A stretch of DNA of 64,000 nt from Candidatus Magnetocorallium paracelense (GTDB lineage: Bacteria > Nitrospirota > Thermodesulfovibrionia > Thermodesulfovibrionales > Magnetobacteriaceae). Position 1 is the stretch's first letter. Every line of letters starts with the position of its first letter. The DNA lies in contig JAREWP010000033.1 in assembly GCA_029001845.1 (NCBI GenBank), positions 1-64,000 of the forward strand, given 5' to 3'. The translations under genes were made by a program, and so were the position numbers. Below the pieces are notes generated by a model. The model was given only the letters and a program-made list of their open reading frames with translations, ran no database searches and was not told the origin of the DNA. This document shows positions 1 through 64,000 of the stretch, piece after piece.

Positions 1-143
1 ATATCCTCGGCTATGAGCCGGACGCCCTTGATACCTCCGATTTAATCGGAAACCAATGCTTTATTTCTCTTGTTCGTTACAATAACGATTTCCTTGTGAT
101 CTATTCAGTTCTTAATATTAATCAGGATTTAAAATTGTTCTGA
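1..143 (+). CDS. C-terminal end of an unidentified protein, cut by the window edge
   Basis: An open frame enters from the left edge (first full codon at base 3) and ends with TGA at 141-143, giving about 46 residues. The translation (ILGYEPDALDTSDLIG... ending NINQDLKLF) has ordinary composition and no internal stop, so it is probably the true end of a gene. The fragment is too short to assign a family. A possible terminator hairpin follows about 30 bases downstream, which fits the end of a transcription unit. Confidence 0.5.
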   Translation, partial: ILGYEPDALDTSDLIGNQCFISLVRYNNDFLVIYSVLNINQDLKLF

Positions 144-169
144 TTCAGAATTTTCCTGCTCTCTCTGTG

Positions 170-214
170 CTCCGGGATTACTTTACTGCTTTTCCCGGAG
201 TCTCAGCTCTTTTT
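170..214 (+). terminator. possible intrinsic terminator after the left-edge gene
   Basis: An 8-bp perfect stem (CTCCGGGA at 170-177, TCCCGGAG at 193-200) has a 15-base loop. A short T run lies at 210-214, about 10 bases past the stem, which is farther than ideal. Position after a stop codon is right, but the offset T run makes this only a candidate. Confidence 0.35.
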
Positions 215-338
215 ATGCTCATCTCTTCTTACTTACCATCTCTTAGCTTTTCTTCTTTTTCTCTCTTCATTAAAATCTGTATGGATTAATTTGTTGTCTC
301 GTTTTTTATGTAATTATTTGATCGGTTTATTGTGGAAT

Positions 339-569
339 TTAACAGGAGCCGCCTACGCCGTCTGCAATGGCAAAGAGATTCAGATTTTTGTCTATCAGAA
401 AATCGTCCTCGTTTTTCTTTCTCAATGCACCGGCGTCGGTTTTTCCGGCGCATCTGATTTTACATTGTCCTGAATAACTCTCATTAACAAAGACATCCCC
501 CATACCGCTGTTGACGTCCCGATCATGGGAAGAACTCGACTGTCCTGTAACCTCTCTGGTGATATCCAT
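339..569 (-). pseudogene. truncated PP2C-family protein phosphatase, N-terminal fragment
   Basis: The 76-residue product contains the start of a PPM/PP2C Ser/Thr phosphatase: GKTDAGALRKKNEDD near residues 42-56 (family pattern G-x-T-D-x-G-x-x-R-x-x-N-E-D) and FAIADGVGG near 66-74 (family ADGMGG). These hold metal-binding Asp residues. The frame stops two residues later, so about 170-200 residues of the catalytic domain are missing, and no continuation is visible in the other frames to the left. It has a strong ribosome binding site (AGGAGG ahead of ATG at 569), so it was once a translated gene. A short peptide may still be made, but catalysis is not expected. Confidence 0.6.
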
Positions 570-610
570 TATTTCCTCCTAAAAGCAGTATCATCGTAAA
601 TCCTGAAAAC

Positions 611-751
611 AGCATTTAGCTGTCAGCTATCAGTTTTTTCATTGCAACACCTTATGGTGTAAAACACTTTCACCCATAGGGTGAAGCTTATTTTGGCATA
701 ACATCAATGCTTTCCTTTAGCTGAAGGCTGACCGCTGATAGCTGACTGCTG
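611..751. repeat. intergenic repeat family B, copy 1 (AGCTGTCAGC type)
   Basis: About 140 bp bounded by AGCATTTAGCTGTCAGC and its approximate inverse GCTGATAGCTGACTGCTG, with a conserved centre (AACACCTTATGGTGTAAAACA, then a GGTGAAGCTTATT block). Copies lie at 14098-14249 (inverted), 15205-15338 and 16012-16148. It has no coding potential. The near-symmetrical ends allow folding of the whole element, typical of small non-autonomous repeats. Confidence 0.75.
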
Positions 752-762
752 TTTTTAGTTAA

Positions 763-895
763 TACTACAGCGACACTTTATACTAATCGCTATTCAGGCA
801 CAAGACAAAAGGCATCAGGTATAAGAAAAATCCAACCTTTTGCCTTATGCCTGTTGCCTTAAAACGCATTTAGTGACCGCTGTGTCGGGTTTAGG
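763..895. repeat. intergenic repeat family E, copy 1
   Basis: This segment begins with TACTACAGCGACACTT and ends near CGGGTTTAGG. Inside, GGCACAAG... and ...CTTGTTGCC-like arms pair imperfectly around AAGAAAAATCCAACCTT. A second copy of the same length lies at 17695-17827. Copy 1 directly follows a family B element. No gene is present. Confidence 0.7.
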
Positions 896-1187
896 ATAAT
901 AAACAAAATTCGTGTTTATTCAGGTATAAAAATTGATAATCTTAACAAAAGACATACAACACCATTATCGAAAAGGAGGCAACGTTTTATTGCAAAGCCG
1001 GGCAGAAATTCGAACCTGAAAAATAAAATTCTCTATTAAAAAATGTAGTTTGAAATACATTTTTAAAGTTAATTTTATCAAAATACATGCCGGCTACAAA
1101 AATAATACTATACGAATGTATATGAAAGTAAAGTCATTGATTGCAGGGGTTGACCGGAAGGGGACCTGGAGACTAAGTTATACTTAA

Positions 1188-1248
1188 TGTTTCACAGCGT
1201 TGCAAAGCAACGTTTTGTTGCGCAGCAAAACGTTGCCCTAATGAAACA
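1188..1248. repeat. nested hairpin region
   Basis: Outer arms TGTTTCA (1188-1194) and TGAAACA (1242-1248) enclose a 26-bp near-perfect palindrome at 1209-1234 (AACGTTTTGTTGC paired with GCAGCAAAACGTT, one mismatch). A smaller GCGTTGC-AAA-GCAACG hairpin overlaps its left side. It lies in a gene-free stretch. A single-copy DNA structure or recognition site is possible; nothing indicates which. Confidence 0.5.
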
Positions 1249-1310
1249 GGCAGTCAATTGTGCGTCATTTAAAGGTTTATAAACAGACTCCTTGCTTCAA
1301 CAAAAAACAG

Positions 1311-1447
1311 CAGGAAGCTATCAACACTCAGCTGTCAGCTTCCTGTTTCAACATGTTGCCTGACAACCGACACATCATTTTTTGGTGGATATTGTTTTTA
1401 ACGTAACCCATCGATTTTTCTTAGCTGATAGCTGACAGCTAAAAGCT
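1311..1447. repeat. degenerate repeat, related to family B ends
   Basis: CAGGAAGCT (1311-1319) pairs with AGCTTCCTG (1338-1346), and the right end holds TTAGCTGATAGCTGACAGCT, the hallmark end of family B. The middle does not match family B. It is best read as a remnant or a chimera of repeats lying just downstream of the regulator gene on the minus strand. Confidence 0.5.
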
Positions 1448-1456
1448 TTTTAAAGT

Positions 1457-3148
1457 TCATAGGTTGTATTTCGCCATTTTTCTCCACAACGTAGTTCTGT
1501 TTATACCAAGCATACGTGCTGCTTTCGCCTTGTTCCACTTACTCAACTCCAACGCCTTAATAATCTTGCCCGCTTCATCGCTGTCTTTCCGGGATTCAAC
1601 GGGCTTGTTCAACTTAGCTCCGCTGTCTTTAAAGTCATCCGGTAAGTCCTCAATAGAGATAACGGAACCCGGGCATACAATAAAGGCATGCTCGATGACA
1701 TGTTCCATCTGCCTGATATTTCCCGGCCATCTGTGGTTCATAAACAGATTCAAAACATCGTCGGATACGGATTTTACAGATATGTCAAAGTCATAATTAA
1801 ATTTCATTATAAAATGATCCAAAAGCAAAGGAATATCGTCTCTCCTCTCTCTAAGTGGAGGGAGGTTAATCACAACGACCTTGAGACGATAAAAAAGATC
1901 GTCCCGAAATTCACCAAGAAGTACTTTTTCATTTATATCCTTGTTAGTCGCTGCAACGATTCTGATATCCACCTTTATGGGTTTGTTGTCTCCCACACGC
2001 TCGAACTCCTTTTCCTGCAAAACCCTTAAAAGACGATTCTGTATGCGGGGCGATATATCGGCGATTTCATCGAGAAATACAGTACCTCGATCAGCAGTTT
2101 CAAAACGACCGATCTTGTCTTTTTCAGCGCCTGTAAACGCTCCTTTTACGTGACCAAAGAGTTCGCTTTCCAAAAGATTTTCCGAGAGTGCGGAACAATT
2201 TATTTTTACCAGGGGGAATTCCCTTCTGTTACCTTTGTAGTGCAATGCTTCCGCTACCAACTCTTTCCCTGTTCCACTCTCTCCGATTATCAATACTGTG
2301 GTTCTTACAGAAGACAGCTTATCGATTAATTTATAAACTTTTTGCATGACAAAGCTTTTTCCTATAATATTATGATAGTGCTGCCTTCTTCCGAGATCCT
2401 CCTCCAACTTTACAAGACTTGTCTCTTCCCTGATGATGACAAATCCTCCTGAGAGATTACTCTTCCCGTCAAAAAGAGGAGACGCCTTTAATGTTATCGT
2501 CTGATTGCTGCGTCCTTCTTTTGAGCAATTATGACGTACAACCTGAATGGATGTCTTTAAGTCCATGGATTTACCGAGAGCATTCAGGCATTCGGCGTTA
2601 CAGGTATTTCTTGAATAATCTACTTTTTCACCAATATCATCAGGTGACAGACTACAAATATCCATAGCCGCTTTATTTATATTTTGAAGGACCATATTGT
2701 TATCTACAGTAATAATTCCGTCATTCATATTTCTAAATATGGCCTCTATATTACGTCTGTATTTTTCTTTCTCGTCGACCAGGGCTTTATGTTTTAAAGC
2801 CAACCTCGTAACATTCAATATCGTTTTATTTTCAATCGGCTTTATTATATAATCGAATGCCCCGAGCCTGAGAGCCTCGGAAGCATTTTTAATATCAGGA
2901 CGTCCGGTTACGATAACTGTCGGACAATTGATATTCTTTTCATTAATAAGTCTTAAAACATCGAGCCCCGTTCTATCCTTTAACACAATATCTGTAAAGA
3001 CCAAATCGAAGCTTCTTTTCTCCAACTCACTGAAAGCCTCTTCATATGTAGCCGCCTTAAAAACTTTATAACCCTTATTTACGAGAATCTTCTCAAACAA
3101 ATAGCAGATCACTTCTTCATCGTCAATTACCAGAATTTTATATTTCAA
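1457..3148 (-). CDS. sigma-54-dependent response regulator with PAS domain (NtrC family)
   Basis: Cytoplasmic transcription activator of 563 residues. An N-terminal receiver (about 1-120) has acidic residues D9/D10, phosphoacceptor D53, T81 and K103. A PAS-like segment (about 130-250) carries several Cys (NTCNAEC and a later HNC). The AAA+ domain (about 265-495) has Walker A GESGTGKE, the sigma-54-contacting GAFTGA loop and a DEIAD Walker B. A Fis-type helix-turn-helix closes it (KAARMLGINRTTLWRKM). The family drives sigma-54 promoters after phosphorylation by a sensor kinase. No kinase is adjacent, so it is an orphan; the nearest is the hybrid kinase at 11.3 kb. NtrC-type regulators control some exosortase/EPS systems, but a link to the 40-50 kb region is only a guess. 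Confidence 0.95.
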   Translation of the reverse strand: MKYKILVIDDEEVICYLFEKILVNKGYKVFKAATYEEAFSELEKRSFDLVFTDIVLKDRTGLDVLRLINEKNINCPTVIVTGRPDIKNASEALRLGAFDYIIKPIENKTILNVTRLALKHKALVDEKEKYRRNIEAIFRNMNDGIITVDNNMVLQNINKAAMDICSLSPDDIGEKVDYSRNTCNAECLNALGKSMDLKTSIQVVRHNCSKEGRSNQTITLKASPLFDGKSNLSGGFVIIREETSLVKLEEDLGRRQHYHNIIGKSFVMQKVYKLIDKLSSVRTTVLIIGESGTGKELVAEALHYKGNRREFPLVKINCSALSENLLESELFGHVKGAFTGAEKDKIGRFETADRGTVFLDEIADISPRIQNRLLRVLQEKEFERVGDNKPIKVDIRIVAATNKDINEKVLLGEFRDDLFYRLKVVVINLPPLRERRDDIPLLLDHFIMKFNYDFDISVKSVSDDVLNLFMNHRWPGNIRQMEHVIEHAFIVCPGSVISIEDLPDDFKDSGAKLNKPVESRKDSDEAGKIIKALELSKWNKAKAARMLGINRTTLWRKMAKYNL

Positions 3149-3230
3149 TGGTCTTCTCGTATTTTTAGTTAACGTCCTTGGGACGGACTTTTCTGTTTAG
3201 GACTACCATGGAAAACTACGGTACGTAGGA

Positions 3231-3303
3231 CAATAAAAAGCTTAGATTTTTATCGAGAACGCATGTTTTCCCTAATAGTCTTCAGCCTTTAGTCTATACA
3301 CCT
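3231..3303. repeat. intergenic repeat family F, partial copy 1
   Basis: AAGCTTAGATTTTTATCGAGAACG, then CAGCCTTTAGTCTATACACC, matches 14255-14352 and 23446-23541, where the element is longer on its left. The shared core is AAGCTT(A/G)...TTTTATCGA(T/G)AAC followed by GTCTT(C/T)AGCCTT(T/C)AGTCTATACAC. No coding potential. Confidence 0.6.
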
Positions 3304-3365
3304 TGTAGTTACAGTATTTATTTAAAAAGAAAGGGACATTCCCTTTATGAGGCAGGGGAAAAAGC

Positions 3366-3394
3366 AGGGCAGCTGTCTCCTTGACAGCCGCCCT
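3366..3394. other. strong hairpin between divergent genes
   Basis: AGGGCAGCTGTC (3366-3377) pairs with GACAGCCGCCCT (3383-3394) with one mismatch and a 5-base loop. On the minus strand it is followed by TTTTT, so it has the shape of a terminator, but no minus-strand gene lies upstream of it. It may be a transcript barrier or part of the 5' leader of the regulator gene; the role is not determined. Confidence 0.45.
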
Positions 3395-3565
3395 GAAAGT
3401 AAGGGGGTTGATGATTAATGAAATTCATCTGTATAGTATACTACTATTCATAAAAAAAGTCTATATAAATATAGACTAATACATACTTTAACACCCATTT
3501 GGTTTAATATTTCTCAATGAATTCATGAAACTAAACAGGAGATATCTTTTGTGCTAAAATAGTTG

Positions 3566-3571
3566 TATAAT
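3566..3571 (+). promoter_or_regulatory. candidate -10 box of the hydrolase/methyltransferase operon
   Basis: TATAAT lies 24 bases before the ATG at 3595 and just ahead of a strong AAGGAGG ribosome site. No good -35 hexamer is seen at the usual distance, although TG precedes the box. The proximity would give a very short leader. Moderate to low support. Confidence 0.35.
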
Positions 3572-3594
3572 AAAAAAACCAAGGAGGTTTTATT

Positions 3595-4212
3595 ATGCTT
3601 GAGAATATTCGTTGGCTCGGACACGACACCTTCAGGATCGGAGGAGAAAAGATTGTTTATACAGATCCATTTAAAATCAAGGCGAATGAAAAGGCGGATC
3701 TGATATTAATCACCCATGAACACTTTGACCACTGCTCGCCCGATGATATCACCATGCTTCAGGGAGAAGATACTGTAGTCGTAGCCACAAGCGACTGTCT
3801 GCCCAAACTCAGCGGAAATGTAAAGGCCGTAAAACCGGGCGATACTCTCAACATATCGGGCATCGATATAGAGGTGGTTCCCGCCTATAATACGAACAAA
3901 CAGTTTCACTTGAAGACCAATAACTGTGTAGGATATATCTTTACAGTCAATGGCAAGAGAATTTATATAGCAGGTGACACCGATTATATACCTGAGATGA
4001 AATCCTTTAATGATATAGATATCGCACTCCTTCCTGTAAGCGGTACCTATGTCATGTCAGCGGAAGAAGCCGTTCAGGCCGCTCTTGACATCAATCCGAA
4101 GGTAGCGATTCCTATGCATTACAATGCCATTGTCGGCTCGGAGGCGGACGCCGAGAAATTTGCTTCCATGCTAAAAGGCAAAATTGAAGTGGTGATATTA
4201 AAAGAGTCGTGA
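3595..4212 (+). CDS. UPF0173-type metal-dependent hydrolase (metallo-beta-lactamase fold)
   Basis: A 205-residue cytoplasmic protein of the UlaG-like/UPF0173 metallo-beta-lactamase superfamily. Visible metal-site motifs are HEHFDH (41-46), an Asp in AGDTDYIPEM and a late His in PMHYN; an early His (WLGHDTF) is also family-typical. Length matches the family. The substrate is unknown; relatives act on phosphorylated sugars or lactones. The start is secure (AAGGAGG seven bases before ATG). It overlaps the next gene by four bases, so the two are translationally coupled. Confidence 0.85.
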   Translation: MLENIRWLGHDTFRIGGEKIVYTDPFKIKANEKADLILITHEHFDHCSPDDITMLQGEDTVVVATSDCLPKLSGNVKAVKPGDTLNISGIDIEVVPAYNTNKQFHLKTNNCVGYIFTVNGKRIYIAGDTDYIPEMKSFNDIDIALLPVSGTYVMSAEEAVQAALDINPKVAIPMHYNAIVGSEADAEKFASMLKGKIEVVILKES

Positions 4213-4940
4213 AAACTGTTTCGAACATCAGGAAACATTCAAAAGACCTTTCAAAGGTGAGGGAGTTTTTCGCCCAATGGAATTTATACCGGAAAGTCAT
4301 CGGATTCAACTATATGGCGCACAAAGAGATATCTTTGACATTGCACGACTTTATAACATCAAACTGTAAGCATCCATTCTCTGTATTGGATCTCGGGTGT
4401 GGTGATGCCCATGTCAGTTCCATGGCTCTCAAAGATTCACCTGTCGCCAAATATCACGGAGTAGACCTCTCAGACATAGCGATCGATTTTGCAGCGGAGA
4501 ATATGGAATCTTATAGTTGCGAGAAATCTTTTATTGTCGGGGATTTTATGGATATACTCGACAATTACGAGAAGGAGTTCGATATAATAGTCGCCGGCTA
4601 TTCGATTCATCACTTTCCTTTTGAAGAAAAGGGAGTGGTTTTAAAGAAGTGCCGCGATTCTCTGAAGCCGGGAGGCTCTTTACTGATTTATGATATTTTA
4701 AGAAAAAACAGTGAAACCAGGACAGATTACTGTAACAGGGCATATGATTTTTGCAAACGAAACTGGTCGGGGTTGACAATCGATGAAATCGAAACCGTAT
4801 TCACCCATGTAAACACCAATGACTATCCCGAATCAAGAGAGTCCATTGAAGAGCTGGCCGTACATAATGGATTCGGTAAAATCAGGGAGTTATTTCGCGA
4901 TAAAAGTGAGCTCTACATTTTTTTTCATCTTCCCTATTAA
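4209..4940 (+). CDS. class I SAM-dependent methyltransferase
   Basis: A 243-residue protein starting at GTG, with the GTGA overlap to the upstream hydrolase. Motif I (VLDLGCGDAH, about 59-68), an acidic residue after beta-2 (YHGVDLSD), and the post-I motif AGYSIHHF are typical of Rossmann-fold methyltransferases. No substrate-specific domain is recognised, and the target could be a small molecule or a protein. Coupling to a metallo-hydrolase suggests a two-step small-molecule modification, but this is inference. Confidence 0.8.
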   Translation: MKTVSNIRKHSKDLSKVREFFAQWNLYRKVIGFNYMAHKEISLTLHDFITSNCKHPFSVLDLGCGDAHVSSMALKDSPVAKYHGVDLSDIAIDFAAENMESYSCEKSFIVGDFMDILDNYEKEFDIIVAGYSIHHFPFEEKGVVLKKCRDSLKPGGSLLIYDILRKNSETRTDYCNRAYDFCKRNWSGLTIDEIETVFTHVNTNDYPESRESIEELAVHNGFGKIRELFRDKSELYIFFHLPY

Positions 4941-5141
4941 ACGCCTGCTCCTATCTGTCCTGGCGAAAAATTTAGACATCGCTGAGGATGAGGGCCCGAC
5001 AAGTGTTTCTTAAGCAGAGTGTCGGAATTACAGGAACAGGAAAATGTAAATATGACTTCCAATTTATTCAAATAAAACTGTACAATACGTAAAAGTATCC
5101 GCTTTTGTGGAGTATTAATACTTTGAGGGAGGCGCGCTGTT

Positions 5142-5534
5142 TTGAGAGGAGCCGGCGGTACATCAGGGGGAGTAGGCAGATTTTTAACAGGTTTGATAAT
5201 GCTTTCGGCAGGAGGGTATCTTTTTTTTCAATCCATAACCGTACAGTCGTCGTTTGGTCTTGGCTATAGCTTGTACAGAGTGGGAGCTTATAATTTTACT
5301 ACCGGCATGGTGATGATACCTTTTATATTCGGCGTAGGAATGATTTTCTATAATGTAAAAAATATCATTGGCTGGCTGCTTTCGATCGCGTCAATCATCA
5401 TGCTGATCGCAGGCGTAATATCGAGTATTCACTTTTCCTTCAGGCATATGACGGCATTCGAACTAATAATTATAATCGTTCTCTTTTTTGGAGGAACAGG
5501 ACTGTTTTTAAGCTCTTTAAGGAATCTGGAATAA
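5142..5534 (+). CDS. small four-helix inner-membrane protein, unknown function
   Basis: A 130-residue hydrophobic protein with about four predicted membrane segments (roughly 14-30, 55-70, 75-95 and 106-125). It starts at TTG preceded by GAGGGAGG. The Gly-rich N-terminus (MRGAGGTSGGVGRF) precedes the first helix. No family is recognised. It stands alone between the methyltransferase and the superoxide reductase gene, with a family C palindrome after it. Confidence 0.6.
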   Translation: MRGAGGTSGGVGRFLTGLIMLSAGGYLFFQSITVQSSFGLGYSLYRVGAYNFTTGMVMIPFIFGVGMIFYNVKNIIGWLLSIASIIMLIAGVISSIHFSFRHMTAFELIIIIVLFFGGTGLFLSSLRNLE

Positions 5535-5600
5535 ACATCCACGAACCTCCGGTTCACCATAAAGAATGAAAATACTGAGTATAAAAGAACATAGTATATT

Positions 5601-5672
5601 ATAACCACGAAGGTCACGAAGTGCATGAAGTTTTTAAAAGATTTTTTTCTTTTTCCTATGCTTCGTGGTTAT
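5601..5672. repeat. CACGAAG palindromic repeat, family C copy 1
   Basis: ATAACCACGAAGGTCACGAAG at the left faces CTTCGTGGTTAT at the right, separated by an A/T-rich loop. Similar elements lie at 23581-23642 and 58145-58227. The transcribed form would be a long hairpin; between two plus-strand genes it could act as a 3' end or stabiliser, but this is not shown. Confidence 0.75.
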
Positions 5673-5736
5673 TTAAACCTAATTTCTAAGGGCTTATTTT
5701 CGGGATAACCGTAATCTTTACAAAAGGAGGTTTCAA

Positions 5737-6180
5737 ATGAGAAGGAGAGAGTTTATAAAATACACAGTGGCGGCCGCAGCTGTGGCTTCTACAGGAGTAA
5801 AGCAGACATCCAAGGCATCGGCCGGGAATTACCTGAGGCTCGCAAACAAGGACAATCCCTCTGTAGGCGAGCAAAAACATGTACCGAAATTGACTCTTCC
5901 CAAAAAAGTTACGGACATGGAATGGTTCGAAGTAAAAGTGGATGTCGGCTTTATGAAGGAACATCCCTCCACCCCGGAACACTGGATAACCATGATTCAA
6001 TTGCTTGTTGACGGTAAAGAAGTTGCCAGGACAGAATTCCCTGCCGGCGGAGTAACGAAACCTACGGCAGTGTTTATGCTTCAATTAAACAAAACCTCTG
6101 TTATCGAGGCTGTTGAAGACTGTAACCTCCACGGTACATGGATTAGCGAACCTGCTAAAATAAATGTAACGGTAATCTGA
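5737..6180 (+). CDS. Tat-exported superoxide reductase (neelaredoxin-like)
   Basis: Non-haem iron enzyme that reduces superoxide to hydrogen peroxide without releasing oxygen. Of 147 residues, the first about 30 form a twin-arginine signal (RRREFIK at 2-8, then an Ala-rich stretch). The mature domain holds the full square-pyramidal site: H48 in KHVP, H76 in EHP, H82 in EHW, and C129/H132 in CNLHG; K47 next to H48 matches the catalytic Lys. The rubredoxin-like desulforedoxin domain is absent, so this is the single-centre class. Export implies periplasmic superoxide defence. Start supported by AAAGGAGG. Confidence 0.9.
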   Translation: MRRREFIKYTVAAAAVASTGVKQTSKASAGNYLRLANKDNPSVGEQKHVPKLTLPKKVTDMEWFEVKVDVGFMKEHPSTPEHWITMIQLLVDGKEVARTEFPAGGVTKPTAVFMLQLNKTSVIEAVEDCNLHGTWISEPAKINVTVI

Positions 6181-6274
6181 GGTTTTGACACTATTTAAAT
6201 TTTAATATCCCAATAACCATCTTAAGTCTTTTCAAGTTTGCAACAGATATGCTATATTATCCTTTCGCCTGTAT

Positions 6275-6370
<96 letters not shown>

Positions 6371-6410
6371 TCATTTTGTCTGACAATCTGCGCCGATCAC
6401 TTTTCCATGA

Positions 6411-6526
6411 GTGCAGCCAGGCAATGGCCCTGCGCAATAGCGGGATATGAATCCCGTCAGGTCCGGAAGGAAGCAGCGGTAAGTATCTTTTCTATGTGCC
6501 GCAGCAAGTCTTTGCCAGGCTGCACC
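6411..6526 (+). ncRNA. ffs: small SRP RNA (4.5S type)
   Basis: RNA of the signal recognition particle, which binds Ffh for co-translational targeting. The hallmark domain IV CAGGTCCGGAAGGAAGCAGC (6459-6478) has the GGAA tetraloop at 6465-6468. The ends GTGCAGCC...GGCAA (from 6411) and TTGCC...GGCTGCAC (to 6525) are complementary, closing a single long rod of about 115 nt without an Alu domain. It lies directly between tRNA-Ser and dnaX, a common arrangement. End positions are accurate to a few bases. Confidence 0.93.
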
Positions 6527-6549
6527 GATGGAAAAGCGACGAAGTTCCG

Positions 6550-8283
6550 ATGAGTTATTTAGTACTTGCCAGAAAATGGAGACCCCGAACCTTTGAGGAT
6601 ATCGTTGGCGAAGAGTATATTGTACGTATCCTTAAAAACGCAATATCCGAGAAAAGGATCGCCCATGCTTACCTTTTCTCAGGCCCCAGAGGAGTAGGAA
6701 AAACCTCTACTGCCAGAATCCTGGCAAAGGCCCTTAATTGCGAGAATGGGCCGACAGCGGCTCCATGCTGCGACTGTGGATTCTGCAATGCCATAACCGA
6801 AGGCGCATCCGTTGACGTTATAGAAATAGACGGCGCCTCAAACAACAGTGTAGACGACATAAGAACGTTACGAGAAAATGTCAGATACGCGCCTTCGGGC
6901 TCACGTTTCAAGATATATATTATCGATGAAGCTCACATGTTGTCTCAATCCGCTTTCAACGCCCTGTTAAAGACCTTGGAAGAACCTCCTTCCCATGTGA
7001 TTTTTATACTTGCCACAACGGCCCCTCATAAAATCATAACCACAGTATTGTCCAGATGCCAACACCTCCCTTTTAAACGGGTCTCATCGTCAGAGATTAA
7101 AAATCATTTACAAAGAATCTCCGATTCAGAGGGACTCGTTATAACAGGCAAGGCATTGGACCTTATTTCAAAGGCGGCGGACGGAAGTGTCAGAGACTCT
7201 CTGACACTGCTTGAGCAGGTATCCTCATTTACTTCAGAAATTGATGATAATGACGTCAGAGACATGCTTGGAATTTCCGATGCATCGAATATAATCTTAA
7301 CAGCGGAAGCCCTGATTTCCGGAGACAAAAAAAAGATCGTTGAAATTCTAAGTGATCTCTATGAGTCAGGAACGGATTTAACTCTTTTTATAAGAGACCT
7401 TATAGAAATGACAAGAGATCTTCTGGTCTCTAAGATAACGGGAGATAAAGAATTATTTTACGAAGACATATCGGACAGGGTGAACACTCTCCTGTCAATA
7501 ACAAACGAAGAGATACTGACTGTTATCCTGGACGAGCTGATAAAGGCCGAGACTGCCATGAGAACGACATACTCTCCAAAAATTTCTCTTGATATGTCGC
7601 TGATCAGGATTTGCTTTTTAAATAATATCAGACCTCTTAATGACATCATTGAGGAGATAAACGGGTTAATCACCGGGGATTCACGTACCGGGGGAAAAGA
7701 AATCATCGAAAGGCGACCTCACTTTCCCGACGAGAAAAAAGAGAGAATTCCCCAATCGCCTCCGGCGCAGCCCTTATGCAGGAAAGAAGATTTGTCGTCC
7801 GGCGGCAAAGCACTGCCTTTGAAAGAACCGGAAGCTCCCAAGGTAAAAGAAGAGGCGGAAGTCGAGGCTTATTACGAGTCTCCGAAACAAGAACACTATA
7901 ATGAAGGGAAGGATGAAGGGAATATCGATCCGGGGAATATAGTCGAATTATGGAACGAAACAGTAAAAAAGATATCTGCTTCAAATCACATATTGGGCTG
8001 CAAATTATCTGAAGGAAGGCCTGAAATCAAGGGTAATAAAATCGATGTTGTCTTTAGCGGCGGGAATGCAGTCCATGCCGAATCTGTAGGTAAGAACAAA
8101 AAAAAGATAGAGAGTATATTGAGCGAACTCGCCGGCAAACATCTCAAAATATCTATATCATCTAAAAAAGAGCAGATGAAATCATTAAAAGAACTTAAGA
8201 AAGAAGCCATGGCCAGACCGATTGTCAAAGAGGCCCTTGACCTTTTCGAAGGTAAACTTGTAGATGTAAAATTAATAAAATAA
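6550..8283 (+). CDS. dnaX: DNA polymerase III subunits gamma/tau
   Basis: Clamp-loader ATPase of the replisome, 577 residues. Starting at ATG 6550 (MSYLVLARKWRP) gives the family-standard N-terminus; an upstream in-frame ATG at 6496 lies inside the SRP RNA and is rejected. Walker A GPRGVGKT (45-52), zinc-binding Cys (C64, C73, C76, C79), Walker B DEAH (126-129) and the sensor-1 LSRC are present. Residues about 380-470 are a charged linker, and the C-terminal part may be the tau-specific region. An A6G run at 7735-7741 could in principle allow frameshifting to gamma, but frame and stops do not clearly support it. Followed by ybaB and recR, the usual operon. Confidence 0.97.
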   Translation: MSYLVLARKWRPRTFEDIVGEEYIVRILKNAISEKRIAHAYLFSGPRGVGKTSTARILAKALNCENGPTAAPCCDCGFCNAITEGASVDVIEIDGASNNSVDDIRTLRENVRYAPSGSRFKIYIIDEAHMLSQSAFNALLKTLEEPPSHVIFILATTAPHKIITTVLSRCQHLPFKRVSSSEIKNHLQRISDSEGLVITGKALDLISKAADGSVRDSLTLLEQVSSFTSEIDDNDVRDMLGISDASNIILTAEALISGDKKKIVEILSDLYESGTDLTLFIRDLIEMTRDLLVSKITGDKELFYEDISDRVNTLLSITNEEILTVILDELIKAETAMRTTYSPKISLDMSLIRICFLNNIRPLNDIIEEINGLITGDSRTGGKEIIERRPHFPDEKKERIPQSPPAQPLCRKEDLSSGGKALPLKEPEAPKVKEEAEVEAYYESPKQEHYNEGKDEGNIDPGNIVELWNETVKKISASNHILGCKLSEGRPEIKGNKIDVVFSGGNAVHAESVGKNKKKIESILSELAGKHLKISISSKKEQMKSLKELKKEAMARPIVKEALDLFEGKLVDVKLIK

Positions 8284-8311
8284 GAGGCAAAGCCATTAAA
8301 AGGAGGGATTT

Positions 8312-8653
8312 ATGTCAAAAAAAATGATGGGGAATTTAATGCGGGAAGCTCAAAAGCTTCAGGAAAAAATGATGCAAATGCAGGAAGAGGCGAAGCAGAA
8401 GACAGCTGAAGCTTCATCCGGCGGCGGAATGGTGACAGTTGTCGCAAACGGCGCAGGTCAACTGGTTTCAGTTAACATAGAGAAAGAGGCCGTAGATCCC
8501 GATGATGTGGAAATGCTTCAGGATTTGGTACTTGCAGCATGTAACGAGGCCATTAAGAGGGCTCAGGAGATGGTTGGCGACGAGATGTCCAAACTTACCG
8601 GCGGGATGCAGATACCGGGAATGTCCGACATGGCGAACTTATTTGGAAAGTAA
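8312..8653 (+). CDS. ybaB: YbaB/EbfC family nucleoid-associated protein
   Basis: A 113-residue protein of the small dimeric DNA-binding family that sits between dnaX and recR in many bacteria. The Met/Gln-rich first helix (MREAQKLQEKMMQMQEEA), the central GGMVTVVANGAGQLVSV strand pair and the late Met/Gly-rich tail match the family. AAAGGAGGG precedes the ATG. It is thought to bind DNA as a tweezer-like dimer and to be co-expressed with recombination repair; the exact role is unsettled. Confidence 0.95.
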   Translation: MSKKMMGNLMREAQKLQEKMMQMQEEAKQKTAEASSGGGMVTVVANGAGQLVSVNIEKEAVDPDDVEMLQDLVLAACNEAIKRAQEMVGDEMSKLTGGMQIPGMSDMANLFGK

Positions 8654-8659
8654 TTATCC

Positions 8660-9262
8660 ATGTCTCAGGGAATTATAGAAAACCTGATAAACGAACTTAC
8701 ACGATTGCCCGGTGTAGGAAGGAAATCAGCTCAAAGACTTGCTTTCTTCATTCTCTCCATGCCTGAGCATGAGGCAAAAGCGATTGCAGAAGCGATTATT
8801 GACGTGAAGGAGAGGGCCGGGTTTTGTTGCGACTGTTTTAATATCACAGATAAAGAGAGATGCGAAATTTGCAGCGACCAATCCCGTGACAAAAAGAAAC
8901 TCTGTGTCGTCGAAGAGCCCGCCAATATCCTGGTTTTCGAAAAAACAGGATATTTCAAAGGTCTCTACCATGTTCTTTTAGGTGCTCTTTCGCCTATTGA
9001 CGGTATTACACCAGAGAGGCTTAAGATCAGGGAACTAATTGTGAGGATAGAGAGAGACAATGTTTCGGAGGTCATCCTTGCAACGAACCCGAACACGAAA
9101 GGCGAAATGACGGCTCAGTATATTGCCGAACTGTTACGATCTCTGAACGTGACAGTCAGCAGGATTGCCTATGGTCTCCCTATGGGAGGAGATATAGAAT
9201 TCGCAGATGAAGTGACTCTTGCAAAATCTCTTGAGGGAAGACGTAAGATAATCGAGGGGTAA
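8660..9262 (+). CDS. recR: recombination mediator RecR
   Basis: A 200-residue protein acting with RecF/RecO to load RecA at gaps. The helix-hairpin-helix LTRLPGVGRKSAQRLAF (about 13-29), the Cys4 zinc site (FCCDCFNIT and CEIC, about 54-71) and the Toprim domain (VVEEPANILVFEKTG onward) are in the standard order. Length is typical. It starts seven bases after ybaB, in the same operon. Confidence 0.96.
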   Translation: MSQGIIENLINELTRLPGVGRKSAQRLAFFILSMPEHEAKAIAEAIIDVKERAGFCCDCFNITDKERCEICSDQSRDKKKLCVVEEPANILVFEKTGYFKGLYHVLLGALSPIDGITPERLKIRELIVRIERDNVSEVILATNPNTKGEMTAQYIAELLRSLNVTVSRIAYGLPMGGDIEFADEVTLAKSLEGRRKIIEG

Positions 9263-9658
9263 GCGCCGGCTCTTCACAATAAACTTCATGACCTTCCTGT
9301 GTTTCATTGTTGACTTTTTTTGCTGCTGCTTTAACAATATTGGCCATAGAACCAAGTGAGGAGTTTTCCGTCAAAGGGGCTAAATTTACCAAAAACTTAC
9401 CAATGACCGCCTCAAAATACTCCCTTTATATCATTAAACAGATTGACAAAAACAGCCTTTAATTGTTATAACTTATAATTAATTTAAACCGTTCACAAGG
9501 GGCGGTGTTCAGTGGCCGGTTTTATAAGCTTTTCTTAAAATTCTATAATTATGACCTTTCTTCGCACAAAGTTCGTTAATAATACCCTGATAAATAAGAG
9601 ACAAAAAAGGTCTGCTCTTTCAAGTTGACCACCGATTTCCGATCCCTGTGAACAAATA
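9263..9658. other. about 400-bp intergenic region with no supported gene
   Basis: Nothing convincing is found. A minus-strand open stretch (about 9262-9410) starting in this gap and running into recR has no ribosome site and no recognisable family, although its composition is not plainly random. AT content rises towards the sulfur-relay operon, so its promoter is probably in the last 150 bases. Confidence 0.4.
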
Positions 9659-9684
9659 CCCGTTTTAAAAGATATTTTAAACGG
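9659..9684 (+). promoter_or_regulatory. dyad just upstream of the sulfur-relay operon
   Basis: CCGTTTTAAAA and TTTTAAACGG are near-perfect inverses around GATA, ending a few bases ahead of the GAGGAGG ribosome site of the first gene. It could be an operator or a 5' RNA hairpin affecting translation. No known regulator motif is recognised. Confidence 0.4.
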
Positions 9685-9701
9685 TTTGAGGAGGTAAATA
9701 T

Positions 9702-9998
9702 ATGAAACTAGGTGTATTCGTGAGTCAGTACACTCAAACGAACACAACGCTCGAAAGAATCAAAGCGGACAAATTGGGCATTATACTCGTTCAAAACGCA
9801 GTGTATCACGCCGGAATTAAAGAAAACGGAAAGGCCTCTCCTATTTTGGATAAGGACGCCGAATTTTTCGCCCTTACCGAGGACCTTCAGTCCAGGGGGC
9901 TTTCGCCTGACAATGTAGACGGCAAGGTTAAGGTTGTAGATTACAATGATCTTGTCGATCTGATCATGAATGACTACGAAAAAACAATCTGGATATAG
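9702..9998 (+). CDS. DsrH/TusB-like sulfur-relay subunit
   Basis: A 98-residue protein resembling the DsrH/TusB branch (LGIILVQNAVYHAG, then a C-terminal VVDYNDLVDLIMNDYEKTIWI that fits the TusB ending with conserved Trp). It contains no cysteine, so it would be a structural rather than a sulfur-carrying subunit. It is first in a four-gene operon with two DsrE-fold proteins and TusA. AGGAGG precedes ATG. Similarity is judged by eye and the family call is moderate. Confidence 0.7.
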   Translation: MKLGVFVSQYTQTNTTLERIKADKLGIILVQNAVYHAGIKENGKASPILDKDAEFFALTEDLQSRGLSPDNVDGKVKVVDYNDLVDLIMNDYEKTIWI

Positions 9999-10007
9999 GA
10001 GGTTATT

Positions 10008-10367
10008 ATGGGAAAATTAACAATCGGATGCTTCTCTTCCCTCGTTGGCTCAATGACTCTGGATTTTGCTTTAAAACTCTCTGAAGCCGCCATAAAAAAG
10101 GGGCATACCGTAGATATGTGGTTGTCGGGAAACGCTACAATGCTTTCTAAAAAGGGACAACGTAAATTTCAGGATTATTCTTCTCTGGAAGCATCAATGA
10201 CAGAAATGCTCGGCAAGGGACTGAATGTAACTGCATGTGAAGCCTGCGCCGAAGCCAGGGGATATCACAAGGAAGATTTAATAGAAGGCTTGGGCAGAAA
10301 AAGTATGGACTGGTACCTTGCAAGCTGTTTTGAGGCGGACAGGGTATTACATATAGGAGGTGAATAA
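10008..10367 (+). CDS. DsrE/TusD-like sulfurtransferase subunit
   Basis: A 119-residue DsrE-fold protein. LTIGCFSSLVG and GHTVDMWLSGNATML form the alpha/beta core. The motif ACEACAEARGY (about 77-87) sits where TusD/DsrE carry their sulfur-accepting Cys ahead of an Arg-Gly turn. A further Cys occurs near the C-terminus (ASCFEAD). With its neighbours it probably forms a DsrEFH/TusBCD-like hexamer that passes persulfide sulfur from TusA. The stop overlaps the next start by one base (TAATG). Confidence 0.75.
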   Translation: MGKLTIGCFSSLVGSMTLDFALKLSEAAIKKGHTVDMWLSGNATMLSKKGQRKFQDYSSLEASMTEMLGKGLNVTACEACAEARGYHKEDLIEGLGRKSMDWYLASCFEADRVLHIGGE

Positions 10368-10783
10368 TGGCTGTTGAAAAAAAGATGGCTTTTATAGTCG
10401 ATAAATTACCATACAAAGCTGAGACTTCAAGATTGGCTCTGACCCATGCCATTGCAAGTCAGTCAGTAGAGATTTATCTGGAGGATGAAGACACTGTAAT
10501 CCCTGTTGTTGCTTTTGTCGGCGAAGGCGTTTTAAATTGTCTTAAGGATCAGGCGGCTCTGAAGTTATACGGTGTTACCTCTCTGGAAGGCCATATCAAA
10601 AACGCTCTGCTTCTGGATTTAGAGGTTATGGTATGTAAAGAAGACCTTGAGAAATACGGATTAACCAACGATTCCATAATAATGGATGCAGAAGAAATTG
10701 GCGGTGAAGTAGAAACCCAGGTCGTGCCTTTCGATGATATTCTTAAAGCGATGGATTCCGCTGATCATGTACTATACTTCTAA
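10367..10783 (+). CDS. DsrF/TusC-like DsrE-family protein
   Basis: A 138-residue protein, third in the operon. The N-terminal strand MAFIVDKLPYKAETSRLALTHA and the DLEVMVCKEDLEKYGL segment with one Cys match the DsrE/F fold. Its ribosome site (AGGAGGTG) lies inside the last codons of the upstream gene, indicating tight coupling. The likely role is a subunit of the relay complex; assignment to DsrF rather than DsrE is by order and shape only. Confidence 0.7.
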   Translation: MAVEKKMAFIVDKLPYKAETSRLALTHAIASQSVEIYLEDEDTVIPVVAFVGEGVLNCLKDQAALKLYGVTSLEGHIKNALLLDLEVMVCKEDLEKYGLTNDSIIMDAEEIGGEVETQVVPFDDILKAMDSADHVLYF

Positions 10784-10824
10784 AATTTAACAGTAACGAC
10801 TATTATTTGCATAAGGAGAAAGAA

Positions 10825-11067
10825 ATGTCTGATTTAATATCTCAGGAACCTACGGAAGTTCTAGATGTATTAGGAAGGGTTTGCCCCTATCCTCTGGTTT
10901 TGACGAAGAAGAAACTTCAAAAAATGGGTGATGGTACTTTATTGAAAGTATTATGCGATGCCCCGGCCTCTGCGGAAGACTCCATACCCAAATATGCTGA
11001 AAAGCAGGGTTTCGGATTCGACTCCGTAAAAGTTGAAGAACATTGGGAGCTCTATATACAAAAGTAA
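10825..11067 (+). CDS. tusA: TusA-family sulfur carrier
   Basis: An 80-residue protein with the TusA/SirA signature LDVLGRVCPYPLVLTKKKL, in which the Cys of CPxP carries persulfide. AAGGAG precedes ATG at 10825; an upstream in-frame TTG (10807) overlaps this ribosome site and is rejected. In sulfur-relay or dissimilatory sulfur systems TusA receives sulfur from a cysteine desulfurase or rhodanese and passes it to the DsrEFH/TusBCD complex, whose likely subunits precede it here. A strong hairpin ends the operon. Confidence 0.93.
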   Translation: MSDLISQEPTEVLDVLGRVCPYPLVLTKKKLQKMGDGTLLKVLCDAPASAEDSIPKYAEKQGFGFDSVKVEEHWELYIQK

Positions 11068-11077
11068 TGAACCTGTC

Positions 11078-11113
11078 GGTTACATTCCCGTTGGGGATTT
11101 CGGGAATGTAACC
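11078..11113 (+). terminator. hairpin at the end of the sulfur-relay operon
   Basis: A perfect 13-bp stem (GGTTACATTCCCG at 11078-11090 with CGGGAATGTAACC at 11101-11113) has a 10-base loop and begins 11 bases after the tusA stop. No U-run follows, so it may be an RNA-stabilising or Rho-assisted end rather than a classic intrinsic terminator. Confidence 0.6.
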
Positions 11114-11288
11114 AATTTAAATCCTCAACTGCTTACGTTTTGCTTCTAACATGTGAGTAAACCCTGTAAATCATCAAGACTTCTATCTCATCTTTTCCGA
11201 ATTCCTTCTTAAAATCCTGTAAACCCTGTCTAAATTTCTTTTTACAGATGTTCCAGCACGAAACATTTTATTTAATATAAGGAATAAT

Positions 11289-14048
11289 ATGAACGTCGTA
11301 AATGCTTTAAAACAAATAAAAATTTTGTATGTCGAAGATGAAGAAACAATCAGATCCAAATTGGGCCATATGCTTACCAGGCAATGCCGGGAGGTGTTGC
11401 TGGCGGAAAACGGCGAAACAGGACTCGACATTTTTAAGACCAATAAACCGGATATTGTAATTACTGACATCGATATGCCGGTAATGGATGGTTTAGAGCT
11501 TGTATCGAATATAAGAAAACTCAATTCCAACACACCGATCCTCGTAACGACGGCCTTTACGGAAACTTCCAAACTAATTAAACTTATTCAGCTTAAAATA
11601 GACTTTTATATTCAGAAACCCGTAAAAAGCGACGAACTGTTTAGCGCCTTACAAAAAAGCGCCTCCTATCTTATACAGGAAGAACAAGTCAGAAAACTCT
11701 CACAGGCTGTGGAGCAGAGTCCCGTAAGTGTTGTAATTACCGACACAAATGGAAAAATAGAGTATGTAAACCCCAAATTTACACAAGCCACCGGATATGA
11801 ATACAATGAAGTTTTCGGTAAAAATCCGCGTATTTTAAAATCAGGTAAACAGTCGAAGGTGTTTTACAAGGAATTTTGGGAAACCATAAAATCGGGTAAG
11901 GAGTGGAAAGGCGAGTTTCATAACAAGAAAAAAAACGGAGAGCTGTTCTGGGAGTTCGCGACAATTTCCCCGCTGATAGATGATAACGGTTCTGTAACTC
12001 ATTTTATAGCACTTAAAGAAGACATCACTGTCAGAAAAGAGATGGAAGATAATCTGAAAAAAGCAAAAGAAGAGGCCGAGGCGGCCAATAAAGCCAAGAG
12101 CTCCTTTCTGGCTGCCATGAGTCATGAAATTCGAACGCCGATGAACGGAATCATCGGGCCAACAGAACTTGTGCTCCGTACTGAATTAAACGACAGTCAG
12201 CGCGAATATATAGAGATGACAAAGGTGTCGGCGAACACTCTTTTGACAATTATTAACGACATACTCGATTTTTCCAAAATAGAGGCCGGGAAAATGGAGC
12301 TGGAAGAAGCCGAGTTCGATTTGATTTATACGCTTGAGGATGTATGTGATGCCTTTGCCGTAACAGCAGGTAAAAAGGAAATAGATTTGTATTCTCATAT
12401 TAAACCGTCGACACCTGTCATGGTGATCGGCGATCAGGTCAGGCTCAGGCAGATTTTAACAAACCTGATAGGTAACGCCATTAAGTTCACAAACAGCGGT
12501 GAGATCGTAGTGAGCATGGAAAATGCCGAACAACCGGACAATCAGTTGGCGGACAATGGTTCCTGCTTCCTCCGATTTTCAGTAAGCGATACCGGAGCGG
12601 GCATAGCGGAGGATAAGCTTGGCAAGATATTCGAGAGTTTCTCTCAAGCCGATTCGACAATTACCAGAAAGTTCGGAGGTACGGGCCTTGGTTTAACGAT
12701 TTCAAAGCAATTGACCCATTTAATGAACGGCCGTATGTGGGTAGAAAGCGAAGAAGGGCTCGGCAGCACATTTCATTTTACGGCTCAGATGGGATTAACA
12801 ACAAAGAACAATGAGCATCCCCTGTTTATTAAAGGCTCGGAACTTAGTGACAGCAATGTTCTTATTGTTGACAGCAAAAGCACTTCAATGTCGGTGTTGA
12901 GCGACATGATGGCTGGATGGGGACTCTGTTACAGCCAGGCCCGTGACGGAAAAGAGGGCCTGAGAAAGATGATAGAAGCAAATCGCCGGGGGAATGCATT
13001 CACCGATATTTTGATCAGTTCAAGACTCTCCGATATGGATGGTTTTGACTTTATTTCAAAGGTGAGAGCTAATCCCCAATTAGCAGGCAGTAAGCTGGTT
13101 GTTTTGTTAAGCAGTAAAGAGGGACAGGAATTATTAAGGTCTCAACAGAACTTCAAAGATCGTTATGAAGCAGAACACCTGACAAAGCCATTTAAAAGGG
13201 CTAAAGTTTTAAGCATCATCGCAGGGGAAAAGTTAGGTGAAATGTTTGCCGGTAATGGTATGGATGACGAGGCCGGCAAATATTTGCACACTCCACTTCG
13301 AATATTGCTTGCAGAAGATAATCCGGTAAATCAGGCAGTAGCCGTTGGAATGTTGGAAGGGCTTGGTCATCGTATGACGACAGTGGAAAATGGCAGAGAA
13401 GCAGTTGAGAGGATTAAAAGCGAAGCGTTCGATTTAGTTTTTATGGATATTGAGATGCCTGAAATGAATGGTATAGAGAGTACTCAACAAATCAGAAAGT
13501 CAGAGGAATTTAAAGAGTTGCCAATAGTAGCCATGACAGCACATGCAATGAGCAGTGACAGGGAGAGATGTTTAGAAGCGGGAATGAACGATTTTATCTC
13601 AAAACCATTCAAAATAAATGAGTTGACTGACATTATAAGTAAATATATCCCATCAAACGCCTCTGAAGCAGAGCAAAGCAGCACTCATTCTCCCGAGAAT
13701 CGAGAAAACACCCGATCATTGGATTGGCGGGAGGCCCTTGACGGACTTGGAGGAAACGAACAACTTTTAAGGAGAATAGCAACCGTTTTTTATGATGACA
13801 TACCTCTTCAGTTCGAAAAATTAAAGGCTGCCATACAGAAGAACGATCAGCATCTGGCAAGGCGACAGGCTCACTCGATAAAGGGCGCATCTTCCAATAT
13901 GAGGGCTGCACGCCTGAAAGAGGCCGCATTGCAGGTCGAAAAATCCGCTGAAAAGAACGATCTGGAAGAGGCGTCAAGGCTCTGTGCTAATCTGGAGCAA
14001 GAGTTAAATATTGTGTTACAGGAACTTAAAGAGTTACTTAATTCTTAA
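11289..14048 (+). CDS. multidomain hybrid histidine kinase (REC-PAS-HK-REC-REC-Hpt)
   Basis: A 919-residue soluble phosphorelay kinase with no membrane segment. Order: receiver 1 (about 10-125, D60), PAS (about 138-250), dimerisation domain with H279 in SHEIRTPMNG, ATPase with N-box (NLIGNAIKF), DTGAGI and GGTGLGL motifs, receiver 2 (about 530-650), receiver 3 (about 675-795, DLVFMDIEMPEMNG) and Hpt (QAHSIKGASSN, about 865). Receiver 2 lacks the phosphoacceptor: ILISSRLSDMDG has Ser where Asp is expected, so it is a pseudoreceiver. Receiver 1 precedes PAS, so the protein may itself be a target of another kinase. A related Hpt-like protein lies downstream at 14.4 kb. Confidence 0.95.
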   Translation: MNVVNALKQIKILYVEDEETIRSKLGHMLTRQCREVLLAENGETGLDIFKTNKPDIVITDIDMPVMDGLELVSNIRKLNSNTPILVTTAFTETSKLIKLIQLKIDFYIQKPVKSDELFSALQKSASYLIQEEQVRKLSQAVEQSPVSVVITDTNGKIEYVNPKFTQATGYEYNEVFGKNPRILKSGKQSKVFYKEFWETIKSGKEWKGEFHNKKKNGELFWEFATISPLIDDNGSVTHFIALKEDITVRKEMEDNLKKAKEEAEAANKAKSSFLAAMSHEIRTPMNGIIGPTELVLRTELNDSQREYIEMTKVSANTLLTIINDILDFSKIEAGKMELEEAEFDLIYTLEDVCDAFAVTAGKKEIDLYSHIKPSTPVMVIGDQVRLRQILTNLIGNAIKFTNSGEIVVSMENAEQPDNQLADNGSCFLRFSVSDTGAGIAEDKLGKIFESFSQADSTITRKFGGTGLGLTISKQLTHLMNGRMWVESEEGLGSTFHFTAQMGLTTKNNEHPLFIKGSELSDSNVLIVDSKSTSMSVLSDMMAGWGLCYSQARDGKEGLRKMIEANRRGNAFTDILISSRLSDMDGFDFISKVRANPQLAGSKLVVLLSSKEGQELLRSQQNFKDRYEAEHLTKPFKRAKVLSIIAGEKLGEMFAGNGMDDEAGKYLHTPLRILLAEDNPVNQAVAVGMLEGLGHRMTTVENGREAVERIKSEAFDLVFMDIEMPEMNGIESTQQIRKSEEFKELPIVAMTAHAMSSDRERCLEAGMNDFISKPFKINELTDIISKYIPSNASEAEQSSTHSPENRENTRSLDWREALDGLGGNEQLLRRIATVFYDDIPLQFEKLKAAIQKNDQHLARRQAHSIKGASSNMRAARLKEAALQVEKSAEKNDLEEASRLCANLEQELNIVLQELKELLNS

Positions 14049-14097
14049 TTTTCTGTAACGACTCAGGTATACAAGGCTGAAGCAAAAAATCAACCAA

Positions 14098-14249
14098 CAG
14101 CAGTCAGCTATCAGCGGTCAGCCATCAGCTAAGGAAAGAATTGAGGTTATGCCAATAATAAATAAGCTTCACCTTATAGGTGAATCTGGCTTGAACCATA
14201 AAGTGTTGCAATTAAAGAGCTGACAGCTGATGGTTGACTGCTAAATGCT
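14098..14249. repeat. intergenic repeat family B, copy 2 (inverted)
   Basis: This is the reverse-oriented relative of the element at 611-751. It begins CAGCAGTCAGCTATCAGCGGTCAGCC and ends GCTGACAGCTGATGG...GCTAAATGCT, with the internal GGTGAA/AAGCTT block inverted. It lies between the hybrid kinase and the Hpt-like gene. Confidence 0.75.
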
Positions 14250-14254
14250 TTTTT

Positions 14255-14352
14255 TAGATCAAATGAATTTGATGCGTTGATCAAAAATAAGCTTGTAATT
14301 TTATCGATAACGTCTTTTTTTTAACAGTCTTCAGCCTTTAGTCTATACACTT
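14255..14352. repeat. intergenic repeat family F, copy 2
   Basis: About 98 bp closely matching 23446-23541: AAATGAATTTGATGCGTTGA..., AAGCTTGTAATTTTATCGATAACG and CAGCCTTTAGTCTATACAC. A shorter copy is at 3231-3303. It ends some 50 bases before the Hpt-like start. Confidence 0.7.
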
Positions 14353-14403
14353 AAGTAGTCACAATTTCCTTTCGGATCATAGACTGAGAATGGTGCGGGA
14401 TAG

Positions 14404-14763
14404 TTGAAAAACGAAAAAACCTCTCCAATGACAATTGATATCGCAGGGCTGAATCAAAGAGTGGGCGGCGATAAATATCTTTTAAAAAAGATATTAACAG
14501 CCTATTGCGAAGACATGCCAAAGAAGTTGAGCAGCCTGAAGCAGGCATTGGATGACGGCGGCGCAGAGACCATAATAATGCGAGCCGACAACATTGCCGG
14601 AGCGTCAGTCAATGTAATGGCAAGGCAAATTGCCAAGGCCTCTTCGGACTTAATGGAAGCAGTGAAGCTGGGAGATATTGAGAAAGCATATGTCATGTTG
14701 GCGAGAATGGAGACAGGTTACAAAAGACTTTTAAAAATCCTGGACGATCCGTTTGAGCTGTAG
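14404..14763 (+). CDS. Hpt-like protein lacking the phosphoacceptor histidine
   Basis: A 119-residue protein whose helices (LLKKILTAYCEDMPKKLSSL, then a central helix, then KLGDIEKAYVML) align with the Hpt domain at the end of the upstream kinase. The key motif reads ADNIAGAS where the kinase has AHSIKGAS: His is replaced by Asp (D62) and the conserved Lys by Ala. It cannot accept phosphate on His as the normal domain does. It may bind a receiver as a decoy or phosphatase modulator, or be decaying. It starts at TTG 14404 or possibly ATG 14428; the ribosome site is weak. Confidence 0.75.
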   Translation: MKNEKTSPMTIDIAGLNQRVGGDKYLLKKILTAYCEDMPKKLSSLKQALDDGGAETIIMRADNIAGASVNVMARQIAKASSDLMEAVKLGDIEKAYVMLARMETGYKRLLKILDDPFEL

Positions 14764-14785
14764 GAATGCGGTGGGAAAAGTTCTC

Positions 14786-15124
14786 CTACTCCCCGGACTC
14801 TCCTGAAATAAAAAAGAATATAAGCTCTTCCTTTTTACTCATTTTATGATTCTCTTGCAAATGTTCTTCAAGGAAATAGGGATCGACATCGATCCGATTA
14901 ATTTCTTTTTCTAAATTATCTCTTCTCTTTTCAAGCATGACAATATTTTCTTTTATTCTTTTTTCAGTCTCCTTCAATTCTGCAAACTTTAAAATTCCCA
15001 TATCATCAAGCGTAAAACCATAAGCGATAAAAAACGCTGAGGCCAAAAAACAGAGAAAGAAATTGCGATCTCTTTTCCTCTTTATTTCAAGCACTTGATC
15101 TCTTAATGAAAGGCTGTTTTTCAT
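14786..15124 (-). CDS. FtsB/DivIC-like septum initiator protein
   Basis: A 112-residue single-pass membrane protein. One hydrophobic segment (FFLCFLASAFFIAYGF, about 22-38) is followed by a coiled coil (FAELKETEKRIKENIVMLEKR onward) and a conserved-type end with DPYFLEEHLQENHKMSKKEE, matching the DivIC/FtsB pattern of short bitopic division proteins. The family links the divisome core FtsQLB. The basic, coil-prone N-terminus is cytoplasmic. It is not next to eno, its usual partner, so the call is by shape. Confidence 0.7.
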   Translation of the reverse strand: MKNSLSLRDQVLEIKRKRDRNFFLCFLASAFFIAYGFTLDDMGILKFAELKETEKRIKENIVMLEKRRDNLEKEINRIDVDPYFLEEHLQENHKMSKKEELIFFFISGESGE

Positions 15125-15204
15125 AATTATAATATTTATCGGACAAATGACAGATAAAGTTTACAGCATATCCCCCCTGATCGGTTACGATTATCCTAAA
15201 AAAA

Positions 15205-15338
15205 AGCATTTAGCTGTCAGCCATCATCTGTCAGCTCTTTAATTGCAACACTTTATGGTTCAAAACACTTTCACTCATATGATGAAGCTTATTATTGGCA
15301 TAACATCAATTCTTTCCTTAGCTGAAGGCTGACTGCTG
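15205..15338. repeat. intergenic repeat family B, copy 3
   Basis: AGCATTTAGCTGTCAGCC at the left, then AACACTTTATGGTTCAAAACA, GATGAAGCTTATTATTGGC and the end GCTGAAGGCTGACTGCTG. Same orientation as 611-751. It occupies most of the gap between the FtsB-like gene and the next minus-strand gene. Confidence 0.75.
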
Positions 15339-15465
15339 TTTTTTTTATTTATTATATCAGATTTTAAGGGAAAATAGCAGATATTTCAGTTGTATGGAGA
15401 TTATTCAGGTTGGTATAGAGGTGACTCTCTCTGCCAAAGCTTTCGTAACTACTGAGAAATTACTA

Positions 15466-15948
15466 TCACTCTTTCTTATTTATCTCTTTCCACGTTTCGA
15501 ACAGCTCATTTTTAAGATTTAATAATTCAACTTCTCTATCTATTTTATCCTGTTTCTTATCTAAATAATTCTTAACTTTGTCACTGCCAAACCTTTCAAT
15601 TTCTTTTAAAAAATTTACAGCCCCGTGAAGCAGTCCGGGATCCCGGCATATATGTAAAACCGAATTATTATTAAACTTAATTTTTGCCCTTAGATTTAAA
15701 AAATTTGGATTAGTGATCAGAACACTTAAATTTTCGAAATCTTTCTTGTGAGTAACAAGGGTAAAGACTCCCTTTATACACAGCGCTGTCAACATTCTCT
15801 GGCAGTAATATCCATTCTTTATCTTACCTTGTTTTAAACCTTGAACAAGGTCATTAACCACATAAGTTCTCTCACCGAATTGACTTACAATATCGTCAAT
15901 AAACTCTTTTTCCTTATCAGAAAGGATTACTAAAAAATTTTTTTTCAT
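15466..15948 (-). CDS. uncharacterised 160-residue soluble protein
   Basis: No family is recognised. The protein is charged and lacks a signal or membrane segment. It begins MKKNFLVILSDKEKEFIDDIV, has three cysteines (YYCQRM, ALCIKG, HICRDPG) and ends in a Lys/Glu-rich helix (KVKNYLDKKQDKIDREVELL onward) that may form a coiled coil. The start is preceded by AT-rich sequence with weak GAGAGAAT. It is bounded on both sides by family B repeats, so it is a single-gene unit. Confidence 0.6.
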   Translation of the reverse strand: MKKNFLVILSDKEKEFIDDIVSQFGERTYVVNDLVQGLKQGKIKNGYYCQRMLTALCIKGVFTLVTHKKDFENLSVLITNPNFLNLRAKIKFNNNSVLHICRDPGLLHGAVNFLKEIERFGSDKVKNYLDKKQDKIDREVELLNLKNELFETWKEINKKE

Positions 15949-16011
15949 ATTTTCATTCTCTCAATTTTTCAGTAAGTAACTACTCACATGTATAAACCGG
16001 CAGTTGAAGAG

Positions 16012-16148
16012 TTTAGCTGTCAGCCATAAGCTTTTTAATTGCAATACTTTATGGTTCAAAATACTTTCACCAATAAGGTGAAGCTTATTATTAACATAAC
16101 ATCAATACTTTCCATGGCTGAAGGCTGACCGCTGATAGCTGACTGCTG
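16012..16148. repeat. intergenic repeat family B, copy 4
   Basis: TTTAGCTGTCAGCCATAAGC at the left, an AATACTTTATGGTTCAAAATA core, then CTGACCGCTGATAGCTGACTGCTG at the right. Same orientation as copies 1 and 3. With copy 3 it brackets the gene at 15466-15948. Confidence 0.75.
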
Positions 16149-16167
16149 TTATTAGGATCAATACAGC

Positions 16168-16626
16168 CTATTTATACTCAGCCAATTCCAGCAAAACCCC
16201 GTCGGGGTCCAGAAAATAAACCAGTGTCTTATGCCCGGCCTCATGCTTAATTACACCAGAGGGAACCGTAACCGGTTCACTGTAGAAATTAACCTCCCCT
16301 TTATCGAGCTTTCTACATATCCCCTGAATATCATCTACACGAAAAGCAATATGGCGCAACCCAAGTGTGTTGGCATTTGAGTTATCTGCAATGTAGCCGC
16401 CGGCAGGGTTAAAATATTGTAACAGTTCTATACGCGGTTCGCCGCCTGGAGCTCTAATGTATGCAACTTCTCCCTCCACATCCTTCAGACCTACAACTTT
16501 GTCTATCCACTCACCCTTCAATCTGGCTCGTCTAAACAGAGTAAAACCAAGTAGTTCCGTATAGAACGTAATGGACTTCTCTAAATCTTTTACAACGATA
16601 TTTATGTGATCGATGTTCTCTATCAT
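16168..16626 (-). CDS. VOC-superfamily protein (glyoxalase/dioxygenase fold)
   Basis: A 152-residue metal-binding VOC protein. MIENIDHINIVVKDLEKSI gives the first beta-alpha-beta-beta-beta unit with the first His ligand; later ligands are probably in RIELLQYF (Glu), LRHIAFRVDD (His) and VLLELAEYK (Glu), a H/E/H/E set. This fits lactoylglutathione lyase or methylmalonyl-CoA epimerase relatives. The start at 16626 gives the normal N-terminus; the longer frame from 16704 adds an unlikely hydrophobic leader. Substrate not assignable. Confidence 0.85.
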   Translation of the reverse strand: MIENIDHINIVVKDLEKSITFYTELLGFTLFRRARLKGEWIDKVVGLKDVEGEVAYIRAPGGEPRIELLQYFNPAGGYIADNSNANTLGLRHIAFRVDDIQGICRKLDKGEVNFYSEPVTVPSGVIKHEAGHKTLVYFLDPDGVLLELAEYK

Positions 16627-16779
16627 TTTTATCTTATTTTTATCCAATGAAATATATTCCTGATTTCGCAGGAAATAAAAAATCAGCCTGTGCTGAATTA
16701 TCACAACCGGACCAACACATCATGGTAACACCTTTGGCAGACTTTTGTCACTCTGCAGGCAGGCGAAAGAGGGAAAAAT

Positions 16780-17670
16780 TCAGATATTTTCACACTTCTC
16801 CAGCAGGGCCAACGCATTTTTTACGGCAAAGCCGCCATGACAGTTATTGAACATAACAAAAACCTTTCGTTTAAACTTCAAATACTCTTTTATAACAGGG
16901 ACAAAGGAATCCAATTCATCATCACTATAGAGATATGAGTACCTCAAATGGGTGGTGATCCCTTTTTTCAACCAGTTCGTTTTGTTTCTGCCATGAAGCC
17001 TGAAATAAGCAGTATCGGTAGTTATATGAGGTATAAACGGAATGGTGGCGAAATTGTCGTATTGAGGCTCGTCTGCAGTTATATAAGTAATTTCGTTTTC
17101 ACTGAGGAAACTAAAAATCTCTTCTCTCCTGTCCGGAGTTAGCCACGAGCCATGCCTGAATTCAGCGGCGACACTCAGTGATCCCGATATTTTTTTACAA
17201 AAAAGTATGAAGCTCAGATTCTCTTTACTGTAACGGAACCAAGGAGGAAACTGATAGATCAAAAGACCCAGCTTTCCCGATTCGGTTAAGGGACGGATTG
17301 AGTCTGCAAGGATTTCCCCGAGAGTTGACAACATCCCTTTGTCTTTAATATATACAAAAGGCCCGGATCGGCTCTTTTGTCCGATCTTTCCGGCAACCTC
17401 CGACGGAAGCGTTTTAAAGTCTACTCCATGACCTGTCAGTGCACCGTAAACTTTGATATGAAAAATAAACTTCTCCGGAGTTCTTTCGGACCATAGCTCT
17501 GTTGTTTTCTTTGCAGGTATGGCATAGTAAGAGGAGTCGACCTCTACAGTGCTAAATCTGTCTGCATAAAACCTCAATCTTCCCTCGGCGGTTTTTACCT
17601 CTTTGGGATAAAACTCACCACAGGCAAGCAGGGTCTTTTCCGCCCATGAACAAGTACCTGTATAGAACAT
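16780..17670 (-). CDS. DUF72 (YecE-like) TIM-barrel protein
   Basis: A 296-residue protein with the DUF72 opening (MFYTGTCSWAEKTLL, then FYADRFSTVEVDSSYYAIP), the central LLIYQFPPWFRYS segment and EFRHGSWL, and the characteristic end VFVMFNNCHGGFAVKNALAL. The family adopts a TIM barrel of unknown reaction and is widespread. Length is normal. It stands 150 bases upstream of the VOC gene on the same strand, with no sign of shared function. Confidence 0.92.
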   Translation of the reverse strand: MFYTGTCSWAEKTLLACGEFYPKEVKTAEGRLRFYADRFSTVEVDSSYYAIPAKKTTELWSERTPEKFIFHIKVYGALTGHGVDFKTLPSEVAGKIGQKSRSGPFVYIKDKGMLSTLGEILADSIRPLTESGKLGLLIYQFPPWFRYSKENLSFILFCKKISGSLSVAAEFRHGSWLTPDRREEIFSFLSENEITYITADEPQYDNFATIPFIPHITTDTAYFRLHGRNKTNWLKKGITTHLRYSYLYSDDELDSFVPVIKEYLKFKRKVFVMFNNCHGGFAVKNALALLEKCENI

Positions 17671-17694
17671 AAATCATTCCTGAATTGATAACTA

Positions 17695-17827
17695 CTACTA
17701 CAGCGACACTTCATATTAATCGCTATCCAGGCAACAGGCACAAGGCATAAGAAAAATCCAACCTTATACCTTGTGCCTTGTTGCCTTATGCCTTGAAACC
17801 TGTTTGGTGACCGCTTGCCGGGTTAGG
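17695..17827. repeat. intergenic repeat family E, copy 2
   Basis: Matches 763-895: TACTACAGCGACACTTCATATTAATCGCTAT..., internal arms GGCACAAGGCATAAG and CCTTGTGCCTTGTTGCC, and an end GTGACCGCTTGCCGGGTTAGG. It is directly followed by a family B-like end (CTGACCGCTGATAGCTGACTGCTG, 17844-17867). No coding potential. Confidence 0.7.
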
Positions 17828-17898
17828 TGTATAGACTGAAGGCTGACCGCTGATAGCTGACTGCTGTTTTTAGTTAATTTTTTGCTTCAGCCTTCACC

Positions 17899-18867
17899 CT
17901 AACTACCGTCGATCATATCTCCGATCGATCCGAGGATCGATCCTTCACCCTTTCTTTGGCCTCCCGCCCTTGGGGCTGCCGCTATAATAGTATCCGCCAA
18001 TCTACTGAAAGGTAATGATTGCAACCACACCCTGCCCGGTCCCCTGACTGTTGCAAAAAACAATCCTTCCCCTCCGAACAGCGCTGTCTTTATTCCGCCA
18101 ACAAACTTAATATCATATGAAATGCTTCCCTGAAAAGCAACCAGACACCCGGTATCTATACGCAGCGATTCGGAATGGCTTAATTCTCTTTCTACTACCG
18201 CACCGCCTGCATGTACAAAAGCATACCCGTCGCCCTGTAATCTCTGCAATATGAAACCTTCGCCTCCGAAAAAACCTGCGCCGATCTTTTTCTGGAATGC
18301 AATACTGACGGATACGCCCTTTGCAGCACACAAAAAACCGCCCTTTTGACAAATGATCTCCCCTCCCGACTCCAAGAGATTTAAAGGGATTATTTTCCCC
18401 GGGTAGGGAGCGCTGAAAGAGACTCGCTGTTTTCCGTGACCGCTGTTTGTAAAGGCTGTCATAAACAGGCTCTCTCCCGTTAAAATCCTCTTTCCCGCTC
18501 CGAAAATCTTGCCCATAATTCCCTGTGACTGCTCGCTTCCGTCACCAAAAATCGTTTCCATCTCTATCCATTCACTCATATACATCATTGCTCCTGCCTC
18601 GGCTATAACTGTTTCGCGGGGATCGAGTTCTATCTCCACAAACTGCATATCGTCGCCAAAAATCTCGAAGTCTATATCATGGGCCTGCATAAACTCTTTA
18701 AATTGTGGTTTGGACAGCAAAAACCCCTTTCTTTTTAAAAAGTTGAGAAAGGGTTCGAAATCCTCTTGCGACAGCTTATATTTCTCGCAAAGCGACGTCT
18801 TATCCATACCTTCATTATAATCTGATACAAAATTCTTATACTTTTCCATTACATCGTGATTACCCAT
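17899..18867 (-). CDS. AIM24/TIGR00266-family protein with N-terminal extension
   Basis: 322 residues from ATG 18867, chosen because GGGAGGAT precedes it; a longer frame to 18966 has no such site. Residues about 1-65 form a separate helical segment. The rest is the TIGR00266 beta-rich core: [35 protein letters not shown]-like stretch, [34 protein letters not shown] and a Gly-rich C-terminus ([15 protein letters not shown]). The fold resembles mitochondrial AIM24; the function in bacteria is unknown. The extension is unusual for the family and may be a small oligomerisation or HTH-like module. Confidence 0.85.
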
Positions 18868-19106
18868 AAGTATCCTCCCGTTGTTGAGCAGAAAATTTTT
18901 TTGTAACAGTTCACAGAGTTCAGGGATCGGAGGTCTGTTTAAAGAGATTTGTCTTATTTTATACAATAAGAACTCTGAAAAGGGTGGTAATGTTAATTAT
19001 GCTCATGAAATTCAAAAAAAAGTTCCTTTTACCTTCAACTGATCTCTGACCTCAGATCACAGTGAACAATTACGTTTTTTTAGCCTGCCCTTTGTAATTA
19101 TAACCT

Positions 19107-19240
19107 CAATACCATTCACTTAAGAGGTAAAGCGCCTTTCGACGGAAGCGGGTCATGTTTGAGAAGGCGCAGCGAAGCGGCGCTTTCGAGTTTAGCCGAT
19201 GAAGGCGGATGGTGCTTTGCTCCTTAAGATAATAACATTG
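19107..19240. mobile_element. 134-bp MITE, copy A1, with perfect 10-bp target duplication
   Basis: The element begins CAATACCATTCACTTAAG and ends CTTAAGATAATAACATTG; the terminal arms are inverse to each other. ATTATAACCT occurs immediately before it (19097-19106) and immediately after it (19241-19250), a target-site duplication. Inside is an AAGGCGCAGCGAAGCGGCGC hairpin. Three other copies of exactly the same length are at 20106, 54942 and 61490. It contains no gene and so must be mobilised in trans. Confidence 0.92.
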
Positions 19241-19324
19241 ATTATAACCTAACAAGAAAATTTTTTTATATGAATCAAGCTTGCTGAAATTATGCAGGGA
19301 GATGGTAGAATATATGGAGAAATT

Positions 19325-20083
19325 ATGAGAAATCCGGGATTAATAATTAACGCCGATGACTTTGGATTGCGAAAGTCGATAAACGACAGTATTGTGCTGT
19401 TAATGGAATCCGGTGTTGTAACGAGTACTACGATACTTGTCAAACGTGACTTCGATGCCTATAGAGACGCAATATCTAATGCATTGAGATTGCAGAAGAT
19501 TCATGGCAGGGAGCTCAGCTTCGGCCTTCACTTAGACTTAGACAATTTTTTCCGCTTTGACGAAACAGGTCATTACGGCAATAATGAAAGTGATATTATC
19601 GGTAATTACATAGAGGTATTTCGGGACAACAGAGACGGCATTGTCGAAGAAATCAAATCTCAAATAAAGAGTCTGACAGACACAGGATTATTGGTTTCTC
19701 ATCTGGACGGTCATCATGCAATTCACTGTTTCCCTGAGATTCTTGAAGAAACGGCCCCTCTCCTAAAGGAAAACAAAATAAGATTTATGAGATTCAATCC
19801 GGGTTTTTATCTCTCAGAAACCAATCTCAGAGAGACCGTAAAAATATTGGACAAATACAACATAGGAAGAACCGATTATTTCCTCGACCTCTCTGACTTG
19901 ATATACAAAAGAGTCGACAGTTCCCGGTTCAATCCGGAAACGATTATCGAGGCCATGGCCCACACGGAAATCGAAGTCCCCGAAGCCGAAGAGTGGCGAC
20001 TCGGTCAGCATAAATTTTTAATGGAAAGCAAAAAACATCTCTCCCACTATCACAGGATAAGCTTCAACCAACTCCCCCTGTAA
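19325..20083 (+). CDS. ChbG/HpnK (YdjC) family carbohydrate deacetylase
   Basis: A 252-residue metal-dependent deacetylase acting on N-acetylated sugars or glycolipids. LIINADDFGL (about 6-15) carries the family's Asp pair, FGLHLDL holds another core segment, and HLDGHHAIHCFPEI has the His cluster. The start at 19325 follows GGAGAA; an upstream ATG at 19292 lacks one. Family relatives include chitooligosaccharide deacetylase and HpnK of hopanoid synthesis; the substrate cannot be told. The gene is bracketed by two same-orientation copies of the 134-bp MITE. Confidence 0.9.
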   Translation: MRNPGLIINADDFGLRKSINDSIVLLMESGVVTSTTILVKRDFDAYRDAISNALRLQKIHGRELSFGLHLDLDNFFRFDETGHYGNNESDIIGNYIEVFRDNRDGIVEEIKSQIKSLTDTGLLVSHLDGHHAIHCFPEILEETAPLLKENKIRFMRFNPGFYLSETNLRETVKILDKYNIGRTDYFLDLSDLIYKRVDSSRFNPETIIEAMAHTEIEVPEAEEWRLGQHKFLMESKKHLSHYHRISFNQLPL

Positions 20084-20105
20084 CGGTATGTTGTAACCCT
20101 TTTCT

Positions 20106-20239
20106 CAATACCATTAACTTAAGGGGTGATGCACCTTCCGACGGAAGCGGGTCATGTTTGAAAAGGCGCAGCGAAGCGGAGCCTTCGAGTTTAGCCGATG
20201 AAGGCGGATGGTGCTTTGCTCCTTAAGTTAATGACATTG
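20106..20239. mobile_element. 134-bp MITE, copy A2, with perfect 10-bp target duplication
   Basis: CAATACCATTAACTTAAGG opens and CCTTAAGTTAATGACATTG closes the element; 19-base ends are inverted repeats with two mismatches. ACCCTTTTCT precedes it (20096-20105) and follows it (20240-20249). The internal sequence is nearly identical to copy A1. Starts 23 bases after the ChbG-type stop codon. Confidence 0.93.
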
Positions 20240-20256
20240 ACCCTTTTCTTATAAAT

Positions 20257-20451
20257 TCAGCTCTTTTTACCGAGAATTATTTTATGATCCATAAGAGCTA
20301 TTTCTTTTATCTCTCCATCATAGAGTTTCTGCTCGCCAAAGAGGTTTTTCAAAAATATCTTTCCACCTTCCGGCCTGATAAGATCGACACTTTCAAGATA
20401 TAGCATTTCCTTTCCTGCTTCATCGTATACATATGCATTGGATTCACACAT
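20257..20451 (-). CDS. CooT-family nickel-binding protein
   Basis: A 64-residue protein beginning MCESNAYVYDEAGKEML. The family has an almost invariant Cys at position 2 (Cys after the initiator Met), which binds Ni(II) in a dimer; it is present here. The rest (LESVDLIRPEGGKIFLKNLFGE and a late KIILGKK) fits the small beta fold. The start at 20451 is preceded by AGGAGG and is therefore favoured over the longer frame. CooT relatives accompany nickel-dependent CO dehydrogenase; no cooS is in the window, but a CooC-like ATPase is at 58.9 kb. Confidence 0.85.
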   Translation of the reverse strand: MCESNAYVYDEAGKEMLYLESVDLIRPEGGKIFLKNLFGEQKLYDGEIKEIALMDHKIILGKKS

Positions 20452-20618
20452 AGGGAACCTCCTAAGTTTTTCAGGTAATGTCTGAGAAGTACTTATATTG
20501 TACAATATCGGACAAAAATATTATTATTAAATTTAGTAGATCTATACCTCTCCACAATTTCTTTGGCTTCTTTCCTGCTGTCTTCTATCCCCATGAGCCG
20601 GAAGGCGCCTGCTTTGTC

Positions 20619-22058
20619 TCAATCAGAACTCTCTGTTAAAAACAGCCGGCATGAAGGCAATAAAGCGGCTGTATAAACAGTAGTATAAACAATCAGCGGG
20701 GTTAGAGCGATTGTAAACCGGATAAACCCGTAGTGGGACATGAGGAGAAAAATATTTGGAAAGGCGTAGAGAATTAAAGTAAATATTATCAGAAGTACCA
20801 TTGTATGCAAATACATCGGTCCAGTGGCAGAGAGCTTTTTGGGATTTAAGAAAAAAAGAAGCGCAGTAAACGAAAAAAAGACAAAGAGAAGACTAAAATC
20901 GGGGTGACCAAAGGCTTGAATCAAAGGCGCAGCCAGGAGTTCACCGGAGATGTTCGAATAGAGCTTGCCGACAATATTGGAATTGATGACATCTCCCACG
21001 CGTCCAGACGCCTGTGGCGAATAACGATATATAAACAGACAGAAAAGAAGCGCCGTGAAAACTCCTGACGATGATGCAAATAATCTCTTTATTCTATATC
21101 CTTTTTCATGCCTCGGGCAAAAAATAAAAATTCTCGCAATTTCAGTTACGATAACTGCCATAAATATCAAAACGCCCTCGTTCCTAATTAGGGAACCAAG
21201 GAAACCTGTTAATATCATGAAAAAACAGATATCACCACTACGACCGTTTCTCTCCGGATAGTTGCTCTCGCTAAGGTAGACGGTAAATATAAAAAGAAAA
21301 TATCCAAAGCTCAAATTATGATAGGATGTAAAAGCATGGGTAAAGACAATCGGCAGAGAAAGGAAAATATAGACAGAAAGAGCAGCGAAAAGAAGGTTCG
21401 TTTTTCTTAGCAAAAGACCGAATAAAACCAAGGCCGTATTTAAATAGACAAGTGGCGAAACGATGTTGGAGAGATGATCGGGAAAAGTCTTATAAGGCAG
21501 TATGAAAAAGAGATCCAGCAAGGGAGCAAAAATGTTTCTGTCAAGAGCCGAGCCTAAAAATTCAGGGCTTCCTTTGTCCAGGACAAGAGACCTGTTAGCA
21601 AAAAAAACCTTTGTCTTTAAATCCCATGAGACGACAGCGTCCTCCGCCATTGTGGGATGAAGCATAGTAAGCGAAAAGGCGGCGACAACCTTTAATAGAA
21701 CGTACAGCAGCATGGCCGTGAAAACTAAGCGCAAAAGCAGACTCATGTCTGTAAATTGAGTCCTGACGCTTTTCAACGACTCTGCCACCGATGACGTAAT
21801 CTCTGTGATGAGTGTCTTGCCGACAATCTGCTTTACCACTATCAGCAAGAATAAAGCAAGTACTGCGAAAAAAGAAGGAGACATAGAGAGTCCCTTTAAA
21901 AGCACCCCCTGAAGCGTTAACAGTGATACAAAAAGAGAAGCCCCGATTCCAAACGAGACCCCTGACTGTTCGAATATATTCAGTCCCCTGTGCCGATCGG
22001 ATATCAATAAAACAGAAAAACCGGCAATGTATACTAACGAAATTGTTATAAGTATCAC
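20619..22058 (-). CDS. polytopic membrane protein, glycosyltransferase-39-like layout
   Basis: A 479-residue inner-membrane protein with about eleven hydrophobic segments. A large loop after the third segments (EDAVVSWDLKTKVFFANRSL, near 140-160) resembles the D-containing first periplasmic loop of C-type lipid-linked sugar transferases (GT39/ArnT-like). No catalytic motif is certain. Its start overlaps the upstream partner (22055-23155) by four bases, so the two are co-translated and probably form one unit. Possibly a transferase acting on a lipid-linked glycan. Confidence 0.7.
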   Translation of the reverse strand: MILITISLVYIAGFSVLLISDRHRGLNIFEQSGVSFGIGASLFVSLLTLQGVLLKGLSMSPSFFAVLALFLLIVVKQIVGKTLITEITSSVAESLKSVRTQFTDMSLLLRLVFTAMLLYVLLKVVAAFSLTMLHPTMAEDAVVSWDLKTKVFFANRSLVLDKGSPEFLGSALDRNIFAPLLDLFFILPYKTFPDHLSNIVSPLVYLNTALVLFGLLLRKTNLLFAALSVYIFLSLPIVFTHAFTSYHNLSFGYFLFIFTVYLSESNYPERNGRSGDICFFMILTGFLGSLIRNEGVLIFMAVIVTEIARIFIFCPRHEKGYRIKRLFASSSGVFTALLFCLFIYRYSPQASGRVGDVINSNIVGKLYSNISGELLAAPLIQAFGHPDFSLLFVFFSFTALLFFLNPKKLSATGPMYLHTMVLLIIFTLILYAFPNIFLLMSHYGFIRFTIALTPLIVYTTVYTAALLPSCRLFLTESSD

Positions 22059-23155
22059 TTGATTTTATATATTGTCTCGTACCTGGAGAATGGAATCTCC
22101 TTCTCAACTGAATAGTTTGCACCATTATAAGTCAACATTTTTTTATCTCGATCATAACCATGCCCCCCGGAATCGGGTTTGGATAGTGTGAATATATAAT
22201 CGGCTTTATCAACGGGCCCGAATCGAATATGAGGATAAAGATGGTATTTCCCTTCAAAATGAAAGGGGTAGGGAGCAAGGAATATCCCGACAGCCCCTTC
22301 CTCTGTATTTAGCTTTATAAAGTCCAGAAAATCAATAAAACCTGTTTTCCCGGTTCTTGAGTTTTCCATAATATTTTCGGCTTTTGCAAAGTCATGTAAT
22401 ATCTTATATTGGTTCGAAGAATGCAGGATATCCAGGAATAGCCACATCATCGCAAAAACGGATACATTGATAATTACAAGTTTATGTCTTATCTTCCTGC
22501 TTTTAAAAACAATAAACAGTACTATCGAAAGAATCGTTACAGTGAATAATATTTTCAAGAGAGGCTTGTTAATATAATCTCCATGCCATAATGGGCCTTC
22601 AAGGAAATTTATACTTCTCGGTGTAAAAGGTTTATATCGAAATGCGTCGTAGAGGCCGGCTAACAAATAATCGCCCGGGGTTCTTCTCTTAATTTCAATA
22701 CGCCTTATTACTATCTCACTTTTCTCCCCAATAAATGTTATTCCTAAAAAATCGATGTCTCCGTCATAAAGAGGAAGTTCGTTAAGGTCAAATCCTTTTG
22801 TTTCGAACGCTTTATATTCGATAAGAGAAAATCTTTTCAGTTGTTTGTCACGAAAATTTTCTCCAACCTTCATAAAAGAGATAAGCAACTGATTGTTGTC
22901 GGTTTTCCTTTTGAACTCAAGGTTTAGCCAATTATTCTCTTCGGCCTTCCCCTTTACGGTTACCAGAACAATCGGATTGTCACCCCTTATCGTCAGCTCA
23001 TTATTGCTTACATGATAGGTTGAAATATTCTGAAATCCAAGTTCCCTGAAATCTACATCGCCTCCGTAAGCAGGGAGAGTTAAACAAAAAAAGATGCCTG
23101 CCAATAAAAATGTATTAATATGAATGCCGTTTTTTTTTGCTCTGTTAGAAATCAT
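22055..23155 (-). CDS. exported/membrane partner protein of unknown function
   Basis: 366 residues. An N-terminal signal (FLLAGIFFCLTLPAYG, about 15-31) precedes an extracytoplasmic beta-like domain (about 32-190). Two membrane helices (ILFTVTILSIVLFIVF and VIINVSVFAMMWLFLDIL, about 200-245) are followed by a second soluble domain (250-366) rich in aromatic residues. The domain order (periplasmic domain, hairpin, domain) is like accessory proteins of membrane sugar transferases. No named family is recognised. It overlaps the next gene by four bases. Confidence 0.65.
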   Translation of the reverse strand: MISNRAKKNGIHINTFLLAGIFFCLTLPAYGGDVDFRELGFQNISTYHVSNNELTIRGDNPIVLVTVKGKAEENNWLNLEFKRKTDNNQLLISFMKVGENFRDKQLKRFSLIEYKAFETKGFDLNELPLYDGDIDFLGITFIGEKSEIVIRRIEIKRRTPGDYLLAGLYDAFRYKPFTPRSINFLEGPLWHGDYINKPLLKILFTVTILSIVLFIVFKSRKIRHKLVIINVSVFAMMWLFLDILHSSNQYKILHDFAKAENIMENSRTGKTGFIDFLDFIKLNTEEGAVGIFLAPYPFHFEGKYHLYPHIRFGPVDKADYIFTLSKPDSGGHGYDRDKKMLTYNGANYSVEKEIPFSRYETIYKIK

Positions 23156-23445
23156 TGATTATTGATGCATTCGATTTCATTAAATGACATATTGTTTCGG
23201 AAAGCCAATTATGGTATCTCTAACTCCTCTTTGTCAATAGAAAATACTGCTCACAGGCATTGTTGACAGGTTTCATTTTTTTCAGGAAAACAAAAGCTTT
23301 TATCCTCAACATCCCGGTAGTTACCTTTTTTCTGTATTTCAGGTATAATATATCCTTAAATATTTCGAATATATTCGCTTTGATATTTATTATTGCTAAC
23401 TACTCAGTTATTATTAGGCTGAAGACTGAAGGCTGAAGCAAAAAA

Positions 23446-23541
23446 ACAAATGAATTCGGTGCGTTGACCAATCAAAAAAAGCTTAGGTTTTATCGATAAC
23501 CGATGTTTAACCTAACAGTCTTTAGCCTTCAGTCTATACAC
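23446..23541. repeat. intergenic repeat family F, copy 3
   Basis: Very similar to 14255-14352: AAATGAATTCGGTGCGTTGA..., AAGCTTAGGTTTTATCGATAACC, GTCTTTAGCCTTCAGTCTATACACC. GGCTGAAGACTGAAGGCTGAAGC just upstream is an inverse of its right end, so a fold-back is possible. The remaining 300 bases of the gap hold nothing recognisable besides this and the next repeat. Confidence 0.7.
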
Positions 23542-23580
23542 CTAACCCGGCGTAGCCGGAACCAAACAGGTTTTTATACC

Positions 23581-23642
23581 AGGACACGAAGAGCACGAAG
23601 TTGAAAAATAATTTCTTAATTTTCTTCGTGAGCTTCGTGGTT
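23581..23642. repeat. CACGAAG palindromic repeat, family C copy 2
   Basis: AGGACACGAAGAGCACGAAG on the left faces CTTCGTGAGCTTCGTGG on the right around an AT-rich centre. Same family as 5601-5672 and 58145-58227. Lies about 100 bases upstream of the EF-G-like gene. Confidence 0.75.
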
Positions 23643-23742
23643 AAAAAATAATATTAGTGTTTTTTTGCACACAATTTTACTTATAAGCGACTAAGTAGTT
23701 ACTATTATTGTTTATTTAAATTTAAAAGAGTAAGGGGGAAAT

Positions 23743-25830
23743 ATGGCAGAAAGAGAAATTGAAAAAACCAGAAATCTGGCTCTCATCGCTCACAGCGGAG
23801 CAGGTAAAACCACACTTGTAGAGGCCATACTTTTTAACGCCGGAACTATTAACAGGATGGGTACAATAGAGGATGGCAATACAGTAACCGATTTCGATCC
23901 CGAAGAGATCGATCGTCAGCACACGATCAGCTCGGCAGTCGCTTATTGCGACTGGAACGATTACAGAATAAACCTTATAGATACGCCGGGGTTTATAAAT
24001 TTTATAGAAGACGCCAAGGGTTGTATAAGAGTCTCCGACGCAGTACTCGCCGTAGTGAGCGCAACCACGGGTATGAGGGCGGAGACAGAGAAGGGATGGC
24101 AGTTTGCAACCGATTTCGGGCTGCCCGGTATTGTGTTCGTAAACGATATGGACAAGGATAACGCCGATTTCGCCGGAGTCGTTAAAGAGGTGGAAACCTC
24201 CTTTGGCATAGACGCCATTCCACTGATCGTTCCCATAGGAGCAGGCGAGAATTTTTCAAGTGTTATCGATATCCTCAATATGAAAGCCTATAAAACAACC
24301 GGCAAAAAACCGGAAGAGATAGATATTCCCGCAGATATGAAAGATACAGCCAATGAGTACAGGAAAAAACTCGTAGAGAAAGTCGCCGAAGCCGACGATA
24401 ACCTGATAGAAAAATATCTCGAAGGGGAAGAACTCACAACAGAGGAGATAACAAAAGGAATAAACGACGGGGCCTGTTGTAGAAATTTCGTGCCGGTCTG
24501 CTGTGGATCAGCATCCAAAAATATAGCCATACCTCATCTTATCGATGCAATCATACTCTCCACGCCTTCTCCGATTGCAATAAACAAAAAGAACCCTATT
24601 AAAGGTAAAAATCCGAAAGATGGTTCGGATGTGGAAAGAACATCTGCTCTGGACTCTCCGTTTTCCGCTTATATATTTAAGACAATCGCCGATCCCTTTG
24701 CAGGTAAACTCAGTCTCTTCAGAGTTTTTTCCGGAGAACTGAAAGCAGATTCGAATTACTATAACTCCACAAAAGAGACAAAAGAGAGAGTAGGCCAGAT
24801 ATTTTACATGCTCGGTAAAAAACAGGTATCCGCTCATTCAATGATCCCCGGCGATATTGGAGTGGTGGCGAAGCTAAAAGAGAGCGTAACGGGAGATACT
24901 CTTTGCGACGAATCCAATCATATTATTCTCGAACAGGCCGTGTTCGCAGAACCTCTTATCTCCTATGCCATCGAGCCGAAGAGTAAGGGAGACGAGGATA
25001 AGGTCAGCGTAGGACTCCATAAAATACTCGACGAGGATCCCACTCTCCAATTTCACAGAGACGAAGAATCCAACGAAATGATTATTTCCGGAATGGGACA
25101 GGTCCATGTCGAAATATCTCTGCAAAAACTGAAAAGAAAGTTTGGCGTGGAAGTGGAGATGCACTCTCCGAAAATACCTTACAGAGAGACCATAACTAAG
25201 GCTACCAAAGCCCAGGGTAAGTATAAAAAACAATCCGGCGGCAGAGGACAATACGGTGACTGCTGGATTACACTGGAACCTCTTCCAAAGGGGGGCGGTT
25301 TCGAATTTGTAGACAAAATAGTCGGCGGCGCAATTCCGAGATCCTATATACCTGCCGTTGAAAAGGGTATTGTGGAAAAGATGAAGACCGGCCTGATTGC
25401 AGGTTATCCGGCTATCGATATGAGAGTCACCCTCTTTGACGGCTCCTATCATACAGTGGATTCCTCTGAAATGGCTTTTAAAATCGCAGGTTCCATGGCC
25501 ATAAAGAAAGCGGCCCAAAGCGCTGCTCCCGTTCTTCTCGAACCGGTGGTAAAGGCTGAAATCACCATACCCGAAGACAATCTGGGCGCAGTTATCGGCG
25601 ATCTCAACTCCAAAAGAGGAAAAGTGCAGGGCGTAGACACGGCAGGAAACAACCAGAAGATTGAAGTCCTCGTTCCGATGTCGGAAATGCTTACCTATGC
25701 AAATCAGCTTCAGAGCCTGACATCGGGCAGGGGCACTTACCACATGGAGTTTTCTCATTACGAAGAGGCGCCGCACAGTATTGCTCAAAAGATTATTGAA
25801 GAGAGAAAAAAGGAAGAGAGTGAAGAGTAA
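23743..25830 (+). CDS. elongation factor G-like GTPase (EF-G2 type)
   Basis: A 695-residue translational GTPase with all five EF-G domains by length. G1 is AHSGAGKTT (16-24) and G3 is DTPGF; canonical EF-G1 has AHIDAGKTT and a RERGITI switch, while here the switch reads EEIDRQHTISSA, typical of the divergent EF-G2 group. The G4 motif is NDMD instead of NKMD, an unusual change in a guanine-recognition residue. A standard fusA with rpsL/rpsG is absent, so this is probably an accessory factor (recycling or stress). It shares a TAATG junction with the next gene. Confidence 0.92.
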   Translation: MAEREIEKTRNLALIAHSGAGKTTLVEAILFNAGTINRMGTIEDGNTVTDFDPEEIDRQHTISSAVAYCDWNDYRINLIDTPGFINFIEDAKGCIRVSDAVLAVVSATTGMRAETEKGWQFATDFGLPGIVFVNDMDKDNADFAGVVKEVETSFGIDAIPLIVPIGAGENFSSVIDILNMKAYKTTGKKPEEIDIPADMKDTANEYRKKLVEKVAEADDNLIEKYLEGEELTTEEITKGINDGACCRNFVPVCCGSASKNIAIPHLIDAIILSTPSPIAINKKNPIKGKNPKDGSDVERTSALDSPFSAYIFKTIADPFAGKLSLFRVFSGELKADSNYYNSTKETKERVGQIFYMLGKKQVSAHSMIPGDIGVVAKLKESVTGDTLCDESNHIILEQAVFAEPLISYAIEPKSKGDEDKVSVGLHKILDEDPTLQFHRDEESNEMIISGMGQVHVEISLQKLKRKFGVEVEMHSPKIPYRETITKATKAQGKYKKQSGGRGQYGDCWITLEPLPKGGGFEFVDKIVGGAIPRSYIPAVEKGIVEKMKTGLIAGYPAIDMRVTLFDGSYHTVDSSEMAFKIAGSMAIKKAAQSAAPVLLEPVVKAEITIPEDNLGAVIGDLNSKRGKVQGVDTAGNNQKIEVLVPMSEMLTYANQLQSLTSGRGTYHMEFSHYEEAPHSIAQKIIEERKKEESEE

Positions 25831-27149
25831 TGTTCGGATTATCTAAGAAAAAGAAAAATAAGCTCTTTGTTTTGGGTATTGACGGTGTTCCTTACACTCT
25901 GATCAAAGAGTTCTCAGATAAGGGACTCATGCCCAATCTGGATACACTGCGGAGTAAAGGGACGCTAATGAGCATGGACGCTTCTATACCGGATGTATCC
26001 TCTGTTTCATGGACCACCTTTATGACCGGTGTCAATCCCGGCAGGCACGGTATATACGGTTTTATGGATTTAAATCCCCGTACCTACGATATGATCTTTC
26101 CCAATTCATCAAGTATAAAAAGCGATACTCTCTGGGAGATACCGGGCATGTCTGACAAGAGGAGTATTGTACTGAATATTCCTTCCACCTATCCGGCAAA
26201 GCCTTTAAAGGGCATTCTTACAGCCGGATTCGTGGCTCTCGATCTCAAAAAGGCGACATATCCCGAATCTGCATATGAGTATTTAAAGAGTATCGATTAC
26301 AGAATGGACGTCAACGCCGCCAAAGCTGCGGAGTCCATGGATCTCCTTGTCGAGGATATAGAAGTTACATTTGCAAAAAGGAGAGAGGCAATACTCCATT
26401 TCATGAAAAATGAGGAGTGGGACCTTTTTATCGGTACGATTACCGAGTCGGACAGGCTTCATCACTTTCTGTGGTCCGCAGTGGAAGACAGCAAGCATAA
26501 ATTTTACGATTTTTTTACGGGCTTTTATAAACAAGTCGACGCATTGATCGGCGAAATAATCTCTTATTGCGAGGACATTCCCTTTATGATTGTCTCGGAT
26601 CACGGTTTTACGGCAATAAAAGAGGAAGTCTACATAAACAACTGGCTTAAAGAGAAGGGGTATTTGAATTTCAAAAACGATAAGCCTCAATCCGTTGGAG
26701 ACATCGGCAAGGGATCGAAGGCCTTTGCCATGGATCCTGCGAGAATCTATATCAATAGATCGAAAAAATACCCCCTTGGCGTGGTTGATACCGATAAGGC
26801 CTATGAGGACTTACGATTGCAGTTAAAAGATGAGCTTCTATCTTTTGAAATAGAGGGACAATCCGTAGTGCGGGACGTTTATATGAAAGAAGAAATTTAC
26901 TCAGGTCCTTTTACGGAATATGCTCCCGATATGGTGATAATCGGCAGGCAGGGCTTTGATTTAAAGGGCGCCGTCAATAAGCCGACATTGTATGGCAGAG
27001 GTATTTTTACGGGCTGCCATACACAGGACAACGCCACTTTTTTTCTCAACAGGCCGCTGAAAAAAGAGCGTATAAATATAGTGGATGTCGCCGGCATTAT
27101 GGCAGATTCGATGGGAGTGTCTCATAAAGGATTCGACAGCTCTTTATGA
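25830..27149 (+). CDS. type I phosphodiesterase/nucleotide pyrophosphatase-like protein
   Basis: A 439-residue alkaline-phosphatase-superfamily protein. LFVLGIDGVPYTLI (Asp ligand), SVSWTTFMTG (nucleophilic Thr/Ser region), ESDRLHHFLW and IVSDHGFTAIKEEVYINNWL (metal-binding Asp/His) and GCHTQ (late His) give the metal-site set in the right order. No signal peptide is visible, so it is cytoplasmic. It is translationally coupled to the EF-G-like gene. The substrate (nucleotide or phosphodiester) is unknown; related proteins are often called phosphodiesterases or phosphoglycerate mutase-like. Confidence 0.88.
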   Translation: MFGLSKKKKNKLFVLGIDGVPYTLIKEFSDKGLMPNLDTLRSKGTLMSMDASIPDVSSVSWTTFMTGVNPGRHGIYGFMDLNPRTYDMIFPNSSSIKSDTLWEIPGMSDKRSIVLNIPSTYPAKPLKGILTAGFVALDLKKATYPESAYEYLKSIDYRMDVNAAKAAESMDLLVEDIEVTFAKRREAILHFMKNEEWDLFIGTITESDRLHHFLWSAVEDSKHKFYDFFTGFYKQVDALIGEIISYCEDIPFMIVSDHGFTAIKEEVYINNWLKEKGYLNFKNDKPQSVGDIGKGSKAFAMDPARIYINRSKKYPLGVVDTDKAYEDLRLQLKDELLSFEIEGQSVVRDVYMKEEIYSGPFTEYAPDMVIIGRQGFDLKGAVNKPTLYGRGIFTGCHTQDNATFFLNRPLKKERINIVDVAGIMADSMGVSHKGFDSSL

Positions 27150-27164
27150 CATGATCATATACAA

Positions 27165-27265
27165 TTTAGCCACAGATTTATGGTCTTCTGAAAAGCAGAT
27201 TATAATCTCCTGATTTCCTCATAATCAATAAAAGCAGCGATAAACCTCATAAATCTGTGGCTAAA
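27165..27265. repeat. inverted-repeat pair around an AT-rich core
   Basis: A perfect 18-bp arm at 27165-27182 (TTTAGCCACAGATTTATG) has its inverse at 27248-27265. The 65-base middle is AT-rich. This CACAGATTT type of inverted repeat resembles common non-coding repeats. It lies after the phosphodiesterase stop and could give a strong RNA hairpin. No target duplication was found. Confidence 0.7.
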
Positions 27266-27467
27266 CAGCTTTTACAGACAGTCGTTGATTTTTTTCATTC
27301 TATTCTTTTATAATTATAACTTTAGATTTCATGCTAATCCAAAGTTGTGATTTCCTGGGCGCTTATTTTTTTGGAAATTCGATACAATACTTCTGCACCC
27401 ACTTTAGCCCGTTAAGGTCCTTGAAAGAGGCTGCTTAATATTTTATAATTTTAAAGGAGGAATTTTT

Positions 27468-27950
27468 ATGAGTATCAAAAGGAGTTTAACAATTTTGACA
27501 GTAACACTTTTTCTGCTAACTATTTCATTTGCAGGTTTAGCTACGGCAGGGGAGAAAAAGGCTCCGCCCTGGCCACCGCATATTACCAATATGGTGAAAG
27601 AGGCGAAAAAGAGTGTAAACGTTATTGATATGGAGGCATTTAAAGCTGTTGTAGATAACAAAGGAGATGCTATAATATTGGACGTAAGGGAGCCAAATGA
27701 ATTTAAATCGGGTCATGCTCCCGGAGCGATCAATATCCCCAGAGGTGTGCTTGAATTCAAAGTGTGGAAGGCCGTAGCAGGCTATCCGGGCAACACAAAG
27801 ACGGATTTGAAGATTTACACCTATTGTAAACTCGGAGGCAGGGGAATTTTAGCGGCTAAAACCCTTAAAGAAATAGGCTTTACAGATGTAACGGCAGTCG
27901 GCATGAAAGTGGCTGATTGGGTTAAAGCAGGATATCCTATTGAAAGATAA
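27468..27950 (+). CDS. exported rhodanese-like sulfurtransferase
   Basis: 160 residues with a signal peptide (hydrophobic 8-22, cleavage probably after ATA near residue 27). The rhodanese domain (about 50-158) has LDVREPNEFKSGHAPGAINIP and the active-site loop with C120 (YCKLGGRG). AAAGGAGGA precedes the ATG. It is in line with the Psr-type operon 25 bases downstream, where a periplasmic sulfur donor for polysulfide or thiosulfate would fit. Confidence 0.9.
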   Translation: MSIKRSLTILTVTLFLLTISFAGLATAGEKKAPPWPPHITNMVKEAKKSVNVIDMEAFKAVVDNKGDAIILDVREPNEFKSGHAPGAINIPRGVLEFKVWKAVAGYPGNTKTDLKIYTYCKLGGRGILAAKTLKEIGFTDVTAVGMKVADWVKAGYPIER

Positions 27951-27975
27951 AGATTAATTCACGAGGCAGAATAAA

Positions 27976-30168
27976 GTGAATCACAAGGGCATAACGAGGC
28001 GGACATTTTTAAAAGCCGCCGGAGGTGCGGCTACTGCTTTGAGTGCTTCCGGTGTTTTTGGCTTTGAAGAGTGGAAGAAGAAGAGTTATGCCTCTGCAAT
28101 AGAGAAGATTCCTACTCAGTGCCAGGGGTGTTGTGCGAATCGCTGCGGTATTTACGCCTATGTGAAAAACGGCAGAATTTGGAAAATCGAGGGCAATCCC
28201 AAGGCCCATAATAATGTTGGTTCCGTCTGCCCAAGGGGGCACGGATATATACATGAGCTTTACGATCCCGACAGAATAAAGCAGCCTCTAAAGAGGACCG
28301 AAAACGGTACATTTACGCCTGTTTCATGGGAACAGGCTTTCAGGGAAATTACCATGAAGCTCAATCTGTTAATTATGGATCACGGCCCTCAATCTCTGTT
28401 CTGGCTCCAATACCCTCTAGCCAACGCACCGCTCGTATTCAGATTCATGCACGCTCTTGGCTCTCCGAATACGATTTCACATGGTACGACCTGTTTTGTG
28501 GCCCGTAACGGTGCTTTCAAAATGACCTCCGGCGGCCTGCCGGACAACGACTTAAAGAACAGCAAATATATCATAATAATCGGAAGGAATCCCTGTGGCG
28601 GCATAAAACTCTATCAGATGAAGGATCTGGTGGAAGCCAAAGAAAAAGGCGCAAAAATTGTTGTAGTGGACCCGAGACACAACGAAACCGCCGCAATCGC
28701 CGATGAATGGCTCTCCATTAAACCGGGAACGGACCTCGCCTTTCTCCTTTCCATGCTCAATGTAATCATCAATGAAGAGCTTTACGATTTGGAATTTATT
28801 GAAAACTATACAGTCGGATTCGACAATCTTCTCGACGAAATTATCATGTATCCGCCGGAATGGGCGGAAAAGGTTTGCGACATACCAAAGGAGAAGATTT
28901 ACCGTATTGCCCGAGAATTGGCCTCTCACGCGCCGACCGCTCTGATTCACAGAGGCTACCACGGCGCTTACGGAGCGGGATATATAAACAGTTTTCAAAC
29001 GGCGCGCGCCGTTGCCATCGTAAACGCCGTGATTGGCAATTACGAAAGATCGGGCGGACTGTTTATGCCCTATAAGGCCAAACTGGGCTCTTTACAGGAG
29101 GGAGGACACCCGGCTCCGGGAATACCGACCGCACCCAAGGCGGACGGCGCCGGCATACCGGGCAGATATCCCGTCGCCTCCTATTCCAACGGAATCAGCC
29201 ACGCCGTACCGGAACTGGCGCTGGCAGGGGAATTAAAGGCCGGTTTTATCTATCATACAAATCCGGTCAGAACCAACCCCAACCCCAAAAGAGTAATAGC
29301 AGGGTATAAGAAACTGGATCTTCTGGTAACCATAGATTGCGTTATTTCCGAAACAGCGGCCTTGTCGGATTATATTTTACCGGAGTCCTTTTATCTGGAA
29401 AGGGATGACTCTGTCGATACAGTACATGGCGGTAAAAAGGCGCAGATAACACTTGTGCAAAAGGTGTTGGACCCGATGCACGACACAAAACCTCTTTTTG
29501 AAATTATTAAGGGCCTTTCCACGGGGCTGGGAGTTTCCAGATTTTTTAATTTTACTCAGGACGAGTATAATCAGCTCAAATTAAATCCCCTTGGAATATC
29601 TCTTACCGATTTAAAAAGAGAGGGTGTCATCGAAACGGGAGAAGAGTGGAAAGAGGGGTTTAAACCCTGCAAAACGCCTTCAAAAAAGATTGAAATATTT
29701 TCGGACAGGCTGGAGGCCTGGGGAATCGCACCCCTTCCAAGATGGCGGGAACCGCTGGTTTCGCCCGATCCCGACGATGCAACCTCCTTTCGCCTGCTCC
29801 ACGGAAAGCAGTCGGTTCATACAAACGCCATGACAGCCAATATTCCCATATTAATGGAGATGAGCAGACACTACAATATGATCCGGCTCTGGATGAACAG
29901 AGAGAGGGGAGAGAGGCTCGATTTAAAGGACGGAGACCTCGTTATTGTAGAATCAGATATAGGAAGAGGCGAAATCGCCGTCAAACTGACAGAGGGCCTG
30001 CACCCTTCGGCAGTATGGCTGCCAAGCGGTTACGGCGTGTTTTCAAAATATCTCCATACAGCCAAAAACATCGGACTCTCTTATAATGATTTTGTACCCA
30101 CATATTTCGATCCCATAGTAGGGCATGCCATGACTTCAGAAGTAATCGTGAGAGTAAAAAAGGTGTAA
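27976..30168 (+). CDS. Psr/Phs-type molybdopterin oxidoreductase catalytic subunit
   Basis: 730 residues, starting at GTG. A Tat signal (TRRTFLKAAG, 7-16) exports the folded enzyme. The N-terminal 4Fe-4S site has C49, C53 and C57 with C85 after a 27-residue spacer (pattern C-x3-C-x3-C-x27-C). C173 in GTTCFVARNGAF stands at the usual Mo-ligand position and points to the polysulfide/thiosulfate/tetrathionate reductase branch rather than nitrate reductase. It ends with the standard molydopterin dinucleotide-binding domain. It forms a complex with the FeS and NrfD-type subunits encoded downstream. The electron acceptor (polysulfide, thiosulfate or another) cannot be fixed from sequence. Confidence 0.92.
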   Translation: MNHKGITRRTFLKAAGGAATALSASGVFGFEEWKKKSYASAIEKIPTQCQGCCANRCGIYAYVKNGRIWKIEGNPKAHNNVGSVCPRGHGYIHELYDPDRIKQPLKRTENGTFTPVSWEQAFREITMKLNLLIMDHGPQSLFWLQYPLANAPLVFRFMHALGSPNTISHGTTCFVARNGAFKMTSGGLPDNDLKNSKYIIIIGRNPCGGIKLYQMKDLVEAKEKGAKIVVVDPRHNETAAIADEWLSIKPGTDLAFLLSMLNVIINEELYDLEFIENYTVGFDNLLDEIIMYPPEWAEKVCDIPKEKIYRIARELASHAPTALIHRGYHGAYGAGYINSFQTARAVAIVNAVIGNYERSGGLFMPYKAKLGSLQEGGHPAPGIPTAPKADGAGIPGRYPVASYSNGISHAVPELALAGELKAGFIYHTNPVRTNPNPKRVIAGYKKLDLLVTIDCVISETAALSDYILPESFYLERDDSVDTVHGGKKAQITLVQKVLDPMHDTKPLFEIIKGLSTGLGVSRFFNFTQDEYNQLKLNPLGISLTDLKREGVIETGEEWKEGFKPCKTPSKKIEIFSDRLEAWGIAPLPRWREPLVSPDPDDATSFRLLHGKQSVHTNAMTANIPILMEMSRHYNMIRLWMNRERGERLDLKDGDLVIVESDIGRGEIAVKLTEGLHPSAVWLPSGYGVFSKYLHTAKNIGLSYNDFVPTYFDPIVGHAMTSEVIVRVKKV

Positions 30169-30729
30169 ATGGAGAATATGCGGCAAAAGAAAAAATGGGC
30201 TATGTTTATTGACGCCACAAAATGCGTGGGCTGTCATGCCTGTCGAATCGCATGTCAGAATCAGAATGCCATTACTCCAAAGGAGTATTATAACCGAATC
30301 GAAGAACAGGAGTTCGGGAAATATCCTGACTATAACAGACGTTTTTTCCCTGTTCAGTGCCAACACTGCGACAATCCGCCCTGCGTTACGGTTTGTCCCA
30401 CAGGCGCCTCTTATAAGCGTGACGACGGAGTGGTGCTCGTGGATATCGACAGGTGCATAGGGTGTAAATACTGCATACTCTCATGCCCCTATGAAGCGAG
30501 GATCGTTAACGAAGAGCACGGATATGTCCATAAATGCAGGTTTTGCATAGAGTTCGTCGAAAGCGGCGAAAGCCCGGCCTGCATGACTACCTGCCCCACA
30601 GGCGTAAGGGTGTTCGGCGATTTGAACGATCCCCAAAGCGAGATATCGAAAATAGTTACAACCAAAAAACCGGAAAAATTTCGAAAGGATTTAAATACGG
30701 ACCCGTCAATTTTTTATAAGAAGGTGTGA
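30169..30729 (+). CDS. four-cluster ferredoxin subunit (PsrB/PhsB-like)
   Basis: 186 residues. Four Cys groups bind 4Fe-4S clusters: CVGCHACRIAC (about 19-29), CQHCDNPPCVTVCPTG, CIGCKYCILSCPYEA and CRFCIEFVESGESPACMTTCPTG. Length and spacing match the electron-transfer subunit of the DMSO reductase superfamily. It starts right after the stop of the catalytic subunit and passes electrons from the membrane anchor (32316-33230). No signal; co-exported with the Tat partner. Confidence 0.93.
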   Translation: MENMRQKKKWAMFIDATKCVGCHACRIACQNQNAITPKEYYNRIEEQEFGKYPDYNRRFFPVQCQHCDNPPCVTVCPTGASYKRDDGVVLVDIDRCIGCKYCILSCPYEARIVNEEHGYVHKCRFCIEFVESGESPACMTTCPTGVRVFGDLNDPQSEISKIVTTKKPEKFRKDLNTDPSIFYKKV

Positions 30730-30800
30730 TAAAACATTGAACCGTTGTAAGTGCTTAAGATTTTTCTCTCTGTCTCATAACATCCTCCGTTGAACGTAAA

Positions 30801-31058
30801 ATGCCAATAATTAGTCGATTTCTCGAAATTATTATAGCAGTGTACTGGGATGATCATTTGCCTCCACATTTTCATGCTAAATATGGAGGATATGAGATAA
30901 CAGTAAATATAAACAATGGTATAATCGAAGGCAGGTTCCCTAAACGGGCCCTACGACATGTATTGGAGTGGTATGAGCTTCATAAAGAAGAATTGTTGGA
31001 GGATTGGGAGCTTTGCAGAAAACAAGAACCACTTAAACCTATAGAACCGTTGGAGTAA
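30801..31058 (+). CDS. DUF4160 protein (possible toxin-antitoxin pair member)
   Basis: An 85-residue protein with the DUF4160 core: IIIAVYWDDHLPPHFHAKYGGYE. DUF4160 and DUF2442 genes often occur together and have been suspected to be toxin-antitoxin-like pairs; the biochemical role is unknown. It sits, with its partner three bases downstream, inside an operon whose other genes serve one respiratory enzyme, so it was probably inserted. No strong ribosome site is visible before the ATG. Confidence 0.8.
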   Translation: MPIISRFLEIIIAVYWDDHLPPHFHAKYGGYEITVNINNGIIEGRFPKRALRHVLEWYELHKEELLEDWELCRKQEPLKPIEPLE

Positions 31059-31061
31059 AGA

Positions 31062-31349
31062 ATGATTTTACATGTAACTCATGCAAAATATGTAGGCGAT
31101 TATCGAGTAGAAGTGGCCTTTAACGATGGCCGTAAAGGAGTAGCCGATTTGTCGGGACTCCTAAGAGGTGCAATTTTAAAACCCTTGAAAGATAAGAGTT
31201 TATTTTCACAATTGAGAGTAGATGAAGAGCTGGAAACCATTGCATGGCCAAATGGCGCGGATTTAGCTCCTGAATATATCTATTTTCAGATATTTAAAAA
31301 CGAAAAAGAGTTACAAGAGAAATTTAGAAGTTGGGGGTATCTTGCATAA
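31062..31349 (+). CDS. DUF2442 protein, partner of the DUF4160 gene
   Basis: A 95-residue protein matching DUF2442 (YRVEVAFNDGRKGVADLSGLL and the late WPNGADLAPEYIYFQI). It lies three bases after DUF4160 and directly before the chaperone gene (TAAATG, no space). Whether the pair is a toxin-antitoxin system is unproven. Its tight fit into the operon suggests continued transcription through it. Confidence 0.85.
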   Translation: MILHVTHAKYVGDYRVEVAFNDGRKGVADLSGLLRGAILKPLKDKSLFSQLRVDEELETIAWPNGADLAPEYIYFQIFKNEKELQEKFRSWGYLA

Positions 31350-31955
31350 ATGTTGTATTCTTTCGAAGTAAAGAGCGAAATATCTAAACTCCTGGCTTGT
31401 CTGCTTTCTCCACCGGACAGGGAGATAACGGACGCGTTGAATTCCAATTATATATTTGAACGGCTCTCCGATTTCTTTTTGGATAACCAGGTAAGATTAT
31501 ACTTTTTAAGAGATCGAAACTTTTCCGAAGAGGAGTTGTCCGATGATTACTACTACAGTTTTTTTGAAAAAAAGGTGAGCCTAATCGAATCCTTTTATAA
31601 ACCATGGACCGAAGATAGAGAGTGCAGGTCTGTCATGGCGGGAGAGAAGGGCTTGTTAATGGGAGACCACGCCCTCCATATGAAGGCATTATATGAGATG
31701 TATAATCTTGAAATATCCTTCGATATCAGCACACAGCCGGACCATTTGGTATTTGAACTCGATTTTTTGTCTTTTCTCTATACGAACTATAGCAAAAGAG
31801 AAGCGCTTCAATTCATAACGGATCACTTGGACTGGACGTCGGATCTCTATAGCGAGTCACGGAAAGCAGGAATTTCTGAATTCTATGGAGAGGTAATCGG
31901 AACAGTAGACTTTTTTGTAGAAAATGAGAAAGCCGGTTTGGATGCTTATAATTAA
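31350..31955 (+). CDS. TorD/DmsD-like chaperone for the molybdoenzyme
   Basis: 201 residues, all-helical by appearance. MLYSFEVKSEISKLLACLLSPPDREI and the central YEMYNLEI...PDHLVFELDFLSFLYT match the TorD/NarJ fold; E-L-D-F-L-S-F-L is a typical conserved stretch. This family binds the Tat signal of its enzyme and aids cofactor insertion. The cognate subunit is almost surely the Tat-tagged protein at 27976. It is separated from psrAB-like genes by the DUF pair. Confidence 0.85.
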   Translation: MLYSFEVKSEISKLLACLLSPPDREITDALNSNYIFERLSDFFLDNQVRLYFLRDRNFSEEELSDDYYYSFFEKKVSLIESFYKPWTEDRECRSVMAGEKGLLMGDHALHMKALYEMYNLEISFDISTQPDHLVFELDFLSFLYTNYSKREALQFITDHLDWTSDLYSESRKAGISEFYGEVIGTVDFFVENEKAGLDAYN

Positions 31956-32034
31956 TTAAAAAAAAGTTGCCGCCAGAGGCAGCTGAACTTGATTCTTGCG
32001 CCTTTACAACATAATATACTTTTGGAGAGATTAT

Positions 32035-32277
32035 ATGATTAAGAAGATCGTATTGATGTTTTTATCTCTTTTTGTTTTTTCATGCACTGAAAAGAAACCT
32101 GATCCGGAGGTAATAGAAAGTAACTACTCCGATATCTGGGATATGGTGGCATCCGAAACTGTCAATAACTCAGAGGATGATTCAATAGGCGCAGAGCCCA
32201 AGGATTCGATAGTTGCATTCAGGGATAAATCGCTTGCCACAGGGACAGACTCGGCGCCTGTCATAGCCCACGGTTGA
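32035..32277 (+). CDS. small putative lipoprotein in the Psr-type operon
   Basis: 80 residues. MIKKIVLMFLSLFVFSC is a lipoprotein signal with the lipid-attachment Cys at 17, followed by a charged, low-complexity region with no fold (EKKPDPEVIESNYSDIW onward). GGAGAG precedes the ATG at 32035; an upstream GTG-type frame from 31996 is rejected. It precedes the NrfD-like anchor by 38 bases. Function unknown, probably an outer-membrane or periplasmic accessory. Confidence 0.6.
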   Translation: MIKKIVLMFLSLFVFSCTEKKPDPEVIESNYSDIWDMVASETVNNSEDDSIGAEPKDSIVAFRDKSLATGTDSAPVIAHG

Positions 32278-32315
32278 AGCTGAAAGAGGCTCCGGTCCGG
32301 AGCATGAGGATTTAA

Positions 32316-33230
32316 ATGGAACACATTTATTGGGGAAAACTAATTACTTTTTATCTCTTTTGCGCAGGCATCAGCGCCGGCGCGTTGATAGTCTCTGTAT
32401 GCGCTTCAATTATTGACAACATCCGTTATGAAGGGATCATTAAAACAGGCGCTTATATAGCCCCCTTTCCCATAAGTTTCGGCACCCTTAGCCTGGTATT
32501 CGATCTTGAAAAACCTCTTTCCTTTTGGAAGCTCTTTACAACCTTCCAACCGGACTCGATTATGTCCATCGGGGCCTGGCTGATACTCTTTTTTTCAATT
32601 GTTAGTCTTATATATTTGTACAAGCACCTGCCAGGTGTATATAGCGGGAGGAGACCAGGCAGTCTGCTAAAAACAGCGGCTCTGTTGTCAGCCTTCGGAG
32701 TTTCCGTTTACACAGGCATACTCCTTTGTACCTTAACAGCCAGACCCTTTTGGAATACCCCCATGGTGCCAATGCTTTTTTTTATATCCGCCGTAATCGA
32801 CGGTGCAGCTGCCATAGGTTTTATTCTCTTTTTCTTTAAACCCGGCAAACCGACGCCACAGGAAATGAGGAAGAGTAAGTCCTTTCTGCACAACATCGAT
32901 ATTGTCTTACTGCTCTTTTTCGTTGTAGCTCTTACTCTATTCCTCATAGGTCTCCATACATCATCCACAAGCGCCGCCGAAGCGGTTCGCATAATAACAG
33001 GCGGTCATTTCACATTCCATTTCTGGTTTTACGTCATCCTCGCAGGCGTTGTCATACCGGCGATATATGAATTATACGGATTTCTCTCCCATGAAAAAAA
33101 CGTTTATACCCGGGAAAAAGAGAGAACCTGGATTGCAGGACTGGTTTGCACTCTTATCCTCCTTGGTGGATATATGCTGAGATATATCGTAATATACTCC
33201 GGTCAGATGACTCATTCAATTGTATATTAG
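32316..33230 (+). CDS. NrfD/PsrC-like membrane anchor
   Basis: A 304-residue polytopic membrane protein with about eight hydrophobic helices (first: LITFYLFCAGISAGALIV). The pattern matches the NrfD/PsrC quinol-binding subunit of Mo-oxidoreductases. It would link the quinone pool to the FeS subunit. It is the last gene of the operon, which reads rhodanese, PsrA-, PsrB-like, [DUF4160, DUF2442], chaperone, lipoprotein, PsrC-like. Confidence 0.88.
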   Translation: MEHIYWGKLITFYLFCAGISAGALIVSVCASIIDNIRYEGIIKTGAYIAPFPISFGTLSLVFDLEKPLSFWKLFTTFQPDSIMSIGAWLILFFSIVSLIYLYKHLPGVYSGRRPGSLLKTAALLSAFGVSVYTGILLCTLTARPFWNTPMVPMLFFISAVIDGAAAIGFILFFFKPGKPTPQEMRKSKSFLHNIDIVLLLFFVVALTLFLIGLHTSSTSAAEAVRIITGGHFTFHFWFYVILAGVVIPAIYELYGFLSHEKNVYTREKERTWIAGLVCTLILLGGYMLRYIVIYSGQMTHSIVY

Positions 33231-33258
33231 CGGTATACCACTTCTATTATAACCCTCT

Positions 33259-34194
33259 CTATTCCATGAAAATATTTTCCTCCTTTAATACTTGTCTGAC
33301 AAAATCCGCTTCCAACTCCAATACATCTGCGATATGTTCAGGCTGCATATTTGCTCTTTTATATAGTTTTACTATGGACTCATGCACTCCTCTTTCCATT
33401 CCCCTTTCCATCCCTTTTTCCATCCCTTTTTCCATCCCCTTTTTCATTCCTATTCTTTCGGCAGTCGTTACATACGGCATCTTTCTCTCCTCCTCATATT
33501 TTATGATCTCCTCATGAAACTTTATGGACAACTCATCAGGTAAGCCCATTATCCAGTCTATGAACCTGTATAAATTCAGAATATCCCTCTTCTCATATCC
33601 CTTTCCATACAGCGCTTTTACCAATGTTATTTTCCAAAACAACCTCTCATGCCTGTCTCTCTTTGTTTCAAGACTCTTTAAATGAGCGTATGTTATTATC
33701 TCAAATGGATTCTTCGCCTCCTCTATCTCTATCCTCCCCCTGTAATCTGTCAGCTTTATCGCGGGAAATTCAAATCGAAGCGCAAAACCCCACCTCTTTA
33801 CCTCATATACTTCAGGTCGGTATCCTTCGTCTTCATCGGTTAGCAGTACTAATGTAATTACCTCTTTCCCGTATCTGTCATATATCCTGTAATTGTATAC
33901 ATACAGCCTCCGCTCAAATCCTTTCTCATTTGACCCTTGGACCTCCAGGTGGATCAGAAGCCATTTCTCTTCGCCTGTATTGAGATACACTTTTACAAGC
34001 TTATCGGTATATCTCCTCTTCTCCTCGGACTCCTTGACTATCTTGTTGAACTCCTTATCAAGAAATTCTATCCCCCTTGCAAAATCTATGTCTCTGTGAA
34101 CAGCCGGAAAATAGTAGTATAAAAAATCATCAAAGTAGTTTTCTATGACTTCCTTCCAGCCGCTGTCATAATCGGATTGGTTCTTTTTCTCCAT
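33259..34194 (-). CDS. Rpn-family PD-(D/E)XK nuclease-like protein
   Basis: 311 residues. The N-terminal two thirds resembles Rpn/YhgA-like proteins (recombination-promoting nuclease/putative transposase): YFPAVHRDIDFARGIEFLDKEF, D...LLIHLEVQG (catalytic E-x-Q) and the LYVYNYRIYDRYGKEVITLVLLTDE strand. The C-terminal tail holds tetrapeptide repeats GMKK-GMEK-GMEK-GMER-GMER before GVHESIVKLY. Such repeats are 12 bp in DNA and prone to copy-number change. A truncated duplicate of the last third is at 36994-37363. The family is linked to DNA cutting and recombination; the role here is unknown. Confidence 0.82.
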   Translation of the reverse strand: MEKKNQSDYDSGWKEVIENYFDDFLYYYFPAVHRDIDFARGIEFLDKEFNKIVKESEEKRRYTDKLVKVYLNTGEEKWLLIHLEVQGSNEKGFERRLYVYNYRIYDRYGKEVITLVLLTDEDEGYRPEVYEVKRWGFALRFEFPAIKLTDYRGRIEIEEAKNPFEIITYAHLKSLETKRDRHERLFWKITLVKALYGKGYEKRDILNLYRFIDWIMGLPDELSIKFHEEIIKYEEERKMPYVTTAERIGMKKGMEKGMEKGMERGMERGVHESIVKLYKRANMQPEHIADVLELEADFVRQVLKEENIFME

Positions 34195-34372
34195 ATTGAC
34201 TCAGTATCGTCACGATTCGCAAGTAACTGCCTGATCTCTATTAATTATAATTCCTTGTATATTATAAAGGCAAAACTCATCATGACAAGCATGAATAATG
34301 CTGACTGCTGTTTATAGGATTAATAATTGTAACACAGCCAAGAAGGCCGGAATCCGGATGTTCCAGGGTCGA

Positions 34373-35251
34373 TCACTTCTCTGAGAGTAGGCCTATAGCA
34401 ATAATCTCCAACGGTTCGGCGCCGTTATTTTCTACACCTATAGAACTGCCTGCCGGACAGGCCATGGAGTCCCCTGCCCGTACAGGATAAGTTGCACCGT
34501 TTACAGTACCTGCTCCTTTGCCTTTGAGCAGGTAGTAAACTTCCTCCAATTCTACACATCCATGTGCGCCAATGGAACTTCCCGGCGGCAGCAAATAGTG
34601 GCGTACATATTGCCAGTTCGTAACAAAATCCTCGCTCGTCCAGACATCCCTCCAAAATACGACACCCTTTCCGTCGAAATAGCTCTCCTGAGGTGTAAGG
34701 AGTTGAGAATCTAAACGATCCCACATAAAGGGCGGCGGCGAATCAAGGGGCGCGTTGAAGAGATCGTTATCAAGATCGAGGGGTATGTCCGGTTTACCTG
34801 AATAGGAGACACCTACATTCATCCATTGCACCGGACGATCGAGTGGGTTGAAAATACCATGGGATCCGCTCACAGAGCTGAGCACGGCGACAGTTGAAGA
34901 TATCGCAGCCGTTTGGCCGTTCACGGTAAAATGAGCATAGTTATCGAAAATAAAATACATCTCCTCCGATTGTTCATGTCTGTGTTCGCCTATGCTGCTT
35001 TTCGGATGGAGAATTCCGCGGTGTAAGAAGAGGAAATTACCGGAAAAGATATCTCTACTTGTCAACTCCATATAAGAGAGCGCACCGGCCCCTTGATGGG
35101 GGGTATGAAAGGTCTCATACATGGTAGGATCGTTTCTCCCGAAATAGGGGTTGTAATCGAAATCAGGATGCTCTGACATGGCGTCTCTATGATTTGCCAT
35201 TAAAATAAATAAAACGAATATGGCGACGAAAAAAAGTTTGTTATTTTTCAT
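34373..35251 (-). CDS. exported bicupin protein
   Basis: 292 residues with a signal peptide (FFVAIFVLFILMANHRDAMS, about 7-26). Two cupin domains: the first has GEHRHEQSEEMYFI with His/His/Glu ligands (about 90-105) and a later SGSHGIFNP His; the second has GAHGCVELEEVYYLL (about 238-252) and lacks the second His of the first motif. The family covers isomerases, dioxygenases and storage proteins, so the substrate is open. Stands alone between an Rpn-type gene and a PTPS-related membrane protein, all on the minus strand. Confidence 0.82.
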   Translation of the reverse strand: MKNNKLFFVAIFVLFILMANHRDAMSEHPDFDYNPYFGRNDPTMYETFHTPHQGAGALSYMELTSRDIFSGNFLFLHRGILHPKSSIGEHRHEQSEEMYFIFDNYAHFTVNGQTAAISSTVAVLSSVSGSHGIFNPLDRPVQWMNVGVSYSGKPDIPLDLDNDLFNAPLDSPPPFMWDRLDSQLLTPQESYFDGKGVVFWRDVWTSEDFVTNWQYVRHYLLPPGSSIGAHGCVELEEVYYLLKGKGAGTVNGATYPVRAGDSMACPAGSSIGVENNGAEPLEIIAIGLLSEK

Positions 35252-35272
35252 AAATTGCTTACCTCAACATAG

Positions 35273-36994
35273 TCATTCCGGTGCACTGTTCGTCTGCTTT
35301 TTGGAGATAAAAAATTGCAAGGATAAAAAAAACAAAATAGAAGTAAAGATAACAAAGTTCCTGATTTTCCAACCGGGTGGCCCGTCATAATAGGCATTTA
35401 AAAGATGATTCTCGCCTATTGGAATCTGCACAATCATTCGTCCGTCTCTTGTGAGTTGTTTTTCCAATTCAGAGGGCGGTATCTCTGCATCGTTCAAAAG
35501 AACACGCCAACCCGGTAAATACAACTGGTTGATCAATGCAAAGGTATCTACAGGGGCCTTAATACGATAATGTATCCGGTACCGGTTGTTATCGGATAAG
35601 GGTTCTGAAAAGGCCGGCAGAGGGACACCCAAAAGAGATAAATTCTTTCTGGGAGCATTGGGAGGAAATTTTGCCGCCCTTAGAGGTAAAAACTCATCCG
35701 CCTGAGAGTGGGTAAAAAAATAGTCTGACCGCATTGCTTTCTCCGCTTTCAGCGCTTCCTCTATGTTCAATGGCTTTGCCCCCGGATTTGTACTGAATTG
35801 ATTAAAATTCCAAAGAAGAGTCGTAACCATGCAAATTAGCACCATACCGCTCATTACAAATCTGTTTCTAAAAGAAAGTTTATAAATACCTGCTGCACAT
35901 ATCAATTGAAGTAGGGCGGTTATGGACAGACTGCGCCATGGAAATTGAAAATTTTTAAAAAAAGGCGCCTTTTCCCAAAAGGTTGTGGCTATGGGTGTCA
36001 TAAGAAAAATCAAAGTAATGTAGAGGATGAATGAGATTTGGACGATTCTGCTCTTTCTGCCGATTATAGCGCCGGAGACAGCCAACAGAAAGTGGGGTAA
36101 ACCCAGTTGAAAAGACATCTCGTCATTTGGACCGTTCGCAGACCCTCCAAACTCCCAGGAACGGGAAAAAAACTGTGAAAAATGCACTGTATGCAATTTT
36201 GTCGTCAGATAGCCCTGAAAGACTGCCTCCAGATTTACATACTCTTTCAATTGCAGATAAGTGAGCCAGTAGGGCGAACTTAATATCAATCCCATAGCAA
36301 AAGAGAGCCCGGACAGAATAAAAAATCCTTTTCTTTGGGACTTGTTTATTTCAAAGGAAATAAAGAGTGTTATTATAATAAATACCAGATTCAGCAAAAA
36401 GGCCGGAACAGGATGGGAGAACATGATGAACGCAATGGATATGGTAATTCCCCAAAGTTTGGAATTGAGTTTTTCTAAGTTCTCTATGCTGTTTTTAAGC
36501 CGAAGGAGATAATATAGAGGCCATGGCGTCAGTAACATAGCTGTCAGCTCGCTTAAGGCAGCCCTGACGAAGAGGTTTACATAAAGATATGGCGTTAGGA
36601 GAAATAATATCGAGCAAAAGAGGCCGCCTTTATGATCTGTCAGCTCGGAACCCAATTTGTACGCTCCCGCCCCGCCGATAAAAAAAAGTAAAACAATTGT
36701 AATCTGGTGTGTCAACCCTGGATGTACAGGCAAAAAAGAGAAAGGCAGGGCAAGATAAAAAAATCCCGGCGGATAAAATAAAAAAGTGGGGCAGCCGTAT
36801 CCTCCGTAAAGTTCCGGCAGCCATCTCGGATAGAGATTTCCCTGTAAAAAAGACTCCTTAAAGTGCTCCAATAAAGCCAGGGTGCGCCCCCAATCATGGC
36901 TCTTATGCCATACTCCCGGTTTTAACAATGGCAGGAGAAATAGTATGGTTACCATAAAAATCAGGAGATAAGTAAAAAAACCGGATTTTCTCAT
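35273..36994 (-). CDS. PTPS-related multi-pass membrane protein
   Basis: A 573-residue inner-membrane protein with about eleven helices and a C-terminal soluble part. HKSHDWGRTLALLEHFKES and GNLYPRWLPELYGGYGCPTFLFYPPGFFYLA match the 6-pyruvoyl-tetrahydropterin-synthase-related (PF10131-type) membrane family, often found in polysaccharide loci and resembling lipid-linked sugar transferases. The C-terminus (LPGWRVLLNDAEIPPSE) is like YfhO-type sugar-binding ends. Its ATG overlaps the stop of the Rpn fragment (TAATG), so its original 5' region was replaced. Confidence 0.75.
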   Translation of the reverse strand: MRKSGFFTYLLIFMVTILFLLPLLKPGVWHKSHDWGRTLALLEHFKESFLQGNLYPRWLPELYGGYGCPTFLFYPPGFFYLALPFSFLPVHPGLTHQITIVLLFFIGGAGAYKLGSELTDHKGGLFCSILFLLTPYLYVNLFVRAALSELTAMLLTPWPLYYLLRLKNSIENLEKLNSKLWGITISIAFIMFSHPVPAFLLNLVFIIITLFISFEINKSQRKGFFILSGLSFAMGLILSSPYWLTYLQLKEYVNLEAVFQGYLTTKLHTVHFSQFFSRSWEFGGSANGPNDEMSFQLGLPHFLLAVSGAIIGRKSRIVQISFILYITLIFLMTPIATTFWEKAPFFKNFQFPWRSLSITALLQLICAAGIYKLSFRNRFVMSGMVLICMVTTLLWNFNQFSTNPGAKPLNIEEALKAEKAMRSDYFFTHSQADEFLPLRAAKFPPNAPRKNLSLLGVPLPAFSEPLSDNNRYRIHYRIKAPVDTFALINQLYLPGWRVLLNDAEIPPSELEKQLTRDGRMIVQIPIGENHLLNAYYDGPPGWKIRNFVIFTSILFFLSLQFFISKKQTNSAPE

Positions 36995-37363
36995 TATAAT
37001 TTTTCCGTCTTCAATATTTCTCTGACAAAATCCACTTCCAACTCCAATACATCTGCGATATGTTCAGGCTGCATATTTGCTCTTTTATATAGTTTTACTA
37101 TGGACTCATGCACTCCTCTTTCCATTCCTCTTTCCATTCCCCTTTCCATCCCTTTTTCCATTCCCTTTTCCATTCCCTTTTTCATTCCTATTCTTTCGGC
37201 AGTCGTTACATACGGCATCTTTCTCTCCTCCTCATATTTTATGATCTCCTCATGAAACTTTATGGACAACTCATCAGGTAAGCCCATTATCCAGTCTATG
37301 AACCTGTATAAATTCAGAATATCCCTCTTCTCATATCTCTTTCCATACAACGCTTTTACCTGG
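36994..37363 (-). pseudogene. truncated second copy of the Rpn-type gene (C-terminal third)
   Basis: About 118 residues (from MYGKRYEKRDILNLY) are nearly identical to the end of the gene at 33259-34194. Homology stops at about 37363 (within the codons for VKALYGKGYEKRD), where sequence becomes unrelated, so the nuclease core is missing. It has one more GMER tetrapeptide than the full copy. The last residues (FVREILKTEKL) differ from the full copy. Probably a rearrangement product, and it runs directly into the next gene. Confidence 0.85.
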
Positions 37364-37396
37364 GAAGTGTCTGCATTGGGAGAACAAATATTTTAG

Positions 37397-37573
37397 CATA
37401 TTACGTTCCTTATATTTCCTCTACAACCAGGCGATATCAAAGATAGTGTTGAGGCAAAGGTTGGTTGTCAGCTTAATTCTCAGATGCTGCTTAATACACT
37501 TGAAAAAAATTTTACCTGCCAAGGCCATTTATACAATCCGGCAATTGCGCCGGCGGACAAAGAAAAATTATAA
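37397..37573 (+). pseudogene. relic of an unknown plus-strand coding region
   Basis: A 58-codon open stretch right after a TAG at 37394-37396 ends at TAA 37571-37573. The translation (PLQPGDIKDSVEAKVGCQLN onward) looks protein-like but has no start signal. It abuts the break point of the truncated Rpn copy at 37363, so it is probably the 3' end of a gene cut by the same rearrangement. No family recognised. Confidence 0.4.
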
Positions 37574-37628
37574 TTTACATGTTTTCGAAATCACATTCCC
37601 TTTTTAACGAATATGATAGAGAATATGG

Positions 37629-38663
37629 ATGACAGTAGAATCGATGAATAAAAACAAAAACAGCGACGCCATAAGTCTCTATGATCTGTTATCGATCATA
37701 TGGAAAAGGAGAGTATTACTCTCCCTTACGATCGCTCTGGTAATGGTTATAACCGCACTGACCAACTTTAGGATGGAAAAAATTTTCAGGTACAGGTTCT
37801 TTATACAACAAGCACCACTCTCTGTAGAAGAATTCAATATCCATAATTTTTTTCTTTTACCTGCCAACCAGATAATCGATTTAATAAAAACTGAGAATAT
37901 TCGCAGATTTGGCATTGACATCGAGCCGATCAAGTCCTTAACGGCTATCGATAGAGGGGCCAATACGATAGAGGTTGTCGTCGATACGACTGACATCGCT
38001 AATATCGGGCAGTTGAGAAAGAACATGGTTCATTATCTTAATCGGTGCGATCCTGTAATACAAAAAAGAGACAAATTGATATCTGAACAGAGAGAAAATC
38101 ATAAACAAAAAATCAGACAAAGTAAGAGAGAGCTCAGAGAAGGCGAATTGAAAGTCATACAACAAAAAATAGATATTTTGGAACTAAAGATTGAAATAAT
38201 GAGCGAAAAAGATGCTTATGAAAACAAATGGAAAGAACTTCAAAAGACAACGGCGGACAGGGAAGATAAAAATAATCATTCGATTCACGATCCGTCAAAA
38301 AAGAAAGACCTCTTCGATGACGATATTCAGGATGCTTTCGATATAAATTCAGAGGAGAATCTTTTACGTTACAAGAAACAACTGCTGGCATATAAATCGG
38401 ATCGATATCGTTTGGAGTTACAGGCGCTTCGGGAATTGCAGAGTTTGAACGATCAACAAGTGCAACAGGGCGTAAAAGAGGATGATTCAATTCTAAGCAA
38501 AAAGGTGAAGGCCTTTACCTTTTTCAATGCAACAAAGGAAGCGATCCTATCCGATGAACCTATCAGACCCAAAACATCAAAGAACATAGCGCTTTCAGGT
38601 ATCCTTTCTCTTTTGATCGGTACCATTCTGGTTACGATACAGGAGGTTATCAAGAGGAGATGA
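37629..38663 (+). CDS. Wzz-like polysaccharide chain-length/transport protein
   Basis: 344 residues. N-terminal ISLYDLLSIIWKRRVLLSLTIALVMVITAL (membrane helix about 29-47), a long charged, coiled-coil periplasmic part (about 140-290) and a C-terminal helix near 320-340 (IALSGILSLLIGTILVTI) form the two-helix topology of polysaccharide copolymerases (Wzz/PCP). No kinase domain follows. Such proteins set chain length of O-antigen, EPS or capsule. Neighbouring glycan genes at 50-56 kb agree. Start is ATG 37629 or ATG 37644; weak ribosome site. Confidence 0.8.
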   Translation: MTVESMNKNKNSDAISLYDLLSIIWKRRVLLSLTIALVMVITALTNFRMEKIFRYRFFIQQAPLSVEEFNIHNFFLLPANQIIDLIKTENIRRFGIDIEPIKSLTAIDRGANTIEVVVDTTDIANIGQLRKNMVHYLNRCDPVIQKRDKLISEQRENHKQKIRQSKRELREGELKVIQQKIDILELKIEIMSEKDAYENKWKELQKTTADREDKNNHSIHDPSKKKDLFDDDIQDAFDINSEENLLRYKKQLLAYKSDRYRLELQALRELQSLNDQQVQQGVKEDDSILSKKVKAFTFFNATKEAILSDEPIRPKTSKNIALSGILSLLIGTILVTIQEVIKRR

Positions 38664-38689
38664 GGGGCTGCTCATAAAAAATGATTTTG

Positions 38690-39199
38690 TTACAAAGAAA
38701 ATTTTTTTATTTTTCGAAGGCCTTGCGTTTGCAAAAAATGAATCAGGCCCGGCGCACCTGTTAATACCAATACTCCATAAGCAGGCAGTCTGTGACGTAT
38801 GGCGGTGCCCCAGTTCGATGTAGCTGCGGACCATGTCGCCTCCATCAATAGATAAATTAGAAGTAAGAATCCGTAATTGTGTCTACTCTCATCAGAGGAT
38901 CTCCACCATGAGGTTATGGCGAAAAACAGTAGTATGAATCTCAATACTCCTTCCAGCATTGCCGTAAAATCCAAAAAATTCCGAACCTGCCACGGGAAAG
39001 GCGAGAACATAAAGTTAATGAAAACAAAGGGGAAAGTTTTTATTATACTCGCTACAGATGAGACATCCAGTATGGTGTTGTACGATGACCCGGCCAGGGG
39101 AGAAGTATAGTCGCTTATTCTTCTTGCATTCGCCAATAATTCCTGAAGACCGGAACCGTATATCAGGAAAGAAACTAGGGACAGGCCAAAAAAACTTCT
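38690..39199 (-). pseudogene. C-terminal relic of a polysaccharide-type membrane protein
   Basis: An open frame of about 170 codons without a start ends at 38690. It reads LANARRISDYTSPLAG, then FVFINFMFSPFPWQVRNF, a segment seen near the end of Wzy/EpsG-like O-antigen membrane proteins, followed by two hydrophobic helices. Upstream of 39199 the frame hits a stop, and the expected N-terminal helices are missing. It is therefore a remnant, consistent with the breakage seen on either side. Confidence 0.6.
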
Positions 39200-39730
39200 T
39201 CATAACACCTTTTCTTTTTTCAGGCCCCTGGATTCCCGCTAAAAGGACTGCGGGAATGACGTTTTGTTTTGTATGAATTCGAACGTTAATGAGACAGATG
39301 AATCCTTTGTCTATAATTCTGAACACCCGTATAAAAAAAATGAAAATTCTTATGCAATAAACTTATCACCATTCTGTCAGACTCTCTAAACTGTAAAGTA
39401 ATACTCACACTTTAACTCAACCGCACAAGCAACATGAAGCGCATCAACAGGCTTAAGTCCGTCGGAAATAAGAGTTTTCATTTATGATCTGCCATTACAG
39501 CCAATATTCCGGTTACCCGGATAAACAGTTCAAGAAGTACAAACAAATACTTATTGGCCAATGATAACATATCCATAGTCTGTCAGAGGAAACCTTGTAG
39601 AATAAATCAGGGACAGGTAAGATTTTTGGGTTTTTCTAACCTCTCTTTATGCCTTTTCAAAAACTGCTCATTCACTATAAACAGTAGCCCCCTCGACACC
39701 ATTTCAAAACAAAGCTGTCAACGAAAAAAA
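39200..39730. other. 530-bp gap with no supported gene
   Basis: No gene is seen. A GATTCCCGCTAAAAGGACTGCGGGAATGACG hairpin lies near 39230-39260. A phrase like GGGACAGG near 39179 and 39609 recurs near 45681, 48269 and, in changed form, 50015; this may be a small dispersed motif. The last 100 bases are AT-rich and probably hold the promoter of the TIGR03032-type gene. Confidence 0.4.
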
Positions 39731-39744
39731 CCTACATTTGTAGG
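39731..39744 (+). promoter_or_regulatory. perfect palindrome upstream of paralog 1
   Basis: CCTACA-TT-TGTAGG is a perfect 6-2-6 palindrome, 81 bases before the ATG at 39825. Related but imperfect boxes lie upstream of paralog 2 (43994-44005, CTACAGTGGTGG) and paralog 3 (45785-45795, CACTATAGTAG). The shared position suggests an operator; the binding protein is unknown. Confidence 0.4.
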
Positions 39745-39824
39745 ATTTACAAAGGGGAATCGTTTTGATTATTTTTAGGTTTACTAAAAAAAACAGTAAG
39801 AAACAGACATGGGGAGGAAGGATA

Positions 39825-41291
39825 ATGACTCAATCGTTACAGCCTTTCAGCAGCAGTTTTACATCGGACATTCCCGATATATTGACGGAATTGGGGTGCA
39901 GCATTGCACTGACCACATATCAGGCGGGAAAGGTTATCTTTATCAGCGCCGACAGAAACGCTCTGATCCAACTGGCCCGCACTTTCAACACACCCATGGG
40001 GATCACCCATAGCGGAAGACGCATGGGAATCGTTACTCTCGATGAAGTAGTCGTATTTGCCAACGATTCAGACTTCGCATGGAATTATCCCAAACAGCCC
40101 GAAACCTATGACGCCTTCTACCTGCCCAGGTCCGTGTACTATACAGGAACCATAGACCTCCACGACATCGCCTGGGGAGAGGCGGGGTTGTGGGGGGTGA
40201 ATACGCTTTTTTCCTCTCTTTCCCTAATCGATGAGGAGTACAGCTTTACTCCCAAGTGGACCCCTCCCTTTATTAGGGAGTTACAGCCTGAGGACAGATG
40301 CCATTTAAACGGAATGGCTATGGCGGACGGGGCGCCCAAATATGTAACTGCTTTGGGAGAGAGCAACCACAAAGAGGGGTGGCGTGAGAACAAGTACTCA
40401 GGGGGCATTATTATGGAAGTCCCCACAAAGGAGATCCTCTTCAGAGGGCTTTCCATGCCTCACTCCCCCCGTGTGATCGACGATAAGCTCTATTTTCTCA
40501 ATTCCGCCGCCGGAGAGGTGATGGCAGCCGAACCGGAGCAGGGGATTGTGGAGAGTGTGAACCAGGTGCCGGGATACGCCAGGGGGCTTGCGGGATATGG
40601 GGATTATCTCTTTGTAGGGACATCCCAAATCAGAGAAAAACATCAACACAGCGACATGCCCATAGCAAAGGGCGAGACCTTTGCCGGTATTGTGGTGATC
40701 CACCGTCCTACGGGCAGGATAGCAGGGAGCATACGGTACCACACCACCTGTAAGGAGATATACGATGTGGCAGTATTGCCCGGAGTTATCAGACCGGGCA
40801 TATTGAATCACACCTCCTCTTTTCACAGGAATCTGCTCTCCATGCCGGGAGACTATTTTTACAAGGATATGGAGGAGTTTCTTCCTGAGGGGAGGGACTG
40901 TGCTCCGGTAAGTCTCGGTGTATTAAAGGGCGGTGAAAATCCTAACCGGATTATGGAGAGAGTCGCAAAAGGGGTAGTAACCGTGGCCCTGCTAGGAGGT
41001 CTAATTATCCATACTCCCGATATTGCGAATGCCGTTACTCCCAGCTTTACAGAAAAGACAGGGGCCAATAATCCTTTTAACGGAGTAACTCATCAATTGA
41101 ACCCAAGACCCACATTTATAGATATAGACAATGACAGCGATACTGTTAACGATGACATCTTTATCGGGAAGTCTGGCGGAGAAATCATATACTATAACAA
41201 TACAGCCACATACAACACGACTCCGGCCCCCACCCTGGATGAGTGGGGGATGATCATACTGCTGGCTATGACCATGGTGGGACTGGCTTAA
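39825..41291 (+). CDS. TIGR03032-type protein fused to an IPTL-CTERM tail, paralog 1
   Basis: 488 residues from ATG 39825 (GGGGAGGAAG before it). Residues 1-365 match TIGR03032 (GSSFTSDIPDIL-like start, FNTPMGITHSGRRMGIV, RCHLNGMAM, LSMPHSPRV). At about 377-402 (MERVAKGVVTVALLGGLIIHTPDIANA) an internal signal-peptide-like helix follows. A short FG-GAP/VCBS-like repeat (PTFIDIDNDSDTVNDDIFIG) precedes PTLDEWGMIILLAM, the IPTLxxWG-type sorting motif and membrane helix. The usual basic tail is cut off: TAT seen in paralogs 2 and 3 is TAA here (41289-41291). The codons for NYRKNRDEP still follow. Predicted: cytoplasmic domain, helix, exported C-terminal part; sorting may fail. Confidence 0.85.
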   Translation: MTQSLQPFSSSFTSDIPDILTELGCSIALTTYQAGKVIFISADRNALIQLARTFNTPMGITHSGRRMGIVTLDEVVVFANDSDFAWNYPKQPETYDAFYLPRSVYYTGTIDLHDIAWGEAGLWGVNTLFSSLSLIDEEYSFTPKWTPPFIRELQPEDRCHLNGMAMADGAPKYVTALGESNHKEGWRENKYSGGIIMEVPTKEILFRGLSMPHSPRVIDDKLYFLNSAAGEVMAAEPEQGIVESVNQVPGYARGLAGYGDYLFVGTSQIREKHQHSDMPIAKGETFAGIVVIHRPTGRIAGSIRYHTTCKEIYDVAVLPGVIRPGILNHTSSFHRNLLSMPGDYFYKDMEEFLPEGRDCAPVSLGVLKGGENPNRIMERVAKGVVTVALLGGLIIHTPDIANAVTPSFTEKTGANNPFNGVTHQLNPRPTFIDIDNDSDTVNDDIFIGKSGGEIIYYNNTATYNTTPAPTLDEWGMIILLAMTMVGLA

Positions 41292-41471
41292 AATTACAGA
41301 AAAAACCGGGATGAACCGGTGGGCCTTGCGGGGTAGAGGGAAATGGGCCTGTGTCCGACCCACACGGCCCGGGTGCGATTCGCCTCTGTCGGGACGGGCA
41401 TAGAAGCTCGCTCTTATTTACCTGCTACTCTGCCTATTGACTAAGGAGATAGTTAAATATAAAATATATTC

Positions 41472-42377
41472 ATGGGTTATATAGACAGAACGTTAAAGAT
41501 CATCAGCAGACTTCATCCGGAATGGATAGGCAAGTTGATTTTTTCGGGTAAAGGAGAAGTGGAGTCGATGAGGGCCGTCGGACTGGAGCTGAACATACAC
41601 GAAAAGAGGGTTGATAACGCTTTTGAACTTTTATTGAAAGATGGAGAAACCAAATATTTATTGTTAGAATTTTTATTCGGGGAGAGAACCTTTGAACTGC
41701 ACAAATACTTTATAAAGACAGCCATGGCGACAGATCATTATGGAAAAGGGAAGGTAGCTACGGTAGTGGTCCAGTTGACGGAAGGATCAGGGAAGCCCAT
41801 AAAACCGGTATATGAAGTTGAGTTAGAGGGAATCAGGAATCTATTTGAGATAAGGGTAGTGTATTTAAACGAGTACATTGAAAAGATAGAGAGCGGAGAG
41901 CTATATGAATTTGCGCCATTACTACCTTTGCTAAAGGGCGGAGCGGATGAGAGACTTTTAAGAGAGGTAAAGGATTTAATCAAAACAGAGCCGGACCAAA
42001 AGAAGCTGTCGGAGTTATACTCAACTGCTTTGACGGTAGCCGGCAGGTATATTACAAAAGAATTCTTATGGGAATTCTTTAAGGAGGAATTAGAAATGAT
42101 ACAAGAGTCACCCATTGTACAGGAATGGATTAATGAGGGGTACAGGAAAGGCGAAGACGAAGGGTACAGGAAAGGCGAAGACGAGGGTTATCTTAAGGCA
42201 GGACGTGAGATGCTGCTTGATATACTGGAGGAGAGATTCGGATTGTTAAAGAGAAGTATTATAGATGAAATAAGAGGGATTGATTCTCATGAATTTCTTA
42301 AAGCCCTCAATCGGCATGCTCTTCGAGTGGATAACCTGGATCGTTTTATTGAGATCGTTCAACAAGCGAATGATTAG
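41472..42377 (+). CDS. Rpn-like/DUF4351-type nuclease-family protein
   Basis: 301 residues. The core (LELNIHEKRVDNAFELLLKDG, KYLLLEFLFGERTFELHKYFI and KVATVVVQL) has a PD-(D/E)XK-like D...E-F-L arrangement; the E-x-Q/K motif is degraded, so catalysis is uncertain. The tail has two GYRKGEDE repeats like the GMEK repeats of the 33-kb gene, and a final helix (EMLLDILEERFGLL). It lies between two broken cassette pieces. Role unknown; the family is linked to recombination. Confidence 0.7.
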   Translation: MGYIDRTLKIISRLHPEWIGKLIFSGKGEVESMRAVGLELNIHEKRVDNAFELLLKDGETKYLLLEFLFGERTFELHKYFIKTAMATDHYGKGKVATVVVQLTEGSGKPIKPVYEVELEGIRNLFEIRVVYLNEYIEKIESGELYEFAPLLPLLKGGADERLLREVKDLIKTEPDQKKLSELYSTALTVAGRYITKEFLWEFFKEELEMIQESPIVQEWINEGYRKGEDEGYRKGEDEGYLKAGREMLLDILEERFGLLKRSIIDEIRGIDSHEFLKALNRHALRVDNLDRFIEIVQQAND

Positions 42378-42402
42378 TGAAAAGGAGAATTTAATTTATT
42401 AA

Positions 42403-42580
42403 GGGCCTGAGTCAAAATAAGTTGTAGTATTTCGCGCTTGGGTTTAGGTTGGATTTGGACGATCTGATGAGCAAAAACGTAAGAATAGCAGCGCTGTTTT
42501 GAGGCTTTTGCGATTGAAGATCGTTCAAAGCCGGCCTGAAGATGAGATGCAAAATGGACAACTTATTTTGACTCAGGCCC
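42403..42580. mobile_element. 178-bp MITE-like element with perfect 23-bp inverted ends
   Basis: The left end (42403-42425, starting GGGCCTGAGTCAAAATAAG) is exactly the inverse of the right end (42558-42580). The 132-base middle is noncoding. Flanking 10-mers do not match, so no target duplication is visible; it may have been lost. Only one copy is in the window. It lies in the gap between the Rpn-like gene and the broken exosortase copy. Confidence 0.75.
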
Positions 42581-42612
42581 CACTCAAATTACTGAGAAGT
42601 TACTATGTGAAT

Positions 42613-42720
42613 CAGTATCTAAATAAATCTCAGCACCTTTCCCGGGCGCAGCCATAATATTCTCTCCAAATATTCTTTATAACATTGTAACGTTTTACTA
42701 TCAACAATGCTTTCACTGTA
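42613..42720 (-). pseudogene. relic of the relE-associated antitoxin start and its leader
   Basis: The stretch is similar to 43596-43715. It includes the first codons of the antitoxin (GCGCAGCCAT, inverse of ATGGCTGCGCC), the inverse of its GGAGAG-like ribosome site and the TAACGTTTTA region. Only about 14 codons remain before the sequence diverges. It marks an ancient duplication of the toxin-antitoxin locus. Confidence 0.6.
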
Positions 42721-42795
42721 ATAGTAAGATTTCATTTTTCAGGCGCAATTTTTAACAACCTGACTTATAGATGACCCACAGTCGTCATACAAGGG

Positions 42796-43041
42796 GTGTG
42801 TCAGCTCCCCTTGGTTCTATCACTCGTTTTATGGATCCCGGGCGGCAAAACGGTAAATAATATGAAGCGCATTTCCTGTCTGTTGCTGTTATGCTATCTC
42901 TGGCAGGTAGTGGTCATCGGCTTTATCGGCGCCTATAAAATCCCCCTCTTTCCAAGATTCCTAAGGGCTTTATCGATAGCCCCGCCTTTTATCTACTGGT
43001 TTTATCTGCTGTTTCTCACACAGAGAGGCAAAGAAGAATGA
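42796..43041 (+). pseudogene. 3' remnant of an exosortase gene
   Basis: The last about 70 residues (MKRISCLLLLCYLWQVVVIGFIGAYKIPLF onward) match the end of the exosortase at 48250-49752 (VKRISCVLLFCYLWQLTVIGFI). Homology begins near 42805. All catalytic residues are missing. A short frame with ATG exists but no ribosome site. It shows the exosortase region was once duplicated behind paralog 1. Confidence 0.8.
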
Positions 43042-43151
43042 ATAAATCAGAAAGTAGAAAGCTATTCAATATTGTTTTATCTCTTTTTTTCTGACTCCGC
43101 TATTCTCACTTAAATTGACACAAAGAATTGATCTGATTTTCTCCCTTTATA

Positions 43152-43418
43152 TCATTTCACAGGTCGATAGACATCTTTACGATGCCCGACCTTTACAACC
43201 TGAACTGTCAATTCGTCATCCTGTATGGAATAGATGATACGATACCTGCCATGCCTGAGACGATATCTCTCCTGGCCGGATAATTTTTGACAGCCTGGAG
43301 GTCTTGGATTATGACCTAAAGATTCGATAACTTTCAGTATATTTTTTAGAGTGTTCTTCGGGACAGATTCAAAATCCTTCCACACCGACCTTTTAAAAAA
43401 TATTTTATATTCGGCCAT
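43152..43418 (-). CDS. RelE/ParE-superfamily toxin
   Basis: 88 residues with the RelE fold: MAEYKIFFKRSVWKDFESVP, LGHNPRPPGCQKLSGQERYRLRHGRYRIIYSI and a basic C-terminus (VKVGHRKDVYRPVK). Basic/aromatic residues typical of ribosome-dependent mRNA cleavage (R-x-R-x-G-x-Y-R) are present. It overlaps the upstream antitoxin gene by 14 bases. Likely an active or recently active toxin-antitoxin module. Confidence 0.9.
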   Translation of the reverse strand: MAEYKIFFKRSVWKDFESVPKNTLKNILKVIESLGHNPRPPGCQKLSGQERYRLRHGRYRIIYSIQDDELTVQVVKVGHRKDVYRPVK

Positions 43419-43638
43419 CCTTCTTTAGCCTTTTAACCATTTCATCATAGCCGATTAAAGGTTCTTCGGCTCTCTCATCAAAAGACGAAAGGTCTTCGGC
43501 GTCCTCAGCCAAGGCTTCTCTTACAGCCCTATTCACCAGATCGGAGACAGAGCAGGAAGTTTCAACTGACTTTAATTTAAGAGCCCTGTGTAAAACAGTG
43601 TCTAAATAAATGGTAGCACGTTTCGTAGGTGCAGCCAT
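43405..43638 (-). CDS. ribbon-helix-helix antitoxin of the RelE-type toxin
   Basis: 77 residues from ATG 43638 (GGAGGGA before it; an upstream start at 43668 is rejected). The N-terminal RHH motif is KRATIYLDTVLHRALKLKSVETSCSVSDLVNRAV; the acidic tail (EDAEDLSSFDERAEEPLIGYDE) would cover the toxin. The palindromic TAACGTTTTAACG-like stretch upstream is the likely operator. A broken copy of its 5' end is at 42613. Confidence 0.85.
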   Translation of the reverse strand: MAAPTKRATIYLDTVLHRALKLKSVETSCSVSDLVNRAVREALAEDAEDLSSFDERAEEPLIGYDEMVKRLKKDGRI

Positions 43639-43990
43639 AACATTCCCTCCAAATATACTTTTTGACATTATAACGTTTTAACGCTTTAATGTCAAAAGTG
43701 CTTTCGCAAAAAAATCTTCTGAAGAATATTTTCGCCTCTTCACAGGGAGAGGAAATTTTGTGAAGTGCATGGGAGGAAACCGGGGGGATCCAAAAATGCT
43801 TCCTTCCATACACAAAAGACTATACTTCTAACCGGGTAAATTTATGAATTTGAAAATGGTTGTTGTAAGACGCCCGGAAGTCAGCCGAAGGCGCTACTTT
43901 AAGGTGCTTATTTATAGCGCCTTAACAATAAAAACGAAATTATCCGCGACTCATATGTTTTACCAATTATCTCTAAGATGTATATAAACA
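43639..43990. other. intergenic region upstream of paralog 2
   Basis: About 350 bases. The first 70 are the antitoxin leader/operator (ACGTTTTAACGCTTTAATGTC). No gene is recognised in the rest. A stretch with an inverted TAAGGTGCTT/GGCGCT-like composition near 43890 has no close copy in the window. AT content rises towards paralog 2. Confidence 0.4.
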
Positions 43991-43993
43991 ATT

Positions 43994-44005
43994 CTACAGT
44001 GGTGG
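43994..44005 (+). promoter_or_regulatory. imperfect dyad upstream of paralog 2
   Basis: CTACAGTGGTGG, preceded by ACAATT and followed by GACT and a T-rich TTTTTTTGTTAACAT block. The same arrangement (ACAATTC, CACTATAGTAG, ACTTTAACATCCCTTTTTGTTAATAT) precedes paralog 3. A conserved 5' element is likely. Confidence 0.35.
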
Positions 44006-44131
44006 ACTCAGATATCTTTTTTTGTTAACATGGAGACTTTCGATTCAAATTACAGAATACACTCTTTTTTGAGCAAATATTCCACAAAAAGAGAGATTAT
44101 AAAAAATCATTGCTATAGGGAGGAAAGAATC

Positions 44132-44779
44132 ATGAAGCAATCGCTACCACCATTCAGCAGCAGTTTTACATCGGATATTCCCGATATATTAACGGAACTG
44201 GGATGCACCATTGCAGTAACCACTTATCAGGCAGGGAAAGTTATTTTTATAAGCGCCAATAAGGACGGTATTATACAACTGGCCCGTAACTTTAACACCC
44301 CCATGGGGATCACTCATAGCGGAAGGCGGATGGGAATCGTTACCAAAGGGGAAGTGGTCGTACTGGCCGACGATCCCAATTTCGCGATGAATTATCCGAA
44401 GCAGCCTGATACGTATGACGCCTTTATAGGGGAAAATGACGGAGTTATTAATTATTATAAGAATACGGGAAGCAGCACCAGTCCGACCTTTACCGCACAA
44501 ACAGGAGCCAATAATCCTTTTAACGGAGTGGATGTGGGGAGTGCGAGTTTTCCAGCATTTGCGGATATAGACGGAGATACCAGTGATGTCGAAGACGACG
44601 CCTTTATCGGGGAAAAAGACGGAACTATCAATTACTATAATAATACAGCCACCTACTCCACTACTCCCGCTCCAACCCTGGATGAGTGGGGGATGATCAT
44701 ACTGCTGGCCATGACCATGGGGGGGCTGGCTTATAATTACAGGAAGAATCGGAATGAGCCTGTTGGGCTTGCGGGGTGA
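44132..44779 (+). CDS. internally deleted TIGR03032/IPTL-CTERM protein, paralog 2
   Basis: 215 residues from ATG 44132 (AGGGAGG). The first 98 residues match paralogs 1 and 3 up to QPDTYDAF, then jump to IGENDG, the inside of the FG-GAP/VCBS-like part. About 350 residues, including most of TIGR03032 and the internal signal-like helix, are absent. The join falls at GACGCCTTT, shared by both break points in paralog 3. The remainder has two DAFIGExDGxINYY units and the complete tail PTLDEWGMIILLAMTMGGL followed by YNYRKNRNEP. With no export signal it would be at most tail-anchored. Confidence 0.8.
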   Translation: MKQSLPPFSSSFTSDIPDILTELGCTIAVTTYQAGKVIFISANKDGIIQLARNFNTPMGITHSGRRMGIVTKGEVVVLADDPNFAMNYPKQPDTYDAFIGENDGVINYYKNTGSSTSPTFTAQTGANNPFNGVDVGSASFPAFADIDGDTSDVEDDAFIGEKDGTINYYNNTATYSTTPAPTLDEWGMIILLAMTMGGLAYNYRKNRNEPVGLAG

Positions 44780-44904
44780 AGGGGCGCGGGATTCCCAGGC
44801 GTCACAAAGCGTGAAAATTCCCGAGAGGAACGCCGAACTCTAAATAGTTTGAATTAGCGCCTTCGGCGGATTCCAAAATAATCAGAGGACATCGTCCGTA
44901 CAAT

Positions 44905-45038
44905 GTAGGGGCAGACCTGCGTGTCCGCCCCTGACGTGGGCTAACGTAACCCGGCGGGGTGAACGGTTACCCCGTGGGCAAACACAACCACGGGGAACGT
45001 ACCTGCCACCGTGGGCGAACACATAGGTTCGCCCCTAC
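44905..45038. repeat. GTAGGGGC-type inverted repeat, family D copy 1
   Basis: GTAGGGGCAGACCTGCGTGTC at the left end and GAACACATAGGTTCGCCCCTAC at the right are inverse in their outer bases. A related copy is at 52284-52382. The rest of the gap (44780-45281) holds a TGTCATTTCGAACGTAGCGG stretch near 45088 (a widespread bacterial repeat type, recalled from general knowledge) and no gene. Confidence 0.7.
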
Positions 45039-45281
45039 AGGGTTTTCCACACCCTCGCAAAGCCGCATAAAAAAGAGGTAAGCAATTTGTCATTTCGAAC
45101 GTAGCGGAGCGGAGAGAGAAATCTTCCCCGTGAGGATCGATAGGACCGGTACGGAATGCTCACCTTTTTCCTATTGTTTATTCGACAAAAGACTATATAT
45201 AATTAATAGAATAAATAAATCAGGAACAAGCAAAAAACGTAAATGTAGCCGATAAAATATGGTAAGATAAGCGGAGAAAAA

Positions 45282-45536
45282 ATGAATAGTAAAAAGATTC
45301 CAAAAACCGATTCAATCCGGGAATTAGCCAAATTTTGGGACAATAATGAACTCACATCTTTTGACGACGAACTTGAGGAAGTAACTGAGCAGGTGTTTGA
45401 ACGTGAAAAGGTATTGGAGATTCATTTATCTTCTGACGAGACTATGATTGTAGAAGGTATTGCAAAATCAAAAGGGGTTGCCATTTCAAAATTACTTCAT
45501 GACTGGATTGTTGAAAAAGCACAATGTACACAGTAG
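45282..45536 (+). CDS. orphan CopG-family antitoxin (PF12441-like)
   Basis: 84 residues. The IRELAKFWDNNELTSFDDELEEV segment matches the FWD...D core of CopG-type antitoxins (BrnA-like). The C-terminal part (LSSDETMIVEGIAKSKGVAISKLLHDWIVEKA) is a ribbon-helix-helix. No toxin gene is found on either side, so the module is incomplete. Acts, if at all, as a DNA-binding repressor. Confidence 0.75.
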   Translation: MNSKKIPKTDSIRELAKFWDNNELTSFDDELEEVTEQVFEREKVLEIHLSSDETMIVEGIAKSKGVAISKLLHDWIVEKAQCTQ

Positions 45537-45784
45537 AGGCTGCTGCATCTCAAGATTCCGGCCCCGACAAAAACATAGTAGTTCCAATAAATCGGAGACA
45601 AGCACAAGCAAGGCAGCCATTTTGTGAGCATTCAGTTATCAGCTTTCAGCTAAAGAACCTTCTTTGCATAATTGGGGAATAAACCAGGGACAGGCCCAAA
45701 ATGCTTCTCATCCACATCCACTAAATATCCCCTTCAATGGAATAACTGCGATACATGTATTTTCCAACATAGGAAAAACAATTC
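45537..45784. other. short intergenic region before paralog 3
   Basis: Contains a half family B-like end (CAGTTATCAGCTTTCAGCTAAAG near 45635) and a GGGACAGGCCCAAAATG phrase near 45681 like those at 39179 and 48269. No gene seen. The following 160 bases hold the dyad and the leader of paralog 3. Confidence 0.35.
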
Positions 45785-45795
45785 CACTATAGTAG
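45785..45795 (+). promoter_or_regulatory. imperfect dyad upstream of paralog 3
   Basis: CACTATAGTAG contains the perfect 8-mer ACTATAGT. It lies about 150 bases before the ATG at 45948 and matches the relative layout of 43994-44005 and 39731-39744. Confidence 0.35.
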
Positions 45796-45947
45796 ACTTT
45801 AACATCCCTTTTTGTTAATATCCGTTTTCTGTAAAAAACAATTCTCATCTTGAATTTATTGAGAAGGTTCAGACAAGACCTGTTTTTTACATCATTGCTC
45901 AGTTAAAAGAGGCGCAGAATAATAGCGTACCAAGGGGAGGACTATTT

Positions 45948-47462
45948 ATGAGCCAATCGTTACAGCCTTTCAGCAGCAGTTTCACATCGGACATTCCCGA
46001 TATATTGACGGAACTGGGATGCACCATTGTATTAACCACATATCAGGCCGGCAAGGTTATTTTTTTAAGCGCCAACAAGGACGGTCTGGTCCAATTGGCC
46101 CGCAACTTCAATACACCCATGGGGATCACCCATAGCGGAAGGCGCATGGGAATCGTTACCCATGATGAAGTGATCGTACTGGCCAACGATCCAAACTTCG
46201 CAAGGAATTATCCGAAGCAGCCCGATACTTATGACGCCTTCTATCTGCCCAGGTCCGTGTACTATACAGGAACCATAGACCTCCACGATATCGCCTGGGG
46301 AAAGCCGGGCTTGTGGGGTGTGAATACCCTCTTTTCCTCCCTTTCCATAATAGACGATGAGGAATACAGCTTCAATCCCAAATGGTCCCCTTCATTTATT
46401 ACTGAGCTGCGCCCCGAGGATCGCTGCCATTTAAACGGCATGGCAATGGTCGATGGCGAGCCCAAATATGTGACAGCCCTTGGAGAGAGCAATAACAAAG
46501 AAGGATGGCGTGAGAACAAACTATCGGGCGGCGTTATCATGGAAGTACCTTCAAAAGAGATCCTATTCAGGGGGCTCTCCATGCCCCACTCCCCTCGTGC
46601 GATTGGCGATAAACTCTATTTTCTCAATTCCGCTACCGGGGAACTGATGGCGGCGGAGCCGGAACAGGGGATCCTATAGAGCGTCAACCGAGCGCCCGGA
46701 TTTGCGAGGGGCCTTGCCGGATATGGGGACTATCTCTTTGTGGGAACATCCCGGATCAGAGAGAAACATCAGCACAGCGATATGCCGGTGGCAAAGGGCG
46801 AGACCTTTGCCGGAGTTGTGGTAATCCACCGTCCGACCGGCAATATAGCGGGAAGCATACGCTACCATACGACCTGTAAGGAGATATACGATGTGGCTGT
46901 ATTGCCCGGTGTTATCAGACCGGGCATATTGAATCACAGCTCCTCTTTTCACAGGAATCTGCTCTCCATGCCTGGAGACTATTTTTACAAGGATATGGAA
47001 GAGTTTTTTCCTGAGGGGAAGAGATTCGATTCAGAGAGTCTCGGAGTATTAAAGAGCAGTGAAAATCGTAACCGCTTCATGGAGAGAGTCGCAAAAGGGG
47101 TTGTAACCGTTGCCCTGGCCGGGGGGCTTACTATTCATGCCCCTGATATTGCAAATGCAGTTACCCCGGCTTTTACTGAAAAAACAGGGAACAATAATCC
47201 TTTTAACGGAGTGGATGTGGGGAGTATTAGCGCACCTGCATTTACGGATATAGACTCAGATAGTGACACTATTGACGATGACGCCTTTATCGGGGAATTT
47301 GACGGAACTGTCAACTACTATATCAATACAGCAGCATATACCAATACTCCCGCCCCCACCCTGGATGAGTGGGGAATGATCATACTACTGGCCATGACCA
47401 TGGGGGGACTGGCTTATAATTACAGAAAGAATCGGGATGAACCTGTGGGGCTTGCTGGGTAG
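45948..47462 (+). pseudogene. TIGR03032/IPTL-CTERM protein with in-frame amber codon, paralog 3
   Basis: One frame of 505 codons runs from ATG 45948 (GGGAGGAC before it) to the stop at 47460-47462, interrupted by TAG at 46677-46679. Paralog 1 has GAG (Glu) at that place, and no bases are lost, so this is a simple nonsense change. TIGR03032 (1-365), an internal signal-like helix (MERVAKGVVTVALAGGLTIH, about 378-397, then APDIANA), one FG-GAP/VCBS-like repeat (PAFTDIDSDSDTIDDDAFIGE), and the complete tail PTLDEWGMIILLAMTMGGLAYNYRKNR are all preserved. Without readthrough only the first 243 residues are made. Intact codon structure beyond the stop suggests recent loss. Confidence 0.8.
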
Positions 47463-47515
47463 AGGGCCAAGGTAAAACAATTATGGAAATTAAGGGAAAC
47501 TATATGTGAATTTAT

Positions 47516-47947
47516 TTAGATAAGGAAGGGATTGATCACCGTGACGGTTTGAAAACATTGGCCACTGTTTAGGTCTTCCGTGAGTAAGTAAGTGGCTTTG
47601 CCTTCGATGGCGCTGACGACAATCAGACTGTCCCACCAGGAGAGCATGTGTTGTTGCTGTAAGTCGATTGCCTTTAGAAAGGATTTTCGGGTTGGAGAAT
47701 AAGTTGGCCAAGTGGAGAGGTCTTCGGCGATTTCTTTACGCTTGACACCATCTATCTTATCTGCGAATTTATTGAGAAGAGCAGCCTGAACTTCAAAAAG
47801 AACCTGAAAACTCAAGAGTCCATTGCCGGATCGCCATAGAATTTCTATAAATTCCCATGCTCTTTTTTGTTTCTTTGGCGAGTCCTCATCTAAAGAATAG
47901 AGAAAGATATTGGTATCAACAAAACATCGGCTATCTGTATAATTCAT
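47516..47947 (-). CDS. PIN-domain toxin (VapC-like)
   Basis: 143 residues. The PIN acidic set is seen: FVDTNIFLYSLD (D10 region), VLFEVQAALL (Glu), WWDSLIVVSAI (Asp) and LLTEDLNSGQ (Asp). These bind Mg for RNA cleavage. It overlaps its antitoxin by 17 bases. Lies between paralog 3 and the exosortase gene on the opposite strand. Confidence 0.9.
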   Translation of the reverse strand: MNYTDSRCFVDTNIFLYSLDEDSPKKQKRAWEFIEILWRSGNGLLSFQVLFEVQAALLNKFADKIDGVKRKEIAEDLSTWPTYSPTRKSFLKAIDLQQQHMLSWWDSLIVVSAIEGKATYLLTEDLNSGQCFQTVTVINPFLI

Positions 47948-48158
47948 CCCGGCTCCAAATTATATCGTCGTTAAGACCCAGATGATTGTTTTTACAATTG
48001 GATAAAAAACGTTCAACAGATGAAACCTCTTTTTTCCTTTGAAAATTTTCATCAATAATCACAACGACGTGTGCATCACCTGTGGCTATATCGCCGGGAA
48101 GTTGAATACTCAACATATGATCTTCTCCAATGGTTAGCGTGGTTTCAATTGTTTTCAC
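47931..48158 (-). CDS. antitoxin of the PIN-domain toxin
   Basis: 75 residues: a DNA-binding-like start (METTLTIGEDHMLSIQLP-like; MKTIETTLTIGEDHML), VVVIIDEN and an acidic tail (NNHLGLNDDIIWSRDELYR). The layout fits DUF2281/VapB-like antitoxins. A GGAGGAG ribosome site precedes the ATG. Upstream AT-rich sequence near 48180-48230 probably holds the promoter. Confidence 0.75.
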   Translation of the reverse strand: MKTIETTLTIGEDHMLSIQLPGDIATGDAHVVVIIDENFQRKKEVSSVERFLSNCKNNHLGLNDDIIWSRDELYR

Positions 48159-48249
48159 TATTCACTCCTCCTTGTTATAGAAATTTCCATTTTGTTTAGG
48201 TATGGTGACCCATAAAATATTATAGCATATACTGTCAGGATTCGATTTA

Positions 48250-49752
48250 TTGATTACTAGGGGACGGAAAAATCGGGACAGGCAAAAAAATGAGCGTCAT
48301 TTTTTACAATTTTATCAGGTTCCGAACCGGGAGCGATCTATCAGACACAACGACATAAGAGTTTACATCTTCCTAAGATTCATAATCATATTTCCATCCC
48401 TTTACTTTATAACCACCGTCGATTTTATCAATGACTACCTTATCATGCCCTTTACCTCTCTGACCGCTTATCTCTCGTCATTATCTCTTAACCTCCTGGG
48501 TATACACAATAAAATCAACGGACTCTGCCTGGTTGCGCCCAACAGGTCCGTCGATATCACCCGTGAATGTTCCGCTATTGAGGTGTTTGTTTTCTATCTC
48601 TCCTGGATCGTGGCCTATTATAAAGCGGTGAAAGAGAAGATCATCGGAGCGGTTGTCGGTTTTTCGATTATCTTTTTAACCAATTTGCTCAGAGTTATGG
48701 CCATCTTTATCGCCATTGTCTATTTGGGAAGGTATGAACTCTTCCATCAATATATCGGACAGGCGATGATCATTGCCGTTACCTTCGGGGTGCTTCAGTT
48801 GTGGACCAGGGATAAGCTAACCCCATCGGCCCTTCTGAGCAAACAGAATTTGAATATATTAAAAAGAGCGGCCCTCTTCTTTTTCACTGTTGCGGCGGGG
48901 TTGATCATACTGGACAGGGTGAAGAACAGGGAATTGGCGGATTATCTGACAACCATTGTCCTGAACCATACCCGGTTCCTGCTGGGATTATTCGGCATTC
49001 ATACGACAGTGGATAACCTGGTAATCCGCGGCCAGGGGGCGAACATCCTGTTCGCCTCGGGATGTCTCACCACCCCTCTGGCTGTATTATATATCGCCTT
49101 TGTCCCGGTCTCCGGATTTTCCAATAAAACAAAATCTCTCCTTCTGTTGGCCGCCATTCCCATCTTTTACCTTATCTCCCTTTTCCGGGTGGCCTCCTTT
49201 TTCATCTTTCCCTTTGTAAAACCGGATCAATCCAACTTCTTTTACAACCATCAATATACTGTTTTTTTCATCGTCCTTATTGTATGCACGACTCTTTTCT
49301 ACTATTACAGAGAGGAACCTAAAAGGGCGTTTAAGGTTTTCATACTCACACTGTTAACGGCTCCGGTCTCTATCTTTATCTGGCGGCAGGCGGGACCATT
49401 TTATAACGACTATCTGCTCAATTCACTGCCGGCGTATTTTTTCGGCGTCAGGGAGCTTGCATATGATCCGAATCGGATATTATCATCCATGCCTGCCTTT
49501 GAGTTCGTGCTTACGGTATCGCTCTTTTTGTGGTTTCCGGAGAGCGGAATTGTGAAAAAGGTGAAACGAATCTCCTGTGTGCTGCTGTTTTGCTATCTCT
49601 GGCAACTGACAGTCATCGGCTTTATCGGCGCCTATAAAATCCCCCTTTACCCAAGATTCCTGAGGGTTTTATCGATCGCTCCGCCTTTTGTATACTGGTT
49701 TTATTTATTAGTTCGCACGGAAAGAGGCAAAGGCGCACAGTATAAGGAATAG
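48250..49752 (+). CDS. two-domain exosortase (XrtH-like)
   Basis: 500 residues, 11 or more membrane helices. It belongs to the exosortase/archaeosortase group that processes C-terminal sorting tails; the IPTLxxWG tails nearby point to the exosortase H type. Domain 1 (about 45-190) has C107 (ITRECSAIEVF), R148 (TNLLRVMAIF) and H166 (ELFHQYIG). Domain 2 (about 225-350) repeats the set: C272 (FASGCLTTPL), R313 (ISLFRVASFF), H334 (YNHQYTV). Cys-to-Arg spacing is 41 in both, and GIH-to-Cys is 23 in both. A possible degenerate third unit (about 380-480) lacks Cys and Arg. The start is uncertain (TTG 48250; no clear ribosome site). Confidence 0.85.
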   Translation: MITRGRKNRDRQKNERHFLQFYQVPNRERSIRHNDIRVYIFLRFIIIFPSLYFITTVDFINDYLIMPFTSLTAYLSSLSLNLLGIHNKINGLCLVAPNRSVDITRECSAIEVFVFYLSWIVAYYKAVKEKIIGAVVGFSIIFLTNLLRVMAIFIAIVYLGRYELFHQYIGQAMIIAVTFGVLQLWTRDKLTPSALLSKQNLNILKRAALFFFTVAAGLIILDRVKNRELADYLTTIVLNHTRFLLGLFGIHTTVDNLVIRGQGANILFASGCLTTPLAVLYIAFVPVSGFSNKTKSLLLLAAIPIFYLISLFRVASFFIFPFVKPDQSNFFYNHQYTVFFIVLIVCTTLFYYYREEPKRAFKVFILTLLTAPVSIFIWRQAGPFYNDYLLNSLPAYFFGVRELAYDPNRILSSMPAFEFVLTVSLFLWFPESGIVKKVKRISCVLLFCYLWQLTVIGFIGAYKIPLYPRFLRVLSIAPPFVYWFYLLVRTERGKGAQYKE

Positions 49753-50032
49753 TTTTATCCCGGAGATTGCTTTTAATGTCTATGATTTTATGTTTCCCCT
49801 ACAAATGGATTGACAATAGGCATTTGAAACCATACACGCCCTTCACTACCTTTCATTAAAGTATAGAGCTAAATATTAGAATCAAGCATTAATAAAAGAT
49901 TTCAGAATGCCGGGCCGGACGAACACTCAGGTTCACCCTTACATCTATTATATCATGGTAAATCATAACACTATTCACTGAATCATTGTTAGTAGTTATT
50001 AAGGAAGAAATCGAGGACAGCTAAAAAAGCGA
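49753..50032. other. gap after the exosortase gene
   Basis: About 280 bases. No gene. GAGGACAGCTAAAAAAGCG near 50013 is similar to GGGACAGG phrases seen near 48269 and 45681. No terminator with a clear T-run is seen. Confidence 0.35.
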
Positions 50033-50260
50033 TTACTTGCTTAAAAGAGCTATAAATTTCTCTACAGTAATATTAGCTTTACGTATTTGAGTTCGTAAAA
50101 GACCTTTATCAAGATATTTATGTAAAGGTATCGTTAAGACAACTGTCATTCCTTTTTTAATTAAGCTGACATGACTTCCCTTCTGCCTGTCTTTAATCCA
50201 CCCTGCTTTTTCAAACGCTCTAATGGCTTCATTGCCGGAACATACAGGCAGCTTAGGCAT
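50033..50260 (-). CDS. hicA: HicA-type mRNA interferase toxin
   Basis: 75 residues. MPKLPVCSGNEAIRAFEKAGWIKDRQKGSHVSLIKKG contains the double-stranded-RNA-binding-like fold and the catalytic His (GSHV). Start ATG 50260 overlaps the upstream hicB stop by one base (TGATG). Likely functional as a pair. Confidence 0.93.
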   Translation of the reverse strand: MPKLPVCSGNEAIRAFEKAGWIKDRQKGSHVSLIKKGMTVVLTIPLHKYLDKGLLRTQIRKANITVEKFIALLSK

Positions 50261-50466
50261 CAAACAGCAACCTCTAATTCCTCTATTTCTAAGGGGATTG
50301 GCAAATTATTGGCCTTTCTGGTGCCTATACTTAACTCGATAGCTTCTTTTATGTTATTCATTGCTTCTTCTTTTGTTTTCCCTTGGGTTACACACCCGTC
50401 GAGTGAGGGGCATTCAGCGATAATATAGCCATCTTCTCCTTGAGTTAATGTTATAAAAAACCTCAT
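50260..50466 (-). CDS. hicB: HicB-type antitoxin
   Basis: 68 residues from ATG 50466 (AGGAGG ten bases before it). It shows the partial RNase-H-like fold: MRFFITLTQGEDGYIIAECPSLDGCVTQGKTKEEAMNNIKEAI. The short C-terminus (LEIEELEVAV) lacks an obvious DNA-binding extension. Neutralises HicA. Confidence 0.93.
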   Translation of the reverse strand: MRFFITLTQGEDGYIIAECPSLDGCVTQGKTKEEAMNNIKEAIELSIGTRKANNLPIPLEIEELEVAV

Positions 50467-50566
50467 TTTTAACCTCCTCATTAAACATTATTTATTTTAA
50501 GACCAAGGATTTTTAAAAACATATTAACTTTCATCATCATTACCATTAATTGGTTTTAAACTATAA

Positions 50567-50743
50567 CCTAAAAATGATAATTAGATCGGGATTCGGCTGT
50601 AAAATCAAGCACTTATGCTGCGTTGGCTTCACCGATTGAGTGCTCAACGCAGCTCTGCTACGCCTGCGCCTAAATCGGCTTGCCTCCTTGCCTAAGCACT
50701 TGCTTTTATAACCTCGGTACTCGACCTAATTGTCACTTTTAGG
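50567..50743. repeat. 177-bp imperfect palindromic element
   Basis: CCTAAAAATGATAATTAGATCGG at the left faces the inverse of TCGACCTAATTGTCACTTTTAGG at the right; pairing continues inside over about 50 bases (GCACTTATGC with GCAAGTGCTTAG). No gene and no target duplication were found. Possibly a MITE or a fossil of one. It fills the gap between hicB and the sulfotransferase. Confidence 0.6.
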
Positions 50744-50886
50744 CATAAATATAAGTTCTCAATAAGTCGAGATATATAAATAAATTCTTTCTCGCATAGT
50801 AGAATTAAGAATAGTAAAAAGAGTTGAAAAAGTCACAATTACAAAGCTTAAGGGAAGAGTATCAAAAGGGAGAGTAAGGAGTCAAC

Positions 50887-52248
50887 TTATATATACCTCT
50901 TCAAATCCCCCAAATATGCCTCATAATGTTTCCATTTATTGACGGACCCCCTATAGATCGGACGGCGTACCTGCCAATTGCTTGCCGTACGGACAATTTT
51001 TTTCTGTTTGTAAAAAGAAAAACAGCGATCGTCCCTGTCAAGCTCCAAAAAATCCAATAGTTTGGGAATATTGGTTTCCGAATCATAAACCAGCGCCTCA
51101 TAATGGATATCGAATATCTCCAGGGGCAAACACTCTTTCCAATGGTTCATTAAACGGCGATACTCTCGGAAATACCTGCCAAGGGTCTCCGGATCATATG
51201 AATATTGACCACCGGCGTGAAAACAGGTAAAGTAGTTGGACAGGCAGGTATCCATCCCGTTTCTTAGGCAATGTACGATTTTCACCTTTGGAAAGATCAG
51301 AGCGATAAAGCCGAGAAATAAAAAATTGGCAGGCATTTTATCCGCGATGCAAAGGACCTTCTCTTTTTTGCATTTCTCGCTGATAATCGATAAATAGCTC
51401 TCTCCCTGTCTCTTCAATACTTCATGATTCGCCATCTTTATTGCTTCGAGATAGTCGCCCTCCTTTCCGGTCAGACCCGGTGTCTCATTGGCGATTCTTT
51501 CGATATCGTCCAGTTCCCCCACGCCATAAGCACGAGGATGGGCGGCAATGATTTGTTCGACAAGGGTTGTTCCCGATCTCGGCATACCGACAATGAAAAC
51601 AGGAAGTCTTGTCTCTAGCCCCGATCTGTCATGACTCCCAAAGAATCCCTCTGTGAATGTCTTAATCGTTCTATTTACAAAATTCACCAAAGGGCGCAGA
51701 TCCGGTTTCATTAAATGATGCTTAATAAGATTTCCCTTTTCAAAAAAACCGAAGGCCTCTTTGAACATTCCGCAATCATCAAAGATTTTCCCTAAAGCAA
51801 AAAAGAGATAAGCCCTGTCCGGTGTGGATAAATGATCTCTCTTTAACAGCGCTTCTATCGACTTTACGTCTTCGTCATCGGCGGAGGAGTATTTTCTACA
51901 CTGCGTGATGTGCCTGTACGTGTCTGCAAGAGTCGGTTTTATGCGGATCGCCTCTCTGTAGGCCTCTTCGGCCTCTTTGATACGTCCCTGATCTTTCAGA
52001 GCGTTTCCCAAATTGTTATATGCCTCCGCAAAAAGAGGTTCGCCCTCTATCGCCTCCCTGTAAAGAGCTTCCGCCACTTCCGCCTTTCCCTGAGACCAGT
52101 AAACATTACCCAATATGTTTAAAGCGCGAGAATTTCGGGGAGAGGTCTCCATAATTTGTAAAAGCGTACGCTCCGCCTTCTCGTATTTCCTCTTCTCATA
52201 CAAATAGACGGCATACTCAAGGGCCTTTTGAAGGGGTACTCTTGTCAT
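50887..52248 (-). CDS. TPR-sulfotransferase
   Basis: 453 residues. Three or four TPR repeats (about 10-110, e.g. AEAYNNLGNALKDQGRIKEAEEAYREAI) precede a sulfotransferase domain whose 5' phosphosulfate loop is PVFIVGMPRSGTTLVEQII (about 216-234). FPKVKIVHCLRNGMDTCLSNYF is the 3'-phosphate-binding segment. It transfers sulfate from PAPS to a protein, glycan or lipid acceptor. TIGR03032-type genes and TPR-sulfotransferases have been noticed near each other; here both are in one region. No signal peptide is seen. Confidence 0.88.
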   Translation of the reverse strand: MTRVPLQKALEYAVYLYEKRKYEKAERTLLQIMETSPRNSRALNILGNVYWSQGKAEVAEALYREAIEGEPLFAEAYNNLGNALKDQGRIKEAEEAYREAIRIKPTLADTYRHITQCRKYSSADDEDVKSIEALLKRDHLSTPDRAYLFFALGKIFDDCGMFKEAFGFFEKGNLIKHHLMKPDLRPLVNFVNRTIKTFTEGFFGSHDRSGLETRLPVFIVGMPRSGTTLVEQIIAAHPRAYGVGELDDIERIANETPGLTGKEGDYLEAIKMANHEVLKRQGESYLSIISEKCKKEKVLCIADKMPANFLFLGFIALIFPKVKIVHCLRNGMDTCLSNYFTCFHAGGQYSYDPETLGRYFREYRRLMNHWKECLPLEIFDIHYEALVYDSETNIPKLLDFLELDRDDRCFSFYKQKKIVRTASNWQVRRPIYRGSVNKWKHYEAYLGDLKRYI

Positions 52249-52283
52249 GATTTATTCCGAAAATAGACTGACTACGAGAAAAT

Positions 52284-52382
52284 GTAGGGGCAGACCTGCG
52301 TGTCTGCCCCGGCGGTGGCGAAGGAATAAAACGCGCCGGAAACCGACACACGGCCGGGGCGAACACGTAGCTTCGCCCCTAC
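52284..52382. repeat. GTAGGGGC-type inverted repeat, family D copy 2
   Basis: GTAGGGGCAGACCTGCGTGTC (52284 on) and GAACACGTAGCTTCGCCCCTAC (to 52382) are inverse at their ends, matching 44905-45038. The middle is shorter. Located between the sulfotransferase and the ligase genes. Confidence 0.7.
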
Positions 52383-52436
52383 GATTCATCATGCATAATT
52401 TTTATGTTTTGTGGTGACCTGCGGTGTCATAGACGT

Positions 52437-54923
52437 TTATTGTAAGTTGTATTCCAAAATTTTTTTATCAAATCCGGTTTTTAACTTCAAGGCGGTTTTA
52501 AACGTTGCTTCGGCTTTCTCAAAATCTTTTTGTAACATATGGATTTTACCCTTTATAATATAAAAACCGGCTTTAATGAAATCGATATTCCCGTTATCGG
52601 AATATCTTAATACCAACTCATCTATTACTTCAAGGGCCTTATGGCTCTCTTTTTTCTGTAGTTTTTCTATAATATTGTCCATCAAATCAAAAGAAATATC
52701 GGACATGGACGATACATAGTACTCCCGGTTCACCTCATTCAGCGCCCTGAGATACTCCTCCTGATTTACAAACTTTAATCGAGTATCGATTAAGGCCCTC
52801 TCGAAATCTCCTTTTTCAATATAACCGATAATATGATTATAATAAAGCTCCTGTCTCATTCTATAGGCGTTGCCGTAACGTCTGTGTTTGTAACTCCTGA
52901 TCATAAAGGCGGACAAAAAAGAGTCTTCCCCCTTTGCCCGGTCGCCCAATATAATATGGAGTTTTCCCAGATGCTCATAATAACGCCAATTATCAGGATA
53001 GGCCCTTGTAATTTTATCGATCTGTTTTAAAGCGCTTTTTGCATCCCCCTCTTTCAACAGATGAAAAAAATTGTGATACCCCCACTCCCTGTGCAAAAGA
53101 GAGATTTCTTTGTTGATCCACTGATAATTGGGGGACAATCGTTTTAGATCCTGTAAAATCTCCTTAGTAAAGTCGGAAGGCTCCTTTCTGACGCCATAAG
53201 CAAGGGCATTGGTATCCAACAGAACGGCCCGTGACAGAATATAGGGATTGTAAGGATTATGAAGACAAGCCCTTTTTACCATGTCCATGGCTTTCCGGTA
53301 ATCCTCCATGCTTTTGGTATAATGAAACCTCTTTATTAGAGCTCTGGCTGAAATATCTTCATAGTAATAATTATCAGGCGCCGATTTTAATCCCTTTGAG
53401 ATGAGATCTTCGATTCGGGGCCACTCCTTTTCCACATCCCTCTCTCTTACTATGTGAAACAACCTGTCAGCATATACTTTGTCCGTCGATTCGATGGCAA
53501 GGAGGATCAAAACTGTTGTGATAAAGGAAGCGAAGAGAAATCTGAGAGGTCGCTTTGCTTTGGCGATACCGGTTGCAGGAGGCGCCTGAATACAAAGGGA
53601 AAGAGACAAACCGCAGAGTATCCAGAAAAATGAATTCAGCACTATATCGGGCCAGCCAAAGATATCCTGAACAAGAAAGCCTGACAGGGATGAAAGGAAG
53701 GCCAAAGAGAGAAGTCCGGTATTACCGTCAGCACGATTGTTTCGATATCTTTTGATAAGAAAGAGAAAAAGAGAGACAATGAAGATCGAATAGAATAAAA
53801 GCCCGGGAATACCTGTTGAGACAGCCATCTGTAAATAGCCGTTGTGAACATTTGACGGTATGGTGTCTCCCCTGTAATATTGATTGAACTTCAATGGCTT
53901 GTATTCAGGAAAGAGGTGTCTGTAGCCGTCAAAACCAACTCCCTTGAGGGGGTAGTCACCGATCATGTAAACAGCGGCTTTATAATGAAGGAACCTCCCC
54001 TCTATGGACTTGTCGTTATTTATATAGAAAACGGACTGAAATCTATTGGCGATTCGTTCAAGGCGATTCGTGCTCTCTTTTAAGCTTAAGATACTCATTG
54101 GATGGAAAATATACTTTTTGTCATTTTTTAAAAGATCGAGATTTAATGAAGAAAAAGCAATAGCAAGGAAACTTATGATAATGAGATAAAAGGCCAATGT
54201 CTTTAATTTAACAGCTTTTATTTTTATATACGAGATAAGTAATATTGAAAAGGAGATAACCGCTCCGACCCAGGGGCCTCTTGCATTTGTTGAAAAAAAG
54301 GCAATCAGAAACAGAACGAAAGTCATTATAGGAAATATCTTTTTAAATCCCCTGGATAAAAGAATAAAGGTGAATACAAAGGGCAATGAAAGACCAAGCA
54401 CAGCAGCAAAAATTACCGAATTCCCAAAGGTCGATCCGAATCTGAATCCACCGCCCCATTGGACCGGGTCGAGTCGGAGTTCGTGGATAAGGGCATAGAG
54501 AGCAGCAGGTATTAATGCAAATATAAACAGTTTTACAATTCTCCGAATTCCTGTTTCTTTCAAAGGGAGTGTGGCGGTCACCCAAAAGAGCAGGAGGTAA
54601 TACAGATGAGTCAGCAAGCCGTTATTTGTGTGATATAAACCGTGTAAAGCGGTATATTTGTGTAATGCAAAAAAAGTGGTTCCTGTCCACCAGAGGGCCG
54701 TGGCGAGTATAGGATAAGCAATTGAAGCCGGTATTTTCTTTAAACGGCCCTTTATTAAATAATAAGACCATAGTATGGTTAAAGGGACGGCTATAATCCT
54801 CAATGCCGCCAGTTTGGGCAGAGAGAACTGGGAGGAGAGTTTAATACTGAATATCAGAGAAAGAAAAATAAATAAGAAACCGTATAAAATTTCTTCAATA
54901 GGAATGCTTTTTTTACACATCAT
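52437..54923 (-). CDS. O-antigen ligase/polymerase (Wzy-C) with TPR tail
   Basis: About 828 residues. The first about 480 hold some 12 membrane helices of the Wzy_C/O-antigen ligase type, including a periplasmic loop (SLKESTNRLERIANRFQSVF...GVGFDGYRHLFPEYKPL, about 290-350) with the conserved GxGxxxxRxxxP-like signature. The rest is periplasmic TPR (e.g. FEKAEATFKTALKLKTG). It would polymerise or attach a glycan. The annotated ATG at 54950 lies inside the 134-bp element A3, so the start is more likely ATG 54923 or 54920; no strong ribosome site is visible. Confidence 0.85.
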   Translation of the reverse strand: MMCKKSIPIEEILYGFLFIFLSLIFSIKLSSQFSLPKLAALRIIAVPLTILWSYYLIKGRLKKIPASIAYPILATALWWTGTTFFALHKYTALHGLYHTNNGLLTHLYYLLLFWVTATLPLKETGIRRIVKLFIFALIPAALYALIHELRLDPVQWGGGFRFGSTFGNSVIFAAVLGLSLPFVFTFILLSRGFKKIFPIMTFVLFLIAFFSTNARGPWVGAVISFSILLISYIKIKAVKLKTLAFYLIIISFLAIAFSSLNLDLLKNDKKYIFHPMSILSLKESTNRLERIANRFQSVFYINNDKSIEGRFLHYKAAVYMIGDYPLKGVGFDGYRHLFPEYKPLKFNQYYRGDTIPSNVHNGYLQMAVSTGIPGLLFYSIFIVSLFLFLIKRYRNNRADGNTGLLSLAFLSSLSGFLVQDIFGWPDIVLNSFFWILCGLSLSLCIQAPPATGIAKAKRPLRFLFASFITTVLILLAIESTDKVYADRLFHIVRERDVEKEWPRIEDLISKGLKSAPDNYYYEDISARALIKRFHYTKSMEDYRKAMDMVKRACLHNPYNPYILSRAVLLDTNALAYGVRKEPSDFTKEILQDLKRLSPNYQWINKEISLLHREWGYHNFFHLLKEGDAKSALKQIDKITRAYPDNWRYYEHLGKLHIILGDRAKGEDSFLSAFMIRSYKHRRYGNAYRMRQELYYNHIIGYIEKGDFERALIDTRLKFVNQEEYLRALNEVNREYYVSSMSDISFDLMDNIIEKLQKKESHKALEVIDELVLRYSDNGNIDFIKAGFYIIKGKIHMLQKDFEKAEATFKTALKLKTGFDKKILEYNLQ

Positions 54924-54941
54924 CGTATGTACATAGTGAAT

Positions 54942-55075
54942 CAATACCATTAACTTAAGGAGTGAAGTGCCTTCCGACAGAAGCGGGTCATGTCTGAGAA
55001 GGCGCAGCGCAGCGGAGCCTTCGAGTTTAGCCGGTGAAGGCGGGAGGTGCTTTACTCCTTAAGTTAATGACATTG
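54942..55075. mobile_element. 134-bp MITE, copy A3, with 9/10-bp target duplication
   Basis: Starts CAATACCATTAACTTAAGG and ends CCTTAAGTTAATGACATTG. CATAGTGAAT precedes it (54932-54941) and CATGGTGAAT follows it (55076-55085), a duplication with one later change. It is in the leader of the ligase gene on the minus strand. The following 330 bases to the glycosyltransferase hold no gene. Confidence 0.92.
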
Positions 55076-55410
55076 CATGGTGAATTGCAATAGTACACAA
55101 TATGTTAACATAATTTTTTAAAGTCACGGTTTAGCTTCACAGTCGCTGCTGTGAAACGATTTGTAGCTTCTCAATAAGCTGAGGTATACAACCCTCCGGC
55201 TTTTTTAAGGGGGAATACTTGTCAACGCCATCCGTTCCGATTCGTAAATCAAAATTTAACGCAATTCACTGAATACTCATAAATAGTCAGTCCTTAATTC
55301 GACGCAATTATAACAACAGTGCTATAATGAGCGGCTGCAGAAATGAGAAGCAATATATCCTGTTACGAAACATTTATGCGAGGCAAGCAAAAAATTTCAT
55401 AAATATCGTT

Positions 55411-56535
55411 ATGAACATAGGGATAAACGTAATCACTTCCAACAAAACCCTTCGAGGTACGGACCGGTATGCTTTGGAAACCTTAAAAAGCCTTGCCGAA
55501 ATCGACAAAAGGAACAACTACTTTATCTTTCATGCGCACTGGCAGAAATATATAGGTATACCGAAATGCGAAAATTTTCATTCCATCCGCTTGGCGCCGC
55601 CTCCGGGCATTGCTTCCAAAGCGCTTTGGAATGCTTTTCAGTTTCCCGAAGTTACGAAAAAGTATAAACTGGACCTGATCCACTACACAAACCCTATACC
55701 TCTGGTGAGAAAGGAACGCCCTGTAATCGTCACTATTCACGATCTGGCGGAATTTTTTATCCCTGCAAAATACGGAATATTTAAAAGCCGCGCAAAGCGC
55801 TTCTCTGTGAGATTGAGCATAAAAAAGGCCGATTATATTTTAGCTGTATCGGAAAGCACAAAAAGAGGAATAATCGATCTCTTCGATTCCGATCCCGATT
55901 CCATTGGCGTAACTCTGGAGGGTCCCCCCAAGGCGAGCGCTTTTCATATAAGCGATCTTGATTATATCCACAGCAAATACGGTTTCGGGAAAAAATACAT
56001 CCTCTATGTAGGAGTTATGGAAAGAACAAAGAAGATCGACGCCATTATAAGGGCCTTTTCCAGACTGAGTGAGCCACTCAAAAACAGTTATAATGTCGTA
56101 ATCGTTGGTAACAAGGGAAACGCCTCTAAAGAGGTCGAAAAAGCCGTACAAGAGGAGGGCTTACATAACAAAGTGTTTTTCCCTGGCCATGTTTCGGAAG
56201 AGGATCTCTATTGCATTTACAAAAAGGCGTCTCTCTTTGTTTTTCCCTCCCTGGTGGAGGGATTTGGCCTGCCGGTGCTGGAGGCCATGAGATACGGAGC
56301 GCCGGTCGTGGCGTCCAACTCCTTTTCCATCCCTGAAGTCGCCGGAGACGCCGCGATGCTCGTGGACCCGCGCAATGTAAATGAATTAACAGATGCAATC
56401 AGCGCTGTTTTAACAGACAATGGCCTGAGAAAGCGACTCATTGATAAAGGGCTGAAAAGAGTATCACAGTTTTCCTGGACTAAAACTGCGGAAAAAACAT
56501 TGGCAATGTATAAAATGGCGGGAAGTTTGATATAA
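55411..56535 (+). CDS. GT4-family glycosyltransferase
   Basis: 374 residues from ATG 55411 (MNIGINVITSNKTLRGTDRYA, a natural N-terminus for GT-B enzymes); a longer frame from 55327 is possible. VTIHDLAEFF, VGVMERTKKIDAIIRAF and the E-x7-E motif SLVEGFGLPVLEAMRYG are typical of GT4. It transfers a nucleotide-sugar to a glycan acceptor, probably for the surface polymer of this region. A terminator follows. Confidence 0.92.
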   Translation: MNIGINVITSNKTLRGTDRYALETLKSLAEIDKRNNYFIFHAHWQKYIGIPKCENFHSIRLAPPPGIASKALWNAFQFPEVTKKYKLDLIHYTNPIPLVRKERPVIVTIHDLAEFFIPAKYGIFKSRAKRFSVRLSIKKADYILAVSESTKRGIIDLFDSDPDSIGVTLEGPPKASAFHISDLDYIHSKYGFGKKYILYVGVMERTKKIDAIIRAFSRLSEPLKNSYNVVIVGNKGNASKEVEKAVQEEGLHNKVFFPGHVSEEDLYCIYKKASLFVFPSLVEGFGLPVLEAMRYGAPVVASNSFSIPEVAGDAAMLVDPRNVNELTDAISAVLTDNGLRKRLIDKGLKRVSQFSWTKTAEKTLAMYKMAGSLI

Positions 56536-56545
56536 ACAAAATGTC

Positions 56546-56575
56546 AGACGTCCTAAATGCCCGACGTCTTTTTTT
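56546..56575 (+). terminator. intrinsic terminator after the glycosyltransferase gene
   Basis: AGACGTC (56546-56552) pairs with GACGTCT (56563-56569) over a 10-base loop and is followed by TTTTTTT. Located 11 bases past the stop and between convergent genes. Confidence 0.85.
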
Positions 56576-57051
56576 CACAATAGACCGATCTTCTTAAAAT
56601 GCTCCATAAGGTCCGGGTCTTTTGTTAACATCTCTTTTATCATTAACTCGGTTTTTCGGAGCCTGTCGATAAACTGATCCATATCTTTAGGTATTTTTCT
56701 GTCCCTTATTATACTATAAAAAACTCCGCCGATTATAATTCCAAGTAAGGTTATAAGTAAATTTTGAATAAATTCGAAGCGTTTATCGACCTGTTCGAAA
56801 CGTTTATCGACCTGTTCGAAGCGTTTATTCATATCTTCTCTTAAAGTGTTCATATCTTCTCTTAAAGTGTTCATGTCTTCTCTTAAAATGTTCATGTCTT
56901 CTCTTAAAAAATTAATCTGTTCAAGAACAAGCCGAGTTTCGGAGGATATTGTTTGAGTTGTGCTTTTTAGGATGTCATCGGAGGCCCATAAATGATCACG
57001 AAAGAAAAACAACGCCACAATAGCGATTATCCATATTTTTGTCTGTCTCAT
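56575..57051 (-). CDS. exported coiled-coil protein with heptad repeats
   Basis: 158 residues. The signal (IWIIAIVALFFFRDHLWAS, about 6-24) is followed by tandem heptads (LREDMNT x4, then FEQVDKR x2-3) that form a coiled coil, a membrane helix (LLITLLGIIIGGVFYSII, about 93-110) and a short charged end. In DNA these are 21-base direct repeats at about 56775-56908. It resembles DUF1640-like proteins. Function unknown. Confidence 0.7.
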   Translation of the reverse strand: MRQTKIWIIAIVALFFFRDHLWASDDILKSTTQTISSETRLVLEQINFLREDMNILREDMNTLREDMNTLREDMNKRFEQVDKRFEQVDKRFEFIQNLLITLLGIIIGGVFYSIIRDRKIPKDMDQFIDRLRKTELMIKEMLTKDPDLMEHFKKIGLL

Positions 57052-57156
57052 ATATCACCTTTATATATCGATAGTAATATAATAATGACGTTTTTATCAA
57101 TAGATAAAAACGTCCGATAGGAGAGAACTAAAGAAATCAGAATATCGATTGTAATA

Positions 57157-57567
57157 TCATAGCCTGAAAGGTTTACTTACAGCCTCTGAATCGTTGGAAC
57201 TTACGAACTTGAAAACAAAGTTTCCTTTAACCTCGCTTTCCATGGGAAAGTTGATTATGATCGTTGTTTTTAGCCGTTTTTTAAAGACATAACCGGTGTT
57301 GTAATTGACTCCCTCCCTTTTGACACAATAATTAATCATCGTCATGCCGCCGCTGTCAATATGATCGAGAACCGCCTTTTTTATAACGATATCTCTGTTT
57401 CCCACCTTTAGAGAGAGCGATAGCCTTAGTTTGTACTCTAATCCTTCGGCAATATATTTCGCAGTAAGAGAGTCTATTAATATCGACGGGCGGGGCTTGA
57501 ATACATAAACAAGGCAAGATAAAAATACTACAATGGCGAGGACCGAAAATACTACCGTATAAGTCAA
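57157..57567 (-). CDS. membrane-anchored protein of unknown function
   Basis: 136 residues: an N-terminal helix (VVFSVLAIVVFLSCLVYVF, about 4-22) and a beta-rich rest (YKLRLSLSLKVGNRDIVIKKAV onward) that may be an LEA/WHy-like fold. It overlaps coaD by four bases, so they are co-translated. No family identified. Confidence 0.6.
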   Translation of the reverse strand: MTYTVVFSVLAIVVFLSCLVYVFKPRPSILIDSLTAKYIAEGLEYKLRLSLSLKVGNRDIVIKKAVLDHIDSGGMTMINYCVKREGVNYNTGYVFKKRLKTTIIINFPMESEVKGNFVFKFVSSNDSEAVSKPFRL

Positions 57568-58058
57568 AGCGGCTCCGCAGTCCCGAATTTCTCTTTTAGC
57601 GCACTGTCGACAGGAGCGGGAACAAGAGCCGTGACGCTCCCTCCAAGGGAAGCGATCTCCCTGACGGCTGTTGAGGTAATGAAGGAGTATTCCTCTGAAG
57701 GCATTTTGAAAATCTGATCTATATCCGGTTTCAGCCTCCTGTTTACAAGAGCCATCTGGAGCTCGTATTCAAAATCGGAAACAGCGCGTAATCCACGTAT
57801 GATTACAAGTCCGCCTTTTTTTTCCACATAATCTACCAATAAGCCGTTAAAAGCGTCTATCTCGACACACTCCGTACCGACAAGAGACTGCTCTATCAAA
57901 GAGATTCGTTCTTCTAGGGAAAAAAGAGGGGTTTTATGGGGATTGGTGGCGACTGCCACAATTATTTTGTCGAATAACCGTATGCTTCTGAGAACGATAT
58001 CGAGATGGCCGTTCGTAAAAGGATCGAAAGTTCCGGGGTAAATAGCAATTTTTTTCAT
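57564..58058 (-). CDS. coaD: phosphopantetheine adenylyltransferase
   Basis: 164 residues, coenzyme A biosynthesis step from 4'-phosphopantetheine and ATP. YPGTFDPFTNGHLDIVLRS holds the T/HxGH nucleotidyltransferase motif; RGLRAVSDFEYELQMALVNRRL and SFITSTAVREIASLGG are family motifs. Length is standard. Often linked to rsmD; here both are on the minus strand about 290 bases apart, with a family C palindrome between. Confidence 0.96.
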   Translation of the reverse strand: MKKIAIYPGTFDPFTNGHLDIVLRSIRLFDKIIVAVATNPHKTPLFSLEERISLIEQSLVGTECVEIDAFNGLLVDYVEKKGGLVIIRGLRAVSDFEYELQMALVNRRLKPDIDQIFKMPSEEYSFITSTAVREIASLGGSVTALVPAPVDSALKEKFGTAEPL

Positions 58059-58144
58059 ACAATAATCTCTTTCCTAAATTTTAAATGAGTCCTAACTGTT
58101 TAGTCTATAATTTTTATCCTGACAATTGACTCGAAAGGACTTAA

Positions 58145-58227
58145 TTTTAACCACGAAGATCACGAAGGGCGCGAAGAAAAAAATGCTTAAAAAAACTTCG
58201 TGTCCTTCGTGATCTTCGTGGTTAAAA
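58145..58227. repeat. CACGAAG palindromic repeat, family C copy 3
   Basis: A 24-bp perfect inverted repeat (58145-58168 and 58204-58227, ends TTTTAACCACGAAG) closes on an A-rich loop of 35 bases. Related to 5601-5672 and 23581-23642. Sits between rsmD and coaD and could slow transcription between them. Confidence 0.85.
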
Positions 58228-58344
58228 CTGTTCTTTCTATCTATAAATTTTCATACTTTCCGGCGAACCGGAGGATCAAGGACATTTATCCGGTAACCCT
58301 CTCTGCATAGTTAGAATCGGCTGCAGATTTCCTCGGCTTAAAAA

Positions 58345-58890
58345 CTACTTTACATATAAGCTTAAAACCGTATCACCATATTTATAACTCTTTTTTAACG
58401 ACAGGCAGCCGGAATTTCGGGGCATTGTTTTTTTGAAAAAATGTTCGACCACGGCTTTACCATTTTCAGCCAGAATATTTGTATCTCCAAGGAGCGGGAG
58501 GATTTCGTCCAGGTCTTTTGTGTGATAGGGAGGATCGAGGAATATGAAATGAAAAGTCTCCTTTTTTTTCGATAATCTTTTAATCGCTTCGCAGGCATCC
58601 GCCTTTATCACATGTATCTCATCGCAGGGACAGCTCGATTTTACAGAGGCAATCGAATTTACAGCCAAAGGGTTCTTGTCGACAAAGACAACTTTCCCGG
58701 CGCCTCTGCTTAAGGCTTCCATACCAACGGCTCCGGTGCCGGCGAACAATTCTAAAAAAGAGGAGTCCTTTATATCTTCGCCAAGAATATTGAATAATGA
58801 CTCCCGAACTTTGGACATTGTGGGACGAAGGTTTTTAGGCGGTTTCGATATAATTTTTTTTCCTTTGTCAATACCTCCGATAATTTTCAT
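58345..58890 (-). CDS. rsmD: 16S rRNA m2G966 methyltransferase
   Basis: 181 residues. The order IIGGIDKGKKIISKPP, LRPTMSKVRESLFNIL, FLELFAGTGAVGMEALSRGA and LDPPYH (catalytic DPPY) matches RsmD. It methylates G966 of 16S rRNA. It overlaps the upstream CooC-like ATPase gene by four bases. Confidence 0.95.
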   Translation of the reverse strand: MKIIGGIDKGKKIISKPPKNLRPTMSKVRESLFNILGEDIKDSSFLELFAGTGAVGMEALSRGAGKVVFVDKNPLAVNSIASVKSSCPCDEIHVIKADACEAIKRLSKKKETFHFIFLDPPYHTKDLDEILPLLGDTNILAENGKAVVEHFFKKTMPRNSGCLSLKKSYKYGDTVLSLYVK

Positions 58891-59657
58891 TGCAAACCGA
58901 TGGCGGAATCCAATATTTCATATATGCTTTTTAACGAGAGGGAACTGTCGCCGATCTCAAAAACGGATCTTCCATGTAAATCGTTATCGAATACCGATTC
59001 GTCGTCAGGAACGATGCCCCCGATTTCAAGCCCCTCATCGCCGGCGATTGAGCGCAATTGCCCCTCCTCTTCACCATGCACTCTGTTGACTATAAGGGTG
59101 CTTTTGGCAATATCCAGCGACAATTCATTCACAAGACGGACGATTCTTCCGGCGGTCTTTATTCCTTTTAAAGTGGGATCGCTGATGATAAAGAGCATAT
59201 CCACGGCGTGAGTCGTTCTCCTGCTAAGATGCTCCATTCCGGCCTCATTGTCGAGCACCACATAGGAGTAAGTGTCAGAGAGTTTATCCGTATATTTTCT
59301 GATAATATTATTGGCTGCGCAGTAACATCCCGGGCCCTCGGGCCTGCCCATAACGATCATGTCGAATCCGCGGGCCTCTATAATAGCCTGCTGTATCTGA
59401 TAATCGAACAACTGCTCCATGTTCATCCCTCCGGGACGACTTCCGCCGGAGCGTATTGTAGCGAGAGATTCCTCCCGCAATTTGCCGATCGTAGTATGAA
59501 TATCTACACCCAGAGCCTCGTTCAGGCAGGCATTGCTGTCTGCGTCCACTGCCAATACAGGCTTTTTAGTCCTTTCTAAAATATATTTTACCGTTATGGC
59601 GGCGATAGTTGTCTTTCCGGTGCCGCCTTTGCCGGCGAATGCTACTGTATAAGCCAT
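58887..59657 (-). CDS. CooC-like P-loop ATPase (nickel insertion or MinD type)
   Basis: 256 residues. AFAGKGGTGKTTIAAI has the deviant Walker A KGGTGKT (signature Lys near 10). AVDADSNACLNEALGVD and VLDNEAGMEHLSRR(T) are family elements of CooC/MinD. CooC inserts Ni into CO dehydrogenase; a CooT-like protein at 20.3 kb is a further hint of Ni-dependent CO chemistry, though no CODH gene is in the window. The partner could also be another metalloenzyme. Confidence 0.82.
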   Translation of the reverse strand: MAYTVAFAGKGGTGKTTIAAITVKYILERTKKPVLAVDADSNACLNEALGVDIHTTIGKLREESLATIRSGGSRPGGMNMEQLFDYQIQQAIIEARGFDMIVMGRPEGPGCYCAANNIIRKYTDKLSDTYSYVVLDNEAGMEHLSRRTTHAVDMLFIISDPTLKGIKTAGRIVRLVNELSLDIAKSTLIVNRVHGEEEGQLRSIAGDEGLEIGGIVPDDESVFDNDLHGRSVFEIGDSSLSLKSIYEILDSAIGLQ

Positions 59658-59687
59658 TGTTATTAACTCCTTGTAACGGGAAAACGG

Positions 59688-61055
59688 TTAATTTCGAACA
59701 TATTTGTCAAATACTTTACATACAAAAAAAACGGAGAAATTATCGGGATTCGTAACAGTAATGGTATTGTCCCTGTCATCGATAATCTCCCTTTTACGGA
59801 ATTCGTCCAGAATAATCTCTTCCTCCTTAAAATATTCACTGAAACTAATCTTATATTTCTCTTCGATTTGGAAACGGTCGATAGTGAACCAAGTGCGGAA
59901 ATCCTGTACAATCTCACGTCTGATAAGGTCGTCGCCGGTTAATTTATATTTACGCGATATGGGAAACGCTCCGTTCATAACGGAAGTCTCATATTCAGAA
60001 AGCGAGTAAGTGCATAAGAAGTAATAATTCTCCGAGATTCTGGCGGCGCTGCTCATGCCCACGCCGATTACGTCGTGAAATGTACCGGGACGATACCCCA
60101 GGCGATTCCAGTCAAGGCGTCCCCTGTTCCATGCTTTGGCAAGAGCGTCGTCGGACCTGGCGAAGTGGTCAAATCCGATGCGCTTGTAACCGTTATTCGT
60201 TAAAGCTTTGACGCCGGTCTCGAACAACCCGGTTTTTTCTTCAAGATCGGGCAGACCGTGTTTCTCCATAAGCTTTTGATGTTGCAGAAATTGTGAGATA
60301 TTGTTTAAAGGATAGAGACAGACGCGATCAGGTGCGAAATCTACTACTCTGCCCATTGTGTCCTCAAAGGTTTTCCTGGTTTGTTTAGGCAATCCGCAAA
60401 TGATGTCCATGTTTACGCCGGTAAACATATCTCTTGTATCATCTGTAAGCAAAGATTCCATTAACGATTGAGGTTGAATTCTGTTGACAGCCTTTTGAAC
60501 ATCGATGTTAAAGTCCTGTATGCCAAAGGAAATTCTGTTAATTCCCTTTGAGCGATAGTATTCAAGGTCTTCCATTTTGGAAAATCTGGGATCGATTTCA
60601 ATGGAAAAAAAACGATCTTCCCTTTTTCCTGTTAATGATCCGATCTTTTCAATAAGAGTGTCGAACTCTTTTTTATGTAAACAGGTGGGTGAGCCTCCGC
60701 CTAAATGTATTTCCGCGAAGTCGGGATCAATCGAATTCTTATCGAAGAAATCGGAGAGAAGTTCAATCTCTCTGTAAAGAACATCCATGTATTTCTGCAC
60801 TTTTTGGTAATCATTGGTAACAAAAGTAGTGCATACGCAATAAAAGCACTGCCTGGGGCAGAAGGGGATGTGGACATACAGGCATTTGGGATTACTCTTA
60901 CCATTGGAAGCAATGTTTTTTAATACCTTTCTGTAAGTACTGTCATTGTCGGTTTCGTCCCAGTAGATTTCATGGGGATACTCGAGATAGAATTCAAATT
61001 CCTCGAAATTGAATTTATGAGATATTTCATCAATAAAATTCTTGTCTTTCTTCAT
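59688..61055 (-). CDS. HemN-like radical SAM coproporphyrinogen oxidase family
   Basis: 455 residues. YVHIPFCPRQCFYCVC holds C66, C70, C73 and C75, the C-x3-C-x2-C-x-C pattern of HemN rather than HemW, which lacks the last Cys. LGGGSPTCL and RISFGIQDF are radical SAM/HemN motifs. It may act on coproporphyrinogen III in oxygen-independent haem synthesis or be a related radical SAM enzyme. It overlaps the HEAT-repeat gene upstream by four bases. Confidence 0.85.
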   Translation of the reverse strand: MKKDKNFIDEISHKFNFEEFEFYLEYPHEIYWDETDNDSTYRKVLKNIASNGKSNPKCLYVHIPFCPRQCFYCVCTTFVTNDYQKVQKYMDVLYREIELLSDFFDKNSIDPDFAEIHLGGGSPTCLHKKEFDTLIEKIGSLTGKREDRFFSIEIDPRFSKMEDLEYYRSKGINRISFGIQDFNIDVQKAVNRIQPQSLMESLLTDDTRDMFTGVNMDIICGLPKQTRKTFEDTMGRVVDFAPDRVCLYPLNNISQFLQHQKLMEKHGLPDLEEKTGLFETGVKALTNNGYKRIGFDHFARSDDALAKAWNRGRLDWNRLGYRPGTFHDVIGVGMSSAARISENYYFLCTYSLSEYETSVMNGAFPISRKYKLTGDDLIRREIVQDFRTWFTIDRFQIEEKYKISFSEYFKEEEIILDEFRKREIIDDRDNTITVTNPDNFSVFFVCKVFDKYVRN

Positions 61056-61474
61056 GCAATCTCTCTCGATTCTATCTCGTCAATGGCGTCCTGAGCAGAT
61101 TCGGCAATATCTTTATTTTCATGGCTCAATAGTTTTTGTAAATAGGGAATGTGTTTTGTCTTGCCGATTATTCCGAGCGCATAGGCAGAGTCACCCTTTA
61201 CAAGGTCCTTGTCATCGGAAAGCAGAGGCGCCAGAATATCGGCCAACTCATCAATACCGGCTGCCTCGATTTCCTTTAACGACTCTATAAGAGCAATAAC
61301 TCCGATTCTGACCTTGATTCTCTCATCCCTGAACAAGGTCGGCACGATTTCTATCAGTCCCTTATCGTGCTTAAACATATCTACAATATTCTCGAGAAAG
61401 CCCTTTTCCATGTATTCTGCGACCATCTCTTCCAGTCCCTGATCCTTATTGTTTTGCTGCATCAAATTTTCCAT
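61052..61474 (-). CDS. HEAT-repeat protein
   Basis: About 140 residues from ATG 61474 (MENLMQQNNKDQGLEEMVAEYM); a longer frame from a TTG at 61513 runs into the 134-bp element A4. Several 30-residue HEAT units, e.g. LIEIVPTLFRDERIKVRIGVIALIESL, ADILAPLLSDDKDLVKGDSAYALGIIGK and IPYLQKLLSHENKDIAESAQDAI, form a scaffold. It resembles a DVU0298-type protein of sulfate reducers by memory. Coupled to HemN-like gene. Confidence 0.75.
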   Translation of the reverse strand: MENLMQQNNKDQGLEEMVAEYMEKGFLENIVDMFKHDKGLIEIVPTLFRDERIKVRIGVIALIESLKEIEAAGIDELADILAPLLSDDKDLVKGDSAYALGIIGKTKHIPYLQKLLSHENKDIAESAQDAIDEIESREIA

Positions 61475-61489
61475 AAAATAGTCTATTGA

Positions 61490-61623
61490 CAATGTCATTA
61501 ACTTAAGGAGCAAAGCACCATCCGCCTTCAGCGGCTAAACTCGAAGGCTCCGCTTCGCTGCGCCTTCTCAAACATGACCCGCTTCCGTCGGAAGGTGCTT
61601 CACCCTTTAAGTTAATGGTATTG
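61490..61623. mobile_element. 134-bp MITE, copy A4 (inverted), with degraded target duplication
   Basis: Opposite orientation to A1-A3: begins CAATGTCATTAACTTAAGG and ends CTTTAAGTTAATGGTATTG. The flanks AGTCTATTGA (61480-61489) and TGTCTGTTGG (61624-61633) agree in 7 of 10 places, consistent with an older insertion. It lies 15 bases upstream of the HEAT-repeat start at 61474. Confidence 0.85.
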
Positions 61624-61869
61624 TGTCTGTTGGTAAAAAACATGAAACGTGATTAACATGAGAGGCAGGATTTTAAATCTGCCCGGCTATAAAAGGAATC
61701 GTCAGTATAAGGCGAGATTCCCCAATACCTCTGTGAACACTACTTTTTTACTACTTTACGAGTAGAGTTGTCAATAGCCGTTGACATTCGGATTGGGAAG
61801 AAGTTGACTTGATACCATTACAATGAACATAAACCTATCCTCTATTCGGCAACGATGCAATCAATCAAG
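61624..61869. other. gap between MITE A4 and the adaptor gene
   Basis: About 245 bases with no supported gene and no repeat shared with the rest of the window. TAGAGTTGTCAATAGCCGTTGACATTC near 61765 contains TTGACA-like boxes, so a promoter is possible. Confidence 0.3.
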
Positions 61870-63150
61870 TTAGCGATTAGTAATCTCGATTATTTTCACC
61901 AGGGCCTTTTCCGTCAGGTTCTCATGACCCTTTGTTACAAGAAAGTCGGATTCTTCGACTCCCTCGATCACAGTGTAGCCGTCCTGTTCCCATGAAACAT
62001 CTACATAAACCTTTTCCACTATTTCCACGGAGTTAATGGTTTTAACAATAAATACACACCTTCCTTTCCCGTCCTCCGTAACGGCTGAAAAAGGCACTAC
62101 AAATGAAGTCTCCGGTTCCAGTTCTCTTACATGGATATTTAAAAATATTCCCGCCATGACAGGTACTGAGGGATCATTGTTATCGATATAAATTTCAGCG
62201 GCAAAAAGTCTTGTTTCCATATCGGCTTCAGGGGCGACATATTTGAGTTCACCCCTAATGGCGCCGTCAGAATACGGCGAATGTACCGACACCTCTACCC
62301 CCTTATTTATGAAATCTATTTTTGAAGCAGCGATCCCTGTCTTAATTACAATGGTACTGTAATCTATGATTTCAAACAAAAGGTCTTTTTGGCTGACAAA
62401 AGTGCCGCGGTCTACATGGCGTCGCTGCACGACTCCGCTAAATGGAGCGCTAATCGTAGTTTTATCGAGATTTAATTTTTCCATATCTCTCCTGGCAATG
62501 GCTGCTGCAAAGGAGGCTTCCGATTTTTTTAACAGCCCTTCAGAGGATTGCACTCTGTAAAGCTGCGCCAGGTATTGTTCCTTTATACCGGCATAAAGGG
62601 CTTCCTCTCTGTTATACTCGGAGCGTGAAATTATCATTTGAGTAAGCAGGTCTTTCTTTCTGTTCAGTTCCTTTTCAGCAGTGCTTAATTCGGTTTTGAT
62701 CTGTTCAAATCTCTTGTTTTGAAGTCTGTTGTCAAGTTTCTGAAGTTCCAGCTCCGCTTCGGCGCGACGCACATTGGCCTCTTCTATGTCTAAGGAAATC
62801 CTGAAAGCTCTGTCATCGATTCGAATAAGGGGATCATCCTTTTTCACTTTCCTGCCGGGCTCTGCTTTGGGAGCTGTATACACGACAACTCCCGACACCT
62901 CGGACCTGACCAGCGCCTTATGCCGTGGAAAGGCATTCCCCATAATATTTATTTCCCGCCTGAAGGGGTGTTTTTTAAGCCTCATGACCGTTACAGGAAC
63001 CCTCAGATCCTCTTTGGATTCGACGGGCTCGATCTCTCTTTTCGTGGAAAAGATGTAGGCTATAATAAGGGCGGCAATCGTTAATATGAAAAATATTAAC
63101 AGCAGGCTTTTTCTAAGGGAGATATTATCGGTATTGCCGGAAATGGACAT
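61870..63150 (-). CDS. RND-type periplasmic adaptor (HlyD/MFP family)
   Basis: 426 residues. N-terminal membrane anchor LLLIFFILTIAALIIAYIFS (about 16-35), first lipoyl half (GVVVYTAPKAEPGRKVKKDDPLIRID), coiled-coil hairpin (about 120-220), second lipoyl half (TISAPFSGVVQRRHVDRGTFVSQKDLLFEI) and a beta-barrel. Such proteins link an inner-membrane pump to an outer-membrane channel. No pump gene is in the window; it may be beyond the right part. Start MSISGNTDN. Confidence 0.9.
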   Translation of the reverse strand: MSISGNTDNISLRKSLLLIFFILTIAALIIAYIFSTKREIEPVESKEDLRVPVTVMRLKKHPFRREINIMGNAFPRHKALVRSEVSGVVVYTAPKAEPGRKVKKDDPLIRIDDRAFRISLDIEEANVRRAEAELELQKLDNRLQNKRFEQIKTELSTAEKELNRKKDLLTQMIISRSEYNREEALYAGIKEQYLAQLYRVQSSEGLLKKSEASFAAAIARRDMEKLNLDKTTISAPFSGVVQRRHVDRGTFVSQKDLLFEIIDYSTIVIKTGIAASKIDFINKGVEVSVHSPYSDGAIRGELKYVAPEADMETRLFAAEIYIDNNDPSVPVMAGIFLNIHVRELEPETSFVVPFSAVTEDGKGRCVFIVKTINSVEIVEKVYVDVSWEQDGYTVIEGVEESDFLVTKGHENLTEKALVKIIEITNR

Positions 63151-63372
63151 TTACTGAAATGAGATAATTGCTCATAGAGGTCAATTATCTGAGGTCGGTC
63201 TTTTGTTAGAAATAGTTTCTTCAAACTATTTTGACACTTGTAATAAATATGTAACATTTAAAGGGCGGTGACAGTTGTCGTATTTAGGCATATACAGGTA
63301 GTAATATTTCGCTGTCGGCCTGAGTCTCCACCCCCCTGCGAGCAGATGCAATAGATGTTTCGTATTCTTGAA
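63151..63372. other. gap upstream of the small zinc-type gene
   Basis: About 220 bases with no gene. It contains TTTGTTAGAAATAGTTTCTTCAAACTATTTTGACAC with AAATAGTTT/AAACTATTT arms (63208-63233), a small hairpin likely belonging to the leader of the adaptor gene on the minus strand. Confidence 0.35.
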
Positions 63373-63537
63373 TTAAACCATTGTTGCTTCTTCTTTTTCG
63401 GGATGCGACTCAAAGCAGTTTTTAACATCGTCCTGTGTAAAGTATTTCTGACCGCAAACACTGCAAACGTACTTTGCTCCGTCTCGATGAAATGGTTCCT
63501 GTCCCGGTGTTCTGCATAGTTCCTTACTGTCTGCCAT
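63373..63537 (-). CDS. 54-residue putative zinc-binding protein
   Basis: A short gene not seen among long open frames. It starts at ATG 63537 with GGAGAA ahead and stops at 63373. The sequence MADSKELCRTPGQEPFH, then KYVCSVCGQKYFTQDDVKN, CFESH has C25-x2-C28-x12-C41-x3-H45, a C2H2-like zinc pattern. It lies just upstream of the adaptor gene in the same direction and just downstream of the partial gene at the right edge. Role unknown; small zinc fingers of this size are often protein-binding. Confidence 0.65.
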   Translation of the reverse strand: MADSKELCRTPGQEPFHRDGAKYVCSVCGQKYFTQDDVKNCFESHPEKEEATMV

Positions 63538-63557
63538 AAAATTCTCCTTTACATATT

Positions 63558-64000
63558 CTATTGAGAGAACATCTCCCTGAAATTTTTTATCTTTTGTATT
63601 GCGGCAGTAAATTTTTTTAAGAATTTTCTAAACAGTTCCCTTCTGCTGAGATCATTCATAAAAGAGAGAAGCATAAGTTTCACAGCCCTTACATACGTTT
63701 CATCGTCTGTCATTTGACAGAGTGCGTCAATTCCTGCGGGACCGCACTGTTCAAGAAGTTTAAGGGCCTTTTTTTGCTTATCCGAAAGCGCCGCGAATGT
63801 TTTCAGGTCCTCAGGGGCAATATCGGTTTGGATTAAAATATCCAGGTTTTCACGAACGGCAGGCGGAATACTCTCCGTTTTTATATTGGCATCTTTCGTA
63901 CTTTCATTTTTCTTTGCATTGTCATGATTTACACAGTCTTGTTTTACGGGATCAGTCTTTATTTCTCTGGGCAACTCCTCTTTGATCTGTTTATTGATCC
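63558..64000 (-). CDS. partial protein, N-terminus beyond the right edge
   Basis: The frame is open to the end of the window, so the apparent TTG start at 63974 is not needed; in-frame codons continue upstream of it (NKQIKEE). At least 147 residues are seen: a polar, low-complexity region (NHDNAKKNESTKDANIKTES) and then a helical part (ALSDKQKKALKLLEQCGPAGIDALCQM, KLMLLSFMNDLSRRELFRKF). No family recognised. It is 20 bases from the zinc-type gene and probably in one operon. Confidence 0.55.
   Translation of the reverse strand, partial: INKQIKEELPREIKTDPVKQDCVNHDNAKKNESTKDANIKTESIPPAVRENLDILIQTDIAPEDLKTFAALSDKQKKALKLLEQCGPAGIDALCQMTDDETYVRAVKLMLLSFMNDLSRRELFRKFLKKFTAAIQKIKNFREMFSQ

Follow-up and report, generated by a model that had tools for sequence, protein, structure and literature searches.

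Why should a protein that begins as a domain of the cell interior carry a signal-peptide-like segment in its middle and a sorting tail at its end? The question is raised by an open reading frame in a 64,000-nucleotide stretch of the genome of Candidatus Magnetocorallium paracelense (contig JAREWP010000033.1, positions 1 to 64,000), referred to here as the window. The frame (39825-41291, ATG at 39825, TAA at 41289-41291) encodes 488 amino acids and is the first of three related copies; these copies, their parts and the exosortase genes discussed below all lie on the plus strand. Copy 1 is an in-frame fusion of a TIGR03032 protein with an exported protein bearing Asp-rich repeats, the two being encoded side by side elsewhere.

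The start of copy 1 is preceded, within the 30 bases upstream of starts that were inspected, by a Shine-Dalgarno-like GGGGAGGAAGG (39811-39821). Residues 13-337 (39861-40835) form the TIGR03032/DUF4915 domain (NCBIfam; Pfam PF16261), and these 325 N-terminal residues score far above the curated cut-offs, with 373.3 bits against TIGR03032 (cut-off 251.5 bits) and 374.1 bits against DUF4915. An earlier note on this DNA had claimed that the N-terminal part has no export signal, and none is visible in the first 60 residues, where the 17-residue hydropathy maximum is only 1.10. A linker (residues 338-376, 40836-40952) leads from the domain to the internal signal-peptide-like segment described in that note (residues 377-403, 40953-41033; MERVAKGVVTVALLGGLIIHTPDIANA), which has a charged Met-Glu-Arg start, continues with GVVTVALLGGLII and closes with ANA. 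The segment holds the higher of the two top 17-residue hydropathy peaks of the protein (residue 380, 1.87, covering residues 380-396), the other being the C-terminal helix (residue 471, 1.56), hydropathy being a guide to such segments and no signal-peptide predictor. The arrangement supports the idea that a cytosolic domain precedes a C-terminal part that is exported. It is also plausible that the chain is cleaved into two products, because the segment has an AxA site and a moderate hydropathy like that of the signal peptides of free-standing partners.

The segment is followed by one Asp-rich unit (NPFNG...DIDNDSD; 41034-41213) that resembles the repeats of those partners. It had been described as FG-GAP/VCBS-like, and a profile made from the relatives' repeats does match it weakly (E 3e-7 with Z=2), but the Pfam families PF13517 and PF01839 find no FG-GAP match in copies 1-3. 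The frame closes with a PTLDEWG motif and a hydrophobic helix (41214-41291), so the proposed exosortase-sorted tail is present in its first two elements, but the basic anchor of copy 1 has been lost to a stop codon. The protein ends at GLA, at a TAA that occupies the position of a Tyr codon in copies 2 and 3, and it stops ahead of the basic cluster that follows the helix in both of these; the corresponding run in copy 1 (NYRKNRDEPVGLAG) is left untranslated (41292-41336) and is conserved by comparison with copy 3. With the IPTL-CTERM model (curated cut-off 20.8 bits) copy 1 scores 13.9 or 17.4 bits in two scans, and copies 2 and 3 score 21.0 bits in one scan and 19.7 and 20.1 bits in another. 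Comparison of the 14 codons past the copy 1 stop with those of copy 3 gives 5 synonymous differences and no nonsynonymous one, so the TAA is recent.

Copy 2 (44132-44779) has suffered an in-frame deletion that joins residue ~98 of its TIGR03032 domain to Asp-rich repeats, taking out most of the domain together with the signal segment and leaving the tail intact; its TIGR03032 score is only 50.9 bits (cut-off 251.5). Copy 3 (45948-47462), said in the earlier note to share the design of copy 1, does have the same order of parts, with a complete tail and a TIGR03032 score of 359.8 bits, but only when read across an in-frame TAG (46677-46679) that replaces a GAG of copy 1. Across the whole fused frame, copies 1 and 3 differ with a dS of 0.66 and a dN/dS of 0.16. 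By part, within limits set a few residues off the feature limits given here, dN/dS is 0.10 for the domain, 0.35 for the linker, 0.14 for the signal segment, 0.37 for the repeat and 0.24 for the tail. The fused frame is thus old and has been under purifying selection since an old duplication.

These values bear on two simpler accounts of the fusion. One is that translation starts at the internal Met (40953) to give a separate exported protein, the upstream domain being another product. The stretch from Met377 does resemble a complete signal peptide, and in relatives the partner is encoded by a gene of its own, but the junction is free of stops in both long copies and the linker itself is under purifying selection. 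GGGAGG-type ribosome sites also precede all three full starts, whereas none is found in the 30 bases upstream of Met377 in copy 1 or copy 3. Such a start as that of a separate gene is rejected on ribosome sites and selection, and we regard this account as very improbable. Since both the dN/dS values and the ribosome sites point the same way, it is the fused protein on which selection appears to have acted. The other account, an accidental joining of neighbouring genes by loss of a stop codon with no functional meaning, draws on the fact that the fusion occurs in this genome only, among those sampled. It too is improbable, considering that the fusion predates the duplication, is in frame in both long copies and, unlike a simple read-through, has lost the N-terminal extension of its partner described below.

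A candidate enzyme for the tails is encoded next to copy 3. The gene at 48250-49752 specifies a two-domain exosortase-family membrane protein, likely the processing enzyme for the tails, that scores 46.7 bits against TIGR04178 (cut-off 23) and 76.8 against the XrtH model, just below its cut-off of 86. Its first half is XrtH-like and its second exosortase-like, and the two can be aligned to one another (E 8e-6). Inspection by eye shows that the first half retains the Cys, NxxR and HxxxG residues named in PMC1569441. Candidate Cys, Arg and His residues can be picked out by eye in both halves, the second being degenerate. A search of plasmids for relatives of this protein found none. Because the genome's only three IPTL-CTERM matches are the tails of this cluster, beside the exosortase, the enzyme and the tails look mutually dedicated, although other contigs also give matches to the exosortase family. 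A 3' remnant of a second copy of the exosortase gene, recognized by sequence comparison by eye, lies at 42796-43041 and points to duplication of the entire module followed by erosion.

Among 395 genomes sampled from the phylum the TIGR03032 domain occurs in one, namely this one, where its three matches all fall in this cluster. Most of the nearest relatives found are Bacteroidota proteins of ~50% identity, and a quick tree places copies 1 and 3 in a group of Bacteroidota and Spirochaetota sequences (support 99) in which they have no close relative. Horizontal acquisition of the module is the simplest reading. Its rarity in the phylum, together with the stop in the tail of copy 1, the deletion in copy 2, the TAG in copy 3 and the reduction of one exosortase copy to its 3' end, would also suit a module that arrived horizontally and is now dead, a pseudogene cluster in which the fusion worked once and the copies no longer make a sorted, exported protein. 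This is a serious alternative, if one to which we give rather less than even odds. Every copy is damaged as assembled, so the system is probably decaying in this genome. Against a dead module stand the full propeller and signal segment of copy 1, the possibility that the TAA of copy 1 and the TAG of copy 3 are assembly errors, and the selection visible on every part, the codons past the copy 1 stop included. With that selection still visible and the remaining exosortase frame intact, the damage is recent.

What the N-terminal domain might do is suggested by its predicted structure. In an AlphaFold2 model of copy 1, 301 of the 488 residues reach a pLDDT of 90 or more, and residues 1-350, confident save for one short loop, form a six-bladed beta-propeller. 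In structure comparison with VIA, YWTD and NHL propellers are listed with Z values of up to 25.0, the value of the best matches, which are YWTD propellers; the best Foldseek matches are Kelch-type propellers. Assignment to an enzyme class from the fold was rejected, as both lists consist mostly of Kelch, YWTD and NHL propellers. Sequence relatives in the PDB are limited to weak matches to quinoprotein glucose dehydrogenase (E 0.006). The predicted propeller would fit binding of a peptide or protein, a fit that falls short of proof. Literature searches, with subscription journals mostly outside their coverage, returned no paper on TIGR03032 or DUF4915 and none on IPTL-CTERM with exosortase.

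Elsewhere the family is widespread and uncharacterized, and its members probably stay inside the cell as a rule. At 80 TIGR03032 loci from other genomes, 79 reading frames were found, ending soon after the domain except for one that leaves its contig, and the 80th (L025) was read separately; in all 78 assessable relatives no tail reaches a hydropathy of 1.2. The lack of a hydrophobic segment in homologues, which the earlier note had set against its own proposal, marks the fusion as derived and leaves the segment itself standing. In 348 genomes of one Bacteroidota order, all 48 TIGR03032 matches over the cut-off have frames of 343-412 amino acids. No other fusion to an exported partner occurs in the 80 loci or these 48 matches, and none was seen among 20 over-cut-off matches from one gammaproteobacterial class. 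Eight frames of that class exceed 450 amino acids; all their ends were inspected, and Pfam scans of three of them find TPR or acetyltransferase domains.

The C-terminal half of the fusion does exist as a separate gene, which the earlier note had proposed to look for, and it adjoins the stand-alone TIGR03032 gene. An immediate neighbour with three or more D-x-[DN]-G-[DN] motifs is present at 46 of the 80 loci (L087 and L093, which have no gene call, being scored as misses), compared with 4 of 295 other, non-adjacent reading frames of at least 200 amino acids at the same loci. The profile of the FG-GAP-like unit matches a neighbour at 32 of the 80 loci, always on the same strand, 19 of these loci having supplied the profile. 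The sorting ends of these partners are diverse. The Bacteroidota partners scanned have T9SS tails, a Wenzhouxiangella partner ends, by eye, in an IPTL-CTERM-like sequence, and a cyanobacterial partner is an RTX protein; no signal-peptide-like segment was seen in the cyanobacterial partners. The planctomycete type of partner has a basic N-terminus. Assignment of these planctomycete proteins to the LEPR-XLL family was considered, but NCBIfam does not support it.

A further feature of the Bacteroidota partners, present in one or more spirochaete partners as well, is a start of ~60 mostly basic residues followed by a signal peptide. A profile of this extension was made from 19 N-termini, all of them from TIGR03032-adjacent genes, and searched in the same 348 genomes, some of which may be seed genomes and whose completeness is unstated. 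It matched in 45 of the 348, and 41 of these 45 also have TIGR03032. Conversely, TIGR03032 is found in 51 genomes, in 44 of them over the cut-off, and 39 of the 44 have the extension. Four genomes have the extension with no TIGR03032 match at all. A Fisher test of this overlap gives p about 1e-39 with kinship and shared seeds ignored; among 29 TIGR03032 sequences from the order, the median identity between pairs is 0.55. Of the five genomes with TIGR03032 over the cut-off and no extension match, four were inspected. In three of them the neighbouring gene has a similar, visibly diverged N-terminus (at L025, one of the three, motif counts place the passenger outside the FG-GAP type), and in the fourth it has no such N-terminus.

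The extension is not confined to neighbours of TIGR03032. Of its 62 matches, 34 lie within 3 kb of a TIGR03032 gene on the same strand and 28 lie elsewhere. One genome (G597) has six extension matches (L154, L158, L160-L163), none of them beside its single TIGR03032 gene, an arrangement in which one factor may serve many clients. One of the unlinked Bacteroidota proteins, L168, has FG-GAP repeats behind the extension and a tail that scores 29.1 bits as IPTL-CTERM (cut-off 20.8); an exosortase-family gene is present in the same genome. In L168 the C-terminal half of the window fusion has a counterpart that stands on its own. Pfam scans of five extension proteins, L168 included, identified every one as an FG-GAP protein. 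In the fusion, the place of the extension is taken by the linker, some 40 residues between propeller and signal segment, in which a remnant of the extension was sought and none found.

Taken with the adjacency of the separate genes, the fusion is a hint that members of the propeller family act on such surface proteins ahead of their export. Our preferred reading, to which we give a probability of about 0.55, is that TIGR03032 serves one class of exported proteins as their cargo factor in the cytosol and is tethered here ahead of the signal peptide of its cargo. The propeller would fold in the cytosol; the internal signal peptide would insert N-in/C-out, by which the C-terminal part would begin its export through Sec; signal peptidase would cut after ANA; and the exosortase of 48250-49752 would handle the PTLDEWG tail. 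The factor would recognize its exported cargo, in Bacteroidota through the basic N-terminal extension, and would hold or present it for modification and export, the covalent link standing in for the extension in the fusion. Against the cargo factor it can be said that all three copies carry a lesion, that the fusion lacks the extension, whose role is argued from other genomes, that 34 of the 80 loci have no D-x-D-G-D neighbour by the motif criterion, and that the cyanobacterial partners lack a visible signal-peptide-like segment. The factor could also recognize the repeats rather than the extension, since the five scanned extension proteins are all FG-GAP proteins.

A wider version of the cargo-factor reading is more tentative. 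TIGR03032 may be the cytosolic core of an undescribed accessory system for maturation and export of Asp-rich-repeat surface proteins, reading the ~60-residue basic extension in Bacteroidota and spirochaetes, while in this genome factor and cargo would form one polypeptide whose tethering makes the extension dispensable and which yields two products from one chain. The range of such a system, equally tentative as part of the same reading, would take in at least Bacteroidota, Spirochaetota, Planctomycetota, Cyanobacteriota and Pseudomonadota. Fusion, conserved adjacency and co-occurrence with the extension together give TIGR03032/DUF4915 a concrete, testable role, namely partnership in the cytosol with one class of exported surface proteins.

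The main rival to a cargo factor is a modification platform, in which TIGR03032 would be the recognition part of a cytosolic machine acting on the Asp-rich repeats (by glycosyl-, sulfo- or acyl-transfer, or by Asp hydroxylation) before they are exported by any route, and would be no export factor. The company kept by the domain lends this some weight. It is fused elsewhere to TPR and GT41-type glycosyltransferase domains or to acetyltransferase (GNAT) domains, and at one locus (L019) it lies directly downstream of a gene (2061-3953) that joins Asp/Asn-hydroxylase and sulfotransferase domains in one protein. In the window a TPR-sulfotransferase gene, a possible modification partner, lies 1.1 kb past the exosortase (50887-52248, minus strand). 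The diversity of the partners' sorting ends (T9SS, IPTL-CTERM, RTX) also counts in favour of this rival. Yet most Bacteroidota loci pair TIGR03032 with an exported protein and no evident adjoining transferase, and no co-occurrence found is stronger than that with an N-terminal extension ahead of a signal peptide. On balance we find a modification platform somewhat doubtful. The hydroxylase/sulfotransferase of L019 also adjoins an IPTL-CTERM protein on a Diaphorobacter plasmid.

The cargo-factor reading can be set beside several known systems. Among TIGR03032/DUF4915 proteins themselves, the members sampled stand alone or are joined to TPR, glycosyltransferase-type or acetyltransferase domains, and none to an exported, sorted protein. 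PEP-CTERM/IPTL-CTERM proteins (Haft 2006, PMC1569441), like the fusion, combine a C-terminal motif and hydrophobic helix with an exosortase-family gene, here in the cluster. They generally have an N-terminal signal peptide, whereas that of the window fusion lies ~377 residues in; copy 1 further differs in having no basic cluster, and the window exosortase in being a two-domain fusion. The extended signal peptide region (ESPR) of type 5 secreted proteins resembles that of the partners described here, in that large exported proteins begin with an extension and an ordinary signal peptide comes after it (PMC8151025). It comprises ~25 residues (PF13018), and the accessible part of that source describes no dedicated cytosolic partner for it (PMC8151025). 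The extension of the partners differs in its ~60 residues, in its co-occurrence with TIGR03032 and in giving no PF13018 match in the five proteins scanned (E up to 0.01); nor did copies 1-3 match PF13018 (E up to 1).

The closest working analogy is the accessory Sec system for serine-rich-repeat glycoproteins, in which substrates with an extended signal peptide are modified in the cytosol ahead of export and a set of accessory genes is dedicated to the task (PMC7948813). That system is Gram-positive and its substrates are LPxTG anchored, unlike here. No existing model for the kind of extended signal peptide seen in the partners was found. If the proposed role is correct, it would provide a Gram-negative counterpart of the accessory-Sec idea, in which cytosolic handling is coupled to export through an extended signal peptide.

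Several smaller genes are interspersed with the module. Between copy 1 and the exosortase remnant lies a gene for a protein of 301 amino acids (41472-42377), for which Pfam and NCBIfam gave no convincing family. Its product resembles Rpn-type recombination-promoting nucleases, and an Rpn gene also comes after TIGR03032 on a Synechocystis plasmid. Small gene pairs at 43152-43668, 47516-48158 and 50033-50481, which resemble toxin-antitoxin pairs, sit between and after the parts of the module.

Follow-up and report, generated by a model that had tools for sequence, protein, structure and literature searches.

Within the window, that is, the whole 64,000-nucleotide stretch analysed from the genome of Candidatus Magnetocorallium paracelense, we characterized a gene whose product (P0001) carries two exosortase domains in one chain (D1 and D2) followed by a C-terminal membrane domain (D3) (Table 1). 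A preliminary description of this DNA had proposed two consecutive exosortase units with complete Cys/Arg/His sets, and the presence of two exosortase domains was borne out, both halves scoring as exosortase by profile. The six residues it named (C107, R148, H166, C272, R313 and H334) lie at the positions it gave; C107/R148/H166 and C272/R313 occupy active-site columns, but H334 is off by one, the residue that matches the D1 histidine being N333.

Table 1 Features of the tandem exosortase gene and of its upstream neighbourhood (window positions)
Feature	Position	Strand	Basis or description
Tandem exosortase gene	48250..49752	+	Single open frame, 500 aa, TTG start
D1, residues 36-196, exosortase domain, canonical C107/N145/R148/H166/G170/Q171	48355..48837	+	Profile scores, alignment, AlphaFold model
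C107 codon (nucleophile column of D1)	48568..48570	+	Alignment
R148 codon (D1)	48691..48693	+	Alignment
H166 codon (D1)	48745..48747	+	Alignment
D2, residues 197-358, second, diverged exosortase domain	48838..49323	+	Profile scores, alignment, profile-profile comparison
C272 codon (D2), invariant 16/16	49063..49065	+	Alignment
R313 codon (D2), invariant 16/16	49186..49188	+	Alignment
N333 codon (D2), column equivalent to D1 His; next codon is H334	49246..49248	+	Alignment, AlphaFold model
D3, residues 359-492, C-terminal membrane domain without Cys/Arg/His set, where the XrtH-associated partner would sit	49324..49725	+	Model, profile comparison
D3 motif YDPNRILSSMP, residues 405-415, family-conserved	49462..49494	+	Alignment
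Candidate substrate 1	39765..41291	+	TIGR03032/DUF4915, signal-like stretch and APTLDEWG-TM tail; in-frame stop removes basic end
Candidate substrate 2	44030..44779	+	Shortened paralogue without large middle part; complete APTLDEWG-TM-RKNR tail
Candidate substrate 3	45948..47462	+	In-frame stop at 46677-46679; complete APTLDEWG-TM-RKNR tail in second piece (46740-47462)
Remnant, second copy of the tandem gene 3′ end	42796..43041	+	~70 % aa and 79 % nt identity; between candidate substrates

Just upstream of the tandem gene are its candidate substrates, three TIGR03032/DUF4915 paralogues that carry PTLDEWG tails. These tails (APTLDEWGMII-helix-RKNR, complete in two genes and cut short by a stop in the other) fall below the IPTL-CTERM cut-offs, and two of the three genes are broken. 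A signal-peptide-like stretch (MERVAKGVVTVAL..ANA) occurs inside candidate substrates 1 and 3. The position of the remnant between the candidate substrates suggests that a substrate-plus-enzyme module was probably duplicated, with the loss of one enzyme copy. The genome of the window (G000) contains three more exosortases, on C10, C93 and C83 (L003, L004 and 3848-4147), of which L004 is fused to an XrtH-associated domain, and these could serve the window tails instead of the tandem enzyme. Genes for a Wzz-like chain-length protein, an O-antigen-ligase-like protein and a glycosyltransferase are found around the module (37629-38663 and 50887-56535), which fits the exopolysaccharide gene setting usual for exosortases. 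Around the exosortase region, three sets of two minus-strand genes each (43152-43668, 47516-48158 and 50033-50481) resemble toxin-antitoxin pairs by eye (RelE-like, PIN-domain with a small partner, and HicA/HicB-like). Repeated genes at 33259-34194, 36994-37350 and 41472-42377 have GMEKGMERG- or GYRKGEDEG-type tandem repeats near the C-terminus and resemble, again by eye, Rpn/PD-(D/E)XK transposase-like proteins, one of them having no Pfam match.

Domain searches of each half, which the preliminary description had suggested, matched both D1 and D2 to exosortase profiles. Against NCBIfam, D1 scored 69.6 bits to TIGR04177 and 45.3 bits to TIGR04178, and D2 alone scored 34.6 bits (E 1.7e-8) to exosortase X (XrtX) and 23.5 bits to exosortase H (XrtH). 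D2 alone misses the TIGR04178 cut-off (19.8 bits versus 23); its homology to exosortases is clear by profile comparison (E 5.6e-11). An independent profile built from other exosortases only, with both D1 and D2 left out, gave 81.5 bits (7.9e-24) for D1 and 34.5 bits (2.1e-9) for D2, and hhalign comparison of the D1 and D2 family profiles gave 97.0 % (E 9.3e-11, 123 columns). As judged from sequence, the exosortase likeness of D1 and D2 is far beyond chance. The whole protein falls within the exosortase/archaeosortase superfamily through D1 (TIGR04178 46.7 bits, cut-off 23; PF09721 42 bits, cut-off 25.7), and the Cys, Arg and third polar residue columns of the superfamily are occupied by C/R/H in D1 and by C/R/N(H,S) in D2.

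The best-scoring named family for D1 is exosortase H (XrtH, TIGR04177; IPTL-CTERM TIGR04174, PF18203), which the tandem protein resembles in tail class and active-site columns. XrtH has, however, a single exosortase domain (about 160 aa), whereas the tandem frame encodes two plus D3 and as a whole reaches 76.8 bits against the TIGR04177 cut-off of 86, four relatives scoring 42 to 74.5 bits. The exosortase X profile (NF046081) detects both P0001 domains but describes single-domain proteins, with a cut-off of 170 bits compared to 66 here. No NCBIfam or Pfam model covers both exosortase units, and papers on tandem or double exosortases and IPTL-CTERM, a search that did not extend to the key 2012 archaeosortase/exosortase survey, yielded no description. 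On the question, raised in the preliminary description, of whether the arrangement had been described, neither a curated family nor a paper was found; the protein is, however, not isolated and belongs to a recurring family.

A search for fused double exosortases elsewhere, likewise suggested in advance, identified this three-part architecture, in proteins of about 470-515 aa, in ~15 other genomes reached through a Desulfobacterota record. We used the XrtX profile as the probe for the genome scans. Among 395 genomes of the phylum of G402, entered via record L077 (Desulfobacteraceae bacterium RAAP-1), the scan returned a 497 aa frame with two matches in G686 and a set of frames of ~470-515 aa (577 in G418); ten of these, once read out, were tandem exosortases with the order D1-D2-D3. 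In the class of G629, 11 of 22 genomes had a match (nine full-length, two split or cut off at contig ends), and in the class of G686 full-length copies were present in 4 of 85. The copy in G861 (L216 88-3326) is naturally disrupted, with a transposase gene immediately ahead of the D2 Cys region. The 396 genomes of the window's phylum contained no second two-match frame with the XrtX probe and none with a D2-D3 query, no tandem exosortase was found in 77 genomes of a third phylum (via Nitrospinia record L101), and a peptide-pattern search of viral and genome contigs returned no close relatives. The tandem exosortase is a recurring, so far unnamed family, mainly in a phylum other than the window's. 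P0001 aligns with it along the full length of D1-D2-D3 and has both Cys/Arg pairs, and it represents a new architecture within a known enzyme class that is both recurring and conserved.

In the family alignment (A5, 16 sequences including P0001) both Cys and both Arg are invariant, and active-site residues stay invariant in members only ~20 % identical to P0001. Invariant columns include C107, N145, R148, H166, G170 and Q171 in D1 and H240, C272, P276, Y307 and R313 in D2. D2 has diverged more than D1 (mean identity 0.44 versus 0.49; 6 versus 14 invariant columns), and in P0001 it lacks the N and GQ that are invariant in D1. Only 6 of its 159 columns are invariant, the Cys and Arg among them; six columns drawn at random would include both with a probability of about 0.001. 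Column 333, which matches D1 H166, is N in 13 members, H in two and S in one, while column 334, the histidine of the preliminary description, is mainly F. In a phylogenetic tree the D2 domains, that of P0001 included, group in a single clade (support 0.98), which points to an old fusion of single origin within this sample; support for a D1 clade is weak (0.33).

An AlphaFold model of the full protein built from the 16 sequences was of moderate confidence (pLDDT 73, pTM 0.56), an earlier model of D2+D3 from 7 sequences having been poor (pLDDT 58). D1 and D2 share a predicted layout in which two helices are followed by three short strands and then by three more helices, with C107 and C272 just ahead of the third helix of their repeats, R148 and R313 each 21 residues into the fourth, and H166 and N333 each 4 residues into the fifth (helices 162-185 and 329-355). 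If the second helix of each repeat is assumed to lie at the membrane surface, each repeat would cross the membrane four times with both sites facing outward; the loop charges are compatible with this but are not strong evidence. Comparison of the full model with the PDB gave no credible match (Foldseek best E 0.76; VIA-align best Z 5.4) and a PDB sequence search matched no chain; we make no claim of a new fold. D1 most likely acts as the canonical sortase, and D2 would be a second, diverged site that faces the same membrane side.

We compared the occurrence of the family with that of the IPTL-CTERM signal. TIGR04174 matches above cut-off were present in 14 of 16 tandem-bearing genomes compared to 2 of 11 class-mates without the tandem gene (Fisher p=0.0009) and, within one class, in 8/9 compared to 2/11 (p=0.005), the p-values being optimistic as the genomes compared are kin. 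The tandem protein is the sole exosortase found with TIGR04178 in eight genomes (G629, G418, G491, G788, G686, G842, G850 and G865), seven of which have IPTL-CTERM, with 26 matches above cut-off in G850, while none of seven class-mates with only another exosortase has IPTL-CTERM above cut-off. The tails are C-terminal and of textbook form (IPTLNEWGMII-helix-RRRQ), and tagged genes adjoin or lie near the tandem gene in three genomes, those of the window, L186 (two genes) and L191 (one gene). The accompanying presence of IPTL-CTERM proteins, which characterizes exosortase H, thus extends to most of the family, the window tails being of a sub-threshold PTLDEWG type. G672 and G842 contain the tandem gene with no IPTL-CTERM match and G811 has IPTL-CTERM tails with no exosortase found, mismatches that could reflect incomplete genomes. 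On this genomic association the tandem family most likely cuts and anchors surface proteins with a C-terminal IPTL tag.

D3 has no Cys/Arg/His set, in agreement with the preliminary description of a third unit lacking Cys and Arg, but the exosortase ancestry proposed for that unit found no profile support. In related genomes a membrane protein gene comes after many of the single XrtH-like exosortases, and one such neighbour tested (L005) matches NF041730 (XrtH-associated protein). Other XrtH-like exosortases are fused to the partner domain, including L004, which scores 113 bits against the partner profile. These fusions (L031, L032, L053 and L004) and NF041730 have a multi-helix membrane domain right after the exosortase unit, as in D2+D3, and D2+D3 aligns lengthwise with the L031-type fusions at 95 % probability over 276 columns. 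In contrast, D3 alone matched neither these fusions nor the partner (XrtH_assoc) or exosortase profiles, residues 353-500 matched no family, hhalign of D3 with the partner profile gave 0.2 %, and D3 has its own motif, YDPxRIxSxMP. From its position D3 probably corresponds to the XrtH-associated membrane protein, an equivalence that sequence does not prove. That it is instead a third, degenerate exosortase unit seems unlikely: its modelled long helix followed by three helices loosely recalls the exosortase order minus the strands, but profile comparison with exosortase, D1 or D2 gave at most 4.5 % probability, and the lengthwise alignment of D2+D3 with exosortase-plus-partner fusions favours a partner-type domain.

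We propose, with a probability of about 0.7, that the protein is an XrtH-related tandem exosortase that processes IPTL-CTERM-type tails, with D1 cutting, D2 as a built-in partner and D3 replacing the XrtH-associated protein. An exported substrate would be held by its tail, consisting of the PTLxEWG motif, a membrane helix and a basic end, and D1, with its canonical Cys/Arg/His, would cut near the motif via a Cys-linked intermediate, the substrate ending up anchored at the cell surface. D2, with Cys, Arg and N or H as third residue, would open to the outside of the membrane, as D1 does, and work with D1, either in a second reaction step or as an obligate half-dimer, and D3 would stand in for the separate XrtH-associated membrane protein. 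The analysis itself establishes the two domains, the existence of the family, the conserved Cys/Arg pairs and the genomic association with IPTL-CTERM; what we infer comprises the catalysis, the division of labour between D1 and D2, the role of D3 and the membrane orientation. The Cys-linked intermediate is carried over by analogy from the published model for archaeosortase ArtA, for which such an intermediate and lipid transfer have been proposed (PMC7157517). ArtA, a Cys-based tail-processing enzyme, is in the same superfamily as the tandem protein, but is archaeal, acts on a PGF-CTERM tail and has a single exosortase domain.

The contribution of D2 is where other readings compete with this proposal. 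D2 may be a pseudo-enzyme that retains the fold and its Cys/Arg for structure or for substrate or lipid binding, leaving all chemistry to D1; its greater divergence, the absence of N and GQ in P0001 and a third residue that is N, H or S would fit this, but its Cys and Arg are invariant in 16/16 members despite low overall identity and column 333 is N or H in 15/16, so that we regard this reading as possible but the less probable one. A relay is a doubtful elaboration: cleavage of the IPTL tail and formation of the Cys-linked intermediate would fall to D1, and D2, also on the outer face, would receive the substrate from it and attach it to the anchor. If true, cutting and anchoring would be split between two visible active sites. 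It is improbable that D1 and D2 are two fused independent sortases, each with its own class of tailed substrate. Both have Cys and Arg columns and they form separate clades, but the one tail class searched genome-wide, IPTL-CTERM, is present in 7/8 sole-exosortase genomes and is the only signal class linked to the family so far, which makes two classes of substrate somewhat less likely. The remnant copy and broken neighbours in the same region, together with the relative interrupted by a transposase, could be taken to indicate an accidental fusion, a decaying functionless gene or an assembly artefact. This is very improbable, as the same architecture is kept in ~15 other genomes and the window frame is open with its sites conserved; recurrence of the family already contradicts a fusion by accident or an artefact.

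To our knowledge the chemistry and the anchor of bacterial exosortases are still unresolved. Under the proposed reading of a tandem exosortase with a built-in partner, the family supplies a sorting enzyme for the IPTL-CTERM proteins of genomes outside current family models, and the partner-like domain that it contains may explain the role of the separate XrtH-associated protein. As the tandem protein is the sole exosortase in some genomes, each Cys is separately testable within one protein, which could show whether exosortases act as pairs and makes the family a good test case for how a poorly understood class of sorting enzymes works.
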